A DNA stretch of 64,000 nucleotides. It comes from Paenibacillus oceani (lineage in GTDB: Bacteria; Bacillota; Bacilli; Paenibacillales; NBRC-103111). How positions within the stretch are numbered: position 1 is the first letter of the stretch; each line of letters begins with the position of its first letter. Below, piece after piece: positions 1 to 64,000 of this stretch. Below the pieces are notes generated by a model. The model ran no database searches. It was not told the DNA's origin and worked only from the letters and a program-made list of their open reading frames with translations. The stretch lies in contig NZ_JACXJA010000014.1 in assembly GCF_014705615.1 (NCBI RefSeq), positions 62,001 through 126,000 on the forward strand, given 5' to 3'. Both the position numbers and the translations under genes were made by a program.

Positions 1-1167
1 GACCGTTTCGTCGCCAAAGGAGTGAAAAAGCTGGAGCCGTGGGTACGCAATTTGCTGCGGCTCAGCTTGTATCAGCTTCATTACCTGGACCGCGTGCCGG
101 AGCATGCGGCAGTTAATGAAGCGGTAAATATCGCCAAGCGGAGAGGGCATGCCGGCATTTCGGGCATGGTGAACGGCGTGCTGCGCAATGTCATTCGCCG
201 CAAGGAGGAGCTGACCGTTCCCGCTTCGCTGGAACCGGTCGCCCGAATAGCGCTGGAGCATTCCCATCCGGAATGGCTCGTCGCCGATTGGATAAGCCGC
301 TTCGGCACAGAGACGGCGGAGCGGATGTGCCGGGCTAACAATGAGCCGCCAAGCGCAAGCGTACGGGTTAATACGCTGAAGCTGACGCGGGAAGAGCTGC
401 TCGGCCGGTTGAAGGCAGCCGGCTGCGAGGCGCGTCCGTCCGACGTGTCGCCCGCCGGCATAGTGGTCGAGAGCGGCGGCAATATGGCGCTGACCCCCTG
501 GTACGTAAGCGGCGAGCTGTCCGTGCAGGACGAGAGCTCGATGCTCGTCGCCGAAGCGGCCCAGCCGGAACCGGGCATGCAGGTGCTCGACTGCTGCGCC
601 GCTCCGGGCGGCAAGACGTCGCATATGGCCGAGCTGATGAACGACCGCGGCCGCATACTGGCCTGCGACATTCACGAGCATAAGCGGGAGCTGATCGCGG
701 CCCAGGCCGAGCGCCTCTCGCTCCGCTGCGTCGAGACGAAAACGATCGATGCCCGCAATCTTCCCGAGGCGTTGGCGGGGACGGCGTTCGACCGGATTTT
801 GCTGGACGCGCCCTGCTCGGGACTGGGCGTGATCCGGCGGAAGCCGGACATCAAGTGGGCGAAAAGCCCCGGGGATGTGGCCGGGATCGCCGGGCTGCAG
901 TACGAGCTGCTAAGCGGCGTCTCTTCCCTTCTGGCGCCGGGAGGCGTGCTGGTGTACAGCACCTGTACCGTGGCCGAAGAGGAAAACGAGCAGGTCGTGA
1001 TGCGGTTTTTGCAGGAGCATCCGGAATTCGCTCTGAGCCGGCCGCCGCAGTCTCTGCAGGATCGTCTGCCGCCGGATTCCGTAGCCCCGGGCGGGACGAT
1101 CACAGTGTTGCCGCATCAGTTCGGCTCGGACGGTTTTTTTATCGCCGTGTTGCGCAAACGTTCGTGA
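1..1167 (+). CDS. rsmB: 16S rRNA (cytosine-C5) methyltransferase RsmB, 5'-truncated by the window edge
   Basis: RsmB methylates C967 (E. coli numbering) of 16S rRNA using SAM. The reading frame is open to base 1, so the first GTG (22) is internal and the true start lies upstream; the protein is missing roughly its first 60-70 residues. The remaining N-terminal part is the NusB-like RNA-binding domain (EAVNIAKRRGHAGISGMVNG). The Rossmann methyltransferase domain follows, with the SAM motif DCCAAPGGKT (nt 589-618), the motif IV Pro-Cys (Cys codon 814) and the STC nucleophile motif (Cys codon 964). In Bacillus the gene follows def-fmt and precedes rlmN, as here. Identity is secure. Confidence 0.97.
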   Translation, partial: DRFVAKGVKKLEPWVRNLLRLSLYQLHYLDRVPEHAAVNEAVNIAKRRGHAGISGMVNGVLRNVIRRKEELTVPASLEPVARIALEHSHPEWLVADWISRFGTETAERMCRANNEPPSASVRVNTLKLTREELLGRLKAAGCEARPSDVSPAGIVVESGGNMALTPWYVSGELSVQDESSMLVAEAAQPEPGMQVLDCCAAPGGKTSHMAELMNDRGRILACDIHEHKRELIAAQAERLSLRCVETKTIDARNLPEALAGTAFDRILLDAPCSGLGVIRRKPDIKWAKSPGDVAGIAGLQYELLSGVSSLLAPGGVLVYSTCTVAEEENEQVVMRFLQEHPEFALSRPPQSLQDRLPPDSVAPGGTITVLPHQFGSDGFFIAVLRKRS

Positions 1168-1312
1168 TGCTGCTGAAGAGCTTTGGAAGAGCCTTGGCGG
1201 GGCTTAGGAGAGTCCTAGAGCTCTGACAGACTTGCGCGGGGACTTGGAAGAAGCACTGAAAAGGCTTTTGAAGAGGATTAAGAAAAAGCTTAAGAAAAGC
1301 TTAGAAAAGCGC

Positions 1313-1338
1313 AAAAAGCCCGGCAACTTTAGCTGGGC
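1313..1338 (-). terminator. Minus-strand intrinsic terminator
   Basis: A 7-bp stem (1318-1324 with 332-338 of the same kilobase, one G-T wobble) and 7-nt loop are followed, on the minus strand, by five T. No gene reads into it from the right. It would end any minus transcript made from the palindromic repeat cluster at 1416-1608. Confidence 0.5.
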
Positions 1339-1415
1339 GCTCCGTTATGCTAGAATAAGATCAGCTTCCGGTTGAAGCTTGTACGCTCTAATAGCCGATC
1401 TTCACGCAAATGATT

Positions 1416-1608
1416 AAATAAGAGCTGCAAACGACCTTTATTGAGCACCAAATGTGGATCGAGAGCTGAATAGGAGCGGTTTGCAGCTCTTATTCTGCTC
1501 CAAAAACCGATTTTAGCCAAAAAACGTCGATTTAAGAGCTGCAAACCACCCTTATTTGACTACATGTACGGATAACGAGCGAAATAATAGCGGTTTGCAG
1601 CTCTTAAC
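1416..1608. repeat. Cluster of four palindromic repeat units (REP-like)
   Basis: Four copies of a ~28-bp unit, consensus AATAAGAGCGGTTTGCAG followed by CTCTTATT, alternate in orientation: 1416-1446 (-), 1465-1495 (+), 1530-1558 (-), 1581-1608 (+). Each unit can fold as a 6-9 bp stem (AAGAGC/GCTCTT) with an 8-nt loop, and neighbouring copies form larger inverted pairs. Related copies occur near 14.4, 28.5 and 53.6 kb. The 618-bp gap between rsmB and rlmN holds no convincing gene. Confidence 0.75.
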
Positions 1609-1785
1609 AACCGCCTATCCAAGAGAGACAGCGGGTTTATCCGCCACGATCGATCTCCAGCCAGCGATTTTCGATTCTAGAGAAGCTGTTGCGGCGATCG
1701 TTTTACCGACAAGCTTTATTATTTGCTATTTGCTACACCATCAGATGTGTCATGCATACATGTGAAATCCAAACAACGGGCAGGG

Positions 1786-2901
1786 ATGCTTGTGTCTACA
1801 CCTTTACAACCTTTAAAACCGTTAAAACCGCTGCAGCCCCATATTCCGGAGAAGCTGTCAGCCTACGATTTGTCTCTCGAAGAGTGGCAGGCCTGGCTCA
1901 AAGAAAACGGTCAGCCGGCTTTCCGGGCGGGGCAAATCTTCGATTGGCTGTACGTGAAGCGCGTGAAGTCGTTCGAAGAGATGTCCAACTTGTCGAAGGA
2001 GCTGCGCCGGAAGCTGGACGAGTCGTTCGTATTCGTATCGCTCACAGAAATTGCAAGCCAGCAGTCGAAAGACGGCACGGTGAAATTTTTGTTCGAGCTG
2101 GCCGACAAAAATGCGATCGAAACTGTAGTGATGAAGCATAGCTACGGCAACAGCGTTTGCGTAACGACGCAGGTGGGCTGCCGGATCGGCTGTACGTTTT
2201 GCGCCTCTACGCTGGGCGGACTGAAGCGCAATCTGTCTGCGGGCGAGATTGTAGCGCAGATCGTGAAAGCCCAGCAGCTGCTCGATGCGACCGGAGAGCG
2301 GGTAAGCAGCATCGTCATTATGGGAATCGGCGAACCGTTCGAAAATTACGATGCGATGCTCAAGTTTCTGAAACTAATGATTCACGAGAAAGGGCTCAAC
2401 ATCGGCGCGCGCCACATTACGGTTTCGACGAGCGGCATCGTTCCGAATATTCACCGGTTTGCGGACGAGAATATGCAGATCAATCTGGCGATATCGATTC
2501 ACGCTCCGAATGACGAGCTGCGTTCCAAGCTGATGCCGGTTAACCGCCGGTACCCGTTTGCCGAACTGATTGAAGCATGCAAATACTACCTGCGCACGAC
2601 CGGCCGGCGTATAACGTTCGAATACGCTCTAATGGGCGGCGTGAACGATAAGGCGGAGCATGCTCAGGAGCTGGCAGTCGTGCTGAAGGAGATGCTGCCT
2701 TTGGTCCATGTCAACCTGATTCCGGTCAATTTTGTAATGGAACGGGATTTCAAACGTACGGAGCGGGACGATATATTTGCCTTCCAGCGAATTCTGGAGA
2801 AGCACAACATTCCCGCAACGATTCGCAGGGAGCAGGGCAGCGACATCGCCGCGGCATGCGGCCAGCTGCGGGCGAAGCATATGGAATCACAGGTGAGGTG
2901 A
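1786..2901 (+). CDS. rlmN: 23S rRNA (adenine2503-C2)/tRNA A37 methyltransferase RlmN
   Basis: Radical-SAM enzyme that methylates C2 of A2503 in 23S rRNA and A37 of some tRNAs. With this start (371 aa, close to the family's ~360) the CX3CX2C iron-sulfur motif is C132-C136-C139 (CRIGCTFC) and the conserved methyl-carrying cysteine is C358 (AACGQL). The N-terminal region around [17 protein letters not shown] matches the family. The frame is open upstream to 1723, but those residues do not resemble RlmN. ATG 1786, GTG 1762 and GTG 1792 are all possible; 1792 has the best-placed purine run (GGGCAGGG). The product ends 8 nt before prpC. Confidence 0.95.
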
Positions 2902-2909
2902 GGGGAAGT

Positions 2910-3695
2910 ATGCAAACCGCGCATCGTACGGATGCCGGGCTCATCCGGTTGATTAACGAAGACCGGGCTGCGGTGAGAGACGAATTTAACGGCTTTACCC
3001 TCGCCATCGTTGCAGACGGCATGGGCGGACATCAAGCGGGAGAAATCGCCAGCCAGATGGCGATCGAGCTCGTAGAAACGGAAATGCGCAGCGTGCTTAC
3101 GGCGGATATGAACGTGGAGCAGCGCAAAGACACGGTGCGCGGAGCCATCTCGGTAGCCAACGACCGGGTGTTTGAGATTGCCTCGAAGCAAGCCCGCTAC
3201 CAAGGGATGGGCACGACCGTCGTCGCTGCTCTTGCGACCTCTACCGATCTTGTTATCGGCCATATCGGGGACAGCCGCGCCTACCTCGTATCGGACGGCT
3301 CGATCCGCCAACTGACGGAGGATCATTCGCTCGTCAACGAACTGATCAAATCCGGCCAGATCACCCAGGAGGAAGCCAGCGTCCATCCGCTTCGCAATGT
3401 AGTGACTCGGGCACTCGGCACGGATAAGCAGGTTGATGTCGACGTCGTTCATACCGAATGGCGGACCGGCGACGTCCTGCTCCTGTGCAGCGACGGATTA
3501 AGCGGCCTGGTCGGAGAGGCGGAGCTGTACTCGGTTATTACGGACAGCCGCGATCTGAACGGCAAGGTCGACCGGCTCGTGGAGCGGGCGCTCGAGGAAG
3601 GCGGAGGCGACAACATTACGGTTGTTCTGCTGGCCAACGACAAGTTGGGCGGGGCGGACGTTACGACCGATCCGGGAAGGAGGGATGATGCATGA
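2910..3695 (+). CDS. prpC: PP2C-type Ser/Thr protein phosphatase PrpC/Stp
   Basis: Metal-dependent PPM phosphatase that reverses PrkC phosphorylation. 261 aa from ATG 2910, which has AGGGGAAG just upstream and fits the family length (B. subtilis 254 aa). PPM motifs are in order: ADGMGGH with metal ligand D36, GHIGDSRAYL, CSDGLSG and GGGDNIT with D234. The open frame extends 54 nt upstream into rlmN without a sensible start. Its end overlaps prkC by 4 nt (ATGA), so the phosphatase and kinase are translationally coupled. Confidence 0.96.
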   Translation: MQTAHRTDAGLIRLINEDRAAVRDEFNGFTLAIVADGMGGHQAGEIASQMAIELVETEMRSVLTADMNVEQRKDTVRGAISVANDRVFEIASKQARYQGMGTTVVAALATSTDLVIGHIGDSRAYLVSDGSIRQLTEDHSLVNELIKSGQITQEEASVHPLRNVVTRALGTDKQVDVDVVHTEWRTGDVLLLCSDGLSGLVGEAELYSVITDSRDLNGKVDRLVERALEEGGGDNITVVLLANDKLGGADVTTDPGRRDDA

Positions 3696-5815
3696 TCGGC
3701 CACGTGTTGGGAGGGCGTTACGAGATACTCGACCGGATCGGCGGCGGCGGAATGGCGCTGGTGTACAAAGGGCATGATATTTTGCTCAATCGGAAAGTTG
3801 CGGTAAAAGTGCTGCGGCAGCAATACGTACACGATGAGGAGTTCATCCGCCGGTTTCGCAGAGAAGCCCAGGCCGCAGCGTCGCTATCACATCCGAATGT
3901 TGTAAGCATCTATGATGTCGGTCAGGAGGACGAGACGCATTATATCGTCATGGAATGCATCGACGGGAAGGCGCTTAACGAGACGATTAAGGAAAAAGCG
4001 CCTCTGCCCGTCGAAGAAGCCGTCCGGATCGCCAGTCAAATATGCGACGCGCTCGATCATGCCCACTATAACCAGATCATCCATCGCGATATTAAGCCCC
4101 ATAATATCCTGATCGGCAAAAACGGCCGCGTCAAAGTTACCGATTTCGGAATCGCGAGGGCCGCGGATTCTTCGCAGATTACCCAAACCGGCTCGGTCGT
4201 CGGTTCGGTTCATTATTTTTCCCCGGAGCATGCGAAAGGGACGCTGACCGGCGCCCAGTCCGACCTGTATTCACTGGGCATCGTGCTGTACCAGATGTTG
4301 ACGAACCGGCTTCCTTTTCTTGGAGAAAGTCCGATCAGCGTCGCGCTGAAACATTTGCAGGAAGACGTGGAGGAACCGCGTAAAGTCAACCCGCTCATTC
4401 CTCAAAGCGTCGAGAATATGATCCTGAAGTCGATGCGCAAAAATCCCGACGAACGTTACCGCTCCGCCAAAGAAATGCTGCAGGATCTCGATACTTGTCT
4501 GGAGCCGGGCCGCCGGAACGAACCAAAAATTACGTTCGTCTCCGACGATTACGACGATGACGAGAGAACCCGGGTAGTGCCGGCTATACGCAGCGACCAG
4601 TTCGTCCACGATGTGGAGGATGAACCGGAGGAGGAGCCGAGGCGGAAGAAGAGAGGCTGGGTGAAGCCTGTCGTCTGGACCGTCGTCATATTGCTGCTGC
4701 TCGCCCTGATGTACATGGGAGTCCGGTATGTGAAGGAGATGCTTTATGTGCCGGACGTGGACGTGCCGAATCTGGTCGGCATGACCCGGGAAAATGCCGA
4801 AGATTTGCTTGTGCAAAAGCAGCTTCACAGCAGGGTGATCGAAGAGCATCATCCCGATGTGGAGAAAGATATCGTCACGAAGCAAGACCCGACCCCGTCT
4901 ACCGTAAAAATTAACAATACCGTGACGCTGTACGTCAGTCTCGGGCCGGAGAAGCAGAAGATGCCGGACTGGACCGGCAAAAAAGCAACCGACGTGAAAA
5001 CGGAGCTGGCGGGGCTTAACATTACGAAGGTTACGCAAGAGGATATAAACAGCGATCAGGAGATCGGGACCGTTATCTCCCAAGAGCCTGCTCCGAACGC
5101 GGAGTATGATCTGAAAACGGTCGCCGTCAAGCTGAGAGTCAGCAAAGGCCCGAAAGAGTTTCCGATGCCGAAGCTGATCGGCGAATCGGAGGATACCGCC
5201 AAATCGATCGCTACGAAGCTGGATTTGAAGCTGAAGGTCGAGCATAAGCCGTCGTATTCGCAGCCAAAGGATCGGGTGTTTTTCCAAGCGCCGTACAAGG
5301 AAGGGGAGTCCGTCCTGCCTGGAGCCGAAGTTACGGTCAGCGTAAGCACCGGATACCCTGATGAAGCCAAGGAAGTTACGGTCGAAAAGCTCATGGAGCC
5401 TGCCAAAAAGGGAGAGAACAGCACGATCGAGATCAAGTACACCGACGCCCGCGGCGAAAATCTGATATGGGGCTCGGGACCTGTAACGATTAAAGCGCCC
5501 CAGCAGTTTAATGTGACGGTGGTGTTATCTCCGGGGATGGTCGGTACTGTGGAATTTTACAGGGACAAGGAACGGATCGATTATCGGTCGGTCACCTATC
5601 CGGGCGAAGGTATTCCCGGCAATCCGGGCAACACTACCCAGCAGCAGGGAACGCCCGGGTCAACTGCAGGCGGCGCCGGAGGAGCAGGCAACGGAAACGC
5701 CGCGAACAAACCGGCCTCGACATCGCCTTCCGGAGGAAACGGCTCTGGCGGCAACGCCCAAACGCCGGCCGGCACGACTACGACTACGAACTCGACTACA
5801 GGAGGACAAAATTAA
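3692..5815 (+). CDS. prkC: PASTA-domain Ser/Thr protein kinase PrkC
   Basis: Membrane kinase that senses cell-wall muropeptides; in Bacillus it acts in germination and wall homeostasis. The kinase domain spans ~10-270: glycine loop GGGGMALVYKG, K39, HRD with D133, DFG with D151, and an activation loop rich in Thr/Ser (TQTGSVVGS). A basic juxtamembrane stretch (EPRRKKRGWVK) precedes one membrane helix at ~327-347. Three PASTA repeats follow (~352-565), then a final domain and a Gly/Thr/Asn-rich tail (~650-707) likely to be disordered at the cell surface. At 707 aa it is longer than B. subtilis PrkC (648), mainly through this tail. Confidence 0.96.
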   Translation: MIGHVLGGRYEILDRIGGGGMALVYKGHDILLNRKVAVKVLRQQYVHDEEFIRRFRREAQAAASLSHPNVVSIYDVGQEDETHYIVMECIDGKALNETIKEKAPLPVEEAVRIASQICDALDHAHYNQIIHRDIKPHNILIGKNGRVKVTDFGIARAADSSQITQTGSVVGSVHYFSPEHAKGTLTGAQSDLYSLGIVLYQMLTNRLPFLGESPISVALKHLQEDVEEPRKVNPLIPQSVENMILKSMRKNPDERYRSAKEMLQDLDTCLEPGRRNEPKITFVSDDYDDDERTRVVPAIRSDQFVHDVEDEPEEEPRRKKRGWVKPVVWTVVILLLLALMYMGVRYVKEMLYVPDVDVPNLVGMTRENAEDLLVQKQLHSRVIEEHHPDVEKDIVTKQDPTPSTVKINNTVTLYVSLGPEKQKMPDWTGKKATDVKTELAGLNITKVTQEDINSDQEIGTVISQEPAPNAEYDLKTVAVKLRVSKGPKEFPMPKLIGESEDTAKSIATKLDLKLKVEHKPSYSQPKDRVFFQAPYKEGESVLPGAEVTVSVSTGYPDEAKEVTVEKLMEPAKKGENSTIEIKYTDARGENLIWGSGPVTIKAPQQFNVTVVLSPGMVGTVEFYRDKERIDYRSVTYPGEGIPGNPGNTTQQQGTPGSTAGGAGGAGNGNAANKPASTSPSGGNGSGGNAQTPAGTTTTTNSTTGGQN

Positions 5816-6741
5816 TGCCTGAAGGTATCATTGTGAAGGCATTGAGCGGTTACTATTATGTGAAGTCCGCCGGTTCCGCAGAGGAGCCGGTACAATGCCG
5901 GGCGCGGGGGATCTTTAAGAAAAGAGGCGTCTCCCCGCTGGTTGGAGACCGCGTTATCTACGAAGTTACGGAAAACGGGGAAGGTACGGTGGATGAAGTG
6001 CTGCCGCGCTCCACCGAGCTGATCCGGCCGCCGGTCGCCAACGTGGAGCAGGCGGTGCTTGCTTTCTCCGTGGCGGAACCGGCGCTGAATTTGCAACTGC
6101 TGGATAAATTTCTGGTTCACACGGAAAACGCCGGCCTCGATACGATCATCTGCCTCACCAAGTCGGATCTTCTGGACTCCGAGGACGAATCTGCGGAGGC
6201 CGCTTCGCAGGAAACGATAACGATGCAGGACGCCAAGCAGCTCTACGAGCAGATCGGGTATACCGTCATCATCACGAGCACGAAGACGGAGGACGGGATA
6301 TCCGAGGTGCGCTCCCGGCTGGCGGGCCGGATCAGCGTCTTCTCCGGCCAATCCGGCGTCGGCAAATCTTCGCTTCTGAACGCATTGGTGCCCGGCCTGA
6401 TGCTGGAGACGAATCAAATTTCGTCCAAGCTCGGCCGGGGCAAGCATACGACCCGGCATGTCGAGCTGATCGAGCTGGAAGGCGAAGGACGCGGTCTCGT
6501 GGCGGACACACCCGGCTTCAGCCAGCTTGATTTCGTACAGCTGGAGCCGGAGGAGCTGTCCGGCTGCTTCGCCGAGATGAAGCGGATCGCTTCGGGCTGC
6601 AAGTTTCGCGGCTGTCTGCACCAGCACGAGCCCGGCTGTCAGGTGATAGCGGCGGTGGAGAGCGGGACGGTCGCTGCGAGCCGGTACAAGCACTACCTTG
6701 TCTTTTTGCAGGAGATGAAAGAACGGAAACGGAGGTACTGA
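5815..6741 (+). CDS. rsgA: Ribosome small-subunit-dependent GTPase RsgA (CpgA/YloQ)
   Basis: Circularly permuted GTPase that helps late 30S assembly. 308 aa: N-terminal OB fold; G4 TKSD (115-118) comes before G1 GQSGVGKSS (from residue 178), then DTPGFSQL as G3, the order diagnostic of this family. The C-terminal zinc site is C262-x4-C267-x-H269-x5-C275. The start codon overlaps the prkC stop (TAATG) with GGAGGA ten bases upstream. Confidence 0.96.
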   Translation: MPEGIIVKALSGYYYVKSAGSAEEPVQCRARGIFKKRGVSPLVGDRVIYEVTENGEGTVDEVLPRSTELIRPPVANVEQAVLAFSVAEPALNLQLLDKFLVHTENAGLDTIICLTKSDLLDSEDESAEAASQETITMQDAKQLYEQIGYTVIITSTKTEDGISEVRSRLAGRISVFSGQSGVGKSSLLNALVPGLMLETNQISSKLGRGKHTTRHVELIELEGEGRGLVADTPGFSQLDFVQLEPEELSGCFAEMKRIASGCKFRGCLHQHEPGCQVIAAVESGTVAASRYKHYLVFLQEMKERKRRY

Positions 6742-6744
6742 CAT

Positions 6745-7425
6745 ATGCGGGAATTGTTAATTGCCCCTTCGATTCTGTCCGCGGACTTCGCCCGTCTGGG
6801 CGAAGAAATCCGCGACGTCGAACGCGGAGGAGCCGACTGGATTCATGTGGACGTGATGGACGGCCACTTCGTACCTAATATTACGCTGGGACCTCCTATC
6901 GTGCAGGCGATTCGTCCGCACACGAAGCTGACGCTGGACGTTCATCTGATGATATCGAAGCCGGACGATTATATACGCGCTTTTGCTCAGGCCGGTGCGG
7001 ATTACATATCGGTGCACGTCGAAGCCTGCACGCATCTTCACCGGACGGTGCAGCTCATCAAGGATCAAGGCGTTAAGGCCGGTGTCGTATTAAATCCGGC
7101 GACTTCGCTTTCAACTTTGGAGCATATCGCCGAAGATGTGGATCTGGTGCTGCTGATGACGGTTAATCCCGGGTTCGGCGGACAGCGGTTTATTGCCTCC
7201 AGCCTTCCGAAAATTACGGCGCTTCGTCACATGCTGGACGAGCGCGGGCTTGGACACGTCCACATCGAGGTGGACGGGGGAGTGAACGAGGAGACGGCGG
7301 AGCTCGTCAAAAAGGCCGGGGCGAACGTGCTCGTGGCCGGCAATGCGGTGTTTGCCCAAGCGGACCGCAAGGAAGCGATCTCGCGCATTCGCGGCGGTTC
7401 CGACAAAGGAGGCAGCTCTCTTTGA
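6745..7425 (+). CDS. rpe: Ribulose-phosphate 3-epimerase
   Basis: Interconverts ribulose-5-P and xylulose-5-P in the pentose phosphate pathway. 226 aa TIM barrel of normal length. Visible motifs are PSILSADF near the N-terminus, [12 protein letters not shown] with metal ligands H34/D36 and base D39 region, [14 protein letters not shown] and EVDGGV. GGAGG lies 9 nt upstream of the ATG. It follows rsgA by 3 nt, as in B. subtilis. Confidence 0.97.
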
Positions 7426-7697
7426 AAAAAACGCTGATGCTGCTATTGTGCAGCTTTTTGGCGGGACATCTGCTGCTTATCTTCTCCTGGCACGAATTCT
7501 CGATCTTCCGGTATATTTATTCGCTTGGGGCGCTGTTCATAGGCATTTATTATTTTAAAACCTATGAGAGCAAAGGGCTGCGGATCAGCTTCATCCTCGT
7601 ATCGCTCGTGTTCTGGGTGCTGCTGACCGTCGTATACGTTATGATCGGCAAAATTCCGATTCTTAATCTGGAACCGCCGGGCTTGAAGCTGGAGTAG
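7422..7697 (+). CDS. Small membrane protein of unknown function
   Basis: 91 aa, TTG start overlapping the rpe stop and preceded by AAAGGAGG. Three hydrophobic segments (~5-22, ~28-45, ~55-77) and short polar loops make it an integral membrane protein. I do not recognise the family. In B. subtilis this slot holds thiN (thiamine pyrophosphokinase); nothing here resembles ThiN. The gene is last in the prkC operon and a strong terminator follows. Confidence 0.8.
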
Positions 7698-7746
7698 TAA
7701 GAACGCGCAGGCGAATGCATTTTTTTTCCTTTATCCGCATAAGATG

Positions 7747-7779
7747 ACTACAAGAGTTGCCGCTCTTGTAGTTTTTTTT
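7747..7779 (+). terminator. Intrinsic terminator of the rsmB/prkC-rpe operon
   Basis: Perfect 10-bp stem ACTACAAGAG / CTCTTGTAGT with a 6-nt loop and eight T. It separates the vegetative operon from spoVM. Confidence 0.93.
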
Positions 7780-7914
7780 GTTTCGGGTCATCACCTTTTC
7801 CGCAGGCGGCGAATACAATGGAGACATAAGGTGAATTCGTACGGCGGCGCCATTTTCGGTCAAGCGGCGGGCGGACGTTCGCGGCCGTGCGGAACATGCG
7901 AGGGAGGGGTAGAA

Positions 7915-7995
7915 ATGAAATTTTATACGATCAAGCTACCGAAGTTTCTGGGCGGTGTCGTGAAAGCGATTTTGAACTCGTTCAGCAAAAGCTGA
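7915..7995 (+). CDS. spoVM: Stage V sporulation protein SpoVM
   Basis: 26-residue amphipathic helix peptide beginning MKFYTIKLPKFLGG, nearly identical to B. subtilis SpoVM. It recognises the convex outer forespore membrane and anchors SpoIVA for coat assembly. A strong GGAGGGG lies 8 nt upstream. Its place between rpe and rpmB is conserved in Bacillus. A sequence AATACAAT at 7812-7819 resembles a sigma-E -10 element (CATACAAT), but the matching -35 is weak. Confidence 0.96.
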   Translation: MKFYTIKLPKFLGGVVKAILNSFSKS

Positions 7996-8048
7996 GCTTG
8001 TACAAAGGACATAGGCTCGCCGCCGGGCGTTCATTACGATGCCTGTGA

Positions 8049-8188
8049 CCTAAGACGGATACATTCATACTTAGGGCGCCGTTACGTCTTTCGGCTGCCC
8101 ATCTGAAACGTACCGATGAATTCGTGGAGCGGATGCATGCGGCCGGATTCTGATAACGGCCGGTCCTGGGGCGCGAAGGACCGGGCCG
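8049..8188 (+). other. Structured intergenic segment between spoVM and rpmB
   Basis: The 212 bases after spoVM contain no gene. They hold two hairpins: CCTAAG/CTTAGG (8049-8054 with 8070-8075) and a GC-rich stem CGGCCGGTCCT paired with AGGACC-GGGCCG (8157-8167 with 8177-8188, one bulged G). A terminator follows at 8208. This could be the structured 3' part of the spoVM transcript or a small RNA; no known RNA family is recognised. Confidence 0.35.
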
Positions 8189-8207
8189 TCTGTCTTGGTT
8201 AAGCGAT

Positions 8208-8232
8208 AAAAGCACCTGAACGGGTGCTTTTT
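8208..8232 (+). terminator. Intrinsic terminator downstream of spoVM
   Basis: Stem AAAAGCACC with GGGTGCTTTTT around a TGAAC loop. Confidence 0.9.
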
Positions 8233-8284
8233 GTCATCAATCGCCATGTTGGCGACCCATTGGCTCGGCTTGGGGGTTTGACAT

Positions 8285-8312
8285 AAAAGAAAAACAACCG
8301 CCGGATGGCGGT
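8285..8312 (-). terminator. Intrinsic terminator of rpmB
   Basis: On the minus strand: ACCGCC, 4-nt loop, GGCGGT, then TTGTTTTTC. It lies 74 nt beyond the rpmB stop. Confidence 0.85.
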
Positions 8313-8385
8313 CGCTTGTCTTGGGAAACCATAAGTTTCATTCACAGTTGGCTTGATGCAATATGGCATCTTGCAAGCGTTGGAA

Positions 8386-8574
8386 TTACACGCGCTCAAC
8401 AAGGCCGGATTTCAAAGCACGGGCGCTTACATAAACGCGCTTCGGCTTACCGTTTACCATGATGCGGACTTTTTGCACGTTAACGCCCCAGGTGCGTTTG
8501 TTTTTGTTGTTGGCGTGGGACACGTGGTTGCCTTGGCGTGGGCTTTTACCAGTAATCGTACATTTGCGGGACAT
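8386..8574 (-). CDS. rpmB: 50S ribosomal protein L28
   Basis: 62 aa, [20 protein letters not shown], full length for bacterial L28 of the zinc-free type. AGGAGGTG lies 8 nt before the ATG. It is transcribed against its neighbours, as in B. subtilis, with its own promoter and terminator. Confidence 0.97.
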
Positions 8575-8618
8575 GAGTTACACCTCCTGACACTTTCATA
8601 CCGAACACATACCCCAAT

Positions 8619-8648
8619 ATATTATCATATGGATAACTGCGGCGTCAA
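8619..8648 (-). promoter_or_regulatory. Sigma-A-type promoter of rpmB
   Basis: Minus strand TTGACG (8643-8648), 18-bp spacer, TAATAT (8619-8624), 45 nt upstream of the rpmB ATG. Confidence 0.65.
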
Positions 8649-8666
8649 TCTACGCGAGTGGCGGTT

Positions 8667-8695
8667 TTGCATTTCTTTCTGATGTCGATTATAGT
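8667..8695 (+). promoter_or_regulatory. Sigma-A-type promoter of yloU-fakA
   Basis: TTGCAT (8667-8672), 17-bp spacer, TATAGT (8690-8695). It diverges from the rpmB promoter. Confidence 0.7.
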
Positions 8696-8850
8696 AAAAT
8701 GGAAGGTAGTCGTAAGGTAGGACGGTTGCGAAATCATGCACCTGCTTTTTTGGCGGCGTAAGCTAATGCTTGCCGGCTCTGACAAGCTTTTCGCCAAGCA
8801 GGGCGGTAATTTCGGAACAGTCAGCAAGTAACCCGGAGGAGGAACATGCC

Positions 8851-9210
8851 ATGCCTATGCAAATCGACAGCGAACTCGGCAAAGTATTCGTATCGAACGA
8901 AGTGGTAGCGGTATTGGCAGGATCGGCCGCTCTCGATTGTTACGGACTGGTCGGCATGGCTTCGCGCAAACAGCTTAAAGACGGGATTGCGGAACTGCTC
9001 GGCCGCGAAAATCTGGGCCGAGGCATCGAAGTCCGGAGCGAACCGGACGGGGTGCATATCGAGCTGCATATCATCGTCAGCTACGGAACCAAAATATCCG
9101 AAGTTGCGCACAACGTGCAGTCCAAAGTGAAATACGTATTGAACGAGGTCGTCGGATTAAAGATCGATTTCGTACATATAGTCGTCCAAGGCGTGCGAAT
9201 CGCACGCTGA
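8851..9210 (+). CDS. yloU: Asp23/Gls24 family protein YloU
   Basis: 119 aa, of the alkaline-shock Asp23 family (PF03780), typically membrane-associated and linked to cell-envelope stress. The upstream frame is open to 8770; ATG 8851 is chosen because GGAGGAGG lies 8-9 nt before it. The core GSAALDCYGLVGMAS and the amphipathic SEVAHNVQSKVKYVL region are typical. It is always next to the DhaL/FakA gene in Bacilli. Confidence 0.93.
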   Translation: MPMQIDSELGKVFVSNEVVAVLAGSAALDCYGLVGMASRKQLKDGIAELLGRENLGRGIEVRSEPDGVHIELHIIVSYGTKISEVAHNVQSKVKYVLNEVVGLKIDFVHIVVQGVRIAR

Positions 9211-9256
9211 GACGGCGTTCGAATCGGCAGAATATCCGAGAGGAAGGGGTTTTTTT

Positions 9257-11005
9257 TTGAGTAAGCGCTTTAATTCACTGGATGGTTCCACTTTTACTAG
9301 CATGATTTATAAGGGCGCGGAAGCATTGCACGCGAACGTTGCGAATGTAAATGCTCTGAACGTATTTCCCGTGCCGGACGGAGACACGGGAACAAACATG
9401 AATATGACTTTGACCTCCGGTGTCGAAGAGCTCAAGAAAAAAACGTCTCCGCATATCGGCAAATCTGCCGAAGCGCTGTCTAAAGGGCTGCTTATGGGCG
9501 CCCGGGGCAATTCAGGAGTGATTTTGTCACAATTGTTCCGCGGATTCGCGAAAGCGGTACAGGACGCGGAAGACATTGATGTCCATAAATTTGCGGCTGC
9601 GCTCCAACAAGGCGTAGATACGGCGTACAAAGCGGTAGTGAAGCCGGTAGAGGGAACGATTCTGACCGTCGCGCGCGAAGCGGCCAAACATGCCGTCGCC
9701 TCGGTTCGGCGCAGCTCCGATATCGGCGAGCTGATGAAGGAGGTTCTGGCCAAAGCGAAGGAAGCGCTGGCCCGGACGCCGGAGCAGCTGCCGGTATTGA
9801 AGCAGGTTGGCGTCGTCGATGCCGGCGGCCAAGGGCTGGTTCTTATCTATGAAGGTTTCGCAGCGGCGTTAAGCGGCGATATGCCGGTTGCGTCCCTCAT
9901 TGCGGCGCCCGGTACGGCTGCTGACTTGCCTGGACATGGAACGGCCGAGCCAAGATCGGCCCAGGCCCATATGGCGACGGAGGACATCGAGTTCGGCTAT
10001 TGCACCGAATTTATGATCCGTCTGGAGCCGGGCAAGACGCCCGGACTTGCGTTTGACGAGTTGTCGTTCCGCGGCGAGATGGAGAAGTTCGGGGATTCCG
10101 TTCTGGTCGTCTCAGACGACGATCTGGTCAAAGTGCATCTGCATGCTGAGCATCCCGGCGAAGTATTGACGCTTGCCCAGCGGTTCGGCGAGCTGGTCAA
10201 AATTAAAATTGACAATATGCGTGAGCAGCATACGCATATATTGGAAGAAGGCGCCGCTCCGGCCACATCCCACCATGCGGCACCGGCGGCACAGCCGGCC
10301 CGCGAAGAAGCTCCGGCGGCGAAGCCGGAGGCGTCCGGAAAACCGGCGAAGCCGTACGGCTTTGTAGCTGTAGCGGCCGGAGACGGCGTGGCCGCCATCC
10401 TGTCGAGTCTGGGAGCCGATGTCGTATTGTCCGGCGGACAAACGATGAACCCGAGCACCGAGGATATCGTCAGCGCGATCAAGCGTGTTCATGCCGAGAC
10501 GGTGTTCGTGCTGCCGAACAATTCGAACATTGTGCTGGCCGCTCAGCAAGCCCGCGATTTGCTGGACCGGAATGTGATCGTCATTCCGACGAAGACGATT
10601 CCGCAGGGAATGGCGGCGCTGTTTGCCTTCCAGGCGGGGGCGACTGCGGAGCACAACACCTCCGTGATGGAGGAAGCGATCGCACGCGTTCATTCGGGAC
10701 AAGTTACGTACGCCGTCCGTGATTCGCAAATCGACGGAATGGACATTCGGGCGGGAGATTATCTCGGCATTCATAACAACAAGATTGTCGCCTCGACGCC
10801 GGAGCTGCTCGCAACGTGCCGTCAGCTGCTGGACAGCATGATGGCGGACGGCGGAGAAGTGGTTACGGTGTTGACAGGGGCGGATGCGGCGGAGCCGGTT
10901 ACTAGCCAGCTTGCGGCACTCATTGAAGAGACGTATCCCGACGCGGAGCTCGAAGTGCATGCCGGCGGCCAGCCGCTGTATTATTATTTATTTTCGGTAG
11001 AATGA
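9257..11005 (+). CDS. fakA: Fatty acid kinase catalytic subunit FakA (DhaL-domain, YloV)
   Basis: 582 aa. The N-terminal DhaL domain (~8-200) carries the Mg-ATP motif DGDTGTNMNMT and GARGNSGVILSQLF; a middle domain and a C-terminal DegV-like domain (~360-582) follow, with a Pro/Ala/Glu-rich linker at ~335-370. FakA phosphorylates fatty acids held by a FakB (DegV) protein, allowing exogenous fatty acids into phospholipid synthesis. TTG start with AGGAAGGGG upstream. The DegV gene follows directly, which supports the FakAB assignment. Confidence 0.92.
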   Translation: MSKRFNSLDGSTFTSMIYKGAEALHANVANVNALNVFPVPDGDTGTNMNMTLTSGVEELKKKTSPHIGKSAEALSKGLLMGARGNSGVILSQLFRGFAKAVQDAEDIDVHKFAAALQQGVDTAYKAVVKPVEGTILTVAREAAKHAVASVRRSSDIGELMKEVLAKAKEALARTPEQLPVLKQVGVVDAGGQGLVLIYEGFAAALSGDMPVASLIAAPGTAADLPGHGTAEPRSAQAHMATEDIEFGYCTEFMIRLEPGKTPGLAFDELSFRGEMEKFGDSVLVVSDDDLVKVHLHAEHPGEVLTLAQRFGELVKIKIDNMREQHTHILEEGAAPATSHHAAPAAQPAREEAPAAKPEASGKPAKPYGFVAVAAGDGVAAILSSLGADVVLSGGQTMNPSTEDIVSAIKRVHAETVFVLPNNSNIVLAAQQARDLLDRNVIVIPTKTIPQGMAALFAFQAGATAEHNTSVMEEAIARVHSGQVTYAVRDSQIDGMDIRAGDYLGIHNNKIVASTPELLATCRQLLDSMMADGGEVVTVLTGADAAEPVTSQLAALIEETYPDAELEVHAGGQPLYYYLFSVE

Positions 11006-11034
11006 TGATTATTCATTTATGAAGGGGTGCGCCG

Positions 11035-11889
11035 ATGGGGAAAGTCCGAATAGTGACGGACAGTACGTCCGACATTCCGGAGTCGGTCCGGAAAGAATAC
11101 GGCATTGAGATGGTGCCTCTAAAAGTACATTTCGGTACGGAAACGTATTATGATTCGATTACGATTCAATCGGACGAATTTTATAACAAGCTGACGTCCT
11201 CGCCTGCGCTGCCGACGACGTCTCAGCCGTCGCCGGTCGATTTTCTCGAAATCTACAAATCGTTGACGGAAGATCCCGGGACGGAAGTGATCTCGATTCA
11301 TCTGTCCTCGGCGATGAGCGGCACGTATCAGTCGGCCGTACTGGCCAAGTCGCTGCTGGAGGATAAGCCGAATCTGACGATCGTTGATTCGAAGTCGGCC
11401 TCGTACGGAATCGGCCTTCTCGTAGTCGCAGCGGCCCAAGCGGCTCAGGAGGGCAAAAGCAAGGACGACATTCTGGCGCTGATCGAGAAGATTCGCCGGG
11501 AACTGCGTATTTACTTTCTGGTTGGCACGCTCGATTATTTGCAAAAAGGCGGCCGGATCGGCAAAGCGGCGGCTATGTTCGGCTCGCTGTTGAACATTAA
11601 GCCGATATTGACGATCGACGACGACGGGGAAGTGAACTCGATCGATAAAGCCCGCGGGCACAAAAAAGCGATGGCTCGCATCGTCGAGCTGATGAAGACG
11701 GACTTCGGCGGCAAGGAGCTGCACTTGACTGTGGCCCATTCGCAATGCCGGGAGGCGGCCGAGGAGTTCAGCGCGCTGCTGCAGGAGCATTTCCATATTT
11801 CCAAGCTGACGTATACGGACATCGGTCCGGTCATCGGTACGTACACCGGTCCGGGTACGGTGGCTGCATTCGCCATCCCGGCGTCATGA
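11035..11889 (+). CDS. DegV family fatty-acid-binding protein (FakB-type)
   Basis: 284 aa. EDD fold: VTDSTSDIPESV at the N-terminus, TSQPSPVDFLEIY, HLSSAMSGTYQSA and VGTLDYLQKGGRIGKAAA are DegV hallmarks that bind the fatty acyl carboxylate. GAAGGGG sits 8 nt before ATG 11035. It lies between fakA and recG, where B. subtilis has sdaAB-sdaAA. Its stop overlaps the recG start. Which FakB chain specificity it has cannot be told from sequence. Confidence 0.92.
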   Translation: MGKVRIVTDSTSDIPESVRKEYGIEMVPLKVHFGTETYYDSITIQSDEFYNKLTSSPALPTTSQPSPVDFLEIYKSLTEDPGTEVISIHLSSAMSGTYQSAVLAKSLLEDKPNLTIVDSKSASYGIGLLVVAAAQAAQEGKSKDDILALIEKIRRELRIYFLVGTLDYLQKGGRIGKAAAMFGSLLNIKPILTIDDDGEVNSIDKARGHKKAMARIVELMKTDFGGKELHLTVAHSQCREAAEEFSALLQEHFHISKLTYTDIGPVIGTYTGPGTVAAFAIPAS

Positions 11890-13940
11890 GCACGGATCTT
11901 CATACGCTTCCCGTCCGCAGCGTGAAGGGCGTCTCTTTGGCCAAAGCCAAAGAGCTGGAAGAGCTCGGAATCGACTCCGTCGCCCGCCTGCTGGAGTATT
12001 TCCCGTTCCGGTACGAGGATTACCGGATTCGGGATCTCGCGGACGTCAAGGACGGGGAGAAAGTAACGATCGAGGGCAAGCTGTACAGCGAGCCAAGCGT
12101 GCAAATGTACGGACGCAGCAAATCCCGCATGACCTGCAAGGTGTTCGCCGATCCGCTAATGATCCAAACCGTCTGGTTCAACCGGCATTTTCTAAAAGAC
12201 AGGCTGCGGCCGGGTGCCCAGCTCCTGCTGACGGGGAAATGGGACAGCCGCAGGCTGCAGCTTACCGTCGCCGAGTGTGAGTTTCCGGGAGGAAGCTCGT
12301 CCCGGTCGGGGACGCTGCAGCCTGTTTATTCGATTACGGGGGCGCTTGCCCAAAGATGGATGCGCAAGACCATCCAGCAGGCGCTCGTCCAGTTCGGGGC
12401 TCTCGTAGCCGAGGCGCTGCCGAAGCAGTTGGTCGACAAATACGGCTTCATGCCGCGAAAGCAGGCGGTGTACCGGATTCACCATCCGGATGATGTGGAG
12501 GAAGGCAAGCAGGCCCGCAAACGGCTTGTGTACGAGGAACTGTTTTATTTCCAATTGAAGCTTCATGCGTTCCGTGCCATCCAGCGCCAAAAAGAAGACG
12601 GCGTCGCCCACGAGTTCAACAACGAGGACGTGCGGCAATTCGTCCGTGCGCTGCCGTTCAAGCTGACCGATTCGCAGAAAAAGGTGATCGCGGAAATTTT
12701 GCACGACTTGAAGGAGCCGTATTGTATGAACCGGCTGCTGCAGGGCGACGTCGGCGCAGGCAAAACCGTGGTGGCGGCGGCCGCCTTGTTTGCGACCGTA
12801 AAAGCCGGTTGCCAGGGGGCGCTTATGGTGCCGACGGAAATATTGGCCGAGCAGCACAAACGGTCGCTGGAAAAGCTGTTTGAGCCTTACGGAATGACGA
12901 TAGGGCTGCTTACGGGTAGCCTGACCGACCGGCAGCGCCGGGACGTGATCGCTTCGCTTCATATGGGACTGATCGATGTGGTCGTCGGGACCCATGCGCT
13001 CATCCAGGACGATGTGCTGTTCCGGAAGCTCGGGCTTGTCGTAACGGACGAGCAGCACCGATTCGGCGTCAACCAACGGAGCATCCTGCGCCGTAAAGGA
13101 ATGAACCCGGACGTGCTCACGATGACGGCTACGCCGATTCCGCGTACGCTCGCGATTACGGCGTTCGGCGATCTGGACGTATCCACGCTGCGCGAGCTTC
13201 CGAAAGGGCGCAAGCCGATCAAAACGTATGCGGTCGGACACGACAAGCTGGAGCGGGTCATCGGTTTTATCCGCAACGAAGTGAGCACGGGGCGGCAGGC
13301 GTACGTGATATGTCCGCTGATCGAGGAATCGGAGAAACTGGACGTGCAAAATGCGATCGACGTACACGCCCAGATGTCGCACGCATTTCCGGAGTTCCGG
13401 GTAGGGCTGCTGCACGGACGGATGACGGCCCAGGAAAAAGACGAGGTAATGCGCCTGTTCAAGGAGAATCAGGTACAGGTGCTCGTCTCGACGACTGTCA
13501 TCGAGGTCGGCGTCGACGTGCCGAATGCGACGGTGATGGTCATTTACGACGCGGTCCGGTTCGGCTTGTCCCAGCTTCACCAGCTGCGTGGCCGTGTCGG
13601 CCGGGGGGAGCATCAGTCGCACTGCATTCTGATCGCCGACCCGAAAAACGAAACGGCGAAGGAGCGCATGCGCGTCATGACCGAGACGAACGACGGCTTC
13701 GAGATCGCCCGCCGCGATTTGGAGCTGCGCGGTCCCGGCGACTTCTTCGGCACGAAGCAGAGCGGCCTGCCCGAGTTCAAGCTTGCGGATATGATGAGCG
13801 ATTTTGAAATTATGGAGATGGCCCGCGACGACGCGGCCGAGCTGGTCGCCCAGCCGGATTTCTGGACGTCGGCGGAGATGCTGCCGCTGCGCGAATTTTT
13901 GCAGAGAGAGCATATTCTGGACGGAGAGCGGCTGGACTGA
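11886..13940 (+). CDS. recG: ATP-dependent DNA helicase RecG
   Basis: 684 aa, matching the family (B. subtilis 682). It remodels stalled replication forks and Holliday junctions. An N-terminal wedge/OB domain (~60-150) precedes the SF2 motor: Walker A GDVGAGKTV, DEQH box, TATPIPRTLA and QLRGRVGRG. ATG 11886 overlaps the degV stop (ATGA) and has no good SD of its own, so translation is probably coupled. The open frame upstream is an overlap with degV only. Confidence 0.97.
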   Translation: MSTDLHTLPVRSVKGVSLAKAKELEELGIDSVARLLEYFPFRYEDYRIRDLADVKDGEKVTIEGKLYSEPSVQMYGRSKSRMTCKVFADPLMIQTVWFNRHFLKDRLRPGAQLLLTGKWDSRRLQLTVAECEFPGGSSSRSGTLQPVYSITGALAQRWMRKTIQQALVQFGALVAEALPKQLVDKYGFMPRKQAVYRIHHPDDVEEGKQARKRLVYEELFYFQLKLHAFRAIQRQKEDGVAHEFNNEDVRQFVRALPFKLTDSQKKVIAEILHDLKEPYCMNRLLQGDVGAGKTVVAAAALFATVKAGCQGALMVPTEILAEQHKRSLEKLFEPYGMTIGLLTGSLTDRQRRDVIASLHMGLIDVVVGTHALIQDDVLFRKLGLVVTDEQHRFGVNQRSILRRKGMNPDVLTMTATPIPRTLAITAFGDLDVSTLRELPKGRKPIKTYAVGHDKLERVIGFIRNEVSTGRQAYVICPLIEESEKLDVQNAIDVHAQMSHAFPEFRVGLLHGRMTAQEKDEVMRLFKENQVQVLVSTTVIEVGVDVPNATVMVIYDAVRFGLSQLHQLRGRVGRGEHQSHCILIADPKNETAKERMRVMTETNDGFEIARRDLELRGPGDFFGTKQSGLPEFKLADMMSDFEIMEMARDDAAELVAQPDFWTSAEMLPLREFLQREHILDGERLD

Positions 13941-14021
13941 GCTGGCTGGTTGGTTGAGCGAGAATTGTGTTATCGTTTGGTTTGGAAGCGCCGGCTTGCC
14001 GGCTGCCGCGTTAGGAAAGCG

Positions 14022-14137
14022 AACCTCCATCCGCTATCGGCTGGAGTGCGCTGCTTGGTATGGACATGGGACAAGCGATAGGGTTGTCCGATATCCGCCA
14101 AGCCGGTGCGCTCGGCAAGCGGGATGGAGGTTTTTTT
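14022..14137 (+). terminator. Unusually long imperfect hairpin ending in a T run, after recG
   Basis: The outer arms AACCTCCATCC (14022-14032) and GGATGGAGGTT (14122-14132) pair perfectly and end in seven T. Inside, GAG/GCGC segments, GCTTGG with CCAAGC, GGACAT with ATATCC and a tip stem GGACAA with TTGTCC fold most of the 116 nt into one rod. It probably terminates recG, but the size suggests a fossil hairpin element or structured RNA. A smaller palindrome (GCCGGC-TT-GCCGGC) lies at 13991-14004. Confidence 0.6.
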
Positions 14138-14162
14138 GTGAGCTCAGAATGTTTAACATTCT

Positions 14163-14805
14163 TCACCGTGGTAAAGCGGGTAAAGGGCCCTTGCTTGTCG
14201 AGTCAGTGAGTGTCTCAAGTTGCTCCAGTTACAATAAAACTCGTAAGCGAATAGGAGAAGAAAGAGGCTGGCCGGATATGAATCGGAGAACAACCACCAT
14301 GACCGTTCGACTTTTTGTCCTGCTGCTGGCTGGGGGGGGGAGGGGGAACCGAATAGGAGCGGTTTGCAGCTTTTATTTGGTCCGAGAACCGGCTTGGGCG
14401 CGGAATAAGAGCGGTTTGAAGCTACTAATATCGGCGAAAAAGGCGCAGACCCCTTCAAGTGGGGAAATAAGGGGTGCAAACCGCCTCTATTTGTCTCTTT
14501 CAGCTCAATATCCCGGAAATAAAGGGTGCCAGAGACTCTTATGATGGGATAGAGCTCGTATACAATTCGCTTCAGCGAAGCAGAACGCGGCGCGTTCTAG
14601 AAAGAGATGTACGGCTCATCTAAGTCGAAGGAGTCCTCCGTAACTTCATCAACGACCGGCTGGAGCGAAGGTACTCATTGCCCTCCCGCGCATTCACGTA
14701 TGGGTTTGCACGTCAAAGGGCCGTCCGGGGGCGTAGGCGTAGTGTCGATTCTTAACACTGTCTGCTTAAGGGGGATACGATCTCTTGACCGGACGGTTTT
14801 TCTTA
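14163..14805. repeat. Dispersed intergenic repeat, copy 1 (~640 bp)
   Basis: Collinear with 28336-28911. Shared blocks in order are ACCGTGGTAAAGCGGG, a CGTTC(G/A)ACTTTTTG block, palindromic units at 14351-14378 (+), 14403-14428 (+), 14465-14492 (-), a GGTGCCA-AGACTCTTA block near 14525, TTGCACG(T/C)CAAAGG near 14707, a 19-bp hairpin AGTGTCGATTCTTAACACT at 14741-14759 and GACCGGACGGTTTTT near 14787. The 1069-bp space between recG and the SpoVIF gene contains no convincing gene. A perfect 17-bp palindrome AGAATGTTTAACATTCT (14146-14162) sits at the left edge. Confidence 0.75.
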
Positions 14806-15009
14806 CGTTCGCTGTCCTGTATGGAATGGGCGGAGACGCCCGAACGCGTGAAGGAGGCGTGCTGACGGAACTGCTGGAACTGCTGGAACCGTACGTTCCG
14901 GTCTCTGGCCCTGAGTGAAGGTGAAAGCCGATAGTTGTTCCCCGGGCAGGCAAAACGACGGCCTATCCGGCATACAATTAGAGACGACCACTTCGGGAGG
15001 TGTCCGGCG

Positions 15010-15297
15010 TTGAGCTATCAAAAGTATGGAATTCCGCGCGAGCTGGTGGAGAGGGTCCGGAAAAAGCTGAAGCATCCGGAGACGAAGGACCGGGTCCGAG
15101 CGATTATGGACGGAGTGACGAAGGGGGACTTGCAGGACCGCTCCAAAGTTAAGACGCTGCTCAGCAAGACGGCCAAGGCGCTGGGCGAGCCGATCTCGGA
15201 CGGTTTGGCCAAACAGATCGTACAGATGGTTCTGGATCTGAAAATCGATCCGAACAATACGTTTCATTTGATTAAGCTGTGGGGGATGTTCCGGTAG
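15010..15297 (+). CDS. Stage VI sporulation protein F (SpoVIF) family protein
   Basis: 95 aa from TTG 15010, with GGGAGGTG 9 nt upstream; the open frame before it is unlike the family. The sequence starts MSYQKYGIPRELVERV and ends KIDPNNTFHLIKLWGMFR, the pattern of short SpoVIF-like proteins of Paenibacillus. SpoVIF in Bacillus acts late in spore coat assembly. CATACAAT at 14971-14978 matches a mother-cell sigma -10 element. Family call is good; role is by analogy. Confidence 0.78.
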   Translation: MSYQKYGIPRELVERVRKKLKHPETKDRVRAIMDGVTKGDLQDRSKVKTLLSKTAKALGEPISDGLAKQIVQMVLDLKIDPNNTFHLIKLWGMFR

Positions 15298-15351
15298 GCT
15301 GCCATCCCCTTTCGCTTCCCTTGTCGGGCGAACCGTTGCCACTGTCGCCTC

Positions 15352-15711
15352 TTAATAATCCAGAAGACGTCCATGATCATGCCATTGACCGTACATTTTA
15401 TTTGCTTTTGTGTGCGTAATGAATTTGTCTAAACGACTCCTAAATAATTCCGGCTGATTTTTATAGCTCTGGATTGTGTCGATCCGAATTCGTTTATAAA
15501 GAGCAGGAAATGCCAAAAAATTCTCGTATACTTGCCTTTCCTCTTGCAGTCTTTGCTCGATAACCGTATCTATTTTAAAAGAATTGGGGTCCATATCAGG
15601 AAGCACCTTTCTTCCTTCGTCTCTCATGAACCCCAACTTTTCGAGGCGGCGGACACGTTCTTTATTCAATTCCGTCCATGAGCTTTTTTTGCTTCTGGGA
15701 TTTCGATTCAT
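15352..15711 (-). pseudogene. C-terminal fragment of a YdeI/OmdA-like protein
   Basis: The last ~119 codons (from ATG 15711) read as a conserved C-terminal domain: SSWTELNKERVRRLEKLGFM, then FPALYKRIRIDTIQ and a terminal MYGQWHDHGRLLDY. This resembles the C-terminus of YdeI/OmdA-associated proteins. The frame is open further upstream to 16077, but that part (residues 1-122 of the open frame) looks non-coding and lacks the usual N-terminal domain. Most likely a truncated remnant. No RBS is visible before 15711. Confidence 0.5.
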
Positions 15712-15933
15712 TGCGGCGCCGATGCCCAAGTCGATGTCGTAAGCCAGGAGCAAGAGGATGTAGGGACGTCTATCTTCATAATAGCAATGATGCCTTATCA
15801 AGTCACGTTTGCAGCCATCGCTCGTTATCGTTAGAAGACCTCCGGCGCGTGTTAAGATCCGACAGGATGGACATTCCCCCGGAGCCGATCGCTGACGTAA
15901 TAGCACCGATGTCCTATAAGTTTCAGCCTGGCG

Positions 15934-15965
15934 AACGCCATTCCTGCATCGGAACGGCGTTTTTT
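15934..15965 (+). terminator. Orphan intrinsic terminator
   Basis: 11-bp stem with one mismatch (AACGCCATTCC / GGAACGGCGTT), 6-nt loop, six T. No plus-strand gene precedes it for 640 bp, so it may end a small RNA or be left from a lost gene. The remaining space to 16131 holds only the lplB promoter region. Confidence 0.75.
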
Positions 15966-16024
15966 GTTCTGCAAACCCGGCCTGAGCGGCATGCTTCACA
16001 CCTAAAAAAAACACAAGTCCAATC

Positions 16025-16065
16025 AAAGGGACTCCATTGTTGGCGAACCGCTCCCGCCTTATGAT
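16025..16065 (+). promoter_or_regulatory. Promoter of the permease operon with an upstream box shared with the binding-protein gene
   Basis: TTGTTG (16037-16042), 17-bp spacer, TATGAT (16060-16065). The bases before the spacer, AAAG-GG-ACTCCATTGTTG (16025-16042), recur at 26464-26481 with only the two central bases changed. This suggests one activator, plausibly the response regulator encoded at 18189. Confidence 0.65.
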
Positions 16066-16072
16066 TAAAGAG

Positions 16073-16086
16073 AACAAGCGCTTACA
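16073..16086 (+). promoter_or_regulatory. cre-like catabolite site
   Basis: AACAAGCGCTTACA fits TGWAARCGYTWNCW at 11 of 14 positions and lies just downstream of the promoter -10, where CcpA binding would repress. Confidence 0.4.
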
Positions 16087-16130
16087 AATCTAGGCTTGCA
16101 CTACGATATCAGACGGTTGGGGGGAGCGGA

Positions 16131-17087
16131 ATGGCGGCTGCAATACAACCCGAGGCCAAGAAGGCGATCAAGTCTTCGCCCCGCGGAAGATGGCTGGATT
16201 ACATGTGGAAATACCGGGCGCTGTACTTCATCTCGATACCGGGGATCGTTTACTTTTTCATATTCAAATACGTTCCTTTGTTCGGCTCGGTGATCGCGTT
16301 TCAGGATTACAACATTTTCAAAGGATTTACGGGCAGCGAGTGGGTCGGGCTCAAACATTTTAAAACGATGTTCGAGCATTACGATTTCCTCCGCATCTTG
16401 AACAATACGATTTTGCTGGGGCTGTACGATCTGTTCATCGCATTTCCGGCCCCGATCGTCCTGGCGCTGCTGCTCAACGAGCTGAGACTCGTGTTGTACA
16501 AGCGGGTGCTGCAAACGGTCGTGTATATGCCGCACTTTTTGTCCTGGGTCATTATAAGCGGGATCGCGATTGGCATCTTGTCTCCCTCGACCGGCATCTT
16601 GAACAAAGCGCTGTCGCTGTTCGGCATCGATCCGATTTACTTCCTGGGCGAAAATTCGTATATCCGCACGATCTTGATCGGCTCGGGCATATGGCGCGAT
16701 ACCGGCTACGGGACGATCATTTATTTGGCCGCACTGGCGGGTATCAATCCCGATCTGTACGAAGCGGCCGAAGTGGACGGCGCGAGCCGGTGGAGGCAGA
16801 CGCTGTCGATTACGCTGCCGTCGCTGCTGCCGACGATTATGATTTTGTTTTTGCTTCATATCGGCAAGTTTCTCGATCTCGGCTTCGAGCGTGTGTACGT
16901 GTTCCTCAATCCGCTTAATACGGAGAACGGCGAAATACTCGATACGTACATTTACAAGGTCGGCCTGTTGTCCCAGCAATACAGCTACACGACGGCGGTC
17001 GGTTTGTTCAAATCGCTGGTCGGGCTTATGCTGATCGTCATTGGCAATGTGTTCAGCAAAAAAACGACGGGTGAAAGTCTTTACTAA
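16131..17087 (+). CDS. ABC sugar transporter permease, LplB type
   Basis: 318 aa inner-membrane permease of the CUT1 family with six predicted membrane helices. The EAA loop that contacts the ATPase is EAAEVDGASRWRQTLSITLP. The N-terminus after the first Lys-rich stretch (YFISIPGIVYFFIFKYVPLFG) is typical of LplB proteins for complex oligosaccharides. ATG 16131 has a GGGGGGAG run 6-8 nt upstream. It pairs with the next gene; no ATPase is encoded nearby, so a shared MsmX-type ATPase is expected. Substrate is probably the product of the heparinase-like enzymes downstream. Confidence 0.9.
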   Translation: MAAAIQPEAKKAIKSSPRGRWLDYMWKYRALYFISIPGIVYFFIFKYVPLFGSVIAFQDYNIFKGFTGSEWVGLKHFKTMFEHYDFLRILNNTILLGLYDLFIAFPAPIVLALLLNELRLVLYKRVLQTVVYMPHFLSWVIISGIAIGILSPSTGILNKALSLFGIDPIYFLGENSYIRTILIGSGIWRDTGYGTIIYLAALAGINPDLYEAAEVDGASRWRQTLSITLPSLLPTIMILFLLHIGKFLDLGFERVYVFLNPLNTENGEILDTYIYKVGLLSQQYSYTTAVGLFKSLVGLMLIVIGNVFSKKTTGESLY

Positions 17088-17099
17088 GGGGTGAGAAAC

Positions 17100-17978
17100 T
17101 TGAGAAAATATAGCCGAGGACAAAATATGTTCAATGCGTTCAACGTCGTGCTTCTCACCGTCATCGCCCTGACGATGCTGCTGCCGTTTCTGAACGTAAT
17201 CGCGCAATCGTTCAGCAGCTCGGAAGCTATTATTAACAACAAGGTCGGATTGTGGCCGGTAGACTTTACCTGGATCAACTACCAGTACGTGTTCAGCGAC
17301 GCCTCGATCTGGCGGTCGTTCGGAGTTACCGTATACATTACGGTGTTCGGCACGCTGATCAATCTGCTTGCAACCGCGTCGCTCGCTTACCCGGTTTCCC
17401 GTCAGGAATACGTCGGGCGCCAAGTCGTCGTTATGTTCGTGCTCATTACGATGGTATTTACGGCTCCGCTTATTCCGAACTTTATATTGATGAAAAATTT
17501 GCACCTGGTCAATTCGTTGTGGGTGCTCCTGATTCCCGGGGCCATCAGCGCATTTAACTTTTTCGTTATGCGGTCGTTTTTTATGCAAATTCCGGCGGAG
17601 CTGATCGATTCGTCCCGAATCGACGGATGCGGCGAGCTGCGGATTATTTCCAGCATCGTGCTGCCGTTGTCCAAGCCGGTAATGGCTTCGCTGGGTATCT
17701 TTTATGCGGTGAACCATTGGAATACGTATATGAGCGCGCTGTATTACATCAACAAGCCGGCGCTGTGGCCGCTGCAGGTGAAGCTGAAGAAGCTGTTCGA
17801 GACGGACGATATCAGCATCGACCCGTCGTCCCAGGTGTTCAGCTCGCTCGCGCACACTTCGCCGGAAGGCATCAAAATGGCCGTCATTATGATCGCCACG
17901 GTTCCGATTATTCTCATCTATCCGTTTCTGCAGCGACATTTCGTCAAAGGCATGATGGTCGGTTCGGTCAAATCGTAG
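17100..17978 (+). CDS. ABC sugar transporter permease, LplC type
   Basis: 292 aa, six membrane helices, partner of the LplB gene 12 nt upstream. The EAA-like loop is ELIDSSRIDGCGELRIISSI, and the C-terminus FLQRHFVKGMMVGSVK is the LplC/YtcP signature. TTG 17100 is chosen because AAGGGGTG sits 7 nt before it and the protein then begins MRKYSRGQ like its homologues; GTG 17091 lies inside that SD. Confidence 0.9.
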   Translation: MRKYSRGQNMFNAFNVVLLTVIALTMLLPFLNVIAQSFSSSEAIINNKVGLWPVDFTWINYQYVFSDASIWRSFGVTVYITVFGTLINLLATASLAYPVSRQEYVGRQVVVMFVLITMVFTAPLIPNFILMKNLHLVNSLWVLLIPGAISAFNFFVMRSFFMQIPAELIDSSRIDGCGELRIISSIVLPLSKPVMASLGIFYAVNHWNTYMSALYYINKPALWPLQVKLKKLFETDDISIDPSSQVFSSLAHTSPEGIKMAVIMIATVPIILIYPFLQRHFVKGMMVGSVKS

Positions 17979-18188
17979 GGCGCATGCGTCTTCGTCCCGG
18001 CCGATCTGCGGTGAACGGAACATGTCGCGGTTCAGACGGCGGGTGGGGCTTCGGACCGGAAGCAACGTCAATCCAATCGAAGCGAAGCAAACGAAACGGG
18101 CCGGCTCTTCGCCGCCGTCCTCCGTTACAGACGGGAGCACGGTGTTGGAGCGCGAGCCGTTGGTTTGTCCGCAAAAGGGGCGTTCACC

Positions 18189-19226
18189 ATGTACAGCATT
18201 CTGATCGTCGACGACGAGCCGATGATTCGCAAAGGGCTCGAGAAAATGATCCGGCAGACGGAGTCGCTGGACTGTTCCGTCCGCATGGCCGAAAACGGGG
18301 AAGAAGCGCTTGCCCGAATCCGCGAGGAACGACCGGATTTTGTATTCACAGACATTCGCATGCCGCGTATGGACGGGCTGGAGCTGTGCCGGAGGCTGGC
18401 CGAGGAGGAGCCGGACGTTCAGGTCGTCGTCATATCCGGCTACGGCGACTTCGAATACGCGCAGAAGTGTGTCTCGTACGGAGTCAAGCAATATTTGCTG
18501 AAGCCGGTCGGCGTCCAGGATATGCGGGATACGCTGGCTAAGCTGACGAACGCGCTGGGCCGGAAGCAGTCGCCGTATTATTTATCGGTAGCCCGGCTGG
18601 ACGAATGGGTGGAGCAGATGGAGGTCGCGGTCTGGAGCCTCCACAGCGAAGAGCTGGAGCGGCTGTTGGAACGGCTGGAGTGCGATTACGATTTTGCCCA
18701 GTTGACGGTAAGCCGGCAAAACGAGGCGCTGCAGGAGCTGTACGCGCTGCTTGTGAAGAAGCTGGCACACCGCGACGTCGTGCCGCACGACAAAGAGCTG
18801 CGGCTGGAGGGCGTCGCCACGAGCGCCAAGTCGTTCGGACGGCTGGCCGAGGCGGTTCGCAAAATCGCCGCCGATTTGAAGGCGAAGCGCAAAGGAAAGG
18901 CGAAAAATCCGGTGGAGGCGGCGAAGGCGTTTATCGACGAGCATTTGTCCAAGGAGGTGTCGCTGGAGGAAGTGGCGGACGTGCTGGGGCTGAATCCATC
19001 ATATTTCAGCCAGCTGTTTAAGCAGACGACGGACGAAACGTTCGTCCAGTACCGGACCCGCCGGAGGATGGACAAAGCCAAGAAGCTGCTGGAGCAGCCG
19101 CACTACCGGATTACGGATATTTCCTACGAGGTCGGTTACGCCGATCATCCGCATTTTACGAAAATGTTCAAGAAGCATACGGGTTATTCGCCGTCCGAAT
19201 ACCGCAGCAGACTCGGGATCGAATGA
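18189..19226 (+). CDS. Response regulator with AraC-type DNA-binding domain (YesN family)
   Basis: 345 aa. The receiver domain (1-120) has DDE at residues 8-10, phosphoacceptor D55 in FTDIRMPRMDG and the KP motif near 104. A linker follows, then a C-terminal AraC double HTH (~250-345: EEVADVLGLNPSYFSQLFKQ and YRITDISYEVGYADHPHFTK). ATG 18189 has AAAAGGGG upstream. It is the likely activator of the flanking permease and binding-protein promoters. The regulator precedes the kinase and the two overlap by 4 nt. The 210-bp gap before it contains nothing I can assign. Confidence 0.92.
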   Translation: MYSILIVDDEPMIRKGLEKMIRQTESLDCSVRMAENGEEALARIREERPDFVFTDIRMPRMDGLELCRRLAEEEPDVQVVVISGYGDFEYAQKCVSYGVKQYLLKPVGVQDMRDTLAKLTNALGRKQSPYYLSVARLDEWVEQMEVAVWSLHSEELERLLERLECDYDFAQLTVSRQNEALQELYALLVKKLAHRDVVPHDKELRLEGVATSAKSFGRLAEAVRKIAADLKAKRKGKAKNPVEAAKAFIDEHLSKEVSLEEVADVLGLNPSYFSQLFKQTTDETFVQYRTRRRMDKAKKLLEQPHYRITDISYEVGYADHPHFTKMFKKHTGYSPSEYRSRLGIE

Positions 19227-21070
19227 TGAAGAAACGTCTGTCGAGACAGCTTTTCGTCTATTTTCTGGTCGTCATCGTCATGTCGCTTACTACGGTCGGG
19301 ATTTTCTCGTACACGCAGTCGTCGCGGGCGCTCGACCGCCAGTCGGAGCGGTACATTTCCCAGATCATTACAAGCGCCGCTTATCAGACCGACATTTACT
19401 TGAGAACGTATGAGCGGGCAAGCCAGTCGCTGCTCACCAGCATGGATTTGAAGCGCTTTCTCGATATCAATCCGAACGACAGCTACGAGTACTATCAATA
19501 CTACAATGCGCTGCAAAAGGAACTGTTTCCGACGGTGTTCATTCTCCATCCGCAAACGCATCTGATTTATTTGATCGGAGAGCACGGACGCGCCGTCGCG
19601 GACGACAATTCGCCCCAGCTGTATACGCCGAACTTCCGGCCTGCGGAGCAATACGCGATGCTGCTCGAGCGGACGCCGGAGAACGGGGCGATTGCGATGT
19701 TCAAGTCGAGCATCAAGCCGGACCAGGCGGACCGGATCATTACGATGGCCCGGAGGGTGCGGGGAGTCTCGTCGTATACGCCGAACGGCGTGCTGGCGAT
19801 TGAGTTCAAGGAGCAGGATCTCGCGCAAATGTGGAAGCCTCTCGATATCGGGGAGCGCGGCTTTTTCTTCATCGTCGACGAACAGGGCGGTTTGATCTAC
19901 CGGCCGGCGGATTCCGAATATGCGGGCATTTCGAGCGGAAGTTTGCTTCACAAAGTGACGGAGACCGGCAACGGCAGCTTTCTGGAGAAGCTGAACGGGG
20001 AAAACCGGCTGTTCGTCACCCGCAAATCGGACTATTCCAACTGGACGATCGCGATATCCGTGCCCGTGCAGGAGCTGCGCGGCCCGGTATCCGCCATCCG
20101 CTCGACAACGCTTGTCGTCGGACTGCTGACGCTGGTGGCGGCGATCTTCGCCGCGCTCCGGTTCGGCCGCTCGATCGTGAAGCCGATTCAGGTGCTCAAG
20201 AACGGCATGCGCCAGACGGAGAAGGGCAATTGGGGCCATATTCACGTTCCCGAGCGGCAGGACGAGATCGGCAGCCTGATCGTGACGTACAACCGGATGG
20301 TGACCCGTCTGTCGGAGCTCGTCGAGGAAGTGTACGCAGCCGAGCTGAAGCAGCAGGGGACGCTGCTGGATTTGCAGGAAACCCGGCTGGAGCGGCACAG
20401 GGCGGAGTTTCAGGCGCTGCAAATGCAAATTAACCCGCATTTTTTGTACAACACGCTGGAGACGATCAAATGTTACGCCGTCGTCCAGGATTCCGCGGAA
20501 ATTACCGAGATGGTGGAGGCGATGGCCTTCATGCTGCGGTATTCGATCCAGACGAATCTGGAGGAAATTACGATGGCCAACGAGCTGAAGCATGTGCTCA
20601 GCTATATGACGGTACTGCGGCACCGGCACGGGCGCGACTTCGACATCGACGTAGCGGTTCCTCCCGAGCTGCTGCTGGAGAAGATGGTACGGCTGACGCT
20701 GCAGCCGATCGTGGAAAATATTTTTCAGCATGCGTTCCCGGACGGGATCGAGGACCGGCACTACATCCGGATCGACGCGCGGCGCGAGGACGACCGGTTT
20801 CTCGTGATCGTCGAGGATAACGGGGCCGGCATGAGCCCGGAGAAGCTGGAGGCGCTGCGGGAGAAGCTGAAGCAAAACCGGCTGGCCGAACCGGACACCG
20901 GCTCGATCTATCATCGCGGAGGCATCGGTCTGATGAACGTGCACCGGCGCATCCAGCTCGTATTCGGCGAACAGTACGGCATGTCGGTCGGCAGCGAGCG
21001 CGGCAAGGGAACCCGCATTACGCTGACGATGCCGGGCATACGCAACAAGCTCAGCATAGCGGCGGACTGA
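19223..21070 (+). CDS. Sensor histidine kinase, YesM family
   Basis: 615 aa. Membrane helix at ~12-32, an extracellular Cache-like sensor domain (~35-285), a second helix (~290-310), HAMP, then the HisKA_7TM/His_kinase domain (PF06580) with phosphoacceptor H406 in QINPHFLYNTLE, and a C-terminal HATPase (IVENIFQHAF, VEDNGAGMSPEKLE). It presumably detects oligosaccharide outside the cell, possibly with the binding protein, and phosphorylates the overlapping response regulator. Confidence 0.93.
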   Translation: MMKKRLSRQLFVYFLVVIVMSLTTVGIFSYTQSSRALDRQSERYISQIITSAAYQTDIYLRTYERASQSLLTSMDLKRFLDINPNDSYEYYQYYNALQKELFPTVFILHPQTHLIYLIGEHGRAVADDNSPQLYTPNFRPAEQYAMLLERTPENGAIAMFKSSIKPDQADRIITMARRVRGVSSYTPNGVLAIEFKEQDLAQMWKPLDIGERGFFFIVDEQGGLIYRPADSEYAGISSGSLLHKVTETGNGSFLEKLNGENRLFVTRKSDYSNWTIAISVPVQELRGPVSAIRSTTLVVGLLTLVAAIFAALRFGRSIVKPIQVLKNGMRQTEKGNWGHIHVPERQDEIGSLIVTYNRMVTRLSELVEEVYAAELKQQGTLLDLQETRLERHRAEFQALQMQINPHFLYNTLETIKCYAVVQDSAEITEMVEAMAFMLRYSIQTNLEEITMANELKHVLSYMTVLRHRHGRDFDIDVAVPPELLLEKMVRLTLQPIVENIFQHAFPDGIEDRHYIRIDARREDDRFLVIVEDNGAGMSPEKLEALREKLKQNRLAEPDTGSIYHRGGIGLMNVHRRIQLVFGEQYGMSVGSERGKGTRITLTMPGIRNKLSIAAD

Positions 21071-21145
21071 ACGGACAGAGGCTGAGGCTGACATTCAAAG
21101 ATAGGCATGTGCTCAAAAAACAAAAATCATGAGGAGGACGAAACA

Positions 21146-21916
21146 ATGAATACGATCGATCTGACGGGGAAAGTCGCTTTGGTAACGGGTTCCAGCTCGG
21201 GTATCGGACGCGCGGTTGCGATCCGGCTCGCGGCCAGCGGAGCGAAGGTGGCGGTTAATTATTTGAAAAATGCGGGCGACGGCGAGGAGACGGTCCGGAC
21301 GATCCGCACGGCTGGAGGGACGGCGGAGCTGTTCCAGGCCGACGTCTCAAAGCTGGATCAGATCGGTGCGCTCGTGAGCGCCGTCGAGGCCGCCTTCGGC
21401 ACTGGAATCGATATCCTCGTGAACAATGCCGGTCATCTGGTGCAGCGTTGCTCCAACGCGGATATGACGGAGGAGCTATACGATACGATTATGGATGTGA
21501 ACCTGAAAAGCACCGTGTTCGTAACAAAAGCGGCGCTGCCGGGCATGAAGGCCAAGGGAGGGGGCGCTATCGTCAACCTGTCCTCGCTGGCGGGGCATGA
21601 CGGGGGCGGGCCGGGCGCGAGCGTATATGCGGCGAGCAAAGGCGCGATCGTCTCTTATTCCAAAGGGCTTGCCAAAGAGCTGGCCGCCAGCGGCATCCGG
21701 GTTAATGCCGTTTCCCCGGGCTTTATCGGTCAGACGGCGTTCCATGCGACATTCACCTCCGAGGAAGGACGCAAAGCGACGGTCGGGCGCGTTCCGCTTG
21801 GACGGGAAGGCACTCCGGACGACGTGGCCGGGGCGGTTCTGTTCCTCGTCTCCGATCTGGCTTCCTACCTGACCGGGGAAACCGTCGAAGTAAACGGAGG
21901 CATGTTCATGCGATGA
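21146..21916 (+). CDS. SDR family oxidoreductase (FabG-like)
   Basis: 256 aa classical short-chain dehydrogenase. NAD(P)-binding TGSSSGIG near residue 13, NNAG, the Ser of NLSSLAG and the YAASKG catalytic Tyr-Lys are present. ATG 21146 follows GAGGAGG by 8 nt. It overlaps the lyase gene by 4 nt. In uronate pathways such enzymes reduce the unsaturated sugar (DEH) released by lyases; that role fits but is inferred. Confidence 0.88.
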   Translation: MNTIDLTGKVALVTGSSSGIGRAVAIRLAASGAKVAVNYLKNAGDGEETVRTIRTAGGTAELFQADVSKLDQIGALVSAVEAAFGTGIDILVNNAGHLVQRCSNADMTEELYDTIMDVNLKSTVFVTKAALPGMKAKGGGAIVNLSSLAGHDGGGPGASVYAASKGAIVSYSKGLAKELAASGIRVNAVSPGFIGQTAFHATFTSEEGRKATVGRVPLGREGTPDDVAGAVLFLVSDLASYLTGETVEVNGGMFMR

Positions 21917-24072
21917 AGACGACACGAATCCGGGAAAAGGTGCGAGAGAACATATGGGGTCAGCCGGCCTGCGAACTGCTGCGCCGCGAGCTGGATTCGC
22001 TGCCGGAGCAGGCGCTGGCGATCCCTCATGAGCCGGGCGGGTGGTGGCACCAATACGTGTGCCCGGAGCATCATACCGAGCTGCTGTTCGATCCGGCCGA
22101 GGCGGATGCGCTGTCGTACGTTTGCCCTCACGGCTGCCGGCTGTCGGGCGAGCCTTACCGCGGCGCCTGGCTCGTGTTCAAGCACCAGGCGCTGGCGCGG
22201 TATGCGCTTCAGGCTGCGGCCGTTTATGCGGGAATCGGCGATGAGGAGTATGCCGCGCTCGGCCGGAAGCTGATTGCCGGTTATGCCGCGCAGTTTCCGC
22301 ATTATCCGGTCCATCCGGACGCCCAGCCCTGGATGCTGAAAGGGCGAGCCTTTCATCAGGCGCTGACGGAGGCGATCTGGGCGACGACGCTGATCCGGGG
22401 GTATTTGCTGCTGCGCGACGAAGGTGCGGCCGTCTGGGACGAAGCGGACGCTGCGGCGATGGAGACGTTTCTCGGCTTGCTGGAAAGCAGTATGGAGCAG
22501 TACCGGCACGTCTTGATTCATGAAAAGCGCAATCCTGAAAATAACTACACGGCTTGGCTAAACGCGGCGCTTGCCTGCGTCTACGCCGCCCGCGGCGAGA
22601 AGGAAAAGCTGCTGGCGCTCGTTGACGGCGAAGGCGGACTGCTCCATCATCTGACGATCGGCGTAAAGCCGGATCAGTTCGAATTCGAGGGCAGCACGTA
22701 TTACCACATTTTTGTACTGCGGGCGTATTTCATTACAGCGGAGATGGCGGAACGGCTTGGCGTCGATTTGTACGCGGTCCGGGGAGCGGACGGTCAGTGC
22801 TTCGAAGGGATGCTGGACGTGCTAGCCAGGCTGGCGAACGATCTTGGCAAGCTGCCTGCGCTGCACGACGGCCCTTACGCGCGGGTGCCCTACGCCCGGG
22901 AGATCGCCGAAGTATTCGAGACCGGGCTGACCCGGTACGGGCATGCCCGGTATGCGCCGATTCTTGCCGAAGCTTACAGACAGCTGTACGGCGGGCCGGT
23001 GCGGACCGGACTGGAGGCTGTGGTGTACGGAACGGGCGATTGGACGCCGACGGCTTATCGTATGGATCAGGGAGCGTTGGATGGCTTGGAAGGAGGAGCC
23101 CGCGCCCCCTCCGGGATTCCGCCGACTGACGACTATAGTCAGCGCCGATCGCTGCTGCTTGCCGACTCGGGTTTCGTCGTGCTGCGCCGTCCGGGGAGCA
23201 AGCTGTCCCTTCTGGCCGATTTCGGTCCGCACGGCGGCTCGCACGGCCATTACGACAAGCTGCACGTATCGCTTATGCACAAGAGCGGCGCCGTCGCCCC
23301 GGATAGGGGAGTGGTGCCGTACGGCTCGCCATTGCGGAAAGGCTGGTATGCGGAAACGGCGAGCCATAACACGGTGTCGATCGGCGGACAGTCGCAAGCG
23401 CCGCATGAAGGCGAATGCATGCGATTCGAAGAAGGAGAGGAAGGGACGCACGTCTGGCTCCGTTCGGATCAGGCTTACGCGGGTACGGTGTTCGACCGCC
23501 ATCTGCTGCTGACCGGGGAATGGCTGCTCGACTGGTTCGAGGTGCAGACCGGGGAAGCGGCGGAGATCGACTGGTGGATGCACGGGATCGGGGAGATGGC
23601 GCCCGCCGGCTCCCCGGAAGCGTGGGAGGCGGCCGGCAGGGATGCAGGCGCTGAGGGTGTGGTGTTGGGCGCCCGCGGCGGTTACTCCCACATTCGGGCG
23701 GTAAACAGCCGCAAGCCGATTTTGACGGACCAGGATACCTGCTTATGGCGGATGACTGTGGACGGAACGGAGGAGCAGGTGACGGCGGCGATGGTGCTGT
23801 TTCCCGGCTCCGAGGCCAAGTTGGTCCGCACGCCCGGCGTATCTGTCGATCCGAGCAAGCCTGGGGCAGGTCTGCTTCATCGGCAGCGCGGGCGCTCGGC
23901 CAGGTTCATCGCGATGTACCGCGACGGCGCCGAGCCGTTGTCGCTTCATTTCCGCGAAGGAACGGCAGGAGGTGCCGCGCTGGATATCGCCGACGGGAAC
24001 GGTGTGCGGCGGACCGTTCATTTTACGAAGCAGGCAGGTTTACGTTTGGCAGAGCCAACCCGAGGAGCGTGA
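21913..24072 (+). CDS. Heparinase II/III family protein
   Basis: 719 aa, no signal peptide, so cytoplasmic. An (alpha/alpha) toroid N-terminal half (~60-400) with NPENNYTAWLNAAL and the conserved EFEGSTYYHIFVLRAY is followed by the heparinase II/III beta-sandwich, DFGPHGGSHGHYDKL and ASHNTVSIGG, which contain the expected His/Tyr catalytic positions. It should cleave uronic-acid-containing oligosaccharides by beta-elimination. A CPEHHTELLF/CPHGC pair near residues 50-80 could bind zinc. Exact polysaccharide unknown. Confidence 0.85.
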   Translation: MKTTRIREKVRENIWGQPACELLRRELDSLPEQALAIPHEPGGWWHQYVCPEHHTELLFDPAEADALSYVCPHGCRLSGEPYRGAWLVFKHQALARYALQAAAVYAGIGDEEYAALGRKLIAGYAAQFPHYPVHPDAQPWMLKGRAFHQALTEAIWATTLIRGYLLLRDEGAAVWDEADAAAMETFLGLLESSMEQYRHVLIHEKRNPENNYTAWLNAALACVYAARGEKEKLLALVDGEGGLLHHLTIGVKPDQFEFEGSTYYHIFVLRAYFITAEMAERLGVDLYAVRGADGQCFEGMLDVLARLANDLGKLPALHDGPYARVPYAREIAEVFETGLTRYGHARYAPILAEAYRQLYGGPVRTGLEAVVYGTGDWTPTAYRMDQGALDGLEGGARAPSGIPPTDDYSQRRSLLLADSGFVVLRRPGSKLSLLADFGPHGGSHGHYDKLHVSLMHKSGAVAPDRGVVPYGSPLRKGWYAETASHNTVSIGGQSQAPHEGECMRFEEGEEGTHVWLRSDQAYAGTVFDRHLLLTGEWLLDWFEVQTGEAAEIDWWMHGIGEMAPAGSPEAWEAAGRDAGAEGVVLGARGGYSHIRAVNSRKPILTDQDTCLWRMTVDGTEEQVTAAMVLFPGSEAKLVRTPGVSVDPSKPGAGLLHRQRGRSARFIAMYRDGAEPLSLHFREGTAGGAALDIADGNGVRRTVHFTKQAGLRLAEPTRGA

Positions 24073-24079
24073 TCCGGAA

Positions 24080-26425
24080 ATGACGAAGCTGTACGAGCCG
24101 AACAGCGACATACTAACCGTCCCGTATGAACCGAACGAGCGGACGATACTGCTGGAAAATCCGCCGCGCTTCACCTGGATGCCGGCGGCGGAGTCCGACG
24201 ACCGGTACGTGCTGCAGCTATCGTCTTCGCCGGGCTTCGAGGCGGAGCGAACGGACGTATATGAGCCCGTTCCATATAACTACTTCACCCCGGATCGGCC
24301 GCTTGCCCCGGGTATCTGCTACTGGCGTTACGCCCTGCTGATCGGGGAGGAGACGGCGGACGGCTGTGCCGCCGGGATCGGCGCTGCGGCGAATACGGGT
24401 GCCGGGCAGCGGACGGAATGGAGCCGGGTCCGTTCGTTTGAAGTGCCGGCAGGGCTGCCGGAGACGCCGCTGCCGGGACGCGGCACCCGTTACCCTGCGC
24501 CGGGCGGGGGGCACCCCCGCTTGTGGCTGCAAGCCGATTCGCTTGCGCCGTTCCGCGATGCGGTGCGAAAAGACGCGTCCGCGTACGGCTGGGGCGAGTT
24601 TATGGAGAAATCGGTACTCCCCTGGACGAACCGGCCGCTCATCCCGGAGCCTGCACCATATCCGGACAACAAGCGGGTGGCCCATCTTTGGCGCCGGATG
24701 TACATCGATTGCCAGGAGTGCTTGTATGCGGTCCGTCACTTAAGCGTCGCCGGCATCGTGCTCGAAGACCGCGAACGGATCGGTCAGGCGAAGCGGTGGC
24801 TGCTGCATGTGGCGTCTTGGAATACGGAGGGAGCGACGAGCCGGGACTATAACGACGAAGCGGCTTTCCGCATCGCCGGCGCGCTTGCCTGGGGCTACGA
24901 CTGGCTGCACGGGGAGCTGAACGAGGCGGAGCGGGCGGCAGTGCGCCGCAGCTTGTTCCGCCGTACCGAGCAGGTCGCCTGCCACGTGATCGAGCGGTCG
25001 AAAATTCATCAGGTGCCGTACGACAGCCATGCCGTCCGCTCGCTGTCGTCGGTGCTGGTTCCTTGCTGTATGGCGCTGCTGGGGGAAGAGCCGAAGGCCG
25101 AGCAGTGGCTCGACTACGCGATCGAATATTTCGCCTGCCTGTATTCGCCTTGGGGCGGCGCGGACGGAGGCTGGGCCGAGGGGCCGATGTACTGGACGAC
25201 CGGCATGGCGTTCGTCACCGAAGCGATGAATCTGCTGCGGTCTTACACCGGAATCGATTTGTACCGCCGGCCCTTTTTCCGGCGAACCGGAGATTTTCCG
25301 CTGTATGTGTTCCCGCCGGACGTAAGGCGCGCCAGCTTCGCGGATCAGTCAACGCTCGGCGATCCGCCCAGCCTGAAGACGGGGTTTAATGTCCGCCAGT
25401 TTGCCGGAGTCACGGGGGACGGACGCTACCAATGGTATTATGAGCAAGTGAAACGTCTGAACCCTGATGCGGACAGTAAATTTTACAATTACGGCTGGTG
25501 GGATTTCCGTTTCGACGAGATGACGTATCTTCACGATTATCCGCCTGTCGAGTCTGTGGCGCCTGTCGGCATTGAAGCGGTCAAATGGTTCAAGGACGTC
25601 GGCTGGGTGGCGATGCACCGCCGCATGGACGATCCGCAGGAGCATATCATGCTGCTGACGAAGAGCAGCCGCTACGGCTCGATCAGCCACAGCCACGGCG
25701 ATCAGAACGCTTTTCTGCTGCATGCGTTCGGCGAACCGCTGGCGATCGAGAGCGGGTATTACGTCGCCTTCGGCAGCACGATGCACCTTCAATGGCGCAG
25801 ACAGACCCGCTCCAAAAACGTCATCCTGATCGACGGGCAGGGCCAATATGCGGGACCCGATAAGGTGCTGAACATGGCGGCCTCCGGAACGGTGCTCGAA
25901 GTGTGCGATACCGGGGACTGCAGTTTCGTCCGATCCGATGCGACCGCCGCTTACAGGCAGTTGGTGCCGGATTTGAAATCGTATGTCCGCGAAATTTATT
26001 TCGTAGGACAGTCGTATTTTGTGATTGTCGATTACGTGGATCTGGAGCAGCCGGCTTCCGTCGATTGGCTGTTCCACACGCTGCATCCGATGACGATCAA
26101 AGGCCAGTCGTTCCGGGTTAACGGGGAAAAGGCCGAGCTTGCCGGCCGGTTCGCCTATTGCTCGTCGGGAGAGCTTGAGCTGTCGCAGCACAACGAATTC
26201 ACGGACGTCGATCCTTCGGAGATCGAAGGGCTGCCGCTTCACTGGCATTTAACGGCTTCGACCCGGAAGGCGTCCAGTCACCGCATTGCCGCGCTGCTCG
26301 TCCCGATAAAGAAGGGGGACGCCAAATACGTCTCGTTTTTTATGGACGATCAGGATCACGGGGTTCACTTGTATTTCACGGAGGACGGCAGGACACAGCG
26401 TATTGAAATCGCCAAATCGTATTAG
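24080..26425 (+). CDS. Heparinase II/III family protein with N-terminal Fn3-like (DUF4962) domain
   Basis: 781 aa from ATG 24080 (GAGGAG 12 nt upstream); earlier residues of the open frame overlap the previous gene and are not protein-like. N-terminal beta domain (~1-150, FTWMPAAESDDRYVLQLSSS), an alpha toroid (~190-500) and a heparinase-type C-terminal sandwich (SHSHGDQNAFLLHAFGEP, then SKNVILIDGQGQ). No signal peptide is visible. It follows the other lyase by 7 nt and probably acts on the same imported material with a different linkage or end preference. Confidence 0.8.
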   Translation: MTKLYEPNSDILTVPYEPNERTILLENPPRFTWMPAAESDDRYVLQLSSSPGFEAERTDVYEPVPYNYFTPDRPLAPGICYWRYALLIGEETADGCAAGIGAAANTGAGQRTEWSRVRSFEVPAGLPETPLPGRGTRYPAPGGGHPRLWLQADSLAPFRDAVRKDASAYGWGEFMEKSVLPWTNRPLIPEPAPYPDNKRVAHLWRRMYIDCQECLYAVRHLSVAGIVLEDRERIGQAKRWLLHVASWNTEGATSRDYNDEAAFRIAGALAWGYDWLHGELNEAERAAVRRSLFRRTEQVACHVIERSKIHQVPYDSHAVRSLSSVLVPCCMALLGEEPKAEQWLDYAIEYFACLYSPWGGADGGWAEGPMYWTTGMAFVTEAMNLLRSYTGIDLYRRPFFRRTGDFPLYVFPPDVRRASFADQSTLGDPPSLKTGFNVRQFAGVTGDGRYQWYYEQVKRLNPDADSKFYNYGWWDFRFDEMTYLHDYPPVESVAPVGIEAVKWFKDVGWVAMHRRMDDPQEHIMLLTKSSRYGSISHSHGDQNAFLLHAFGEPLAIESGYYVAFGSTMHLQWRRQTRSKNVILIDGQGQYAGPDKVLNMAASGTVLEVCDTGDCSFVRSDATAAYRQLVPDLKSYVREIYFVGQSYFVIVDYVDLEQPASVDWLFHTLHPMTIKGQSFRVNGEKAELAGRFAYCSSGELELSQHNEFTDVDPSEIEGLPLHWHLTASTRKASSHRIAALLVPIKKGDAKYVSFFMDDQDHGVHLYFTEDGRTQRIEIAKSY

Positions 26426-26463
26426 GCGTGACGGGTAAATCTGAAAAAATGACAAACCGACAT

Positions 26464-26504
26464 AAAGCCACTCCATTGTTGAAATCCGCATCCGGCGATA
26501 AGAT
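26464..26504 (+). promoter_or_regulatory. Promoter of the binding-protein gene with the shared upstream box
   Basis: TTGTTG (26476-26481), 17-bp spacer, TAAGAT (26499-26504), preceded by AAAG-CC-ACTCCA. This has the same box and spacing as the permease promoter at 16025-16065. Confidence 0.65.
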
Positions 26505-26519
26505 AGGGCTAGAACCACG

Positions 26520-26533
26520 ATAAAGCGTTTTCA
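26520..26533 (+). promoter_or_regulatory. cre-like catabolite site
   Basis: ATAAAGCGTTTTCA matches the cre consensus at 12 of 14 positions, about 10-20 bp after the likely transcription start and 27 bp before the ATG. Confidence 0.45.
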
Positions 26534-26560
26534 ATATAGCGAAAAGGGAAGAGGGGTATC

Positions 26561-28123
26561 ATGAACAAATGGTTTAAAGTGAGCTTGGTGAGCACGCTTG
26601 CCCTTGGCACCTTAGTCGGCTGCGGTACGAAAGAGGACGGGAATTCCGGCAAAGACGGCCAGGCGGCCGGCCCGGGAGAAAAGACGAAGTTTTCGATCGC
26701 GCTGCGGACGCTGGCTTTCAACTATGTGGAGAAGTCCCCGAATCTGAACGAAGACAAGTGGGTCAAGCGGCTGGAAGAAAAAACGAATACCGATCTGAAC
26801 ATCGTGCTCGTGCCGCATAAGGAATATGAGCAGAAGATGGTGCAAATGTTCGCCACTGGCGACGTTGCGGACGTGATGCAGGGCAGCGGAGGCGTCAACG
26901 GCAAAGAAATGGCGGGCTCGGTGCAGGCGGGCGTCTTTATGCCGCTGGACGACCTGCTCAAGAAGCACGGGCAAAATCTGCTGAAGAAAATTCCGAAGGA
27001 CGCCTGGGATCAAGTATCGTATCAGGGCAAAATTTACGCGATTCCGGAATATTTGTCCAATCCTTCGCGGAGAGCGACCTGGGTTCGCCAAGATTTGCTC
27101 GATAAAGCCGGGCTGAAGGCGCCGAAGACAGTGGAGGAAACGCTTGATATGCTGCGCGCGTTCAAGAAGCTGGGCGTCGAGAATCCGTATATGGGCCGGC
27201 AAGATTTCAAATACGCCGATACGTTTTTTGGAGCGTATGACGTGTATCCGTATTTGTCGATGTTCGAGAAGCAGGGTGACCAGGTCGTTCCGAAGTTTTT
27301 CGACTCGGATAATATGCAGAAGGCGCTTGGCGTGTACAAGACGATGTACGATGAAGGCTTGATTAACAAGGAGTTCGCGACGATCAACCCGACGACGTTC
27401 AAAAACACGATCCTGGCCGGTAAAGCGGGCATGTGGACGATGAATGCGAACGAGCTGCTGCAATGGGAGGCCCAGCTGAAGGCGAGCGTTCCCGAGGCGA
27501 AGCTGGAAATTATCCCTTCCCCGACCGGAACTGACGGCAAGGGCGGCCATTATTTGTACGGATCGGTCACCCGCTCGTATTTTATTAAAAAAGATGTAAA
27601 AAACGCCGAAAGCATCGTGAAGTTTTTCGACTGGATGGTCTCGGACGAGGCGGAGAAGTTTTTCACGTTTGGCGTTGAAGGCGAGACGTACAAGACGGAG
27701 AACGGCAAAATCGTCTATACGTCGCCGACCGATCCGACGGCTGTCGACGAAGAGCGGTACAGACAGGCGTTCCTGTGGATGGTTCAGGATACGACGTACA
27801 ACAAAGGCTCGCTGGACCTGACGCCTGAAGGCAAAAAGCTGATTCAGATTTACGATACGGTTCTCGCCAAGGAAGGGCGCGACGGCATCACATTCGAGCC
27901 GCGTCTGGAGTCGCTTACGAAAAATCCGGACGTTTCGCCTAATTCCGACACCGCACCGCCGCTTCTGCTCACCCACATGGTCAAAATGGTGTACGGCAAA
28001 GAGCCGATCTCCGACTGGCCGAAGGTAATCGAGGAATGGAAATCGAAGGGCGGCAACGAGGTCATCAAGGAAGCGACCGACAAGTTCAACAAAAACGAAG
28101 GAATCACGATGCCGCGGCGGTAA
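26561..28123 (+). CDS. Extracellular solute-binding lipoprotein (LplA type)
   Basis: 520 aa lipoprotein: signal peptide with lipobox LVGC (Cys ~22), a short Gly/Lys-rich linker, then a family 1 binding fold (FYxP-like ...GKIYAIPEYLSNPSRRATWVRQD, ENPYMGRQ, YLYGSVTRSYFIKKD). Large LplA proteins bind complex oligosaccharides for LplB/LplC permeases; the permeases at 16131-17978 are the evident partners although 8.6 kb away. SD AGAGGGG before ATG 26561. Confidence 0.92.
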   Translation: MNKWFKVSLVSTLALGTLVGCGTKEDGNSGKDGQAAGPGEKTKFSIALRTLAFNYVEKSPNLNEDKWVKRLEEKTNTDLNIVLVPHKEYEQKMVQMFATGDVADVMQGSGGVNGKEMAGSVQAGVFMPLDDLLKKHGQNLLKKIPKDAWDQVSYQGKIYAIPEYLSNPSRRATWVRQDLLDKAGLKAPKTVEETLDMLRAFKKLGVENPYMGRQDFKYADTFFGAYDVYPYLSMFEKQGDQVVPKFFDSDNMQKALGVYKTMYDEGLINKEFATINPTTFKNTILAGKAGMWTMNANELLQWEAQLKASVPEAKLEIIPSPTGTDGKGGHYLYGSVTRSYFIKKDVKNAESIVKFFDWMVSDEAEKFFTFGVEGETYKTENGKIVYTSPTDPTAVDEERYRQAFLWMVQDTTYNKGSLDLTPEGKKLIQIYDTVLAKEGRDGITFEPRLESLTKNPDVSPNSDTAPPLLLTHMVKMVYGKEPISDWPKVIEEWKSKGGNEVIKEATDKFNKNEGITMPRR

Positions 28124-28212
28124 GGCCGAATGCGGGCGCGGCTTCTTCAGAGGGGATGTCCCCAAAGTCATTAATCGTTTTTTGAGCCTCATCCAGAACC
28201 GATTCCCTCAAG

Positions 28213-28259
28213 AAAAAGGACCTCAGTCTCCACTTTACCGTGGATTTTGGGGTCCTTTT
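28213..28259 (+). terminator. Terminator after the binding-protein gene
   Basis: Stem AAAAGGACC / GGTCCTTTT with an inner CCAC/GTGG hairpin. The A and T tracts on both sides could let it work in both directions. Confidence 0.75.
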
Positions 28260-28335
28260 GCGCTCGGATATTGGGACGCCTCTGTCACGTGGGCACTTTT
28301 GGCCCCCTCTTTTCCGTGCATAGATCGATGTATAT

Positions 28336-28911
28336 TTACCGTGGTGAAGCGGAAAAGGATTCCCTTTACTGATCGGGTCAGCGGGTGTCGCAAGTTCGCT
28401 TTTCGTGGCCGTTCAACTTTTTGCCCCCCCGATTCAAGTGGGGGAGGAAACGCGAATAAGAGCGGTTTGTACCCGCTATATGGCCCGAAAACCCGCATGA
28501 ACACAGGATAAGAGCGGTTAGAAGCTGCTAAAATCCGCGAAAAGGGTGCATCTCCCATCAGTTGGAGGAAATAAGAGGTGCAAACCGCTTCTATTCGTTT
28601 TAGTTCGTCGAAAAGGCCGAAAATAGGAGGTGCCAAAGACTCTTAATTTGTACCGGGCTCACACGCGTAGACGGTTTTGGCGAAGGCGAACACAATCCGC
28701 TCACGGGAAAGAGTTACGGGTTTCATCTGGAGTCGATTTGTACCCGCAAAACCTCGCCCACGAGCAGTCGGCGCTAAGGTATGCATTTTCTCCCGCACAA
28801 TCGCGAGGGCTTGCACGCCAAAGGACCGTTCGGACATCTTCAGTGTCGATTCTTAACACTGTCTACTTAAAGGGGATCATGTCGGACTTCACCGGACGGT
28901 TTTTCCCGCCA
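28336..28911. repeat. Dispersed intergenic repeat, copy 2 (~580 bp)
   Basis: Second copy of the element at 14163-14805, diverged but collinear. Palindromic units lie at 28453-28480 (+), 28506-28530 (+) and 28568-28595 (-), then the GGTGCCAAAGACTCTTA block near 28630, TTGCACGCCAAAGGACCGT near 28811, AGTGTCGATTCTTAACACT at 28842-28860 and CACCGGACGGTTTTT near 28890. The distance from the first unit to the AGTGT hairpin is 382 bp here and 385 bp in copy 1. No gene is evident in 28124-29046. Confidence 0.75.
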
Positions 28912-29046
28912 CTATTATCAGGGAGATTCCTGCCTCTGGGGTTACTACGCAGGGTCCTGAGTAGCAGCCTTCTGGGCAGGAACGGTTTTTTGCTGCCGGC
29001 TACGGGAGGCGATTCGCTCCACCCGGGGCCTCGGCCTGGGCCGGCC

Positions 29047-29730
29047 CTAATCGTCGATGGTGAGCCTGCGTATACATTCGGGACTGTCGTTTCGGACATT
29101 GCCGACCCCGGCGGCGACCGGGTAGGCCGTCATCTGCTCGGCCGGATAAGGCCGCAGCAGACCGAGCAGCAGGGACGTTTGGCGCATGCTGCGGTCCAGC
29201 CAGATCGCCTCCTGCTCCGGCGGGACGATCACCGGCATCCGGTCGTGAATGTCCGCCATCAGCCGGTTGGGGGTCGTCGTAATGATCGTGCATGTGCTGA
29301 CTTTGCGTCCGTCCAAGGTTGTCCACGACTCGTACAGGCCGGCCATCGAGAAGAGCGATTCGTCCTTCATCGTAATGCGCATCGGCTGTTTGCCGCCGTC
29401 CTGCTTTTTTTTCCACTCGTAAAAGCCGTCCGCCGGGATAAGGCACCGTCTGCGCTCGAAGGCGGTCCGGTAAGCCGGCTTCTCCGCTACGGTTTCGGCG
29501 CGGGCGTTGATCATTTTGAACCCTGCCGCTTCGTCCTTCGACCATTCCGGCACGAGCCCCCATTTCAATTCCCCGATCCGGTTGCTCGCCCCGTCGTTAA
29601 TAACGGCAACCACCATTTGGCCCGGGGCTACGTTATATTTCGGACGGTGGTACAGCGGGAAAAACGGATCGATCTGATACCGCATCAGCAGTTCCTCAAG
29701 CGTGACCGTAACTGTGTATCTGCCGCACAT
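29047..29730 (-). CDS. SRAP/YedK (HMCES-type) abasic-site processing protein
   Basis: 227 aa. Cys2 after the initiator Met (MCGRYT) forms the thiazolidine crosslink with abasic sites in single-stranded DNA. Other active-site signatures are present: NARAET (Asn/Arg), PADGFYEWKK (Glu) and DIHDRMPVIV (His). It shields abasic sites at replication forks. AGGAGG lies 8 nt upstream of the ATG, and a LexA-like box lies just beyond. Confidence 0.93.
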   Translation of the reverse strand: MCGRYTVTVTLEELLMRYQIDPFFPLYHRPKYNVAPGQMVVAVINDGASNRIGELKWGLVPEWSKDEAAGFKMINARAETVAEKPAYRTAFERRRCLIPADGFYEWKKKQDGGKQPMRITMKDESLFSMAGLYESWTTLDGRKVSTCTIITTTPNRLMADIHDRMPVIVPPEQEAIWLDRSMRQTSLLLGLLRPYPAEQMTAYPVAAGVGNVRNDSPECIRRLTIDD

Positions 29731-29747
29731 GGATAGTCCTCCTTACG

Positions 29748-29761
29748 GGAAAGTTTGTTCG
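29748..29761 (-). promoter_or_regulatory. LexA-like box upstream of the SRAP gene
   Basis: Minus strand CGAACAAACTTTCC: one perfect half (CGAAC) and a weak other half of CGAAC-N4-GTTCG, 18 bp before the SRAP ATG. Weak on its own, but paired SOS boxes occur 350 bp away. Confidence 0.3.
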
Positions 29762-30108
29762 CATCTATGACGAATCCGGGAATGTTACTTGGGGGATTCT
29801 CCCATCATTCAATAATCCAGTTGCATCAAACGAACGAGTGGAACAAGGGAACCGTTGCGGCGTTCGGATTTTGGCGAAAGGGGTTACTCGCTCTAGCTTA
29901 ACGGATGAAAACGGCATGAAAGCGCGAATTTCGGTATATCAGGCCCCCCTTTACGTAGGGCCTTCATCGTGGAGAAGGCTTGTGGAGCTGCTGCTCTTAC
30001 CTCCATTGTACGCTTTTCAAACCGCATCTTCCAGTTCGCCTCCCGTATGCCGGGAGCGGCCGGAGCCGGACAAAGTTGGCGCGCATCAAAATTTTCCCTC
30101 TTGAAACA

Positions 30109-30157
30109 GGAATGTATGTTCGCTTATTGTATATACTAGTAAGGGAACATTTGTTCT
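30109..30157 (+). promoter_or_regulatory. Two LexA (SOS) boxes upstream of the YolD operon
   Basis: Box 1 (30109-30122, GGAATGTATGTTCG) and box 2 (30144-30157, GGAACATTTGTTCT) each match CGAAC-N4-GTTCG at 8 of 10 positions; box 2 has the intact GAAC/GTTC core. A TATACT -10 (30132-30137) lies between them, so bound LexA would block the promoter. The rest of the 585-bp gap 29731-30315 shows no gene. Confidence 0.6.
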
Positions 30158-30315
30158 TATTTGTGAGGCTGGAAGTATACGATTTTAGCCGAGTTGAACG
30201 GTTACCGCTTGCAAGAAAGCTCCCGCTTGCGCAGAGTTCGTCGTAGAGAAGGCTTCGCTTAGTCACATAGTCGCTTAGTCGGCTTAGAAGCTTTTCTAAA
30301 AAAGGGGATGTTCGA

Positions 30316-30723
30316 ATGGGTGAAGGTGGGACGATGCACATGCCGGACGGAATCAAGCGGACCCCGCTGGAGACGCAGGAAGAGCTGCAATGGGTGCTCG
30401 ATTACATGCTGCTGCCGGTCGTGCTCGATGTGCTGGAGCGCGACATCCGGACGCTCGATACGCTCAAGCTGACGATGTCGCTGCTGTATATCAAAAGCTT
30501 AAGAAAAGTGCAGGATCGGGTAAGCGGCGAAATGGCCGCCCTTCGCGGCAAGCTGAAAAGCCGGGGAATCCGGATTTACGATCAGCGGCGGGCGAAGGAG
30601 CAGCTCGAGGCGGATTTTATGTGCAGGGGCTACCACCGCAAATGCTCGATGCTGTGGGGGCTCGTCAAATCGGAGGTAGAGCGCAAGCTGAGCGTTTATT
30701 TGGAGCTCGATCTGGCTCAGTGA
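30316..30723 (+). CDS. Hypothetical protein heading a LexA-controlled operon
   Basis: 135 aa, soluble, Leu/Arg/Lys-rich and mostly helical by appearance; no known domain recognised. The C-terminal half (RGIRIYDQRRAKEQLEADF, CRGYHRKCSMLWGLVKSE) looks conserved-type with a possible Cys/His cluster. AAAAGGGG lies 8 nt before ATG 30316. Its position between LexA boxes and a YolD gene argues for a DNA-damage role. An overlapping frame reading to 31178 is a shadow. Confidence 0.75.
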   Translation: MGEGGTMHMPDGIKRTPLETQEELQWVLDYMLLPVVLDVLERDIRTLDTLKLTMSLLYIKSLRKVQDRVSGEMAALRGKLKSRGIRIYDQRRAKEQLEADFMCRGYHRKCSMLWGLVKSEVERKLSVYLELDLAQ

Positions 30724-30842
30724 TGATGGCGGGAAGTTGGTTCCTTGTAACGGTACGCCGGCGTCCCGGGTACGAACGATCCTCCCGCGGCTGCGGCGGA
30801 ATAGGCGAATGGCTGGCAGGACAAGATTGGGGGAATGACAAC

Positions 30843-31178
30843 ATGGGGAAGAAACTGGAAGGGAATGGTCTGTTCGAATCATCGCGTATGATGCTGCCGG
30901 AACATAAGGCGCAGTTTGCGGCCAAGCAGAAGGAGACCGGGCATCGGCAACGCCCTCTGCTGGACGACCAGGCGCTGGAACAATACGCGCTGCTGCTGCT
31001 GGAGTCGACGGAACGGCAGACGGATGTCGTCATCTGCGTCTTCGATCCCGTCCGGGACGAAACCGTCCAAGGGAGAGTGGTCAAAATCGACTTTACGCTG
31101 CGTCGGGTGAAAGTAGCCTGCGCTGGAGAGACTGTCTCGATCCGGTTTGCGGATATCGTCAACGTTACACGGGGGTAA
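30843..31178 (+). CDS. YolD-like family protein
   Basis: 111 aa. The N-terminal MMLPEHKAQFAAKQKE and the C-terminal beta-rich part (VKIDFTLRRVKVACAGE, IRFADIVNV) match PF08863. In Bacilli yolD sits next to a Y-family polymerase (UvrX/YqjW) in SOS operons; here no polymerase gene is present. ATG 30843 has a GGGGG run upstream; the open frame before it overlaps the previous gene. Confidence 0.75.
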   Translation: MGKKLEGNGLFESSRMMLPEHKAQFAAKQKETGHRQRPLLDDQALEQYALLLLESTERQTDVVICVFDPVRDETVQGRVVKIDFTLRRVKVACAGETVSIRFADIVNVTRG

Positions 31179-31462
31179 GAGGACTGAGCGGGTTCAGGTC
31201 GCAGACTTAAGGGATGAGGTTGCAAGTCCGCTCGGGCAGCCTGCAGTTCGGCAGGGCTGGGCGGAACAGCGGCCCGCCCAAGCTGTCGAACAGTAGCGCC
31301 GCTGGCTGACTGAAGCGCGGGCGCGTTCTCCCGGCAAGGGCCGGCTGGATGGATAGGTGGCCAGGGGAGGCTAGAAAGAGCCGCCCCCGCTCTGCCGGCG
31401 TGCCGAAGTTCGGGTACAAGGTATCCGGAACAGGGAGCGGCCGGGTGGTGGCAAGAATGACG
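31179..31462. other. Non-coding gap between convergent genes
   Basis: 284 bp, GC-rich, with several small inverted repeats (for example GGGCGG/CCGCCC near 31260), none followed by a T run. I see no gene or defined element. Confidence 0.5.
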
Positions 31463-32116
31463 CTAGCGGCTGTTCCGCAGGGGCAGCGTCACCTCTTGCC
31501 GGGCGATGACGGCCGGCAAATCCCGGTAAGCGTCCGCCAGCCAAGGGTGGACGACTTTAAGCTTAGCCTTTTGCGACCACAGGTAGCCGATATACGCCAT
31601 CGCTCCATGCTCCAGCGACTTTTCGAGCTGGGCGTTCAGCTCGGCCAGATACGGCGGGGTTCCCGCCTGATCCCACGAGATTTTATCGGCGACGAAGACG
31701 ATCCGGTCCAGCAGCGTGGAAGGGGCTCGCAAGGTCGTATGGCAGCCGATCGCATCGAGCACGTCCTGCCGGGTTATCCCGAACAGATCCCGGGCTACGG
31801 CAACGGACAGCTTCTGGTGGATGATCATCGGGAACGCCTCTTCTTCCGGGAGCACTTCGATGCCGAGCTTGCGGGCCACGACAGCCCGTTCGGCGCTCGG
31901 ATAGATGGCGCTGCTATCGTGCAGCCAGCCGGCGGTTTCCGCCGCGTCCGGGTCCGCGCCGAACCGCATCGCGAGAGAGCGGGCTTCGGCGCCAACCCTG
32001 ATGCTGTGCTCCGCCGTCTTGGGGCAGCCGTGCGATTCGAGAAACCGGCGTACGTCCGCTGCCGTATCGCCGCTGTGCTGAAAGGTACGGGCTTCCGTTT
32101 CAAAAAAAGGATGCAA
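31463..32116 (-). CDS. HD-domain phosphohydrolase, YqeK-like
   Basis: 217 aa. The HD motif is laid out as in YqeK (symmetrical Ap4A hydrolase): EHSIRVGAEA with the first His, GWLHDSSAIY with His-Asp, MIIHQKLS and GCHTTLRAPS with the distal His, then FVADKIS with the last Asp. YqeK normally sits beside nadD; this gene stands alone, so it may be a paralogue. TTG start, GGAAGGAG 11 nt upstream. Confidence 0.75.
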   Translation of the reverse strand: MHPFFETEARTFQHSGDTAADVRRFLESHGCPKTAEHSIRVGAEARSLAMRFGADPDAAETAGWLHDSSAIYPSAERAVVARKLGIEVLPEEEAFPMIIHQKLSVAVARDLFGITRQDVLDAIGCHTTLRAPSTLLDRIVFVADKISWDQAGTPPYLAELNAQLEKSLEHGAMAYIGYLWSQKAKLKVVHPWLADAYRDLPAVIARQEVTLPLRNSR

Positions 32117-32202
32117 GGGTGTTCAAACTCCTTCCAGAGATATTGTTTTATCCCAGTTTACCATACAACCGATTCGCTGCCCCGGCCGCCGTCAAAAACC
32201 TT

Positions 32203-32231
32203 TTGCTCCCGTTACCCTCTCGGCTTATAGT
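32203..32231 (+). promoter_or_regulatory. Sigma-A-type promoter before the arsB remnant
   Basis: TTGCTC (32203-32208), 17-bp spacer, TATAGT (32226-32231). No ArsR-type operator was recognised nearby. Confidence 0.45.
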
Positions 32232-32368
32232 AGAGAAAGTGGAAACATGGCGTTCGGGCAAGGAAGCGGCGTTATGCGGGGCGAAAGTGGCGGACCTGGA
32301 CCTTGGAAGCGGGCTGTTATTGGCGGCAACACATGATGAGTGCTTTGGCTGTACGGGGAGAAAGGACA

Positions 32369-33391
32369 ATGCGAGGGAAGGGCGGATGCTATGAACTGGG
32401 GGCGGGGGTATCGGCGTTTTTCGCCAACGATGGAGCGGCGCTTATCTTAACGCCGATCGTGCTTGCCCAAGTTCGGGCGCTGCGGCTGGAGGAAGCGCGG
32501 ATTTTGCCTTTTGTCATGGCCAGCGGTTTTATCGCCGACACGACGTCGCTGCCGTTTATTATCAGCAACTTGACCAATATCGTGTCAGCTGATTATTTCG
32601 GGATCGGGTTCGTCGAATACGCGTCGCGGATGGTGGTTCCGAACTTCTTTTCTTTGGCGGCCAGCGTAGCGGTGCTGTATATCGTGTTTCGCAGAAACGT
32701 CCCCACGCATTACGACACCGCAGACTTAAAGCAGCCGGCAGCGGCCATTAAGGATAAGCGGCTGTTCCGCATTTCCTGGGTTATTCTCGGCGTACTGCTC
32801 GTTGCTTATTTGCTCAGCGAGTGGGTCGTTGTGCCGGTATCGTTTATCGCGGGGGCGGTCGCTTTGCTGTTTTTGCTGGCTTCCCGCGGCAGTCCGGCCG
32901 TTCAGTCCAAAAAAGTGCTGCTGGAAGCGCCCTGGTCAATCGTTATATTTTCCATCGGGATGTACGTCGTCGTCTACGGCCTGCGCAACGCGGGACTTAC
33001 CGATCTGCCGGCCGGCGCGCTGGAGCAGCTCGCCGCATCCGGTTTGCTGGCGGCTACGATGGGCATGGGGATGATTGCGGCGGTGCTGTCGTCTGTCATG
33101 AACAATTTGCCGACCGTTATGATCGGCGCTTTGGCGATTGACGGCACGTCCACCGAAGGTATCCTTCGCGAAGCGCTCATCTACGCCAACGTTATCGGCA
33201 CCGACCTCGGTCCGAAAATGACCCCGATCGGCTCCCTTGCGACATTGCTGTGGCTGCACATTTTGGCTCGGAAAGGCGTTCGCATCACGTGGGGGTACTA
33301 TTTTAAAATCGGCGTTGTGCTGACGCTGCCTACTCTGCTCATTACTCTCGGGGGATTGTATGTTTGGCTTCGGGTGTTGGGTGGGGGTTGA
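32369..33391 (+). pseudogene. arsB: 5'-truncated arsenite efflux permease ArsB
   Basis: From about [19 protein letters not shown] onward the frame matches ArsB without interruption ([69 protein letters not shown]). Normal ArsB is ~430 aa and begins with about 90-95 residues and several helices that are absent here; the upstream frame ([11 protein letters not shown]) is unrelated. So the gene lost its 5' end and most likely no longer works. The IS66 element begins 35 bp past its stop. Confidence 0.85.
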
Positions 33392-33475
33392 GGAACGGGC
33401 CGGATCAAGCTAACGTCATATGAATGTAAGCGTAAAATAGTCCCCACCTGGCCAGCAGACGGGGACTCGGATAAG

Positions 33476-34020
33476 CTATTTTGTAGTGTTAAACACGCGG
33501 CAAGTTAAGGGAAGCGAGGAAGACCAGGGAAGCAGAGCATCCAGCGCCTCTTGATCTTTTAGATCAGGTAGCTGAGGCAGCTTCTCCAGCAGATAGGTCA
33601 GATAGTAAAACGGATGCAATCGATTCTTTTTGGCCGTCTCCACGAGGCTGTAGATCGTCGTGCTCGCCTGAGCACCTCGCGGCGTGTTGGCGAACAGCCA
33701 ATTCGTCCGGCCAATCACGAACGGCTTGATGGCACGCTCGCTTCGGTTGTTGTCGATCTCCAGCCGTCCGTCCAAAAGATAAGCGTTCAGCCGCTCCCAT
33801 TGGTTCAGGCAGTAGGTAATGGCCGCTCCGGTCAGACTTTTGGGTAACACCCGGCCTTGTTGTTCCTGAAGCCAAGCCAAATAAGCATCCGGCACAGGAC
33901 GGCTTTGCTCCTGACGGATGGCGAAGCGTTTTTCCGGCGGCGCTGCCCCTCGGCCTGTCGCTCGATCGCGTAGAGGCGGTTGCAGAAGTCCAGTCCCTGC
34001 TGCGCCACCGTGCCCGTGAA
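33476..34020 (-). pseudogene. tnpC: IS66 TnpC transposase, C-terminal part
   Basis: GLDFCNRLYAIERQAEGQ is read near 33960-34010, then a frameshift leads into the 33476-33895 frame with QEQQGRVLPKSLTGAAITYC, the DDE-domain LDGRLEIDNNRSERAIKPF with the final acidic residue, and the C-terminal LHPFYYLTYLLEKLPQLPDL. Separated from its N-terminal part by a recombinase fragment. Confidence 0.85.
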
Positions 34021-34023
34021 CGG

Positions 34024-34445
34024 GACGTTCTTTGCAGATCCCTTATATAGATTAGATTTACGCCTGACTGTAGCAGATGCATGGCTTTACTGTGCCGAAA
34101 ACAATGGGGCGACACTTTTTTCGGGAATAATTCAGGTGAAACCGTCTTTGCAGCATCCATATATTTTGTAACGATGTAAGCAACGCCTTCCCGCGTCAAT
34201 TTTCCTCTGGCACGGTTGAAAAAAACGGGATAAGCTGAGGCGTGTGCAACATTCAATCTATTTTCTTGAAGGTATTGCCCCAATAGATTAGACATCGTGT
34301 TCATGAGCGGTACAATCCTGCTTTAATTTCCTTTCCCCGTAAGCTTAATCGTTGCCATCTGTTGAATTTTGATGTCTGAAACGATTAAATCACACAGTTC
34401 TTGTACCCGTGCGCCGCTTAGGGCTCGAACGATCCACGGATTCTA
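34024..34445 (-). pseudogene. Tyrosine recombinase/integrase fragment inside IS66 tnpC
   Basis: Minus strand reads ALSGARVQELCDLIVSD (the Arg I box), KLTGKGN, an in-frame TAA, SRIVPLMNTMSNLLGQYL and then VSPHCFRHSKAMHLLQSG (the HxxR box), stopping at LIYIRDL. The final Tyr region is missing, and outside these borders the sequence returns to tnpC. The frame of the second half is 34304 downward. Non-functional. Confidence 0.8.
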
Positions 34446-34449
34446 AAAC

Positions 34450-34977
34450 CCGATGAACATACGATTTCTGCTCCGCCGCCCGTCCGGGCTCCCGAAGCAC
34501 CTGCAGCGTCGTTTCGTCGGCGCAGGCAATGTCCTGCCGCAGCAGGTGTGCCTTCATCCGCTCATATACGTGGGTGAGCCACTGGGCGCCGTGAAGCATC
34601 CAGTTGGCCATCGTCTGCCGGGACAGTTCGACCCCAAAACGGGCCCACTGCTGTTCTTGACGATACAGCGGCATCCCCTCCACGTATTTCTGGCTCATGA
34701 TGTACGCCCCGCTCGCAGTGACGGCAACCGTAGACGTAGCGAACATGTTCCACAACCTTTACTTCGGCCGGAATCACCTTGAGCTCGCGTCGCACTTCGG
34801 TTTCCAGCGTCGGCTCTTCCTGGACGGGGTCTGCCTCGGCCTCTGCTTCATTGAACAGCAGCACGGAGGCGTCTGTTCGCTGGAGGAGGCGAAACACCGG
34901 CGCTGCGCCAGCTGGAATTGTTCTTCAGTTGTCGGGGGGAGGTTCGTTTGGTTTTCCATATTCACAAGATTCGACAT
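34450..34977 (-). pseudogene. tnpC: IS66 TnpC transposase, N-terminal and middle part
   Basis: Starts near ATG 34977 (MSNLVNMENQ). It moves through three frames: SSSEQT, then LFNEAEAEADPVQEEPTLET joined directly to EVRRELKVIPAEVKVVEHV (an internal deletion removes the usual intervening segment) and the zinc-finger YGCRHC, then YIMSQKYVEGMPLYRQEQQW to VLREPGRAAE. Multiple frameshifts; inactive. Confidence 0.8.
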
Positions 34978-35032
34978 GGCAGGGGCAAAATTCCTGCCGG
35001 GAAATGAGGCGAAACACCGAAAACAAATTCGG

Positions 35033-35383
35033 CTACATGACGGCCTCGGCCCGAACGGGCGGATGCGCCTTGCACTGCTCCAGCGCCAGGCCGTCCAGCC
35101 AGCGCAACTCGCGGCTGGAAACGGTGACCGTTCCTTCGCCGCCGGTCGGCCACTGAAACGTGCCGCGCTCCAGCCGCCGGTACAACAGCCAGAAGCCGTT
35201 ATGATCCCAGAGCAGCATCTTGAGCTTGTCACGCTGGCGATTACAAAACACAAAGAGGCTGGGCGCGAACGGATCCAAGCCGAAGCCCTCCTGCACGAGA
35301 GCGGCGAGGGCGTCGATGGACTTGCGCAAATCTGTGGGTCCGCAGGTCAAATAGACGTGCTGGGGGTTCGGAAGCGTCAGCAC
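35033..35383 (-). CDS. tnpB: IS66 accessory protein TnpB
   Basis: 116 aa, intact: VYLTCGPTDLRKSIDALAAL, FVFCNRQRDKLKMLLWDHNG and FQWPTGGEG are the IS66 Orf2 signature. GTG start with GGAGGTG upstream, overlapping tnpA by 7 nt. The only intact gene of the element. Confidence 0.9.
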   Translation of the reverse strand: MLTLPNPQHVYLTCGPTDLRKSIDALAALVQEGFGLDPFAPSLFVFCNRQRDKLKMLLWDHNGFWLLYRRLERGTFQWPTGGEGTVTVSSRELRWLDGLALEQCKAHPPVRAEAVM

Positions 35384-35714
35384 GTCACCACCTCCGCCAG
35401 CGCGTGCACGACTTCGCGAAGCAACCGGGGATCGAAGCCGGCGTAAAGTTCAATCTGTGCCGGACCGACGCGAAGGACAAGCGGCGCGCGTTTTCCCTGC
35501 TCGGCTACGGCCAGCGGTACAAAGCATGTCGCCGGAGCTGGCGTAGAGGAAACGGTCGAGTCGGAAGGCGTGCGCGTTTTCGATTTGTAGAGCCAGTATT
35601 TCATTTGGTCAACCGTAAGTCGTGGGCCGCGCACCAAGCTTTCAGGGTCAAGCCGCTGGCCCGGTACTCGGCGATGCGTGTGACCCATTGCTGTCGAAGA
35701 TGTTCATTTGCCAT
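35377..35714 (-). pseudogene. tnpA: IS66 TnpA, frameshifted
   Basis: ATG 35714 opens MANEHLRQQWVTRIAEYRAS and runs to a stop at 35601-35603 after AWCAAHDLRLTK. The helix that should follow (LTVDQMKYWLYKSK) continues in the -1 frame to 35377. A single-base deletion or insertion near 35605-35620 explains this; no clear slippery heptamer was seen. Confidence 0.75.
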
Positions 35715-36032
35715 AATGGGGCAACCTCCTTGCGTTCTCGGTTACCTCATTTTCTCATGGGATTCAATCCGTTTGAAGGTGGGAACAGTTTGACGCTTAC
35801 GATTTATCTGCCGGTTCGAGTCTCATCAAACCTATAATAATGTCCATTTTCTCCCCTATGGGGGTCTTTTGCTTCCACTATAATGATCATGTATCGGGGT
35901 ATAGAAGGGGGGCTCGCATGTTGCGCTTTCGAGTCATTGGCGGCTTGTCGGCAATCTCTGGGCGCTGGGCACGAAGAAGCGGAGATAGGCAAGCATAGAA
36001 ATAAGATCATCATGTTACGGAGGAATTCACAA

Positions 36033-37310
36033 GTGGAAGAGAACAGAGCGCGAGTTAAACAATTGGCGCCAAATTTTGTTAAAGTATTTGAATCGCCTGA
36101 TCCGGAAAGCGTTTTCGCATACAGCCCGGGACTGACTGTATTGCCGGGCGGGCGTATCGTCGCTACGATGGATTTGGGCGGACCGGGCGTTGGCTGCCTT
36201 CCGGGGGCAAAGCTGGATGCGGAAAGCGGACAGCCATGGCGTGGAAAGCTGTATACGTCCGACGACGGGGGAGGCACCTGGGTTCACCGCACGGACTTTC
36301 CATTTGTATTCGCCCGTCCGTTCGTGGCCGGAGAACGGCTGTACGTCCTCGGACAGGATGGGGACCTGTTTATTATGTATTCGGAGGACGGAGGCGATTC
36401 TTGGAGCGAGCCCGTTCGGCTGACGAAGGGGCAGAGCTGGCACCAGGCCCCTTCCAACATTCACTTTGCCAAAGGACACGTATATCTGGTCATGGAGAAG
36501 TACATCTATGATGACCTGAAAGGCTGGCGGGTCAATGTGATGGCTCCAGTATTGATGAGAGCGAGCGTAACCGCCGACCTTGCCGACCCGGATAGCTGGA
36601 CGTTTGCCTCCGAGCTCGCCTTTCGGGATGTCGTATCGGAATCGGAATTGGATTATTTCGGCGTTCCGTTTTTCCCGACGGACCCTGGCGGTCGCCTGAT
36701 GCTTGCCCCGCGAAGGGACATGAACGCGATCGGCTGGCTGGAGACGAATGTCGTGCAGTTTACCGACGAAAACCATTATTTTTACGACCCGACCGGACGT
36801 ACGTTCCATCTCTGGATGCGGGCGCATACCGGAGGAACCGGGTATGCAGCGATTGCGAAGGCGGTAGAGCAGGATGACGGAACGATCGTCACGATGACGG
36901 AGAAGGCGCCGTCCGGCAAAACAATGCTGTACGTTCCATGTCCGGGTGGGCAAATGAAATTTCATATTTTGTATGACGAGCAGACGAGACTGTATTGGCT
37001 GCTGAGCTCCCAAGCAACGGACAGCATGACACGGGTGGAGAAGCTGCCGCCGGATCGCTTCAATTTGCCCAACAACGAACGGCATCGGCTTCAACTGCAT
37101 TTCTCTACAAATTGTATCGATTGGTGCTTCGCCGGACTCATCGCGATGACGGATTCCCCGAAGGAAGCTCGACATTACGCGAGTATGGCGATCAACGGCG
37201 ACGACCTGTACGTGCTGAGCCGCTCCGGCGATGAAAGGGCTCCGGATTCGCATAACGGCAACTTCATTTCGTTCCATATCGTGAAGCAGTTTCGCGGGCT
37301 TGTTTATTAA
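36033..37310 (+). CDS. BNR/Asp-box beta-propeller protein, copy 1
   Basis: 425 aa, no signal peptide, so probably cytoplasmic. Asp-boxes SDDGGGTW and SEDGGDSW mark a sialidase-like propeller. The Arg of the sialidase F/YRIP motif is not evident near the N-terminus, so plain sialidase activity is doubtful; a propeller glycosidase or lyase is possible. GTG 36033 is chosen because GGAGGA lies 9 nt upstream and the start then aligns with the paralogue at 48937 (well over half identical by eye). TATAAT at 35879-35884 may be its -10. The next gene is a sugar-binding lipoprotein. Confidence 0.75.
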   Translation: MEENRARVKQLAPNFVKVFESPDPESVFAYSPGLTVLPGGRIVATMDLGGPGVGCLPGAKLDAESGQPWRGKLYTSDDGGGTWVHRTDFPFVFARPFVAGERLYVLGQDGDLFIMYSEDGGDSWSEPVRLTKGQSWHQAPSNIHFAKGHVYLVMEKYIYDDLKGWRVNVMAPVLMRASVTADLADPDSWTFASELAFRDVVSESELDYFGVPFFPTDPGGRLMLAPRRDMNAIGWLETNVVQFTDENHYFYDPTGRTFHLWMRAHTGGTGYAAIAKAVEQDDGTIVTMTEKAPSGKTMLYVPCPGGQMKFHILYDEQTRLYWLLSSQATDSMTRVEKLPPDRFNLPNNERHRLQLHFSTNCIDWCFAGLIAMTDSPKEARHYASMAINGDDLYVLSRSGDERAPDSHNGNFISFHIVKQFRGLVY

Positions 37311-37335
37311 AATAGCTTTCGAGGAGGATTCCGTT

Positions 37336-38640
37336 GTGAAAAAACGTATAGCAACCGCATTGATTTCCGTATTGGCCTGCACGCTTGCCGCCGGGTGCGG
37401 AGGCAGTCCGGCGCCGTCGGAGGAGAAACTGCCTCCGGCCGCCACGAGTACTCCTGAGGTTCCGGCGAAGCCAGTCACGTTGAAGTTGTTTATAGCGCCG
37501 GCGGTCCCGGAGGAGTATTACGAGAAACGGATCGCGGAACCGATTCGCAGTAAGTTTCCTCATATTACGCTGGAGCGTATCGCGCGCGGACCGAAGCTTG
37601 CCGAGCTCCTTGCCTCGGGTAATGCGCCGGACATCATATTCGACGGGCTGACCAACCTGACCCCGACGCTTGAGCTCGACATTCCGCTAAGTCTGGATGA
37701 TCTGGTCAAGAAGCACAAGTTCGATCTGTCCAAAATCGATCCGGGGGTACTCAAGGAAATTCGCTCGTATTCCAAAAACGGGGAATTGGTCGCTTGGCCG
37801 CAGATGACATACTTGTGGGCGCTGCATTACAACAAGGATATCTTCGATCTGTTCGGCATCCCTTATCCCAAGGAGGGCAGCACGTGGGAGGACTTGTCGG
37901 AATTGGCGGTCAAGCTGTCACGGACGCATGAGGGGATCGAATATCGCGGTTTCAGTCCGAGCACCGCCCATAATCGGCTGCAAACCCAGCTCTCCGCCCC
38001 ATATGTCGATCCGAGGACGGAGAAATCTGTCATCGGGGCGAATGCGGGTTGGAGGAAATTGTTCCAGTTTTACAAGGATGTTTATTCGATACCGGGCAAC
38101 TATCCGGCGGGCTCCAAATACAATGACGCGGGGAAAGCGTTCAACGTCGACAAAAAAATGGCGATGTACCCGAATTTGCTCACCCTCCCCGATCCTGCGA
38201 AAGGCATGAATATGGGACTGACGACGTACCCGTTTTTCAAGGATAAGCCGTGGGTCGGTCCGTCCGGGTTCATGGAAGTGATGGTCGTCTCCAAGACGAG
38301 CAAAAACCCGGATGTGGCGTTTCAGGTCGTAGCCCATCTTACCTCGGACGAGGTGCAGATCAACAATGCGAAGCTGGGAAGCATTCCTGTCGTGACTAAT
38401 CCCGACGCGATTAAAAATTTGTATGCCGGGAATCCGCTCGCGAAAGGAATCGACTTTGCCCCGTTCTTCAAGCTGAAGCCCGCGGAATCGTACGGCAAAA
38501 CGATACACGATGCGGCCGGCAGCAAAGCGATTATTAAATATTTGCAGGAATATATCGCTGGGAGCATCGATTTGAACACGGCGTTGAACAAGGCGGACGA
38601 GGAATTGAATATGAGCGTCGACGAACAGAAAAATAAATAA
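37336..38640 (+). CDS. Extracellular solute-binding lipoprotein, copy 1
   Basis: 434 aa from GTG 37336 (GAGGAGG 9 nt upstream). Lipobox LAAGC at ~residue 20, a Pro/Ser/Thr linker, then a family 1 binding fold (APDIIFDGLTNL, LHYNKDIFDLFGIPYPKEG). No permease or ATPase is next to it. Related to the protein at 50255, which also follows a BNR gene. It probably feeds a CUT1 permease pair encoded elsewhere, perhaps that at 16131-17978. Confidence 0.88.
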   Translation: MKKRIATALISVLACTLAAGCGGSPAPSEEKLPPAATSTPEVPAKPVTLKLFIAPAVPEEYYEKRIAEPIRSKFPHITLERIARGPKLAELLASGNAPDIIFDGLTNLTPTLELDIPLSLDDLVKKHKFDLSKIDPGVLKEIRSYSKNGELVAWPQMTYLWALHYNKDIFDLFGIPYPKEGSTWEDLSELAVKLSRTHEGIEYRGFSPSTAHNRLQTQLSAPYVDPRTEKSVIGANAGWRKLFQFYKDVYSIPGNYPAGSKYNDAGKAFNVDKKMAMYPNLLTLPDPAKGMNMGLTTYPFFKDKPWVGPSGFMEVMVVSKTSKNPDVAFQVVAHLTSDEVQINNAKLGSIPVVTNPDAIKNLYAGNPLAKGIDFAPFFKLKPAESYGKTIHDAAGSKAIIKYLQEYIAGSIDLNTALNKADEELNMSVDEQKNK

Positions 38641-38674
38641 GCGGGACTGGGCCGACGGAGGGATGAGTGCGAGA

Positions 38675-39739
38675 ATGCAGGTTCATGAAGAGGCATACGG
38701 GCGATATGCCCGATTGTTGGATAAACCGCTGACCGCCGCAATCGAGGAAGGATTGACGCCCTGCATGACTGTCGCAGTTGTAAAGGACGGCCGGCTCGTA
38801 TACCGCTATGCGCACGGCCGTCCGACGCTGCACCCCGACGACCGCCGGTTCGTCGGAGCGGACACCGCTTTTAATGTCGGCTCAATTACGAAAATCGTAA
38901 CGTCGGCTCTGGCCGTCAAACTGATGGAAGCGGGCGTATGGTCGATGAACGACCCGGTTCGGCAGCACGTGCCGGAATATCCGTTCGCCGATGCGACTGT
39001 CGGACATCTGCTCACGCACAGCGCCGGGCACAAGAAGCAGCCGATTGCAAATCCGGCCCGCGGGGAAATGGAGACGTTCCTGAAGGGCGTCTACGAATCG
39101 CAGGAGCGCGAAGCGGCGCCCGGCGAACGTGCGGTATACGACACGGTCAACCACGAAATCGTGATGGATATGATTCAGCGGATCTCGGGACAACCGATCG
39201 AGCACAATGCGAGAGCCCTGCTGTTCAATCCCCTTGGAATGAAGCGTACGAGCTACGACAGTGCAATTTATGCGAACGGGGAATACGTGCTGCCCTGTTC
39301 TCTGGACAATAGGTCGGAGGAAGCGATGTTCGACCGGCGTGCTCCTCGTGGAGGAACTGGACTGCACTCCACCGCCGAAGACTTGGCGAAGTTCGCTTCC
39401 CTCTTTCTGTCCAAAGGACGTTGCGGCGATCGCGTCATCTTTTCGGAAGCGGCCGTCGATTTTATGCTTCGCGAATCGACAGACGGGAAATTCTCGAAAA
39501 CGCCGGTTATGTTTATAAAAACCGAACGTGATGCGTACGGCTGCTTCGCAGACCTGAATTCGCCGAGTGCGGTAGGCCATCCCGGCTTCAGCGGCTGCAT
39601 GATGATGGTCGATCCGGTCTATAGCGTCGCTGCGGCGATCGTCACGAATAGTCAACGGCTTCATCGTCACTGGAGAAACTACAAGCGGTTAATGAACCTG
39701 ATTATGGGCGCCTCGACTTCGATGAATTTGATCAAATGA
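38675..39739 (+). CDS. Serine hydrolase of the beta-lactamase (class C/EstB) family
   Basis: 354 aa. The SxxK motif is SITK (nt 38882-38893), a Tyr-x-Asn-like YDTVNHE follows, and GHPGFSG supplies the third motif. No signal peptide, so an intracellular esterase or amidohydrolase rather than a beta-lactamase is likely; in this island it may remove ester groups from imported oligosaccharides. ATG 38675 has GGAGGG 12 nt upstream; ATG 38663 (four codons earlier) abuts that sequence and is the alternative. Confidence 0.85.
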   Translation: MQVHEEAYGRYARLLDKPLTAAIEEGLTPCMTVAVVKDGRLVYRYAHGRPTLHPDDRRFVGADTAFNVGSITKIVTSALAVKLMEAGVWSMNDPVRQHVPEYPFADATVGHLLTHSAGHKKQPIANPARGEMETFLKGVYESQEREAAPGERAVYDTVNHEIVMDMIQRISGQPIEHNARALLFNPLGMKRTSYDSAIYANGEYVLPCSLDNRSEEAMFDRRAPRGGTGLHSTAEDLAKFASLFLSKGRCGDRVIFSEAAVDFMLRESTDGKFSKTPVMFIKTERDAYGCFADLNSPSAVGHPGFSGCMMMVDPVYSVAAAIVTNSQRLHRHWRNYKRLMNLIMGASTSMNLIK

Positions 39740-39742
39740 AGA

Positions 39743-39787
39743 AAACCTCCGGAACGCCGTTCATGGCGCAGGCCGGAGGTTTCTTTT
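39743..39787. terminator. Bidirectional terminator between convergent genes
   Basis: 10-bp stem AAACCTCCGG / CCGGAGGTTT with T-rich tails on both strands, between the serine hydrolase (+) and the rhamnosidase (-). Confidence 0.85.
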
Positions 39788-39833
39788 CATCCGCGGGCGA
39801 TAGGAAGGCGGGCGGCAAATGGGAGTGTCCAAC

Positions 39834-42521
39834 TCAGGCCGGGCCGTAAGCAAATCGGTAGCGGCCCGAGCCAAGCGTCAGGCGGACGCCATCTTGCTCC
39901 TGCTCGGCCGGTTCGAGGCCGACCGTCTCCGTATTGGTGAACGGACGGCCGTCAGCCTCCAGAAGGCGCAAGGAAGCACCCGGCAAAAAGACTTCCGCCG
40001 TCGTATTGGGCGGAATGACGACATCGATCCTCATATATCCGTCCTCGTTCCGTTCCCAGCCACAGCCGATTTCTCCGTACATCGATTCGTAGGTGGCGCG
40101 CGCGTAGCGAAAGCCTTCCGCGGGACGGGGATGGATGCGGATTCGCTTGAAGCCGGCTTCCACGTCGTCGGTATCGATGCCGGCCAGCATCCGGTACAGC
40201 CATTCGCCGATGGCCCCGTATGCATAATGGTTGTACGAATTCATCTCCGGACTCCATAACGCCCCGTCCGGCCGTATGCCGTCCCAATGCTCCCAGATCG
40301 TCGTCGCGCCTTGCAGAACGGAGTAGAGCCAAGACGGATATTCCTGTTGGAGCACGAGCCGGGCCGCCGTCTCATGATGGCCGTTCTGGGACAAGGCGAT
40401 GCACAAATACGGAGTACCGACGAAGCCGGTCGTCAGCTTATAGCCGTTGTCGGCGACCATTCGGTTCAGCGCATCCGCAACCCTGCGTCGGGTCTCGCCC
40501 TCTACAAGCCCGAACGCAAGCGCCAAGGCGTGCGCCGTCTGGGTCGGCGAACAGATTCGTCCGTTCGGCGAGACGAATTCGTTGCGGAATTCGGCGACAA
40601 TGCAGCGATGTTGCTCCGCGTATCGCAGTGAGTCCGCCTCACGGCCGAGGACGGCCGCCGCCTTCGCGACAAGACGGACGGAATAGGCGTAAAAGGCAGT
40701 GGCGATCAAGTCGCTCGCAGTCGCTCCTATATAGCTGCCTTCCTTGGCATCCATGCCGAGCCAATCGCCGAAATGGGCTCCGGTATTCCACAGCAGCTCG
40801 TTGTCGCCTTGGACGCGTATATATTCGACCCATGCCTTCATACTCTCATACTGGCGCTCCAGTATACGTTTGTCCCCATAGCACAAGTAGACGGTCCACG
40901 GACACACGGTGGCCGCATCGCCCCAAGCGGCCGAGGAGCGGGGAGCTTTCGTCAGCACGTCGGGAATAACGGCGGGTACACCGCCGTCGGGAAACTGATC
41001 GGCCGCAACATCGTTCAGCCATTTGCCGAAAAAAGAAGCGACATTCATATTGAACGATGCGGTGCGGATAAACACCTGGGCGTCTCCTGTCCAGCCGAGT
41101 CGCTCGTCCCGCTGCGGACAATCGGTCGGCACATCGAGGAAATTGCCGCGTTGCCCCCAGATGATATTGCGTTGCAGTTTGTCGACGAGCGGCTCGGAGC
41201 ATTCGAAGCGGCCGGTCTGCTCCATGTCCGAATGGATAACTCTGCCCAGAAAATGCTCTGTGGCAGGCTCGCCCGGATAGTTGTCGATCTGCACATAACG
41301 AAAGCCTTGAAACGTAAAGTGGGGTTCGTACGTTTCCGGCTCCCCGCCGCCCTTGCAAATATACACGTTCGTTTGTTTGGCCGTACGCAAATTGTCGGTG
41401 TACAGATTGCCGTCCTTGTCGAGAATTTCCGCATGGCGGAGAATGATTTGATGTCCGGCTTCGCCTCGTACCGTCATGCGGACCCAACCGACCATATTTT
41501 GTCCCATATCGAGCACGGTTTCACCCTTAGGCGTATGGAATACGGCGATCGGATGAATATTCTGCACAATACGAACAGGCTCGCTTTCCTGGGCGACCAG
41601 CATGTTCTTGCCGTGCGCTATGCACTCGCACATACGCCAGCGTCCGTCGACCTTAAAATTTGCCGTAGACCATCCGGCTTGTTCCAGCCGAGCGTCATAC
41701 GTTTCGCCGTGATAAATCTCCGACTGTACAATCGGCCCGGTCGAGCATGACCAGGAGGAGTCGGTCGTCACCATTTGCTCGGAGCCGTCCTCGTACTTAA
41801 GATGCAACTGGGCTAGAGCCGCTCTCCGGTTTCCATAATAATTGCGCTGATATTGCCGCCCTCCTAGCCAGCCGATATTGCCCTTGTACCAGCCATCACC
41901 GAGGACGATTCCGAGCGCGTTAGTTTGCTCCTCCAACAGGTCGGTGACGTCGTAAGCTTGCACTTGCAGCCGGCTGCGATAGCTCGTCCATCCCGGCGAG
42001 AACAGCGAATCGCCGACGCGCTTGCCGTTCAAGTGCAGCTCGTACAGTCCGAGGGCGGTGGCGTATACGGTGGCTCGCACGGGTCGCCCCTTCGGGATGA
42101 AGGTTGTACGCAAATAGTCGGCGGGGAGGGCTTCCTCCCTAAGAAGCGGCGGGGATATCCAGGAGGCCGACCATTCGCTCGTATCGAGCAGGCCCGTCTC
42201 CCAATAGGCGACATCGCTCCAATCGGACGGGATATCGGCTCTGTCCCATACGCGAACGCGATAATAGTAACGCGTTCGCGACTTCAAGGCCGGCCCGCCA
42301 TATTCGACGTGGATGGAACGATCGGACAGCGTCTTGCCGGAATCCCACAGCGGAGCGGAGAAGGTACTGTCCTCCTCGGCCACTTGTATACGATATGCCT
42401 GTTGGGCGACGTTCCGGCGTTCGGAGCGGATTTTCCAGCTTAAGCGCGGGATGGGGGTGCCCAATCCAAGCGGGTTCTGTTTATACTCCGTCTTCAGTTG
42501 GACGACAGCAAGCGATTCCAT
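39834..42521 (-). CDS. Alpha-L-rhamnosidase, GH78
   Basis: 895 aa, cytoplasmic (no signal peptide). Domain order is the GH78 one: N-terminal Fn3-like domain (~10-110), jelly-roll rhamnosidase domains (~130-340), the (alpha/alpha)6 catalytic barrel (~350-760) and a C-terminal beta-sandwich. The catalytic signature TDCPQRDERLGWTGD holds E473. It removes terminal alpha-L-rhamnose from oligosaccharides. ATG 42521 is preceded by AGAGGTG at 8 nt; GTG 42530 is too close to it. A TATACT -10 lies ~35 nt upstream. Confidence 0.93.
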   Translation of the reverse strand: MESLAVVQLKTEYKQNPLGLGTPIPRLSWKIRSERRNVAQQAYRIQVAEEDSTFSAPLWDSGKTLSDRSIHVEYGGPALKSRTRYYYRVRVWDRADIPSDWSDVAYWETGLLDTSEWSASWISPPLLREEALPADYLRTTFIPKGRPVRATVYATALGLYELHLNGKRVGDSLFSPGWTSYRSRLQVQAYDVTDLLEEQTNALGIVLGDGWYKGNIGWLGGRQYQRNYYGNRRAALAQLHLKYEDGSEQMVTTDSSWSCSTGPIVQSEIYHGETYDARLEQAGWSTANFKVDGRWRMCECIAHGKNMLVAQESEPVRIVQNIHPIAVFHTPKGETVLDMGQNMVGWVRMTVRGEAGHQIILRHAEILDKDGNLYTDNLRTAKQTNVYICKGGGEPETYEPHFTFQGFRYVQIDNYPGEPATEHFLGRVIHSDMEQTGRFECSEPLVDKLQRNIIWGQRGNFLDVPTDCPQRDERLGWTGDAQVFIRTASFNMNVASFFGKWLNDVAADQFPDGGVPAVIPDVLTKAPRSSAAWGDAATVCPWTVYLCYGDKRILERQYESMKAWVEYIRVQGDNELLWNTGAHFGDWLGMDAKEGSYIGATASDLIATAFYAYSVRLVAKAAAVLGREADSLRYAEQHRCIVAEFRNEFVSPNGRICSPTQTAHALALAFGLVEGETRRRVADALNRMVADNGYKLTTGFVGTPYLCIALSQNGHHETAARLVLQQEYPSWLYSVLQGATTIWEHWDGIRPDGALWSPEMNSYNHYAYGAIGEWLYRMLAGIDTDDVEAGFKRIRIHPRPAEGFRYARATYESMYGEIGCGWERNEDGYMRIDVVIPPNTTAEVFLPGASLRLLEADGRPFTNTETVGLEPAEQEQDGVRLTLGSGRYRFAYGPA

Positions 42522-42668
42522 GAGCAGCACACCTCTTATCTGATTTTTCCTCAGTATAGTACGGGGGCCAACTCGAAATCGAGGCGGGATTGGACATTAT
42601 TGCAGGCAGATAGGGACATGTCGCGCTTCCGGTCAGTCTGTACACTTTATTCATCACACAAATTGCTA

Positions 42669-42730
42669 GTCATTTTACGACTATAAAAAAGTCATTTTAC
42701 CCCTATATAAAATAAGATCGTCTATTTTAC
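42669..42730. promoter_or_regulatory. Direct repeats GTCATTTTAC upstream of the tailspike-like gene
   Basis: GTCATTTTAC at 42669-42678 and 42691-42700 (22 bp apart), then GTCTATTTTAC at 42720-42730. Two turns of helix between copies on the same face fits AraC-family binding; an AraC gene lies at 45947. TATATAAAAT lies between repeats 2 and 3. The 317-bp gap between the divergent genes is otherwise featureless. Confidence 0.45.
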
Positions 42731-42742
42731 AATGGAGAGAAT

Positions 42743-42756
42743 TGCATACGCTTACA
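42743..42756 (+). promoter_or_regulatory. cre-like catabolite site
   Basis: TGCATACGCTTACA fits the cre consensus at 12 of 14 positions, 83 bp before the start of the tailspike-like gene. Confidence 0.35.
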
Positions 42757-42838
42757 TTATAGTTTAGTACCAATCGACGATTGGCGGCAATCGGTAGCTA
42801 TCGGTGCCGTACATCCATTTATCGGGAGGCAGGATTAC

Positions 42839-44710
42839 ATGCATAATGGAGACGATTTAGGTATTAGCCGACGCAAGCTGCTGAAAAACATCGGTATCGC
42901 CGGTACGGCCGTAGCTGTCGGGACTATGCTTTCGCAAACGGGCGGTTCCACCGCGGAGTCGAAAGGAAAGAAAAAGACGACCGAGAGCGACTCGACGGGT
43001 GCGTGTGGGTGCGTGGCGCTGACCACCGATATGATCAGCGACTCGTATCCCGGCGTATCGGCCGGGGGGATGCTCGAGACCGGCGGCTTCTATACGGCCG
43101 GGATCGGCGGCGCGAAGTGGATGAAAACCGCCGATACAAGCGCACCTTCGCAGACGCCCGGACAACGCGGCTCGGCGACATTGACCGATGCCGACGGGGT
43201 CATATGGCAGTATGTGCCGAACACGATCGGCGAAGTGTACTTTGACGATCTTGGTGCGAAAGCCGATTATGACGCTGTCGCCAAGACGGGTACGGATAAT
43301 TCTCCGGTATTGAAAGCTTGCATAGCCTACGCCGGTGCTGGTATCATTCGGATATCGCGAGGATTATACGGTTTTTCTACTGCCCAATCGATTGTCTTCA
43401 ACAACCCCGTGATCGTCAAAGGAACGGGGCGAAGGTTCGGCAGCCGATTCTATTTTTTCGGTACGGGCCCCAAGTGGGTAAAGACACAAAGAAAGCATCC
43501 GGATGACGGAACGGATGATCCGATCTCGACGGCATTTTCCGTCGAAAGCGCCAATGTGCATTTGGAAGACCTGTACATCGCCAATGCTTTCTCGGGTACG
43601 GATCCGGCCGGTGACTACGGCTCGGACTGGGATGTAGGCATTTTTATCCGCTCGAAGTCGTTTTTCACCGCAACGCGCGTCAGGGTGGAAGGGTATTGGC
43701 GCTTGGCCGGGACGATGTATGATGTCACCCAGGAGAGGGGCAACTGCGACGGCAGCACGCTGCATGATTACTGGTCGTCCGGATTTTGGGGACTGCTCGT
43801 ATACGGACCGTTGCCCAAAACGGGTACGGATTCGATCGTCTCCGGCGACTTGCGCGGCGCCGGCGGATTTTCGGACTTTTACATCTATGGAAGCTCCCGC
43901 TTTTTCGATATGAATCATCATCGCGGCTCACGCATGTCGGACACCGACGGCGGCGCTTTCAAAATCGACGGGAACATAAATACGCCTGCAAAATCGATCC
44001 AGGGACATCATTTTCACGGCACCCGGTTCGCCAGCTCCTCCCCCTACTCGATCCGGGTCGGCGCAAGCAGCAGAGACTATTTCGTCCAGTGCCATATCGA
44101 AAGATTTACCGGGAGGTATAAGGCCGACGGGGTTACGCCGGCAAACGATACGCATATCGAGATTTCGGCGGATGCCCGCCATACGAAGTTCGACAAGACC
44201 GTCTGGTACAACCAGGGCACCAACGTGTTCGTGGGAAACGATTTGGAGTTCCGAATGTGCGTAGAAGGGTTCAGCTCGGGACAAAAGCCGTATTATCATA
44301 CTCAGACTTTCGCGCCCCGCTTGTCGACCTCGACCGGCGGAGTGCTCCCCGATGGTCAGCATGCGATCCGGCAAGGGTATTGGCGGAAAGGGGAAGGGAT
44401 CATCACGTTCAGCATTCGGCTGCAGTTGAACGACATTACGGGCGCATCGGGCAATGTCTCCATCATCGGCTTGCCGGCGGCGATCATGAACAAAACGAAC
44501 GGACATGAATTCGTAAGTGTCATGACCTTGAATGTATCGCATGGCACTGGAACCGGCTCGATTCAAGGGTTGATCGGCCCGAATTCCGACAAAATCGATC
44601 TGTACTTGAACCGAAGCGGCGCCGGCAGCAGCAGGCTGACAGCTGCGGAGCTGCTGTCGTCGAGCTTTTTCCATGTAACCGGGACCTTGATGATCGAACC
44701 ATCGGTGTAG
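42839..44710 (+). CDS. Tat-exported tailspike/pectate-lyase-like protein 1
   Basis: 623 aa. Twin-arginine signal ISRRKLLKNIGIAGTAVAV at the N-terminus. Next is a tailspike entry motif (ETGGFYTAGIGGAKWM), then a right-handed beta-helix-like region (~130-470) of short irregular repeats, and a C-terminal domain (~500-623: RQGYWRKGEGIITFSIRLQL ... SSSFFHVTGTLMI) that resembles phage tail-fibre ends. No phage genes are nearby. Probably an exported polysaccharide depolymerase. GGGAGG lies ~10 nt before ATG 42839. Confidence 0.75.
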   Translation: MHNGDDLGISRRKLLKNIGIAGTAVAVGTMLSQTGGSTAESKGKKKTTESDSTGACGCVALTTDMISDSYPGVSAGGMLETGGFYTAGIGGAKWMKTADTSAPSQTPGQRGSATLTDADGVIWQYVPNTIGEVYFDDLGAKADYDAVAKTGTDNSPVLKACIAYAGAGIIRISRGLYGFSTAQSIVFNNPVIVKGTGRRFGSRFYFFGTGPKWVKTQRKHPDDGTDDPISTAFSVESANVHLEDLYIANAFSGTDPAGDYGSDWDVGIFIRSKSFFTATRVRVEGYWRLAGTMYDVTQERGNCDGSTLHDYWSSGFWGLLVYGPLPKTGTDSIVSGDLRGAGGFSDFYIYGSSRFFDMNHHRGSRMSDTDGGAFKIDGNINTPAKSIQGHHFHGTRFASSSPYSIRVGASSRDYFVQCHIERFTGRYKADGVTPANDTHIEISADARHTKFDKTVWYNQGTNVFVGNDLEFRMCVEGFSSGQKPYYHTQTFAPRLSTSTGGVLPDGQHAIRQGYWRKGEGIITFSIRLQLNDITGASGNVSIIGLPAAIMNKTNGHEFVSVMTLNVSHGTGTGSIQGLIGPNSDKIDLYLNRSGAGSSRLTAAELLSSSFFHVTGTLMIEPSV

Positions 44711-44771
44711 CAAACCGTTTTGAGTTTCATGAAGTGGCAGACTGGAAATACGTACCTTAGGAGGAAATGAA

Positions 44772-45848
44772 ATGTTCGTACCGTTTTGGCAGTGCAACGT
44801 TATGCGCGAAGAGTCGATCTTGCTCGTCTCCGAATCGGGTCGGCCGCCGGAAGCTCGACTGCTTTATGACCCGCTCGAAATCGACATCGTGCAAGACGCC
44901 TGTAAATCGACACAGTATGTGCGAGGGAAAGACTGGATTTGGGAGGACGGACGACTGAAGCTGACTCCCCATTCGCGTGCCGCCTGGCTGACCGAGGAGC
45001 GACTGCACCCGACCGAGTCGGACGAAGTCCGGAAATGGCCGAAATACGGCGGAGGTTATGCGCTGGCGGAGAGCCCCCCTTTTTTTCACCGTCATCAGTT
45101 GCTTGTCACTTATACGCATGGCGGGCAGCATCGGGATTGGCCGGTGCCTCGGCGTGCAGAGCATGAGCTGCCGCAATTGTTCCGGAAACTGGCGAACGGC
45201 GAACCGGTTCGCATCGCGCTGTACGGGGACAGCATATCGGCAGGCTCCGATGCGAGCGGTCCGCTTCGCGTGCCGCCTTATTCGCCCGGTTGGGGAGAGA
45301 GGTTTGCCGGTATGCTTCGCGAAGCGTACCCGGCGTCGTCGATCGAATGGATCAATGCTTCCAAGGGAGGGACCACCTCGGCATGGGGGGCAGCAAATGC
45401 GTCGAATCTGGTGGCCGTGCACAAGCCGGATTTGACGATTGTGGCGTTCGGGATGAACGACGGCACGAGTAAAGTGCCGCCCGACGTTTTTCGGAACCAA
45501 ACGAGCCTTATTATGAAGGAAGTGAAGCGGCTGCAGCCGTCGGCGGAATTCGCGTTGATCGCCACCTCTCTGCCGAATCCCGAGCTGACGATCGCGTCTG
45601 AGGGTGAGCATCGAAGCTACCGGGACGTTATTCGGTCCTTGACCGGACCGGGAGTCGTGATGGCGGATATGACGACGATGCACGAGCGGTTGCTCCAGTA
45701 CAAGCAGTACCGTGATATGACCGGCAACAATATTAACCATCCCAACGATTTCCTGGCCGGCGTATATTCCGATTTTGTCGGCTCGTTGTTTTTATCCGCG
45801 CCGGCGCTAAGCAGTAAGGGATCATCAGGAGTGGGAGTTGAAGGGTGA
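44772..45848 (+). CDS. SGNH/GDSL hydrolase
   Basis: 358 aa, no signal peptide. A ~140-residue N-terminal beta domain of unknown function precedes the SGNH fold: block I YGDSISAG with nucleophile S154, Gly in NASKGGTTS, Asn in FGMNDG, and the terminal NHPNDF with His. Likely removes O-acyl (acetyl) groups from oligosaccharides. TAGGAGGAA precedes ATG 44772. It sits 61 nt after the tailspike gene. Confidence 0.85.
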   Translation: MFVPFWQCNVMREESILLVSESGRPPEARLLYDPLEIDIVQDACKSTQYVRGKDWIWEDGRLKLTPHSRAAWLTEERLHPTESDEVRKWPKYGGGYALAESPPFFHRHQLLVTYTHGGQHRDWPVPRRAEHELPQLFRKLANGEPVRIALYGDSISAGSDASGPLRVPPYSPGWGERFAGMLREAYPASSIEWINASKGGTTSAWGAANASNLVAVHKPDLTIVAFGMNDGTSKVPPDVFRNQTSLIMKEVKRLQPSAEFALIATSLPNPELTIASEGEHRSYRDVIRSLTGPGVVMADMTTMHERLLQYKQYRDMTGNNINHPNDFLAGVYSDFVGSLFLSAPALSSKGSSGVGVEG

Positions 45849-45867
45849 TTGCAAGGGGGAATGGAGG

Positions 45868-45897
45868 TTGAGCCTGACATCGAGATACGGATATAAT
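45868..45897 (+). promoter_or_regulatory. Sigma-A-type promoter of the AraC regulator gene
   Basis: TTGAGC (45868-45873), 18-bp spacer, perfect TATAAT (45892-45897). It overlaps the first ATG of the regulator frame (45896), which argues for the downstream GTG start. Confidence 0.6.
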
Positions 45898-45946
45898 GAC
45901 CTTGTGGATTGAAAAAACACGAGATCTGTTTGGGAGGTACGGGAAT

Positions 45947-46834
45947 GTGATCAGAAGACCTATCGAGTCGGCACAGGGGCAGTTTTACTTCGGACAAGAT
46001 TTCCCTATCTTCGTGAACAGATCGAGCGAAAAATTCAGGCTGCAGGAGCATTCGCATGACTTCGTCGAGATTACATACGTGTCCGAAGGAAAGGGATTTC
46101 ATTATATCGGAGATCGGATTGTGCCGGTAAGGAAAGGGGACTTGTTCTATATTCCCGTAGGTATTTCCCATGTGTTCCGTCCGGCGGATGCGGCTGTAAA
46201 AGATCCGTTGATCGTATATAACTGCATATTTGGCCTGGAACTGTTCGACCGGGTCTTAGACAGCCATTCGATGCTGCTTCCGTCGGAGGATGCGGGTGCT
46301 CTGCTTTCCATTCGAAACAGGACCGAGTGGCTTAAAGTGGAGGAGCGGTCTGCCGAAATGAGAAGCTTGATGCAGCGCCTTTATCAGGAATTCGCCTTCA
46401 GGCAGGAAGGCCGCGCCTTGATGATTCTCACTTATGTTGTCCAACTGCTGCTCGTTTTGTACCGCTCGATGGGCGGCAAACCCAGCCACACATGCGCCGA
46501 AGCCGACACCAGAATAGAAGAAGCGATCCGCTATATTCATCGTAATCTGGAAACGCCATTGTCGCTGACCGAAATTTCCGCGAAAATCAGTATCGGGAAC
46601 AGGCAGTTCAATCGATTGATCAAGAAAGCGACAGGTCAAACTTATACCGATTATGTACACTCCATGCAAATCGAGCGTTGCTGCGAGCAATTGCGGACGA
46701 CGGATCGGAAAGTTTACGAGATCGCGGAATCGATGGGGTTTAAAGACATGAAGCATTTCCATATCATATTCAAACGAAAAACCGGGGTTTCCCCGATGAC
46801 ATACAGAAAGAACGGTTACCTGGACAACATCTGA
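45947..46834 (+). CDS. AraC-family transcriptional regulator with cupin sensor domain
   Basis: 295 aa from GTG 45947, which has GGGAGGT 8 nt upstream and lies past the promoter; ATG 45896 is the alternative. N-terminal cupin fold (~15-150: QEHSHDFVEITYVSEGKG, VRKGDLFYIPVGISHVF) for sugar sensing; C-terminal double HTH (~195-295: TEISAKISIGNRQFNRLIKK, YEIAESMGFKDMKHFHIIFK). Likely controls the neighbouring tailspike and rhamnosidase genes. Confidence 0.88.
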   Translation: MIRRPIESAQGQFYFGQDFPIFVNRSSEKFRLQEHSHDFVEITYVSEGKGFHYIGDRIVPVRKGDLFYIPVGISHVFRPADAAVKDPLIVYNCIFGLELFDRVLDSHSMLLPSEDAGALLSIRNRTEWLKVEERSAEMRSLMQRLYQEFAFRQEGRALMILTYVVQLLLVLYRSMGGKPSHTCAEADTRIEEAIRYIHRNLETPLSLTEISAKISIGNRQFNRLIKKATGQTYTDYVHSMQIERCCEQLRTTDRKVYEIAESMGFKDMKHFHIIFKRKTGVSPMTYRKNGYLDNI

Positions 46835-47524
46835 TCTCTGTTTCACTGACGATTCGATCGGGTTCTTTTTACTCCACACAAGAAACGGGGTGCCGCCCGT
46901 ATGTTGATCAAATCGATGAACCAATAGATTGATCTGGATTTGAGCTGTTTAACATACAACCTATGCAAGCTCGCGTTAGACCGTCTGAATAAAAACATCC
47001 TTGAGACTAAGAAAGCTGCGTAATATTTTCAAAATATGTGTTTTGTACTTTAAGCTTGATGCAACCCTTTTGAGCATAAGGAATTCTAAAATCGACTTTA
47101 CGCGCAGGAATAGTATGGTTTGAGATCCATTATTAGAAGATTCGTGCGGCTGAACAGGAATATGCTTACGACGACACAATCAAGTAACAACTATAGTTTG
47201 ATCCCATTGCGCCTCCAATTGTTGCAGAAAAGTGTTCGGTTTCGCTTGTTTGGTCTTCAACCGGTTCCAGGGCATCTGCGATATGGGCAATAGGCTACGC
47301 CTTCAGGAAATGATTCCTCCGGGAAAAGCTGCGTTTAAGGGAAGGGATTCCGGTAGACGTCGGCGTGGTAGAAGAGTTGTGGGAATTGGCCCGTTTGCTC
47401 GGTGTCGCGTCCTTGTGGGGGACATGAGACGGTGTGTGTAGAATGCAGGAAGGCTCCTTCGTTCAGCCTATTTGGGCTTGAATGAAGGAGCTGTCCCACC
47501 TCCAATAGGGTCAGGGACTTGTGC
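46835..47524. other. Gene-poor gap with possible decayed coding traces
   Basis: 690 bp without a supported gene. Near 47330-47430 a short stretch reads like a protein C-terminus (GIPVDVGVVEELWELARLLG) after a frameshift, hinting at a decayed gene. A hairpin at 47452-47492 (GCTCCTTCGTTCA with TGAATGAAGGAGC, one mismatch) may end the convergent lacI and araC transcripts, though no long T run follows. Confidence 0.4.
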
Positions 47525-48568
47525 TCAGGAAAGCGGATCATTTCGGGAGACGCTCCCGCAGCTGCCCCGGACGAACAGCTCGGAAGGAATAACGACGTTT
47601 TGCGGCTGACGCTCTTTTTTGCGGGAAATCAGCTTGAACAGCATTTTGGCCGCGTTGTTTCCAATGACGTATAGGTCTGTGCTGTAGGAGGTGATGTCGT
47701 ACATCTCGGCCAATTGGGAATTTTCGAAACTGACGACGGCGATATCGCGCGGAATGTCCATTCCGCGTTCTTTGGCGTACTTCAGAATGCCTACCGCTTG
47801 AACGTCCCGTCCGGCCACGATAGCCGAAGGCGATTCGCCGCTAGCGAAGAAATGCTCCATCGCCCGATATCCACTGGCCTTGCTGTCGTCCCCTACATAA
47901 AAAAGTCGTTCGTCCGGTTCGATGTACGCATCCTTCAGAGCGCTCGAATAGCCTTCATATCGGTCTTCGCTGACGAGAAAGTCGAGCGGTCCCGGACTGA
48001 TAAAGGCGATCCGCTTATGACCTAGCTTCAGCAGATGGCTCGCGCACTCGTATGACGCCTGGAAATTGTCGATATCGACCGAGTCGACCGGTTTGTCCGA
48101 ATAGTGGTTCCCCATGAATACAAACGGAAATTTGATCTCGATCAGCTGGTCGATGATCGTATGGTCGTGGTTCGGGATCAGAAACAACAGCCCGTCTACC
48201 GAGCCGCTGCGCGCAAGCTCGATGACCTTGGACGGCTTTTCCTTGTCAGGACGGTCCCAGGCAAGCAGCAGGTTGTAGCCCTTCTCACCGGCGACCTCGC
48301 CGATTCCTTGCAGCAAATTGGCGAAAAGCTGGTTGCCGGAAAAAGTGAAGATCGAGGAATCCGGATGTGGGACGAATATGCCGATATTGTTCGATTTCCG
48401 GGTGACCAAGCCTCGGGCGGCCGAGTTGGGCTGGTAGTTCAGCCGTTCGATCGTCTCGAATATCCGTTTTTTTGTTTCGGGCGCTACAGGGGCCGTTCCG
48501 TTAATGGCGAAGGACACCGTCGAGATCGAAACGCCGGCTTCCCGGGCTACGTCTTTAATCGTACTCAT
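47525..48568 (-). CDS. LacI-family transcriptional regulator
   Basis: 347 aa from ATG 48568, which follows GAAGGAGCC; the ATG eight codons earlier would include the SD. The HTH is STIKDVAREAGVSISTVSFA with the hinge helix NSAARGLVTRKSN; the periplasmic-binding-like sensor (~60-340) binds a sugar effector. It is divergent from the BNR-SBP-tailspike-SASA-GH78 operon, and two CG-centred palindromes lie in the shared control region. Confidence 0.92.
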   Translation of the reverse strand: MSTIKDVAREAGVSISTVSFAINGTAPVAPETKKRIFETIERLNYQPNSAARGLVTRKSNNIGIFVPHPDSSIFTFSGNQLFANLLQGIGEVAGEKGYNLLLAWDRPDKEKPSKVIELARSGSVDGLLFLIPNHDHTIIDQLIEIKFPFVFMGNHYSDKPVDSVDIDNFQASYECASHLLKLGHKRIAFISPGPLDFLVSEDRYEGYSSALKDAYIEPDERLFYVGDDSKASGYRAMEHFFASGESPSAIVAGRDVQAVGILKYAKERGMDIPRDIAVVSFENSQLAEMYDITSYSTDLYVIGNNAAKMLFKLISRKKERQPQNVVIPSELFVRGSCGSVSRNDPLS

Positions 48569-48603
48569 GCATTTAGGCTCCTTCGAGTGCAAGTGTTGTC
48601 TCT

Positions 48604-48633
48604 ATTATATCGTTTTGATTGCGGTTGGTCCAA
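48604..48633 (-). promoter_or_regulatory. Promoter of lacI
   Basis: Minus strand TTGGAC (48628-48633), 18-bp spacer, TATAAT (48604-48609), 36 nt before the ATG. Confidence 0.6.
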
Positions 48634-48649
48634 TAAATTCGCCAAATTT

Positions 48650-48664
48650 ATAAAACGTTTTTAT
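48650..48664. promoter_or_regulatory. LacI-family operator O1
   Basis: ATAAAACGTTTTTAT, with a perfect AAAACGTTTT core, lies one base before the -35 of the plus promoter and 17 bp behind the -35 of lacI. Confidence 0.65.
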
Positions 48665-48665
48665 A

Positions 48666-48693
48666 TTGACCGTTATGAATATTTTGGTATAAT
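48666..48693 (+). promoter_or_regulatory. Promoter of the BNR2-SBP2-tailspike2-SASA-GH78 operon
   Basis: TTGACC (48666-48671), 16-bp spacer, TATAAT (48688-48693), giving a long (~235 nt) leader before the first gene. Confidence 0.65.
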
Positions 48694-48775
48694 CAAAATA
48701 TAAATTGGTTTTTGGTGCGATAATGACTAAAAATCAATGGGTTCTAATTGTTTTTATTGTTTTTTTTATTTTTTT

Positions 48776-48791
48776 ATAAAAACGTTTTTAT
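48776..48791. promoter_or_regulatory. LacI-family operator O2
   Basis: ATAAAAACGTTTTTAT, a perfect 16-bp palindrome with a central CG, inside the leader. Centre-to-centre distance to O1 is ~126 bp, about twelve helical turns. Confidence 0.7.
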
Positions 48792-48897
48792 TATTTGAGG
48801 GGGTGTTTTTAGTTTTGTGATAAAAGGTTTTTATCTTATGGCATTTGAACACAGTTCTTTAATGGAGAACGTTACGGGAGTCGATGAAATTGTTTGC

Positions 48898-48911
48898 AAT
48901 GAATAGCGTTT
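48898..48911 (+). promoter_or_regulatory. Weak cre-like site
   Basis: AATAGCGTTTACTT region fits the cre core (AGCGTTTAC) with about 11 of 14 consensus positions, 26 bp before the BNR2 start. Confidence 0.25.
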
Positions 48912-48936
48912 ACTTGCGTGAAGGGAGTGGACCAGA

Positions 48937-50220
48937 TTGAACGAATGGAATCGAAACCGAGTCCGGGAGCTGGCTCCCGAGTACGTCACGATCTACGAAT
49001 CGCCCGATCCGAGTCGTATATTCGCATACAGTCCCGGAATCGCCATTCTTCCGAACGGAAGATTGATCGCGACGCTGGATATTAGCGGCCCGGGAATGGC
49101 CGAGATGCCCGGGCCGAGCCGGAGGATTGAAGGAGGCGCGCTTTGGTGCGGCAAAATTTATACGTCGGACGATAACGGGCGTTCTTGGACGCACCGGGCC
49201 GACTTCCCGTTTATGCACGCCCGTCCGTTTGTGGCCGGCGACAGCGTGTACGTATTGGGTCACTGTCATGACCTTACGGTCATTAGCTCCAATGACGGTG
49301 GAGTGACCTGGAGCGAGCCCCGTACGCTCACGGAGGGGCAATGTTGGCATCAGTCCCCGGCCAACGTCGTTCACGCCAATGGAAACGTATACTTGGTCAT
49401 GGAGCGGATCACGAAGCCGGATATCCATGGTTGGCCAGTCAGCGTGATGGCTCCGGTGCTGCTCCGCGGACGGGAGGATGCCGATCTGACCCGCCGGGAC
49501 AATTGGACGTTCGCCTCGGAGCTCATCTTCGAAGAGGCGGTGCCGGAGGATGAGCTGGACTATTTCGGCGTCCCGTTTTACCGGGTCGAGGGGAAGGGGG
49601 GGCACAATCGGATAGTTCCCGGCAGAACTTGCTTTCGAATGGGCTGGCTGGAAACGAATATCGTCCGCTTCGTCGACGAGAACCATTACTTTTTCGATCC
49701 GACCGGACGTACGTTTCACTTATGGATGCGCGCGCATACGGGCGGAACCGGATTTGCAGCTATGGCGAAAGCGGTCGAGCGAGAAGACGGCACGATCGAG
49801 ACGATGCTGGAAACGACGCCTTCGGGCAAACGCATTGCCTTCGTTCCTTGTCCGGGCGGGCAGATGAAGTTCCATATCGTGTATGACGAAATTTCTCAGC
49901 TATACTGGTTGCTGAGCACGCAAGCTACGGACAGCATGACGCGTGCGGAGAAGCTTTCGGATGACCGTTTCAGTTTGCCGAACAACGAGCGCAATCGACT
50001 GCAGCTTCATTTTTCCAAAAATGCGATCGATTGGTGTTTCGCCGGACTCGTTGCAAAGACGGAGCATTCCGCGGCGGCTCGCCATTATGCGAGTATGGTC
50101 ATAGCGGGCGACGATCTGCTGATTTTAAGTCGATCCGGAGATGAAAGCGCTTCATGCGCGCATAACGGAAATTTGATTACGCTTCACCGTATCGATCGGT
50201 TCAGGGAATTGGCGTATTGA
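48937..50220 (+). CDS. BNR/Asp-box beta-propeller protein, copy 2
   Basis: 427 aa, TTG start with AAGGGAG upstream. Close paralogue of the protein at 36033: shared FAYSPG near the start, YTSDD(G/N)G, HARPFVAG, a near-identical stretch ENHYFFDPTGRTFHLWMRAH and CPGGQMKFHI. Asp-boxes are SDDNGRSW and SNDGGVTW. No signal peptide. Catalytic type not determinable; propeller lyases acting on rhamnose-uronate linkages are one possibility given the GH78 partner. Confidence 0.75.
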   Translation: MNEWNRNRVRELAPEYVTIYESPDPSRIFAYSPGIAILPNGRLIATLDISGPGMAEMPGPSRRIEGGALWCGKIYTSDDNGRSWTHRADFPFMHARPFVAGDSVYVLGHCHDLTVISSNDGGVTWSEPRTLTEGQCWHQSPANVVHANGNVYLVMERITKPDIHGWPVSVMAPVLLRGREDADLTRRDNWTFASELIFEEAVPEDELDYFGVPFYRVEGKGGHNRIVPGRTCFRMGWLETNIVRFVDENHYFFDPTGRTFHLWMRAHTGGTGFAAMAKAVEREDGTIETMLETTPSGKRIAFVPCPGGQMKFHIVYDEISQLYWLLSTQATDSMTRAEKLSDDRFSLPNNERNRLQLHFSKNAIDWCFAGLVAKTEHSAAARHYASMVIAGDDLLILSRSGDESASCAHNGNLITLHRIDRFRELAY

Positions 50221-50254
50221 TCGAATGAAACATTGTATAAAAGGGGAGATTGCG

Positions 50255-51574
50255 GTGTTTAACAAAAAAATTACGGGAATGGCGGTCGCCGCCGTATCGA
50301 TCGGACTGCTCGCAGGATGTGGAGGAGGCAAAACGGGTACGGAGGCGGTTCCCGAGACGAAGACGGAGGAGCCGCCCAAGCCGGTAACGTTGAAAGTATA
50401 CACGGCGGCGAACGATAGCGACTTTGAGAAATATTACAATCAGTTCGTCAAGAAAAAATTTCCGCATGTCACCTTGGAGAGGATGGAAAAAAAGGCGCAG
50501 CCGCCGTCGGTCGTATACCCGCAAATGCTGGCGGCGGGCACGATGCCGGACATCATTACGGAAGGGTTGACCAACTTGGCGGCGCTGAAGGAGTTAGACC
50601 TGATGACCGATCTGGGGCCGCTTGCCAAGAAGCACGGCTTCAACTTCGAACCCTACAATTCGAAAATAATCGAGAGCATCAAGTCGTACGGCGAGAAGGG
50701 CGAGATGTACTACTTGCCATTTTCCGTGCTCGGCTTCGCGCTGCACTACAATAAAGACATCTTTGACCGTTTTGGCGTTCCGTATCCGAAAGATTTCATG
50801 ACCTGGGACGACGTGATCGAGATCGGTAAGCAACTGACGCGCGTGGACAGCGGCGTCCAATATGTCGGCATCCGTCCGCCGCTGCAGATGAACCGGATGT
50901 CCGGCCAGCTGTCGTTGCCGTATGCCGATGCGTCGTCCAAGAAGTCGCTTGTGAACAGTGCCGGCTGGAGACAACTTTTCGAGATGACGAAGCAGATAGA
51001 GGACGCGCAAGGCAAGCCGCCGGCCGATGCGTTTTTCCGTTCGCGCGACGTGTTTATGAAAAATAAAACGATAGCGATGCTTCCCGACATATTGGCTTTG
51101 CAGAATGTCGATATGGTCGCGATGGCGAATGGCGGTCTGAACTGGGACGTTGTGACGTTCCCGAGTTTCAAGGAAAATCCCCGTGTCGGTACCGGCGTCT
51201 TTTCGGACGGCTTTACCCTTCCGAAAGGAGGCAAAAACGAAGATATCGCGTTTCAGGTCATTGCCTACTTAAGCTCCGATCAGGAGGTGCAAACGAACTC
51301 CACCCGCTCCGGTCTCGTCACCGCCCTGAACGATGCGGGCATACGTGACCAGGCATTTGCGGACCATCCCGCGGCCAAGGGCAAAAATCTGAAACATATT
51401 TTCGACATGCAGTATCCGACACCTGCCCGATCGACCACCTATGACTCCGCTGTGCTCGGCATTATGAACAAATATTTGGTCAACTTCATTAACGGCACCA
51501 CCGATGTCAACTCTGCGCTTCGAGATGCGGCGGAGGAAGCGGACAAAAAGATAGCCGAGCTTTCCGCCAAATAA
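50255..51574 (+). CDS. Extracellular solute-binding lipoprotein, copy 2
   Basis: 439 aa from GTG 50255 (AAGGGGAGA 8 nt upstream). Lipobox LLAGC at ~residue 20, then KPVTLKVYTAAN, MPDIITEGLTNL and LHYNKDIFDRFGVPYPKD, aligned with the protein at 37336. No transporter genes adjacent. Part of the LacI-controlled operon. Confidence 0.88.
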   Translation: MFNKKITGMAVAAVSIGLLAGCGGGKTGTEAVPETKTEEPPKPVTLKVYTAANDSDFEKYYNQFVKKKFPHVTLERMEKKAQPPSVVYPQMLAAGTMPDIITEGLTNLAALKELDLMTDLGPLAKKHGFNFEPYNSKIIESIKSYGEKGEMYYLPFSVLGFALHYNKDIFDRFGVPYPKDFMTWDDVIEIGKQLTRVDSGVQYVGIRPPLQMNRMSGQLSLPYADASSKKSLVNSAGWRQLFEMTKQIEDAQGKPPADAFFRSRDVFMKNKTIAMLPDILALQNVDMVAMANGGLNWDVVTFPSFKENPRVGTGVFSDGFTLPKGGKNEDIAFQVIAYLSSDQEVQTNSTRSGLVTALNDAGIRDQAFADHPAAKGKNLKHIFDMQYPTPARSTTYDSAVLGIMNKYLVNFINGTTDVNSALRDAAEEADKKIAELSAK

Positions 51575-51597
51575 TGGAGGTAAAGGAGAGAGGGAAG

Positions 51598-53514
51598 ATG
51601 GACGATCGGATGACCAGAAGAAAAGTGCTGACCGCCTTTGGTGTTGTTGGTTCGGCATTCGCGTCGCATGCGATGCTGAAGGGAATATCTTCGGCGTCGG
51701 CGGGAAGTCAATCCGTCATGAACCATATGTACGGGCTGGGGAGCAGCTTCCATTCACTCTGCTCGGTCGATTCGCTCGCCGAGTTGCGAACCTTCAACCC
51801 GCCGCACCCGTCGAGCGTACTCGTTACTGGCTATTACTCGCCCGGGGATGGGGGCGAAGGACTGTATGTGCTGGACGCCGCAGACACGACTTCGTCGGAC
51901 AATGGCGGCACCGTAATCGCGGCGGTATCGGGCGGGCGCTGGAAGCTGGCGCAGGCTGAAGATATTAGCGCACGGCAATTCGGGGCAAGAGGCGACGGAA
52001 GTGCGGACGATTTCGCGCATCTGCAAGCATGGCTTAATTGCGGGTACAAATCGCTCTATTTGCCGGCTGGCAAATTTGTTGTCGACGGGAATACGCTGCA
52101 CGTTCCTATGGGATTGGTCATCCGGACCGACGGGTACGCCTCGGAGCTGAACTTCCGCAATATGACGGGTATCGATGGCATGAACGTTTTGGAGGGCAAT
52201 GCGCATGAGGCGCTTTCGATCGGGCCGCTGACGATACGGACGATCGGCACGATCGGCAGGTATGCGATCGTTACGCCCAATGGGACGGGTATTTTTGCCA
52301 ATAAAAGGCCGAGATACGATTTCGACGTGTTTTTTCTCGGAGCGGACAGCGGGAAGACGATATTCCCGGGAGAAGGCTGGGACGTTGTCGTCCAGATGGG
52401 AGACGCTAGGGGCGGCACGGTCGCCCTGACCGGCTTCGGCACCTTCAATCCGAATGAGGACCCGGCAGGTCAACATCAGATGACAGGCATACGCTTATCG
52501 GGTGCGGTTGGCAACATCCAAGTGGATATGACCTTGAGGTTGAACAACTTGTATCGTGGCGTCGAGCTCGGCAGCGGGACGGAAGGCTTTCACATCGGAA
52601 GCGGCTCGGAAATCGTCGGCTGCTGGTACGGCATCGAGGCGACCAATTCTTCGTCCGAGCCTGGAGGGTTTATTACCGCATGTCATGTGAATGCCGTCGG
52701 TATGGCGTATAAGCTCGTGAAGCGCCCCGAAATGATCATTTCCGGCGTCTCCGCCTATCGATCCGACGCTTTTTTCAACCATTCCGGTGAATGGCGCGGC
52801 ATTCACCTGGAAGATTGCCAACGAGTGCAGATTAGCGGGGCCAACATCGTGCATGGCTCATTGCCCCATCTATCGACTTCTGTAGGCGTATATGCGCTGC
52901 GTTCTTCCGGAACTGTCACAAATTACGATATCCAGAAGGCGGCGGATATCGGTTTTGTCATCGATGCTTGTCCCGATCTGACGATAGCGAGTGGCGCTTT
53001 CCTGGAAATTCCGAAGCTGTTCGAGCTGCGCAACGGCTCGACGGACATCACGATCGGCGCCTACACGCTGAGGGGTAATCACACGGCGGTGACGGCTTGC
53101 ATCGCGATGGATGCGTCGATCAACCGAACGCGAATATTCGCGGTGCAAGACGTGCCGAATCCGGCGGTCAAGCGATACCAAGCGGTGAGTGTTTCAGCCG
53201 CCGGTACATATACGGTAAAGCCGAGAATGACCCCGACCGAGCTGCAATTCGCTCCGACGGCCGGAACTGCTGCTTACGTCTATGACATCATGTTGGATAA
53301 AGATCATTCTGTCGCGGGCGATACGGCCACGATCAAAGTTATCGGCTCCTCCTCCGCCAATCCGACCGTTCGTATTTTGAACGGGACCGGAGGAGCCGTA
53401 CTCTCCTCGTTTGACAGTTCGGCCGGCGGCAAACGGATCGTTTGCGCATATTTGTTCGACGGTACAGGCTGGTTGGAACGTAGTGTAGTCGATTCGGCCG
53501 AAACATCCTATTAG
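51598..53514 (+). CDS. Tat-exported tailspike/pectate-lyase-like protein 2
   Basis: 638 aa from ATG 51598 (AAGGAG at a good distance). Twin-arginine signal MTRRKVLTAFGVVGSAFAS. It then has the tailspike-type entry motif GYYSPGDGGEGLYVL and the head of a right-handed beta-helix (RQFGARGDGSADDFAHLQAW, LYLPAGKFVVD). The helix runs to ~490, and a C-terminal beta domain ends the protein. Only the signal, entry motif and fold are shared with the protein at 42839; the C-terminal domains differ. Probably an exported depolymerase. Confidence 0.75.
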   Translation: MDDRMTRRKVLTAFGVVGSAFASHAMLKGISSASAGSQSVMNHMYGLGSSFHSLCSVDSLAELRTFNPPHPSSVLVTGYYSPGDGGEGLYVLDAADTTSSDNGGTVIAAVSGGRWKLAQAEDISARQFGARGDGSADDFAHLQAWLNCGYKSLYLPAGKFVVDGNTLHVPMGLVIRTDGYASELNFRNMTGIDGMNVLEGNAHEALSIGPLTIRTIGTIGRYAIVTPNGTGIFANKRPRYDFDVFFLGADSGKTIFPGEGWDVVVQMGDARGGTVALTGFGTFNPNEDPAGQHQMTGIRLSGAVGNIQVDMTLRLNNLYRGVELGSGTEGFHIGSGSEIVGCWYGIEATNSSSEPGGFITACHVNAVGMAYKLVKRPEMIISGVSAYRSDAFFNHSGEWRGIHLEDCQRVQISGANIVHGSLPHLSTSVGVYALRSSGTVTNYDIQKAADIGFVIDACPDLTIASGAFLEIPKLFELRNGSTDITIGAYTLRGNHTAVTACIAMDASINRTRIFAVQDVPNPAVKRYQAVSVSAAGTYTVKPRMTPTELQFAPTAGTAAYVYDIMLDKDHSVAGDTATIKVIGSSSANPTVRILNGTGGAVLSSFDSSAGGKRIVCAYLFDGTGWLERSVVDSAETSY

Positions 53515-53567
53515 TGCGAGTTCAAAAAGCCCGGTTTTCAGCACGAAGAAGATGGGATGAAGCTAGG

Positions 53568-53602
53568 AAATGAGGAGCGGTTTGTACAACCTCTAATAAA
53601 GG
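53568..53602 (+). repeat. Single palindromic repeat unit
   Basis: GAGGAGCGGTTTGTACAACC followed by TCTAATAAAG, a plus-oriented relative of the units at 1.4, 14.4 and 28.5 kb, immediately before the SD of the next gene. Confidence 0.6.
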
Positions 53603-53618
53603 ATGCGGGAGGTCTGAG

Positions 53619-55013
53619 ATGAAAGACGATCGGGAGAACGCGTTGACGGTATCGCGCCTTTTCTCCGACCATGCCGTTATTCAGCGGCGAAAGGAGATAC
53701 AAGTTTGGGGGAGTGCGCCGGACGGCACGGAAGTGACCGTAACGTTTGCTGGTCGAACCAGGTCGGCGATCGCCGAGAGCGGCCGGTGGAGCGTCCGGCT
53801 CGATCCAATGGAAGCCGGAGGTCCGTACGAGCTGCGCATAACGGACGGAGAACGGGAAATCGTCGCGCGCGATGTGCTTGTCGGCGAAGTATGGGTAGCC
53901 GGAGGACAATCGAATATGGGTTACTCGTTCTCGGAAATCGGCGGTGTGCATGCCGAGGGGGAATGCGAGGAACTGAATGGCTCACATGACTCGATCCGGC
54001 TATTCAAGGCGGCGGAGCATGCAAGCGATTGCCCGGAAACGGACTTCGCGGGTGGAGACTGGAAGCGGTTGTCTGCCGGGCTGCTGCCCGGCCTTGCCGC
54101 CATTCCGGTATATTTCGCCATCGAACTGCAACGCCGGCTGAATGTTCCGATCGGCATCGTCCAGCTGTCCAGAGCGGGCACGAAGGCGGCTTGCTGGGTT
54201 CCGCGGCGATTGGCGGCTCAGCCGGAGTTCGCTTATTTGCTCGAGGAGGAAGCTGTGGAGAGGGAGAAACTCAGTCACGAGAATCCGCACCGGCCGTTCG
54301 CCCTGTATCACGGGACGGTTATACCCGCCCAACCGTTTGCGATACGCGGATTTATTTGGTATCAAGGCGAAAGTGATGCGCTGGAAGGGAAAGCGGACCG
54401 GTACTCCCTTCTGTTTCCGGCTCTGATCGACGCCTGGCGGGATGGTTGGGACGAGCCGGATGCGCCGTTCCTGTTCGTGCAGCTGCCCGGATACGACAAA
54501 GGGACGGAGCAATGGGCGATCGTGAGAGAAGCTCAGCGACTGGCAGCCAAGCAAGTTCCCCATACGGGGATGGCTGTCACGATCGATTTGGAGGAGCGGG
54601 GCGAGCTGCATCCGAAGCGGAAACGACCGGTGGTGGAACGGTTGGCGCTGTTGGCGGGCGCGATCGTGTACGGCGATCGTGCAACCGGACGCGGTCCGGA
54701 GCTCCTGCGGGCATACGCGGCAAGCACGGGTACTTGCGTCACATTCGATATCGCCGACAGCGCGTTGGCGATCAAGGCAGGGGAGCCCCTCGACGGATTC
54801 GAGCTGTGCGGGGAGGACGGCCGATTCGTGTCGGCCCGGGCGGAGGTCGTCGGGCCGGATACGGTACGGGTCCTTCACGACGAGCTTGCGGAGCCGGTAC
54901 GGATTCGCTACGGATGGGCGGCTGCGCCGATCGTCCGGCTTACAAACCGCGAGGGGAATCCGGCAAGTCCGTTTCGAACGGACATCAACAGAGAGATGGG
55001 AGAGCAACTATGA
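53619..55013 (+). CDS. Sialate O-acetylesterase-type (SASA) esterase
   Basis: 464 aa, no signal peptide. N-terminal beta domain (~1-85); catalytic block GGQSNMGYS with S98, IWYQGESD with the oxyanion/Gly-Glu block, and LHPKRKR with H331. SGNH-like acetylesterases of this family remove O-acetyl groups from sugars, including rhamnogalacturonan and xylan. GGGAGG is upstream; its stop overlaps the rhamnosidase start, so both likely act on the same oligosaccharide. Confidence 0.88.
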   Translation: MKDDRENALTVSRLFSDHAVIQRRKEIQVWGSAPDGTEVTVTFAGRTRSAIAESGRWSVRLDPMEAGGPYELRITDGEREIVARDVLVGEVWVAGGQSNMGYSFSEIGGVHAEGECEELNGSHDSIRLFKAAEHASDCPETDFAGGDWKRLSAGLLPGLAAIPVYFAIELQRRLNVPIGIVQLSRAGTKAACWVPRRLAAQPEFAYLLEEEAVEREKLSHENPHRPFALYHGTVIPAQPFAIRGFIWYQGESDALEGKADRYSLLFPALIDAWRDGWDEPDAPFLFVQLPGYDKGTEQWAIVREAQRLAAKQVPHTGMAVTIDLEERGELHPKRKRPVVERLALLAGAIVYGDRATGRGPELLRAYAASTGTCVTFDIADSALAIKAGEPLDGFELCGEDGRFVSARAEVVGPDTVRVLHDELAEPVRIRYGWAAAPIVRLTNREGNPASPFRTDINREMGEQL

Positions 55014-58000
55014 CTGGAATGACCAAACAATCGGAACAATCGGAAACGAAGGCGGCAATGGCCGCTTGTTCGCTGAAAACCGAATTTCTCGATCGACCGC
55101 TCGGCATCGGGAAGAAGATGCCGCGTCTTGGCTGGGAATTGCAGGCGGATGGCCGATCCCGAACCCAGACGGGGTACCGGATCATCGTGTCCTCGTCGGT
55201 CGCAGGTGTGGAAAAGGGCGAAGGCGAGATGTGGGACAGCGGCCGTGTGGAGAATTCGCGCATGTCTTCCATTGCCTACGAAGGCAAGCCGCTATCCTCC
55301 GGTGGCCGGTACTATTGGAGGGTGAAAGTATGGGATGAGCGGAACCGCGAATCGCCGTGGAGCGAACCGTCGTACTGGTCGATGGGACTGTTGGACGAGG
55401 AAGATTGGCAAGCGAAATGGATCGGCCCCCGGCCGGGCGAACTGCTTGTGCCCGATCTGGATCAGGCGAAATGGATCGGTCTGCGTGCGCTGCCGGCCGA
55501 TACTCCCGCCGGGGAAAAGAAAACGTATTTCCGCCGACTATTCGAGCTGCCGAAGGAACGGAAGCGCCACCGTGCGATGCTGTTGTTTTCGGCGGAAACG
55601 AAGCCGTTTCTGTACGTCAACGGCCGTCTCATCCACAGCCGGGCAGCACTCGGCTTCCGCAAGCTCGTCTTGCTCGATCTGACCGAGGAGCTTGCTGATG
55701 GTCGCAACGTGTTGGCTGTTTCGGTCGAAAATCCGGCGCGGCTGACCGAGACGGGCGGAGCATGCATCGGGACATTATTGCTGGTCGGGCCGGACGGCAA
55801 AACCCGTCTGTTGGATACAGACGGCACATGGAAAGCGACATTTGCCCCGAATTGTTCCGGATGGAATACGGCCGATTACGACGACTCGGGCTGGCCGGCT
55901 GCGGCCGAACTGGCAGCGGCGGGGGAACGCCCATGGGACTCGCCGTTCATCTTGCCGAGAAAGGAAATCGATTCTTGGCGCAACGACGTCTACTATGCCC
56001 GGAAAGAGTTCGCCGCAGACCGGCCGGTTCGCCGGGCTACGCTGTACGCTTCCGCGCTTGGCGTCTATGCGCCTCGTCTGAACGGAGTTCCGATAGGCTG
56101 CGACGTACTCGCTCCCGGCTGGACCGATTATGACAAGCGTGTCATGTACCAAACTTACGACGTCACGCCGCTCATTCGCGGCGGTCGCAATACGCTTGCC
56201 TCCGTCGTCGGGGAAGGATGGTATGCCGGCAATATCGGCCCGTTCGAGAACGCCCACTACGGGACGATTCCCCGCCTGCTCATGCAGTTGCATATCGAGT
56301 TTGAAGACGATTCCGAGCAGTTGGTCATAACGGACGGCACATGGAAGACGAGCCGAGGTCCGATCGAGTATGCCGATCTGGTCCATGGAGAAATATACGA
56401 TGCCCGCAAGGAAATGCCTGGCTGGGACGAAGCCGGATTCGCGGACGATGGCTGGGAGCCCGTCGAGGAATGGGGTGTCGAACCGGAGAAGTTGACGGCG
56501 CAGATCGGTCCCGGCGTCCGGATCGTGGAGGATATCAGTCCGGTCAGCGTCCTCAAGCACCGCTCTGGCAGTCATATCATCGATCTCGGCCAAAACATTT
56601 CCGGCTGGATCAAAATCCGGGCGAGCGGCCCGGCGGGTACGCGGATTAAGATGCGCTTCGCCGAGATGCTCCAGGAAGACGGTGCGGTTTACACCGAAAA
56701 TTTGCGCAATGCAAAGCAAACCGATCTGTTCATACTGAAAGGGGAAGGGGAGGAGACATATGAACCGACCTTCACTTTCCATGGTTTCCGCTACGTGGAG
56801 ATATCCGGTATAGAGAAGCTAGACGCCGATCAGGTGACAGGACGCGTCGTCCATTCGGCCATGCCGCCCACAGGGACGCTGCATACGTCGGACCCACTGC
56901 TGAACCGGTTGTATGCCAACATTGTTTGGGGGCAGCGCGACAACTTTCTCAGCGTTCCGACGGATTGCCCTCAGCGGGATGAGAGACTCGGCTGGCTCGG
57001 TGATGCGCAAATATTTGCCGGAACGGCCTCGTACAATATGGATGTTCGCGGCTTTTTCGAGAAATGGATGATTGATGTCTCGGATGCTCAGCTCGACAGC
57101 GGAGCATATCCGGACATCGCTCCTAATGTGGGGGGATACCTGCGCGCCGGGACTGCGGCGTGGGCGGATGCGGGAATCATTATACCGTGGACGATGTATC
57201 TCATGTACGGGGACCGTAACATGATCGAGGTGCAATATTCGAGCATGCAGCGTTATATGGCCTTCCTCGAACGGGAAAGCCCGAGCGGCGTACGCCCGGC
57301 GGAAGGCTACGGCGACTGGTTGTCGATCGGCGAAGATACGCCGAAGGACGTGCTGGCAACCGCTTACTATGCCTATTGTGCCTCGTTAATGGAAAAAACG
57401 GCCATGGCGCTTGCCAGGCCGGCCGATGCGAGGCGTTACGGCGAGCTGTTCCGGCACGTCCGGGCCGCGTTCAACAAGAGATTTGTTACCAGTGACGGGA
57501 AGATTGCCGGGAATACGCAAACCGGCTACGTCCTGGCGCTTCATATGAAGCTGCTCGAACCGGACATGGCGTGCAAGGCGCTCGCGCATCTGCTCGACAA
57601 TATCGGGCGAAATGGCGGTCATCTGTCGACCGGCTTCGTCGGTGTCGGTTATTTGCTGCCGGTATTGACGGATGCGGGAGAGGCGGAGGCCGCATACAAG
57701 CTGCTACATAATCGCACCTTCCCGTCATGGCTGTATTCGGTGCTGCAAGGAGCTACGACAATCTGGGAACGATGGGACGGCTGGACGGCAGAGAAAGGAT
57801 TCCAGACGCCGGCGATGAATTCGTTCAACCATTATTCGCTCGGCTCCGTCGGAGAATGGATGTACCGCCATATGGCTGGAATCGTGCCGGACGAGACAGA
57901 ACCCGGATTCGCCAAGTTCCGAATTCGTCCTCATCCCGGTGGCGAACTTGACTTCGTCCGGGCCGAATACGCTAGCGTCTCCGGCCGGATCGTCAGCGCG

Positions 58001-58240
58001 TGGAGCATCCGCGACCGGAAGCTCGTGCTCGACGTGAGCATCCCGGCCAATACGGTAGCCGAAGTCCACGTTCCGGCGGACGACGAAGCGGCTGTATACG
58101 AAGGGAACGTTCCCGCCTCGCAGGCTGAAGGGGTCGACTTCGTCCGCCGATCCGGCGAATATTGCGTGTATCGCGTCGGATCGGGCGATTACACGTTTGC
58201 GGCGCCAGCAACCGTTCTTCAGGCTTATACCGTTTTATAA
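55010..58240 (+). CDS. Alpha-L-rhamnosidase, GH78 (second copy)
   Basis: 1076 aa from ATG 55010, overlapping the SASA stop; the open frame extends upstream to 54446 only as overlap. Same layout as the minus-strand GH78 but ~180 residues longer, with an extra beta domain near 120-230 (ADTPAGEKKTYFRRLFEL ... LVGPDGKTRLLDTDGTW). Catalytic signature TDCPQRDERLGWLGD with E658. Cytoplasmic. Last gene of the LacI-controlled operon. Confidence 0.93.
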   Translation: MTGMTKQSEQSETKAAMAACSLKTEFLDRPLGIGKKMPRLGWELQADGRSRTQTGYRIIVSSSVAGVEKGEGEMWDSGRVENSRMSSIAYEGKPLSSGGRYYWRVKVWDERNRESPWSEPSYWSMGLLDEEDWQAKWIGPRPGELLVPDLDQAKWIGLRALPADTPAGEKKTYFRRLFELPKERKRHRAMLLFSAETKPFLYVNGRLIHSRAALGFRKLVLLDLTEELADGRNVLAVSVENPARLTETGGACIGTLLLVGPDGKTRLLDTDGTWKATFAPNCSGWNTADYDDSGWPAAAELAAAGERPWDSPFILPRKEIDSWRNDVYYARKEFAADRPVRRATLYASALGVYAPRLNGVPIGCDVLAPGWTDYDKRVMYQTYDVTPLIRGGRNTLASVVGEGWYAGNIGPFENAHYGTIPRLLMQLHIEFEDDSEQLVITDGTWKTSRGPIEYADLVHGEIYDARKEMPGWDEAGFADDGWEPVEEWGVEPEKLTAQIGPGVRIVEDISPVSVLKHRSGSHIIDLGQNISGWIKIRASGPAGTRIKMRFAEMLQEDGAVYTENLRNAKQTDLFILKGEGEETYEPTFTFHGFRYVEISGIEKLDADQVTGRVVHSAMPPTGTLHTSDPLLNRLYANIVWGQRDNFLSVPTDCPQRDERLGWLGDAQIFAGTASYNMDVRGFFEKWMIDVSDAQLDSGAYPDIAPNVGGYLRAGTAAWADAGIIIPWTMYLMYGDRNMIEVQYSSMQRYMAFLERESPSGVRPAEGYGDWLSIGEDTPKDVLATAYYAYCASLMEKTAMALARPADARRYGELFRHVRAAFNKRFVTSDGKIAGNTQTGYVLALHMKLLEPDMACKALAHLLDNIGRNGGHLSTGFVGVGYLLPVLTDAGEAEAAYKLLHNRTFPSWLYSVLQGATTIWERWDGWTAEKGFQTPAMNSFNHYSLGSVGEWMYRHMAGIVPDETEPGFAKFRIRPHPGGELDFVRAEYASVSGRIVSAWSIRDRKLVLDVSIPANTVAEVHVPADDEAAVYEGNVPASQAEGVDFVRRSGEYCVYRVGSGDYTFAAPATVLQAYTVL

Positions 58241-58575
58241 ATGATTCTTGCACCGGGTGCAGCCATATGTGACAGTCCGTGCTGCACCCTGGTCTTTACC
58301 GGCTCCATCCACTCTTACGATCGTCCATCATGACGATCACGCTAAAAACCTGTTGGTTCAGGAAAACAATATCTTGCCGATCGATTGGTCGATCTCATAT
58401 CTGTGATCCATCTGGGAGATTTGTATTGCTTAATCGGAGAAGCTTAAAACCGGTGCGGCGTATCCAAGGAGGAGCTTACACCGGATTCGGAGGTGAAACG
58501 GAGAGCACGGGAAGAAGCGAAAACGTTACAAATCTGGCGTTTATGAAAAAAACGGATGGACAGGGAGCCGAGGAT
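58241..58575. other. Gap between convergent operons, with a hairpin
   Basis: GGGTGCAGC (58255-58263) pairs with GCTGCACCC (58281-58289) shortly after the rhamnosidase stop and may be a weak terminator (TCTTTACC follows). No gene is visible in the rest. Confidence 0.45.
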
Positions 58576-58616
58576 AGGGGCCGGGATTGTCCGGATACCG
58601 GACAACCCCGGCCCCT
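58576..58616 (-). terminator. Very stable hairpin at the end of the minus operon
   Basis: 19-bp arms (58576-58594 and 58598-58616) with one mismatch and a 3-nt loop, 13 nt past the stop of the minus-strand gene. On the minus strand the T run (seven T near 58545-58551) comes ~25 nt later, so it is a stability or pausing hairpin as much as a classic terminator. Confidence 0.6.
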
Positions 58617-58628
58617 GCCGCAGGTGGT

Positions 58629-59810
58629 TTATCGAGGAGCAGGCTTCAGCCCGCGAATCTCTGCGGCCGCCATGGTTACCGCCGTTTCCGGAGTCAACTT
58701 CCCGAGAAGCGCTTCGCGGATGCGGCCCCAGATAATATCTTCCGCCATCGGGTAAGCTTCGAAGCGGGGCGGGATAATCATGTAGCGGTCCAACGTTTCC
58801 CGGAGGAGCGTCAGACGCTTCAACTCGAGCGTCCCGGCGCGGGCGTCGTCGTCCAGCCTCGCCATCAAGCTGTTTCTGACGGGCACATGACCGTTGCGCA
58901 AGTCGATCCGCTGCACGTCTGCCGACGTCACATATTTCAGAAGCCGAAGCGCTTCTTGTTTGTGCGGCGCTCCTTTCGGCAAGCCGAAGGACATGCTGCC
59001 CGCGTATACGCCGCGATCGCCGGTGGGGCCGCAAGGGAGCAAGCCGATATCGAACAATCCGCTTACGCGGGACGTTTCGGGATTGCCGTACAAGCCGTAA
59101 TAACCGGGCCAATCGGCCGCCATCGCGCAACTTCCGCTTCGGAACGCGTTCGAAACTTCGTCGTAATGCATGTTCGGCACCTCCGCAGGGGTGAACCGGG
59201 AACGGTACAGGTCGCACAGAAAGGCAGCGGCGCGAATCCCGGCGGAGCTGTCGAATGCCGGTTGAAGCGAGTCGTCGAACAGTCGGCCTCCATAGGAGAC
59301 GAGCAGCTCGTAAAACGTTCCGAACAAGCCGGATTCTTTGCCCGTAAAGGCGAATCCGACGATCCCCCGTTCGTGCAGCACCTCGCAAATGTGGCGTAGT
59401 TGCTCCCACGTATCCGGCTTGTCGATCCTTATCTCATTCAGCCAATCTTTGCGATAAAACAGCAGCCGGATATCGACATTGCGCGGAATGCAAAGCAGCT
59501 TGCCTTCATAGGTGGCCAAGCTCAATGCGCCGGGGACGAAATCGGCCAGTTCCGCTTCCTCGAAATCGTCGTTCAACGGCTCGAGGAACAATTGGGAAGG
59601 GGCGTATTTCGTATGCGTGGAGACGAGATCGTAATCGCCTTCGCCTGCTTCGTAGGCGTGCATCAGGTGCTGGTTCAAGCTTGGATGCGTCCCCGTGAAA
59701 GCGATGTCGATGGAGATTCCCGTTTGTCTCGTGAACGCTTCGAACGACTTGTACAACGGCTCGAAGGCCGGGCCGCCGATGAGGGCGACCTTTAGTGTGC
59801 AGGCGCTCAT
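58629..59810 (-). CDS. Solute-binding protein family 1 without a signal peptide
   Basis: 393 aa from ATG 59810 (GAGGAGG 11-12 nt upstream), overlapping the previous stop. The fold is that of sugar-binding proteins (PLYKSFEAFTRQTGISIDIA, LLCIPRNVDIRLLFYRKDWL, FGLPKGAPHKQEALRLLKYV). The N-terminus MSACTLKVALIGG goes straight into the first beta strand, with no hydrophobic signal or lipobox; the upstream frame (to 60011) is Arg-rich overlap, not a signal. It may act in the cytoplasm or be non-classically used. Confidence 0.85.
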   Translation of the reverse strand: MSACTLKVALIGGPAFEPLYKSFEAFTRQTGISIDIAFTGTHPSLNQHLMHAYEAGEGDYDLVSTHTKYAPSQLFLEPLNDDFEEAELADFVPGALSLATYEGKLLCIPRNVDIRLLFYRKDWLNEIRIDKPDTWEQLRHICEVLHERGIVGFAFTGKESGLFGTFYELLVSYGGRLFDDSLQPAFDSSAGIRAAAFLCDLYRSRFTPAEVPNMHYDEVSNAFRSGSCAMAADWPGYYGLYGNPETSRVSGLFDIGLLPCGPTGDRGVYAGSMSFGLPKGAPHKQEALRLLKYVTSADVQRIDLRNGHVPVRNSLMARLDDDARAGTLELKRLTLLRETLDRYMIIPPRFEAYPMAEDIIWGRIREALLGKLTPETAVTMAAAEIRGLKPAPR

Positions 59811-60835
59811 ATCGGGTTCGCCTCCTCGTCGAACAAGTAATCGTACAACGTCTCCGGAACGGGGATGCCGTGCCGCAGCCGTTCCCGTTCCGTATCGTCT
59901 TCCAATTCGCCCGGTACTTTGACCGCGTCGATTCCCGGAGCCGGAGGCAGGCGGCGAAGCTCGTCGATCATTTGATCGACCCGTTCGGCAAACGGGCCGG
60001 ACGTCGAGCATTTGTCGGGATCGATCGTCACGATGAATTGGCCGAGCCCCCGTTTACGGGCATAATCGCCGTACATGGCGGGTACGTGCGGCCCGAACGG
60101 GGAGCCGGTCAATAGGCCGGCGCATACGTCGACGAGCAAGCTCAAGCCGTAGCCCTTCGCTCCCCCGAAGGGCAGCAAAGCACGCGCTTGTCTCGGGTCC
60201 TCCGTCGGTTGTCCCCGGTCGTCGACGGCCCATCCCGGTGGGATCGGCAATCCGTTCTCGAGCGCGTACAATATTTTTCCGTACGCAACCGTGCTGGTGG
60301 CCATGTCGAGAACGATCGGCCGATGCCGCTTGGCGGGAATGGCATAGGCGAGCGGATTCGTGCCGAAATAGGGAGAGGCTGCTCCGAACGGGACGACCAG
60401 CTTGTCCGTATTGACCATCATCAGGGCGATCAGACGATGGGAAGCGGCCATTTTCACATAGTAGGACAACGCCCCGCAATGACTGCTTCCGTTGACCGAT
60501 ACCAGACCGATGCCGTGCTCCCGAGCCAGTTGAATGGCCGTCTCCATCGCTTTTCCGGCCACGAGATGCCCGAGGCCGTCATCGCCGTGAACGATGGCGA
60601 GCGCGGGTGTGGGCCGGCTCAGCTTGATGTCCGGTCTCGGGTTGATGCCGCCGGCTTCGATTTTGGCGATATAATGCTCCAGCCGCATCACGCCGTGCGA
60701 CTCCACTCCGCGCAAATCGGCGTGCACGAGCACATCGGCGACGAATTCGGCCTCGTCTTTCCCGACCCCCGAGGCCGTCAGCTTGTGCACGCAGCGTTCC
60801 GCGATTTGCTCGCGGAACGCGATTTTTGTTTTCAA
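59807..60835 (-). CDS. Ldh2-family (malate/L-lactate/2,3-diketogulonate-type) NAD(P)H dehydrogenase
   Basis: 342 aa, PF02615: DLRGVESHGVMRLEHYI, NGSSHCGALSYYVKMA, FGTNPLAYAIPAK and PFGGAKGYGLSLLVDV. These enzymes reduce 2-oxo acids. TTG 60835 is chosen because GGAGGGA lies 7 nt upstream and it overlaps the preceding stop (TTGA). With an SDR and a fucosidase next door, a role in oxidative deoxyhexose breakdown is plausible but inferred. Confidence 0.85.
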   Translation of the reverse strand: MKTKIAFREQIAERCVHKLTASGVGKDEAEFVADVLVHADLRGVESHGVMRLEHYIAKIEAGGINPRPDIKLSRPTPALAIVHGDDGLGHLVAGKAMETAIQLAREHGIGLVSVNGSSHCGALSYYVKMAASHRLIALMMVNTDKLVVPFGAASPYFGTNPLAYAIPAKRHRPIVLDMATSTVAYGKILYALENGLPIPPGWAVDDRGQPTEDPRQARALLPFGGAKGYGLSLLVDVCAGLLTGSPFGPHVPAMYGDYARKRGLGQFIVTIDPDKCSTSGPFAERVDQMIDELRRLPPAPGIDAVKVPGELEDDTERERLRHGIPVPETLYDYLFDEEANPI

Positions 60836-61650
60836 CTCGGTTCCCTCCAAGCATCAGCTGCCGGAAAATCGATAATGGCAGGGGAATATTCCAACGTTGC
60901 GCCACCGTCCGCATCGATTATCGCCCCGGTCACCGTCGAAGCGTCATCGCTGGCGAGAAAAGCCGCGACGGCGGCAATCTCTTCGGAGGAGGAAATCGTG
61001 CCCAGCGCATGGCACGCGGCGAGCGTCCGCTCCGTCTTCGCCGGGTTCTCCTGCTGCCGAATCCAGCTTTGCAGCAGAGGGGTATCCACATAAGCCGGCA
61101 AAATCGCATTGGCCCGGATCGGGCAGCGGGCATAGTCGAGGGCGATCGACTTCGTGAAGGAAATGATGCCGCCCTTGGTCGCGGCATACAGCGAGCCCGC
61201 ATATTGTCCGACCTTGCCCGTGCTGGAGGCGATATTGACGATCGCGCCCTTCGTCCGTTTCAAATGCGGGACCGCATGCTTCGCATGCAAAAAATAGTTG
61301 CGCAAGTTCGTGCCGATCAGGCAATCGAAATCGTCGAGCGTATAGTCGTGCATCAGTTTGGAAATATGGGTGGCGGCGTTGTTGACCAGCACATCCAACT
61401 TCCCGTACCGCTGCACAGCAGCTTCGAACAGTTGTGCGATGTCGTCCGGGTCGAGCACGTCGCATTGCGCGTATAGGCAATCGTAGCCGAGGCCGGTCAG
61501 TTCCGCCTCGAACCGGCGGCCTTCTTCGGCATTGCGGCTCGTAAAAACAACTTTCGCGCCGCGTTCGGCAAACAGGCGCGTGCAGGCGCCGCCGATCCCT
61601 TTCGTGCCGCCGGTAACGATCGCGACCTTGGACTCCAGTTGGTTGTACAA
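60832..61650 (-). CDS. SDR family oxidoreductase
   Basis: 272 aa. VTGGTKGIGGA cofactor motif, NNAATH, IVNIASSTGK with the catalytic Ser and YAATKGG with Tyr/Lys. TTG start preceded by GGTGA. Could be the sugar (for example L-fucose) 1-dehydrogenase of the operon, or act with the Ldh2-type enzyme. Overlaps it by 4 nt. Confidence 0.87.
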   Translation of the reverse strand: MYNQLESKVAIVTGGTKGIGGACTRLFAERGAKVVFTSRNAEEGRRFEAELTGLGYDCLYAQCDVLDPDDIAQLFEAAVQRYGKLDVLVNNAATHISKLMHDYTLDDFDCLIGTNLRNYFLHAKHAVPHLKRTKGAIVNIASSTGKVGQYAGSLYAATKGGIISFTKSIALDYARCPIRANAILPAYVDTPLLQSWIRQQENPAKTERTLAACHALGTISSSEEIAAVAAFLASDDASTVTGAIIDADGGATLEYSPAIIDFPAADAWREPS

Positions 61651-61670
61651 GGGGGTGTCACCGTCCTTGT

Positions 61671-62969
61671 TCAGTTTTCGGTTGGTTTCAGCATGATGCG
61701 AATGACGGTATCGTACGGATCGGGCCGTATGATCGGTAATTTCAGCCTCAAATGGGCTCTCCCGTCCAATTCGATATCCTCGAACCCGATTTCCGTCCGA
61801 TCGCCGACAAATTCGACGTAGTCCACTTTGCCGCCCAGTTCGCCGACAATGACGTCGAAGGCGGGATATTCGTCAAAGAAATGAATGAAAACTTCGTTCT
61901 GTTTTTGAGTAAACACCGGATTGAGATCAGGGCAAATTTTGCGGAAAATCCGGTATGGCGAGGAGCCGGCCCCGTAGATCGATTCCCCGTACAGCTCCAG
62001 CCATTGTCCGATCTCCTCCAGCCGTTCGGCAAATTCGGACTCGATCCGTCCCCGCGGCGTCGGTCCGACGTTCAGCAGCAAGTTGCCGTTGTTGCCGACG
62101 CAGGTGACGAGATGCCGGATCAACGTTTTCGTCGATTTGATCGCGGCATCTCCCCGATAATACCCCCACGAAGCTCCGATCGTTTCGCATGCTTCCCACA
62201 TCGGCGCCCGGTTCGAGTCGACCGACTGCTTCGAGACGTCCTTTGTCGGAATGTATTGTTCGGGCGTGAGAAAATCGCACTCCATCTCGCCGGGGACACC
62301 CAGCCGGTTGTTCATAAGAATGCCGGGCTGCAGTTCCTCGATCATCGCTTTTAATGCCGGAGAATCCCAATCGGCAGCCTGCTTGCCTGGAGATCCGTTT
62401 AGCGGCCCGTAAGAGTAGTCTGGCCAAAAAATATCGATACGGCCGTATTCGGTCATCAACTCGCGCACTTGGTCGTGCAAGTATTGCCGATACTCGGCGA
62501 AATCCCGCGTTTTATTCAAATGTTCCGCTTGCTTTCGTTGCGGATGAAGGAAATCGACTGTAAAGTGAGGATGATGCCAGTCGATGAGCGAGTAATAGAT
62601 GCCGATTTTCAATCCTTCGGCGCGAAACGCCTCGATCCATGGCCGGAGCAGGTCTTTCCCGTACGGGGTGTTTGTCACTTTGAAATCGGTATGCTTGCTG
62701 TCCCACAAACAGAACCCGTCATGATGCTTGGTCGTCAGCACTGCGTATTTCATGCCGGCCCGTTTGGCGAGCCGGGCCCATGCGGCCGGATCGTAATCGG
62801 TCGGATTGAATCGGCGGAACAGCCGTTCGTAATGCGCTTTGTCCACTTCCTCGTGAGCGTAATACCACATATCTCTGCCGGTAATCGCATACAAGCCCCA
62901 ATGAATGAACATGCCGAAACGGCTTTGTTGAAACCAGGATCGGCTTTGTGCTTTTGGATCGAGCTGCAT
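61671..62969 (-). CDS. Alpha-L-fucosidase, GH29
   Basis: 432 aa, no signal peptide. GH29 barrel: RFGMFIHWGLYAI, KYAVLTTKHHDGFCLWDSK, GIYYSLIDWHHPHF and IDIFWPDYSYG with nucleophile D184. Later LVTCVGNNGNLLLNVGPTPRG and the C-terminal beta domain. It releases terminal fucose inside the cell from imported oligosaccharides. First enzyme after the binding-protein gene. Confidence 0.93.
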   Translation of the reverse strand: MQLDPKAQSRSWFQQSRFGMFIHWGLYAITGRDMWYYAHEEVDKAHYERLFRRFNPTDYDPAAWARLAKRAGMKYAVLTTKHHDGFCLWDSKHTDFKVTNTPYGKDLLRPWIEAFRAEGLKIGIYYSLIDWHHPHFTVDFLHPQRKQAEHLNKTRDFAEYRQYLHDQVRELMTEYGRIDIFWPDYSYGPLNGSPGKQAADWDSPALKAMIEELQPGILMNNRLGVPGEMECDFLTPEQYIPTKDVSKQSVDSNRAPMWEACETIGASWGYYRGDAAIKSTKTLIRHLVTCVGNNGNLLLNVGPTPRGRIESEFAERLEEIGQWLELYGESIYGAGSSPYRIFRKICPDLNPVFTQKQNEVFIHFFDEYPAFDVIVGELGGKVDYVEFVGDRTEIGFEDIELDGRAHLRLKLPIIRPDPYDTVIRIMLKPTEN

Positions 62970-62993
62970 CGCGTTTTGTCCCCCCGATGTCGC

Positions 62994-64000
62994 TTATTTG
63001 GCGTATTTCTCATCGTACGCTTTCTGAATGATTTGCAAATACCGGTTCAGGTTCAAGCTGTCCAATGTTTTCAAATAGGAGTCCCAGTCGATCTCGATCC
63101 GGACGTCGCCCGTTACGAATCGCGCCAGCATCCGGTCGACGTATTCGTTGATCGTTTTCTTCAATTCCGCCACCTCGCCGACCTGGTCCGTCTGGAAATA
63201 AAGCGGCGGAGGTACTTGCCCGATCTCCGGGGCATACGGCTCGTATTTTTTCGTTTCGTTGTACAGGATCGGCTCGAGAGGCTGCTTCGGGTCCGTCTTC
63301 TCGCCGAGAAACATCCGTTCCGGCCGCAGAAACAAGCCCGTTTGTTCCCAATGGACATTGCCGACTTGCCCGTAGGTCAGCAGCCTTCGCCATAGGGCAG
63401 GCTTTCCGTCGATGCCGATGTCGCCCGGCTTCGCGTACTCCCAATCGATCCCTTCTTGGCCATATAATGCCCGGAGCGAATGCTCCTGACGATACAGTCC
63501 GTCCGCCCAACGGAACGAAATCTCCGGATACGGATTGCTTTTCGTGATCAGGAAGTTTCCTGCCCGCAAGCCGAACGGATCGGAAGCCGCGAACCGGACG
63601 CCTCCGGGTCCGAGCAACGGAGGGACGGCCACGTAGTCCTTCCATCTGCCGGACGGACCGTATAATTGAGTGAACATGCCCATATGCATCGAGACGCCCG
63701 CGCCCAAAATCGGCGTACCGGGATGCTCCCCCATCCGCATATACTGCTCGCGATCCTGGGTGAACGATTGCGGCGCCAACAGTTTCTCGTTATACAGCCT
63801 GTGCAGAAAAAGCAGTCCTTCCTTCCACTCCGGTTTATTGAAGGAAACGTCGATTTGTCCGTCCTTCACATAAAAACGATCATTGTTCAACAGGAAAGCG
63901 TTCATGATAAACATATCGAGCGGCAAACCGGCGTAGCCGGATAACGGGATTTCGTCGGCCAAGCCGTTCCCGTTCGGATCTTCCTCCTTGAACGCTTTCA
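62994..64000 (-). CDS. Extracellular solute-binding protein (LplA type), start beyond the window
   Basis: The frame is open to base 64000; the visible 335 codons are the C-terminal two-thirds. KAFKEEDPNGNGLADEIPLS is the calcium-loop signature of large LplA-type binding proteins, followed by FIMNAFLLNNDRFYVKDGQI and the conserved RFVTGDVRIEIDWDSYL near the end. Its permeases are presumably upstream, outside the window. Confidence 0.9.
   Translation of the reverse strand, partial: KAFKEEDPNGNGLADEIPLSGYAGLPLDMFIMNAFLLNNDRFYVKDGQIDVSFNKPEWKEGLLFLHRLYNEKLLAPQSFTQDREQYMRMGEHPGTPILGAGVSMHMGMFTQLYGPSGRWKDYVAVPPLLGPGGVRFAASDPFGLRAGNFLITKSNPYPEISFRWADGLYRQEHSLRALYGQEGIDWEYAKPGDIGIDGKPALWRRLLTYGQVGNVHWEQTGLFLRPERMFLGEKTDPKQPLEPILYNETKKYEPYAPEIGQVPPPLYFQTDQVGEVAELKKTINEYVDRMLARFVTGDVRIEIDWDSYLKTLDSLNLNRYLQIIQKAYDEKYAK

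Follow-up and report, generated by a model that had tools for sequence, protein, structure and literature searches.

The window, a 64,000-nucleotide stretch of the Paenibacillus oceani genome, holds two genes for tailspike-like proteins, P0001 and P0002 (table 1). Both open reading frames were confirmed where a preliminary description of this DNA had placed them. P0001 contains SRRKLLKNIGIAGTAVAVG and GGFYTAGIGG, and P0002 contains TRRKVLTAFGVVG and GYYSPGDGG, the entry motifs of phage-tailspike type previously noted. Residues of P0002 are counted from the first position of its open frame (51574-53514, 646 aa). The ATG at 51598 is the likely start, as given before, because a ribosome-binding stretch precedes it.

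Table 1. Positions of the two tailspike-like genes and of their neighbors in the window
Feature	Position	Strand	Description
BNR propeller-like protein, first module	35883..37310	+	62.6% identical to 48937-50220
Solute-binding lipoprotein, first module	37300..38640	+	37.0% identical to 50225-51574
Serine hydrolase, beta-lactamase/esterase fold	38663..39739	+	PF00144, 8.3e-47
GH78 alpha-L-rhamnosidase, first module	39834..42530	-	PF17389, 1.8e-121; 42.7% identical to 55019-58240 over 801 positions
P0001	42839..44710	+	623 aa; Tat-type leader aa 9-33; GGFYTAGIGG at entry; tailspike-like body about aa 200-623
GDSL-type esterase directly 3' of P0001	44772..45848	+	PF13472, 1.4e-14
Probable AraC-type regulator	45896..46834	+	By inspection and neighbor-clustering group
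LacI-type regulator	47525..48592	-	PF00356, 1.2e-16
BNR/Asp-box propeller-like protein	48937..50220	+	BNR_2, 0.00043, below cut-off; no export signal seen
Solute-binding lipoprotein directly 5' of P0002	50225..51574	+	PF01547, 2.3e-17; lipobox-like LLAGC
P0002	51598..53514	+	Tat-type leader; entry domain about aa 64-167; tailspike-like body to end
SASA-type carbohydrate esterase	53619..55013	+	PF03629, 1.6e-17
GH78 alpha-L-rhamnosidase	55019..58240	+	PF17389, 4.9e-122; frame opens at 54446, likely start near 55019

The neighbors named at the outset, a binding lipoprotein, a BNR propeller, acyl esterases and GH78, proved correct in a Pfam scan. The two modules have the BNR protein (62.6%), the solute-binding protein (SBP, 37.0%) and GH78 (42.7%) in common, and the spike bodies are not shared. 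An apparently truncated recombinase-like frame was also seen by inspection at 33564-34304.

The Tat system is usually a minor export route in Bacillota, and the genome encodes one TatC. Both proteins had been described as carrying Tat signals. For P0001 this was borne out by the NCBIfam model TIGR01409, barely above its cut-off (17.7 vs 16.7 bits); the leader of P0002 was not called by that model and is putatively of Tat type, judging from its pattern and the family alignment. We found that such leaders extend far beyond the window. In 87 fetched stretches of the genome there were 97 family open reading frames, 91 of which bear a Tat-type leader as judged, beyond P0001, by the loose test of a pattern plus a hydrophobic stretch. 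As a control, the loose pattern was found on 22 of 344 other long genes of these stretches; the Pfam TAT_signal model, run over the entire genome at E 0.001, gave no match. By the thresholds used, 54 of the 91 leader-bearing frames contain the entry domain, 24 more contain the helix start and 13 neither. Genes were called by a simple codon score, and two missed members (L019 and L044) were added by hand to alignment A4; the eight control stretches (L272-L279) were hand-picked from contigs without listed hits.

Leader and body differ sharply in kinship. The two parts could be separated in 77 of 89 proteins, and among 1275 pairs compared 711 were related in the leader and 31 in the body; an earlier cut, usable for 50 proteins, gave 318 and 17 of 496 pairs. 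A VxxSVYG-like peptide follows the signal in 52 of 89 members, whereas 200 shuffles gave 3.7 on average (by inspection, P0001 does not have the VYG peptide), and the family consensus contains the helix-start motif FGAKGDG..DD. Thus the family consists of one conserved leader, comprising a Tat signal, often the VxxSVYG-like peptide and often the entry domain, joined to very different tailspike-type bodies. The claim of host-encoded, Tat-type proteins with tailspike-type bodies is supported, and it applies genome-wide rather than to two genes.

The family was present in at least 35 of 104 genomes of the family Paenibacillaceae, a name taken from the named relatives among the best 80 of 307 that were kept. 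It was not found among the candidates scored per genome in 397 other genomes sampled from the phylum. Depending on the survey, up to 150, 33, 12 or 8 candidates were scored per genome, so these counts are lower bounds or partial. In the named genomes, 90 of 92 family frames carried the leader, and many copies with long open frames occur across the genus.

Relations to phage proteins were clearest for P0002. Its residues of about 64-167 matched a PHROG profile of unknown function best (2.6e-23), and the best named profiles were tail fiber (8.1e-20) and EPS depolymerase (3.5e-14); the tail fiber structure 5w5p in the PDB was matched at 4.2e-6. There were 28 matches to phage records, and among the 20 listed, 19 covered residues 32-208 only and one covered the body (142-633). 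Over residues 142-633, P0002 is 27.6% identical (E 8e-35) to a protein of phage contig MT835615, an unannotated record titled UNVERIFIED, in which gene roles were read from the frames; by inspection, the frames adjoining this relative appear to encode baseplate, terminase and lysozyme proteins. The tail spike of phage PSK1 was matched weakly (7e-4). Two plasmid records matched 10-13% of P0002. P0001 had three matches to phage records, at residues 115-542, 225-620 and 212-421 and 25-30% identity, two of them annotated as tailspikes. The tail-fiber-like end previously noted for P0001 is putative: the match to a Rhizobium phage extends to residue 620, but residues 476-623 searched alone gave no match to that phage, and phrog_25871 was reached at E 0.028 only. 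P0001 matched no Pfam family at E 0.1 and no PDB entry by sequence. Neither protein as query found a relative among the viral contigs, and alignment A3 of P0002 bodies gave 36 stretches with a pattern match and no relatives there.

Three further paralogues are related to phage proteins over most of their length, each to a different phage spike or tail fiber: L046 to Bacillus phages (36-37% over 59-805; no PDB match by sequence), L040 to KonjoTrouble (26.9% over 166-741) and L031 to SKML-39/Ag3 (37% over 125-671). The phage groups concerned are presumably the SPO1-group, the phi29-like phages and the Ackermannviridae. The suggestion that these proteins were adopted from phages is supported for P0002 and these three paralogues, whose bodies match particular phages; transfer may have run from phage to host.

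Alternatively, the proteins could be ordinary secreted beta-helix enzymes of the GH28/pectate-lyase type acting on plant walls, their phage likeness reflecting a shared fold rather than ancestry. In the two sets scanned, PF12708 was matched by 30 of 52 and 25 of 35 members, GH28 and pectinesterase by one member each, and the best PDB matches of the leader profile, located at the helix start, were the glucanases 3eqn (1.3e-22) and 5m5z (2.3e-21). However, P0002 scored 23.3 bits against PF12708, under the curated cut-off of 27, and P0001 did not match it. Whole bodies match specific phage proteins, and in the entry-domain tree (105 columns, 53 of 98 inner branches open) the members are mixed with viral ones, the position of P0001 being unsure. 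Moreover, four relatives of the window bodies (L286 and L291-L293) end in an S74 endosialidase chaperone, PF13884, a domain matched by one protein in each of the two sets from this genome (52 and 35 members) and by neither P0001 nor P0002. We consider the pectinase-like explanation unlikely.

The preliminary description had also placed both genes in a context of polysaccharide scavenging. Of 89 spikes, 77 have an SBP gene no more than 3 kb away. Local SBP density explains part of this linkage, because the same holds for 122 of 283 other long genes of the fetched stretches. An SBP immediately 5' and on the same strand was found for 24 of 50 and 20 of 34 spikes, against 65 of 916 other genes. 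Of 78 loci in the named genomes, 62 had an SBP within 6 kb, and one stood directly 5' of 23 of 77 spikes, while none of 80 viral loci had one nearby; the lipobox pattern was present in 100 of 147 SBPs. We also scanned 129 of 182 neighbors within two genes of entry-class members (set A8, 130 chosen and one dropped). Among the first 25 of 116 families, SBP_bac_1 accounted for 30 of these neighbors, AraC-type regulators for 17 and GH78 for one, that of the window. The binding proteins are linked across the family, and scavenging of a surface polysaccharide may be its role, but GH78 and other carbohydrate-active enzymes are no general partner. Permease genes are seldom close: 7 of 89 spikes have one within 5 kb. 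A complete sugar-transport operon belonging to each spike was therefore dropped as an explanation, and uptake of the products is putative.

The same neighbors bear on whether prophages decayed here and left their tailspike genes behind. Bodies related to phage spikes, the apparently truncated recombinase-like frame of the window and two integrase families among the 129 neighbors, each represented by a single protein that may be the same for both, would fit. Nevertheless, no head, tail or lysis family was present among the first 25 of 43 PHROG families listed for these neighbors, to which extent the reported lack of virion genes nearby was upheld, and Tat leaders stand where virion-binding domains would be expected. 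No head-binding family was among the seven families listed for each set of 52 and 35 members; Tail_spike_N (PF18668) was matched by 1 of 35. With many long open copies across the genus, a prophage origin of this kind is extremely improbable. On the viral contigs, 4 of 92 family frames showed a leader, namely L160, a chance pattern, and three of one protein, the likely start of which is 3' of the pattern. Tat-bearing spikes inside phages (L201-L203) were considered and rejected: an internal ATG is directly preceded by AGGAG, which probably leaves the Tat-like stretch outside the protein. The L202 locus has terminase, head and head-tail adaptor genes nearby.

A further alternative is that the proteins are surface lectins or decoys, whose bodies bind and hardly cut, and which serve to organize the matrix of the cell itself or to occupy phage receptors. 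A constant leader with varied bodies resembles a recognition repertoire, the VxxSVYG-like peptide could be a docking tag, and lectin-like agglutination is described for the tailspike-like protein WceF (PMC7949094). WceF is also reported to cut its glycan, and the SBP linkage suits feeding better; we regard lectins or decoys as rather improbable.

The best reading, which we hold to be reasonably probable, is that the family consists of Tat-exported, phage-related depolymerases acting together with binding lipoproteins that are mostly orphans. Folding most likely takes place in the cytoplasm, giving a predicted helix and probably a trimer, and the folded protein would leave the cell through Tat. 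Outside, each spike would cleave a particular polysaccharide, the lipoprotein encoded alongside it would capture the released pieces, and these may enter via a permease encoded elsewhere to be finished by intracellular enzymes, in the window perhaps GH78 and the esterases. Our results suggest that viral tools now serve the bacterium as a set for dealing with the sugars of slime and wall. More tentatively, the Tat/VYG/entry leader may be a host capture-and-display platform onto which unrelated phage tailspike bodies have been grafted repeatedly. The genome would then hold a repertoire of about 80-90 exported spikes that cut glycans, and many of these would have as partner an orphan binding lipoprotein acting as a product sensor or relay and not as part of its own transporter. 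If the depolymerase reading is true, a bacterial lineage has made a large enzyme kit, exported through Tat, from one of the fastest-evolving phage parts, a natural depolymerase library against capsules and exopolysaccharides exists, and it becomes testable how frequently host gene families take in tailspike bodies from phages.

Profile A1 matched PDB entry 6tgf (736 residues), which we take to be WceF, over chain residues 212-282 only (E 3e-5). As described in PMC7949094, WceF of Pantoea stewartii is a host-encoded, Tat-exported tailspike-like hydrolase, a trimer of right-handed beta-helices that cuts exopolysaccharide. The Paenibacillus family resembles it in that tailspike-like proteins encoded by the host carry a Tat signal, which for P0002 is judged from pattern and alignment. 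In contrast, WceF is reported to belong to a gene cluster for exopolysaccharide synthesis, to be conserved in Pantoea and Erwinia and to have a P22-like head domain, whereas our family has dozens of paralogues per genome, another entry domain, no such head domain among the families listed for the 52 and 35 members, and SBP neighbors, joined in the window by BNR, GH78, esterases and regulators. With secreted GH28-related/PF12708 proteins the family has the helix-start motif in common, P0002 below the cut-off and P0001 without a match, and with S74 endosialidase-type spikes the end of four relatives but not that of P0001 or P0002. Phage tailspike and tail-fiber depolymerases (PHROG tail families; PDB 5w5p, 8iq9 and 5w6p) have an entry domain related to that of the family, and bodies related to several members over most of their length. 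Unlike the family members, for which none appeared in the neighbor families listed, they sit among virion genes, and where they have an N-terminal part for virion attachment, the Paenibacillus proteins have a Tat-type leader in its place.

Most of what distinguishes the two window spikes was retained on reanalysis. Both open frames of the preliminary description, P0001 and P0002, and the tailspike motifs quoted from them were present (table). Each protein begins with a twin-arginine leader, but the NCBIfam Tat model called only P0001, just over its cut-off, and not P0002. The Pfam TAT_signal model gave no match across the whole genome. PHROG matches on P0002 lay at about residues 64–167, the best of them to a family of unknown function (2.6e-23) and the best named one to tail fiber (8.1e-20); the tail fiber protein 5w5p of the PDB also matched (4.2e-6). 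Residues 142–633 matched a protein encoded on MT835615, a phage contig without annotation (27.6%, E 8e-35); the adjoining frames of this contig read, by inspection, as baseplate, terminase, and lysozyme proteins. Altogether 28 phage records matched P0002, and 19 of the 20 listed covered residues 32–208 only.

Coordinates of open frames and other features in the window and in fetched stretches (L) of the same genome
Feature	Location	Coordinates	Strand	Remarks
P0001, spike	window	42839–44710		real open frame
P0002, spike	window	51574–53514 (open frame)		start most likely at 51598, because a ribosome-binding stretch precedes that ATG
P0003, GDSL esterase	window	44772–45848		
Tyrosine-recombinase-like stretch	window	33564–34304	-	frame seems cut short on inspection; near the first module
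Tailspike-like ORF	L037 (contig C71)	2255–3841		no Tat leader; just upstream of the next ORF
138-residue ORF	L037 (contig C71)	3870–4286		Tat leader and entry domain alone
Serpin gene	L021	4352–5701	-	PF00079, 8.8e-113; near one family member

P0001 is the weaker case for a phage relation. It had no Pfam family and no PDB match, and three phage records matched it, two of them annotated as tailspikes. One match, to a protein from a Rhizobium phage, extended to residue 620. Residues 476–623 on their own gave no hit to this protein at E 0.01 and matched only phrog_25871 (0.028), so the end described as tail-fibre-like is at most putative. The family profile A1, built from 31 members, found P0001 at 2.9e-31 after two rounds that included P0001 itself. 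Body-level relatives of the window spikes are scarce. For P0001, local matches were obtained to L022, L031, and L225 in its own genome and to L093 and L110 in named Paenibacillus genomes, the latter two adjoining an SBP-like and a BNR-like frame; at 1e-12, at least 2 of 103 genomes, one of them its own, held relatives among the scored candidates. The body of P0002 had no relative in its own genome (blastp) and was represented in 4 of 104 genomes, its own included, at 0.001. The observation was upheld in the main, the fold and the tail-fibre-like end of P0001 being putative.

The two spikes belong to a large family. Searching the genome with P0002 gave 38 places, mostly covering just the leader and entry domain, and A1 matched at least 127 times there and at least 23, 116, 127, and 159 times in the remaining four genomes of the genus, with up to 150 candidates scored in each genome. 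Across 87 stretches fetched from the genome we counted 97 family ORFs (150 aa or longer; profile E 0.01); a Tat-type leader was present in 91 and absent from 6. Among 344 long called genes outside the family, the same loose Tat pattern matched 22. By the thresholds of this analysis, 54 of the 91 carried an entry domain, 24 more a helix start, and 13 neither. The ORF pair in L037 could represent a copy that was rearranged or has decayed. Within the window's taxonomic family, A1 matched at least 35 of 104 genomes (E 1e-15; up to 33 candidates scored); all five genomes of the genus, as well as G016, G062, and G103, gave 10 or more matches. In a phylum sample of 398 the own genome was the sole match (E 1e-20; up to 8 candidates scored). 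A scan of named genomes gave 307 relatives, the best 80 of which fell in 78 loci, 77 of Paenibacillus and 1 of Cohnella.

The leader is constant and the bodies are varied. Leaders were related in 711 of 1,275 entry-class pairs, a count that alanine-rich leaders may inflate, and bodies in 31 of 1,275 (blastp, 1e-3). Of the 89 proteins with 400 aa or more, 77 allowed a cut to be placed between the two, the median leader being 122 aa and the median body 476 aa; the bodies formed 31 groups, 26 of them single. A VxxSVYG-like peptide followed the Tat signal in 52 of 89 members (200 shuffles: mean 3.7, maximum 9) and lies close to where the mature protein probably begins. The two window modules repeat the pattern of constant leader and varied body on a small scale: their BNR proteins, SBPs, and GH78 rhamnosidases shared 62.6%, 37.0%, and 42.7% identity, while P0001 and P0002 matched only in a 34-residue leader segment (E 0.009); between their bodies no match had an E value below 0.35.

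Single bodies matched those of different phages. L046 matched tail-fibre proteins of Bacillus phages (SPO1L5, CampHawk, SP82G, and others) at 36–37% over residues 59–805 in the 12 listed of 49 records, and phrog_23059 matched L046 (1e-143) and L043 (1e-138). L040 matched the appendage or tail spike of phage KonjoTrouble (26.9% over 166–741; phrog_7458, 5.4e-69), and L031 matched proteins of SKML-39, Ag3, and Dickeya phages (37% over 125–671; 12 listed of 76 records). Among 52 entry-class members, the PHROG tail-spike family 2234 matched 24 (best 7.5e-89) and the EPS-depolymerase family 4250 matched 32. A tree of entry domains (51 from hosts, 50 from viruses), built on 105 columns and giving no direction of transfer, required 8 changes of the host label versus 33.9 in shuffles, with at least 3 changes forced by well-supported branches. 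P0002 paired with L018 near the viral L143, outside the starred set of 36 rows containing the main host group; the placement of P0001 was unsure. In three viral contigs (L201–L203) the same spike ORF had a Tat-like N-terminal stretch, and in L202 terminase and head genes adjoined it. A Tat-bearing spike within a phage was rejected here: AGGAG precedes an internal ATG, so this stretch probably lies outside the protein.

Linkage to SBP genes held across the family; GH78 was not a general partner among the neighbours scanned. Of 89 spikes, 77 had an SBP gene within 3 kb and 85 had one within 5 kb. At 3 kb the corresponding figures were 122 of 283 for the remaining long genes of these stretches and 4 of 85 for genes in eight hand-picked control stretches. 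The SBP gene was directly upstream on the same strand for 24 of 50 members of the entry class and for 20 of the 34 others, versus 65 of 916 other genes. In the named genomes, 62 of 78 loci had an SBP within 6 kb, directly upstream of 23 of 77 spikes; none of 80 viral loci had one. A lipobox pattern was found in 100 of 147 SBPs. The genome as a whole gave at least 149 SBP_bac_1 matches (150 of 348 candidates scored). Entry-class members had 182 neighbours within two genes; the 129 scanned included SBP_bac_1 (30), AraC-type (17), and GH78 (1) among the first 25 of 116 families. In line with the reported lack of capsid, tail, and lysis genes, no head, tail, or lysis family was among the first 25 of 43 PHROG families matched by these neighbours. 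In the window, the serine hydrolase P0013 matched phrog_382, "minor tail protein with lysin activity" (6e-21), and P0003 matched a PHROG lipase (7.4e-8) and a tail family (6.6e-7), which presumably reflects shared hydrolase folds.

By inspection, export signals are present on the spikes of the window (Tat type) and on its SBPs (lipobox-like); none was seen on the GH78, BNR, and esterase proteins. In the simplest chain that we infer, the spike would cut a polymer outside the cell, the SBP would catch the released pieces, a permease encoded elsewhere would import them, and cytoplasmic enzymes would complete the breakdown. Of the 89 spikes, 7 had a permease of the type found here within 5 kb, and 12 of the 147 SBPs in the fetched stretches had one within 4 kb; because permeases are rare near the spikes, there is room for the SBP as a sensor or relay. 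If the chains of a spike trimer have to interlock before they leave the cell, this would account for the use of Tat instead of Sec. This fits the S74 endosialidase chaperone domain forming the C-terminal end of L286, a P0001 relative, and of L291–L293, P0002 relatives, all in other genomes of the family. By inspection, these four have Tat-type leaders too. The proposal of phage-type depolymerases adopted for scavenging is supported in part.

No report of Tat-leader tailspike-like proteins in Paenibacillus was found among the full-text papers listed, a body covering few subscription papers or preprints. The nearest precedent is WceF of Pantoea, a trimeric tailspike-like helix with a Tat signal that hydrolyses stewartan (PMC7949094). 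WceF and the window family share the Tat signal on a tailspike-like protein, so the kind is already known. What is new relative to WceF lies in scale and lineage, in a leader with an entry domain, in the matches of single bodies to different phages, and in the SBP linkage.
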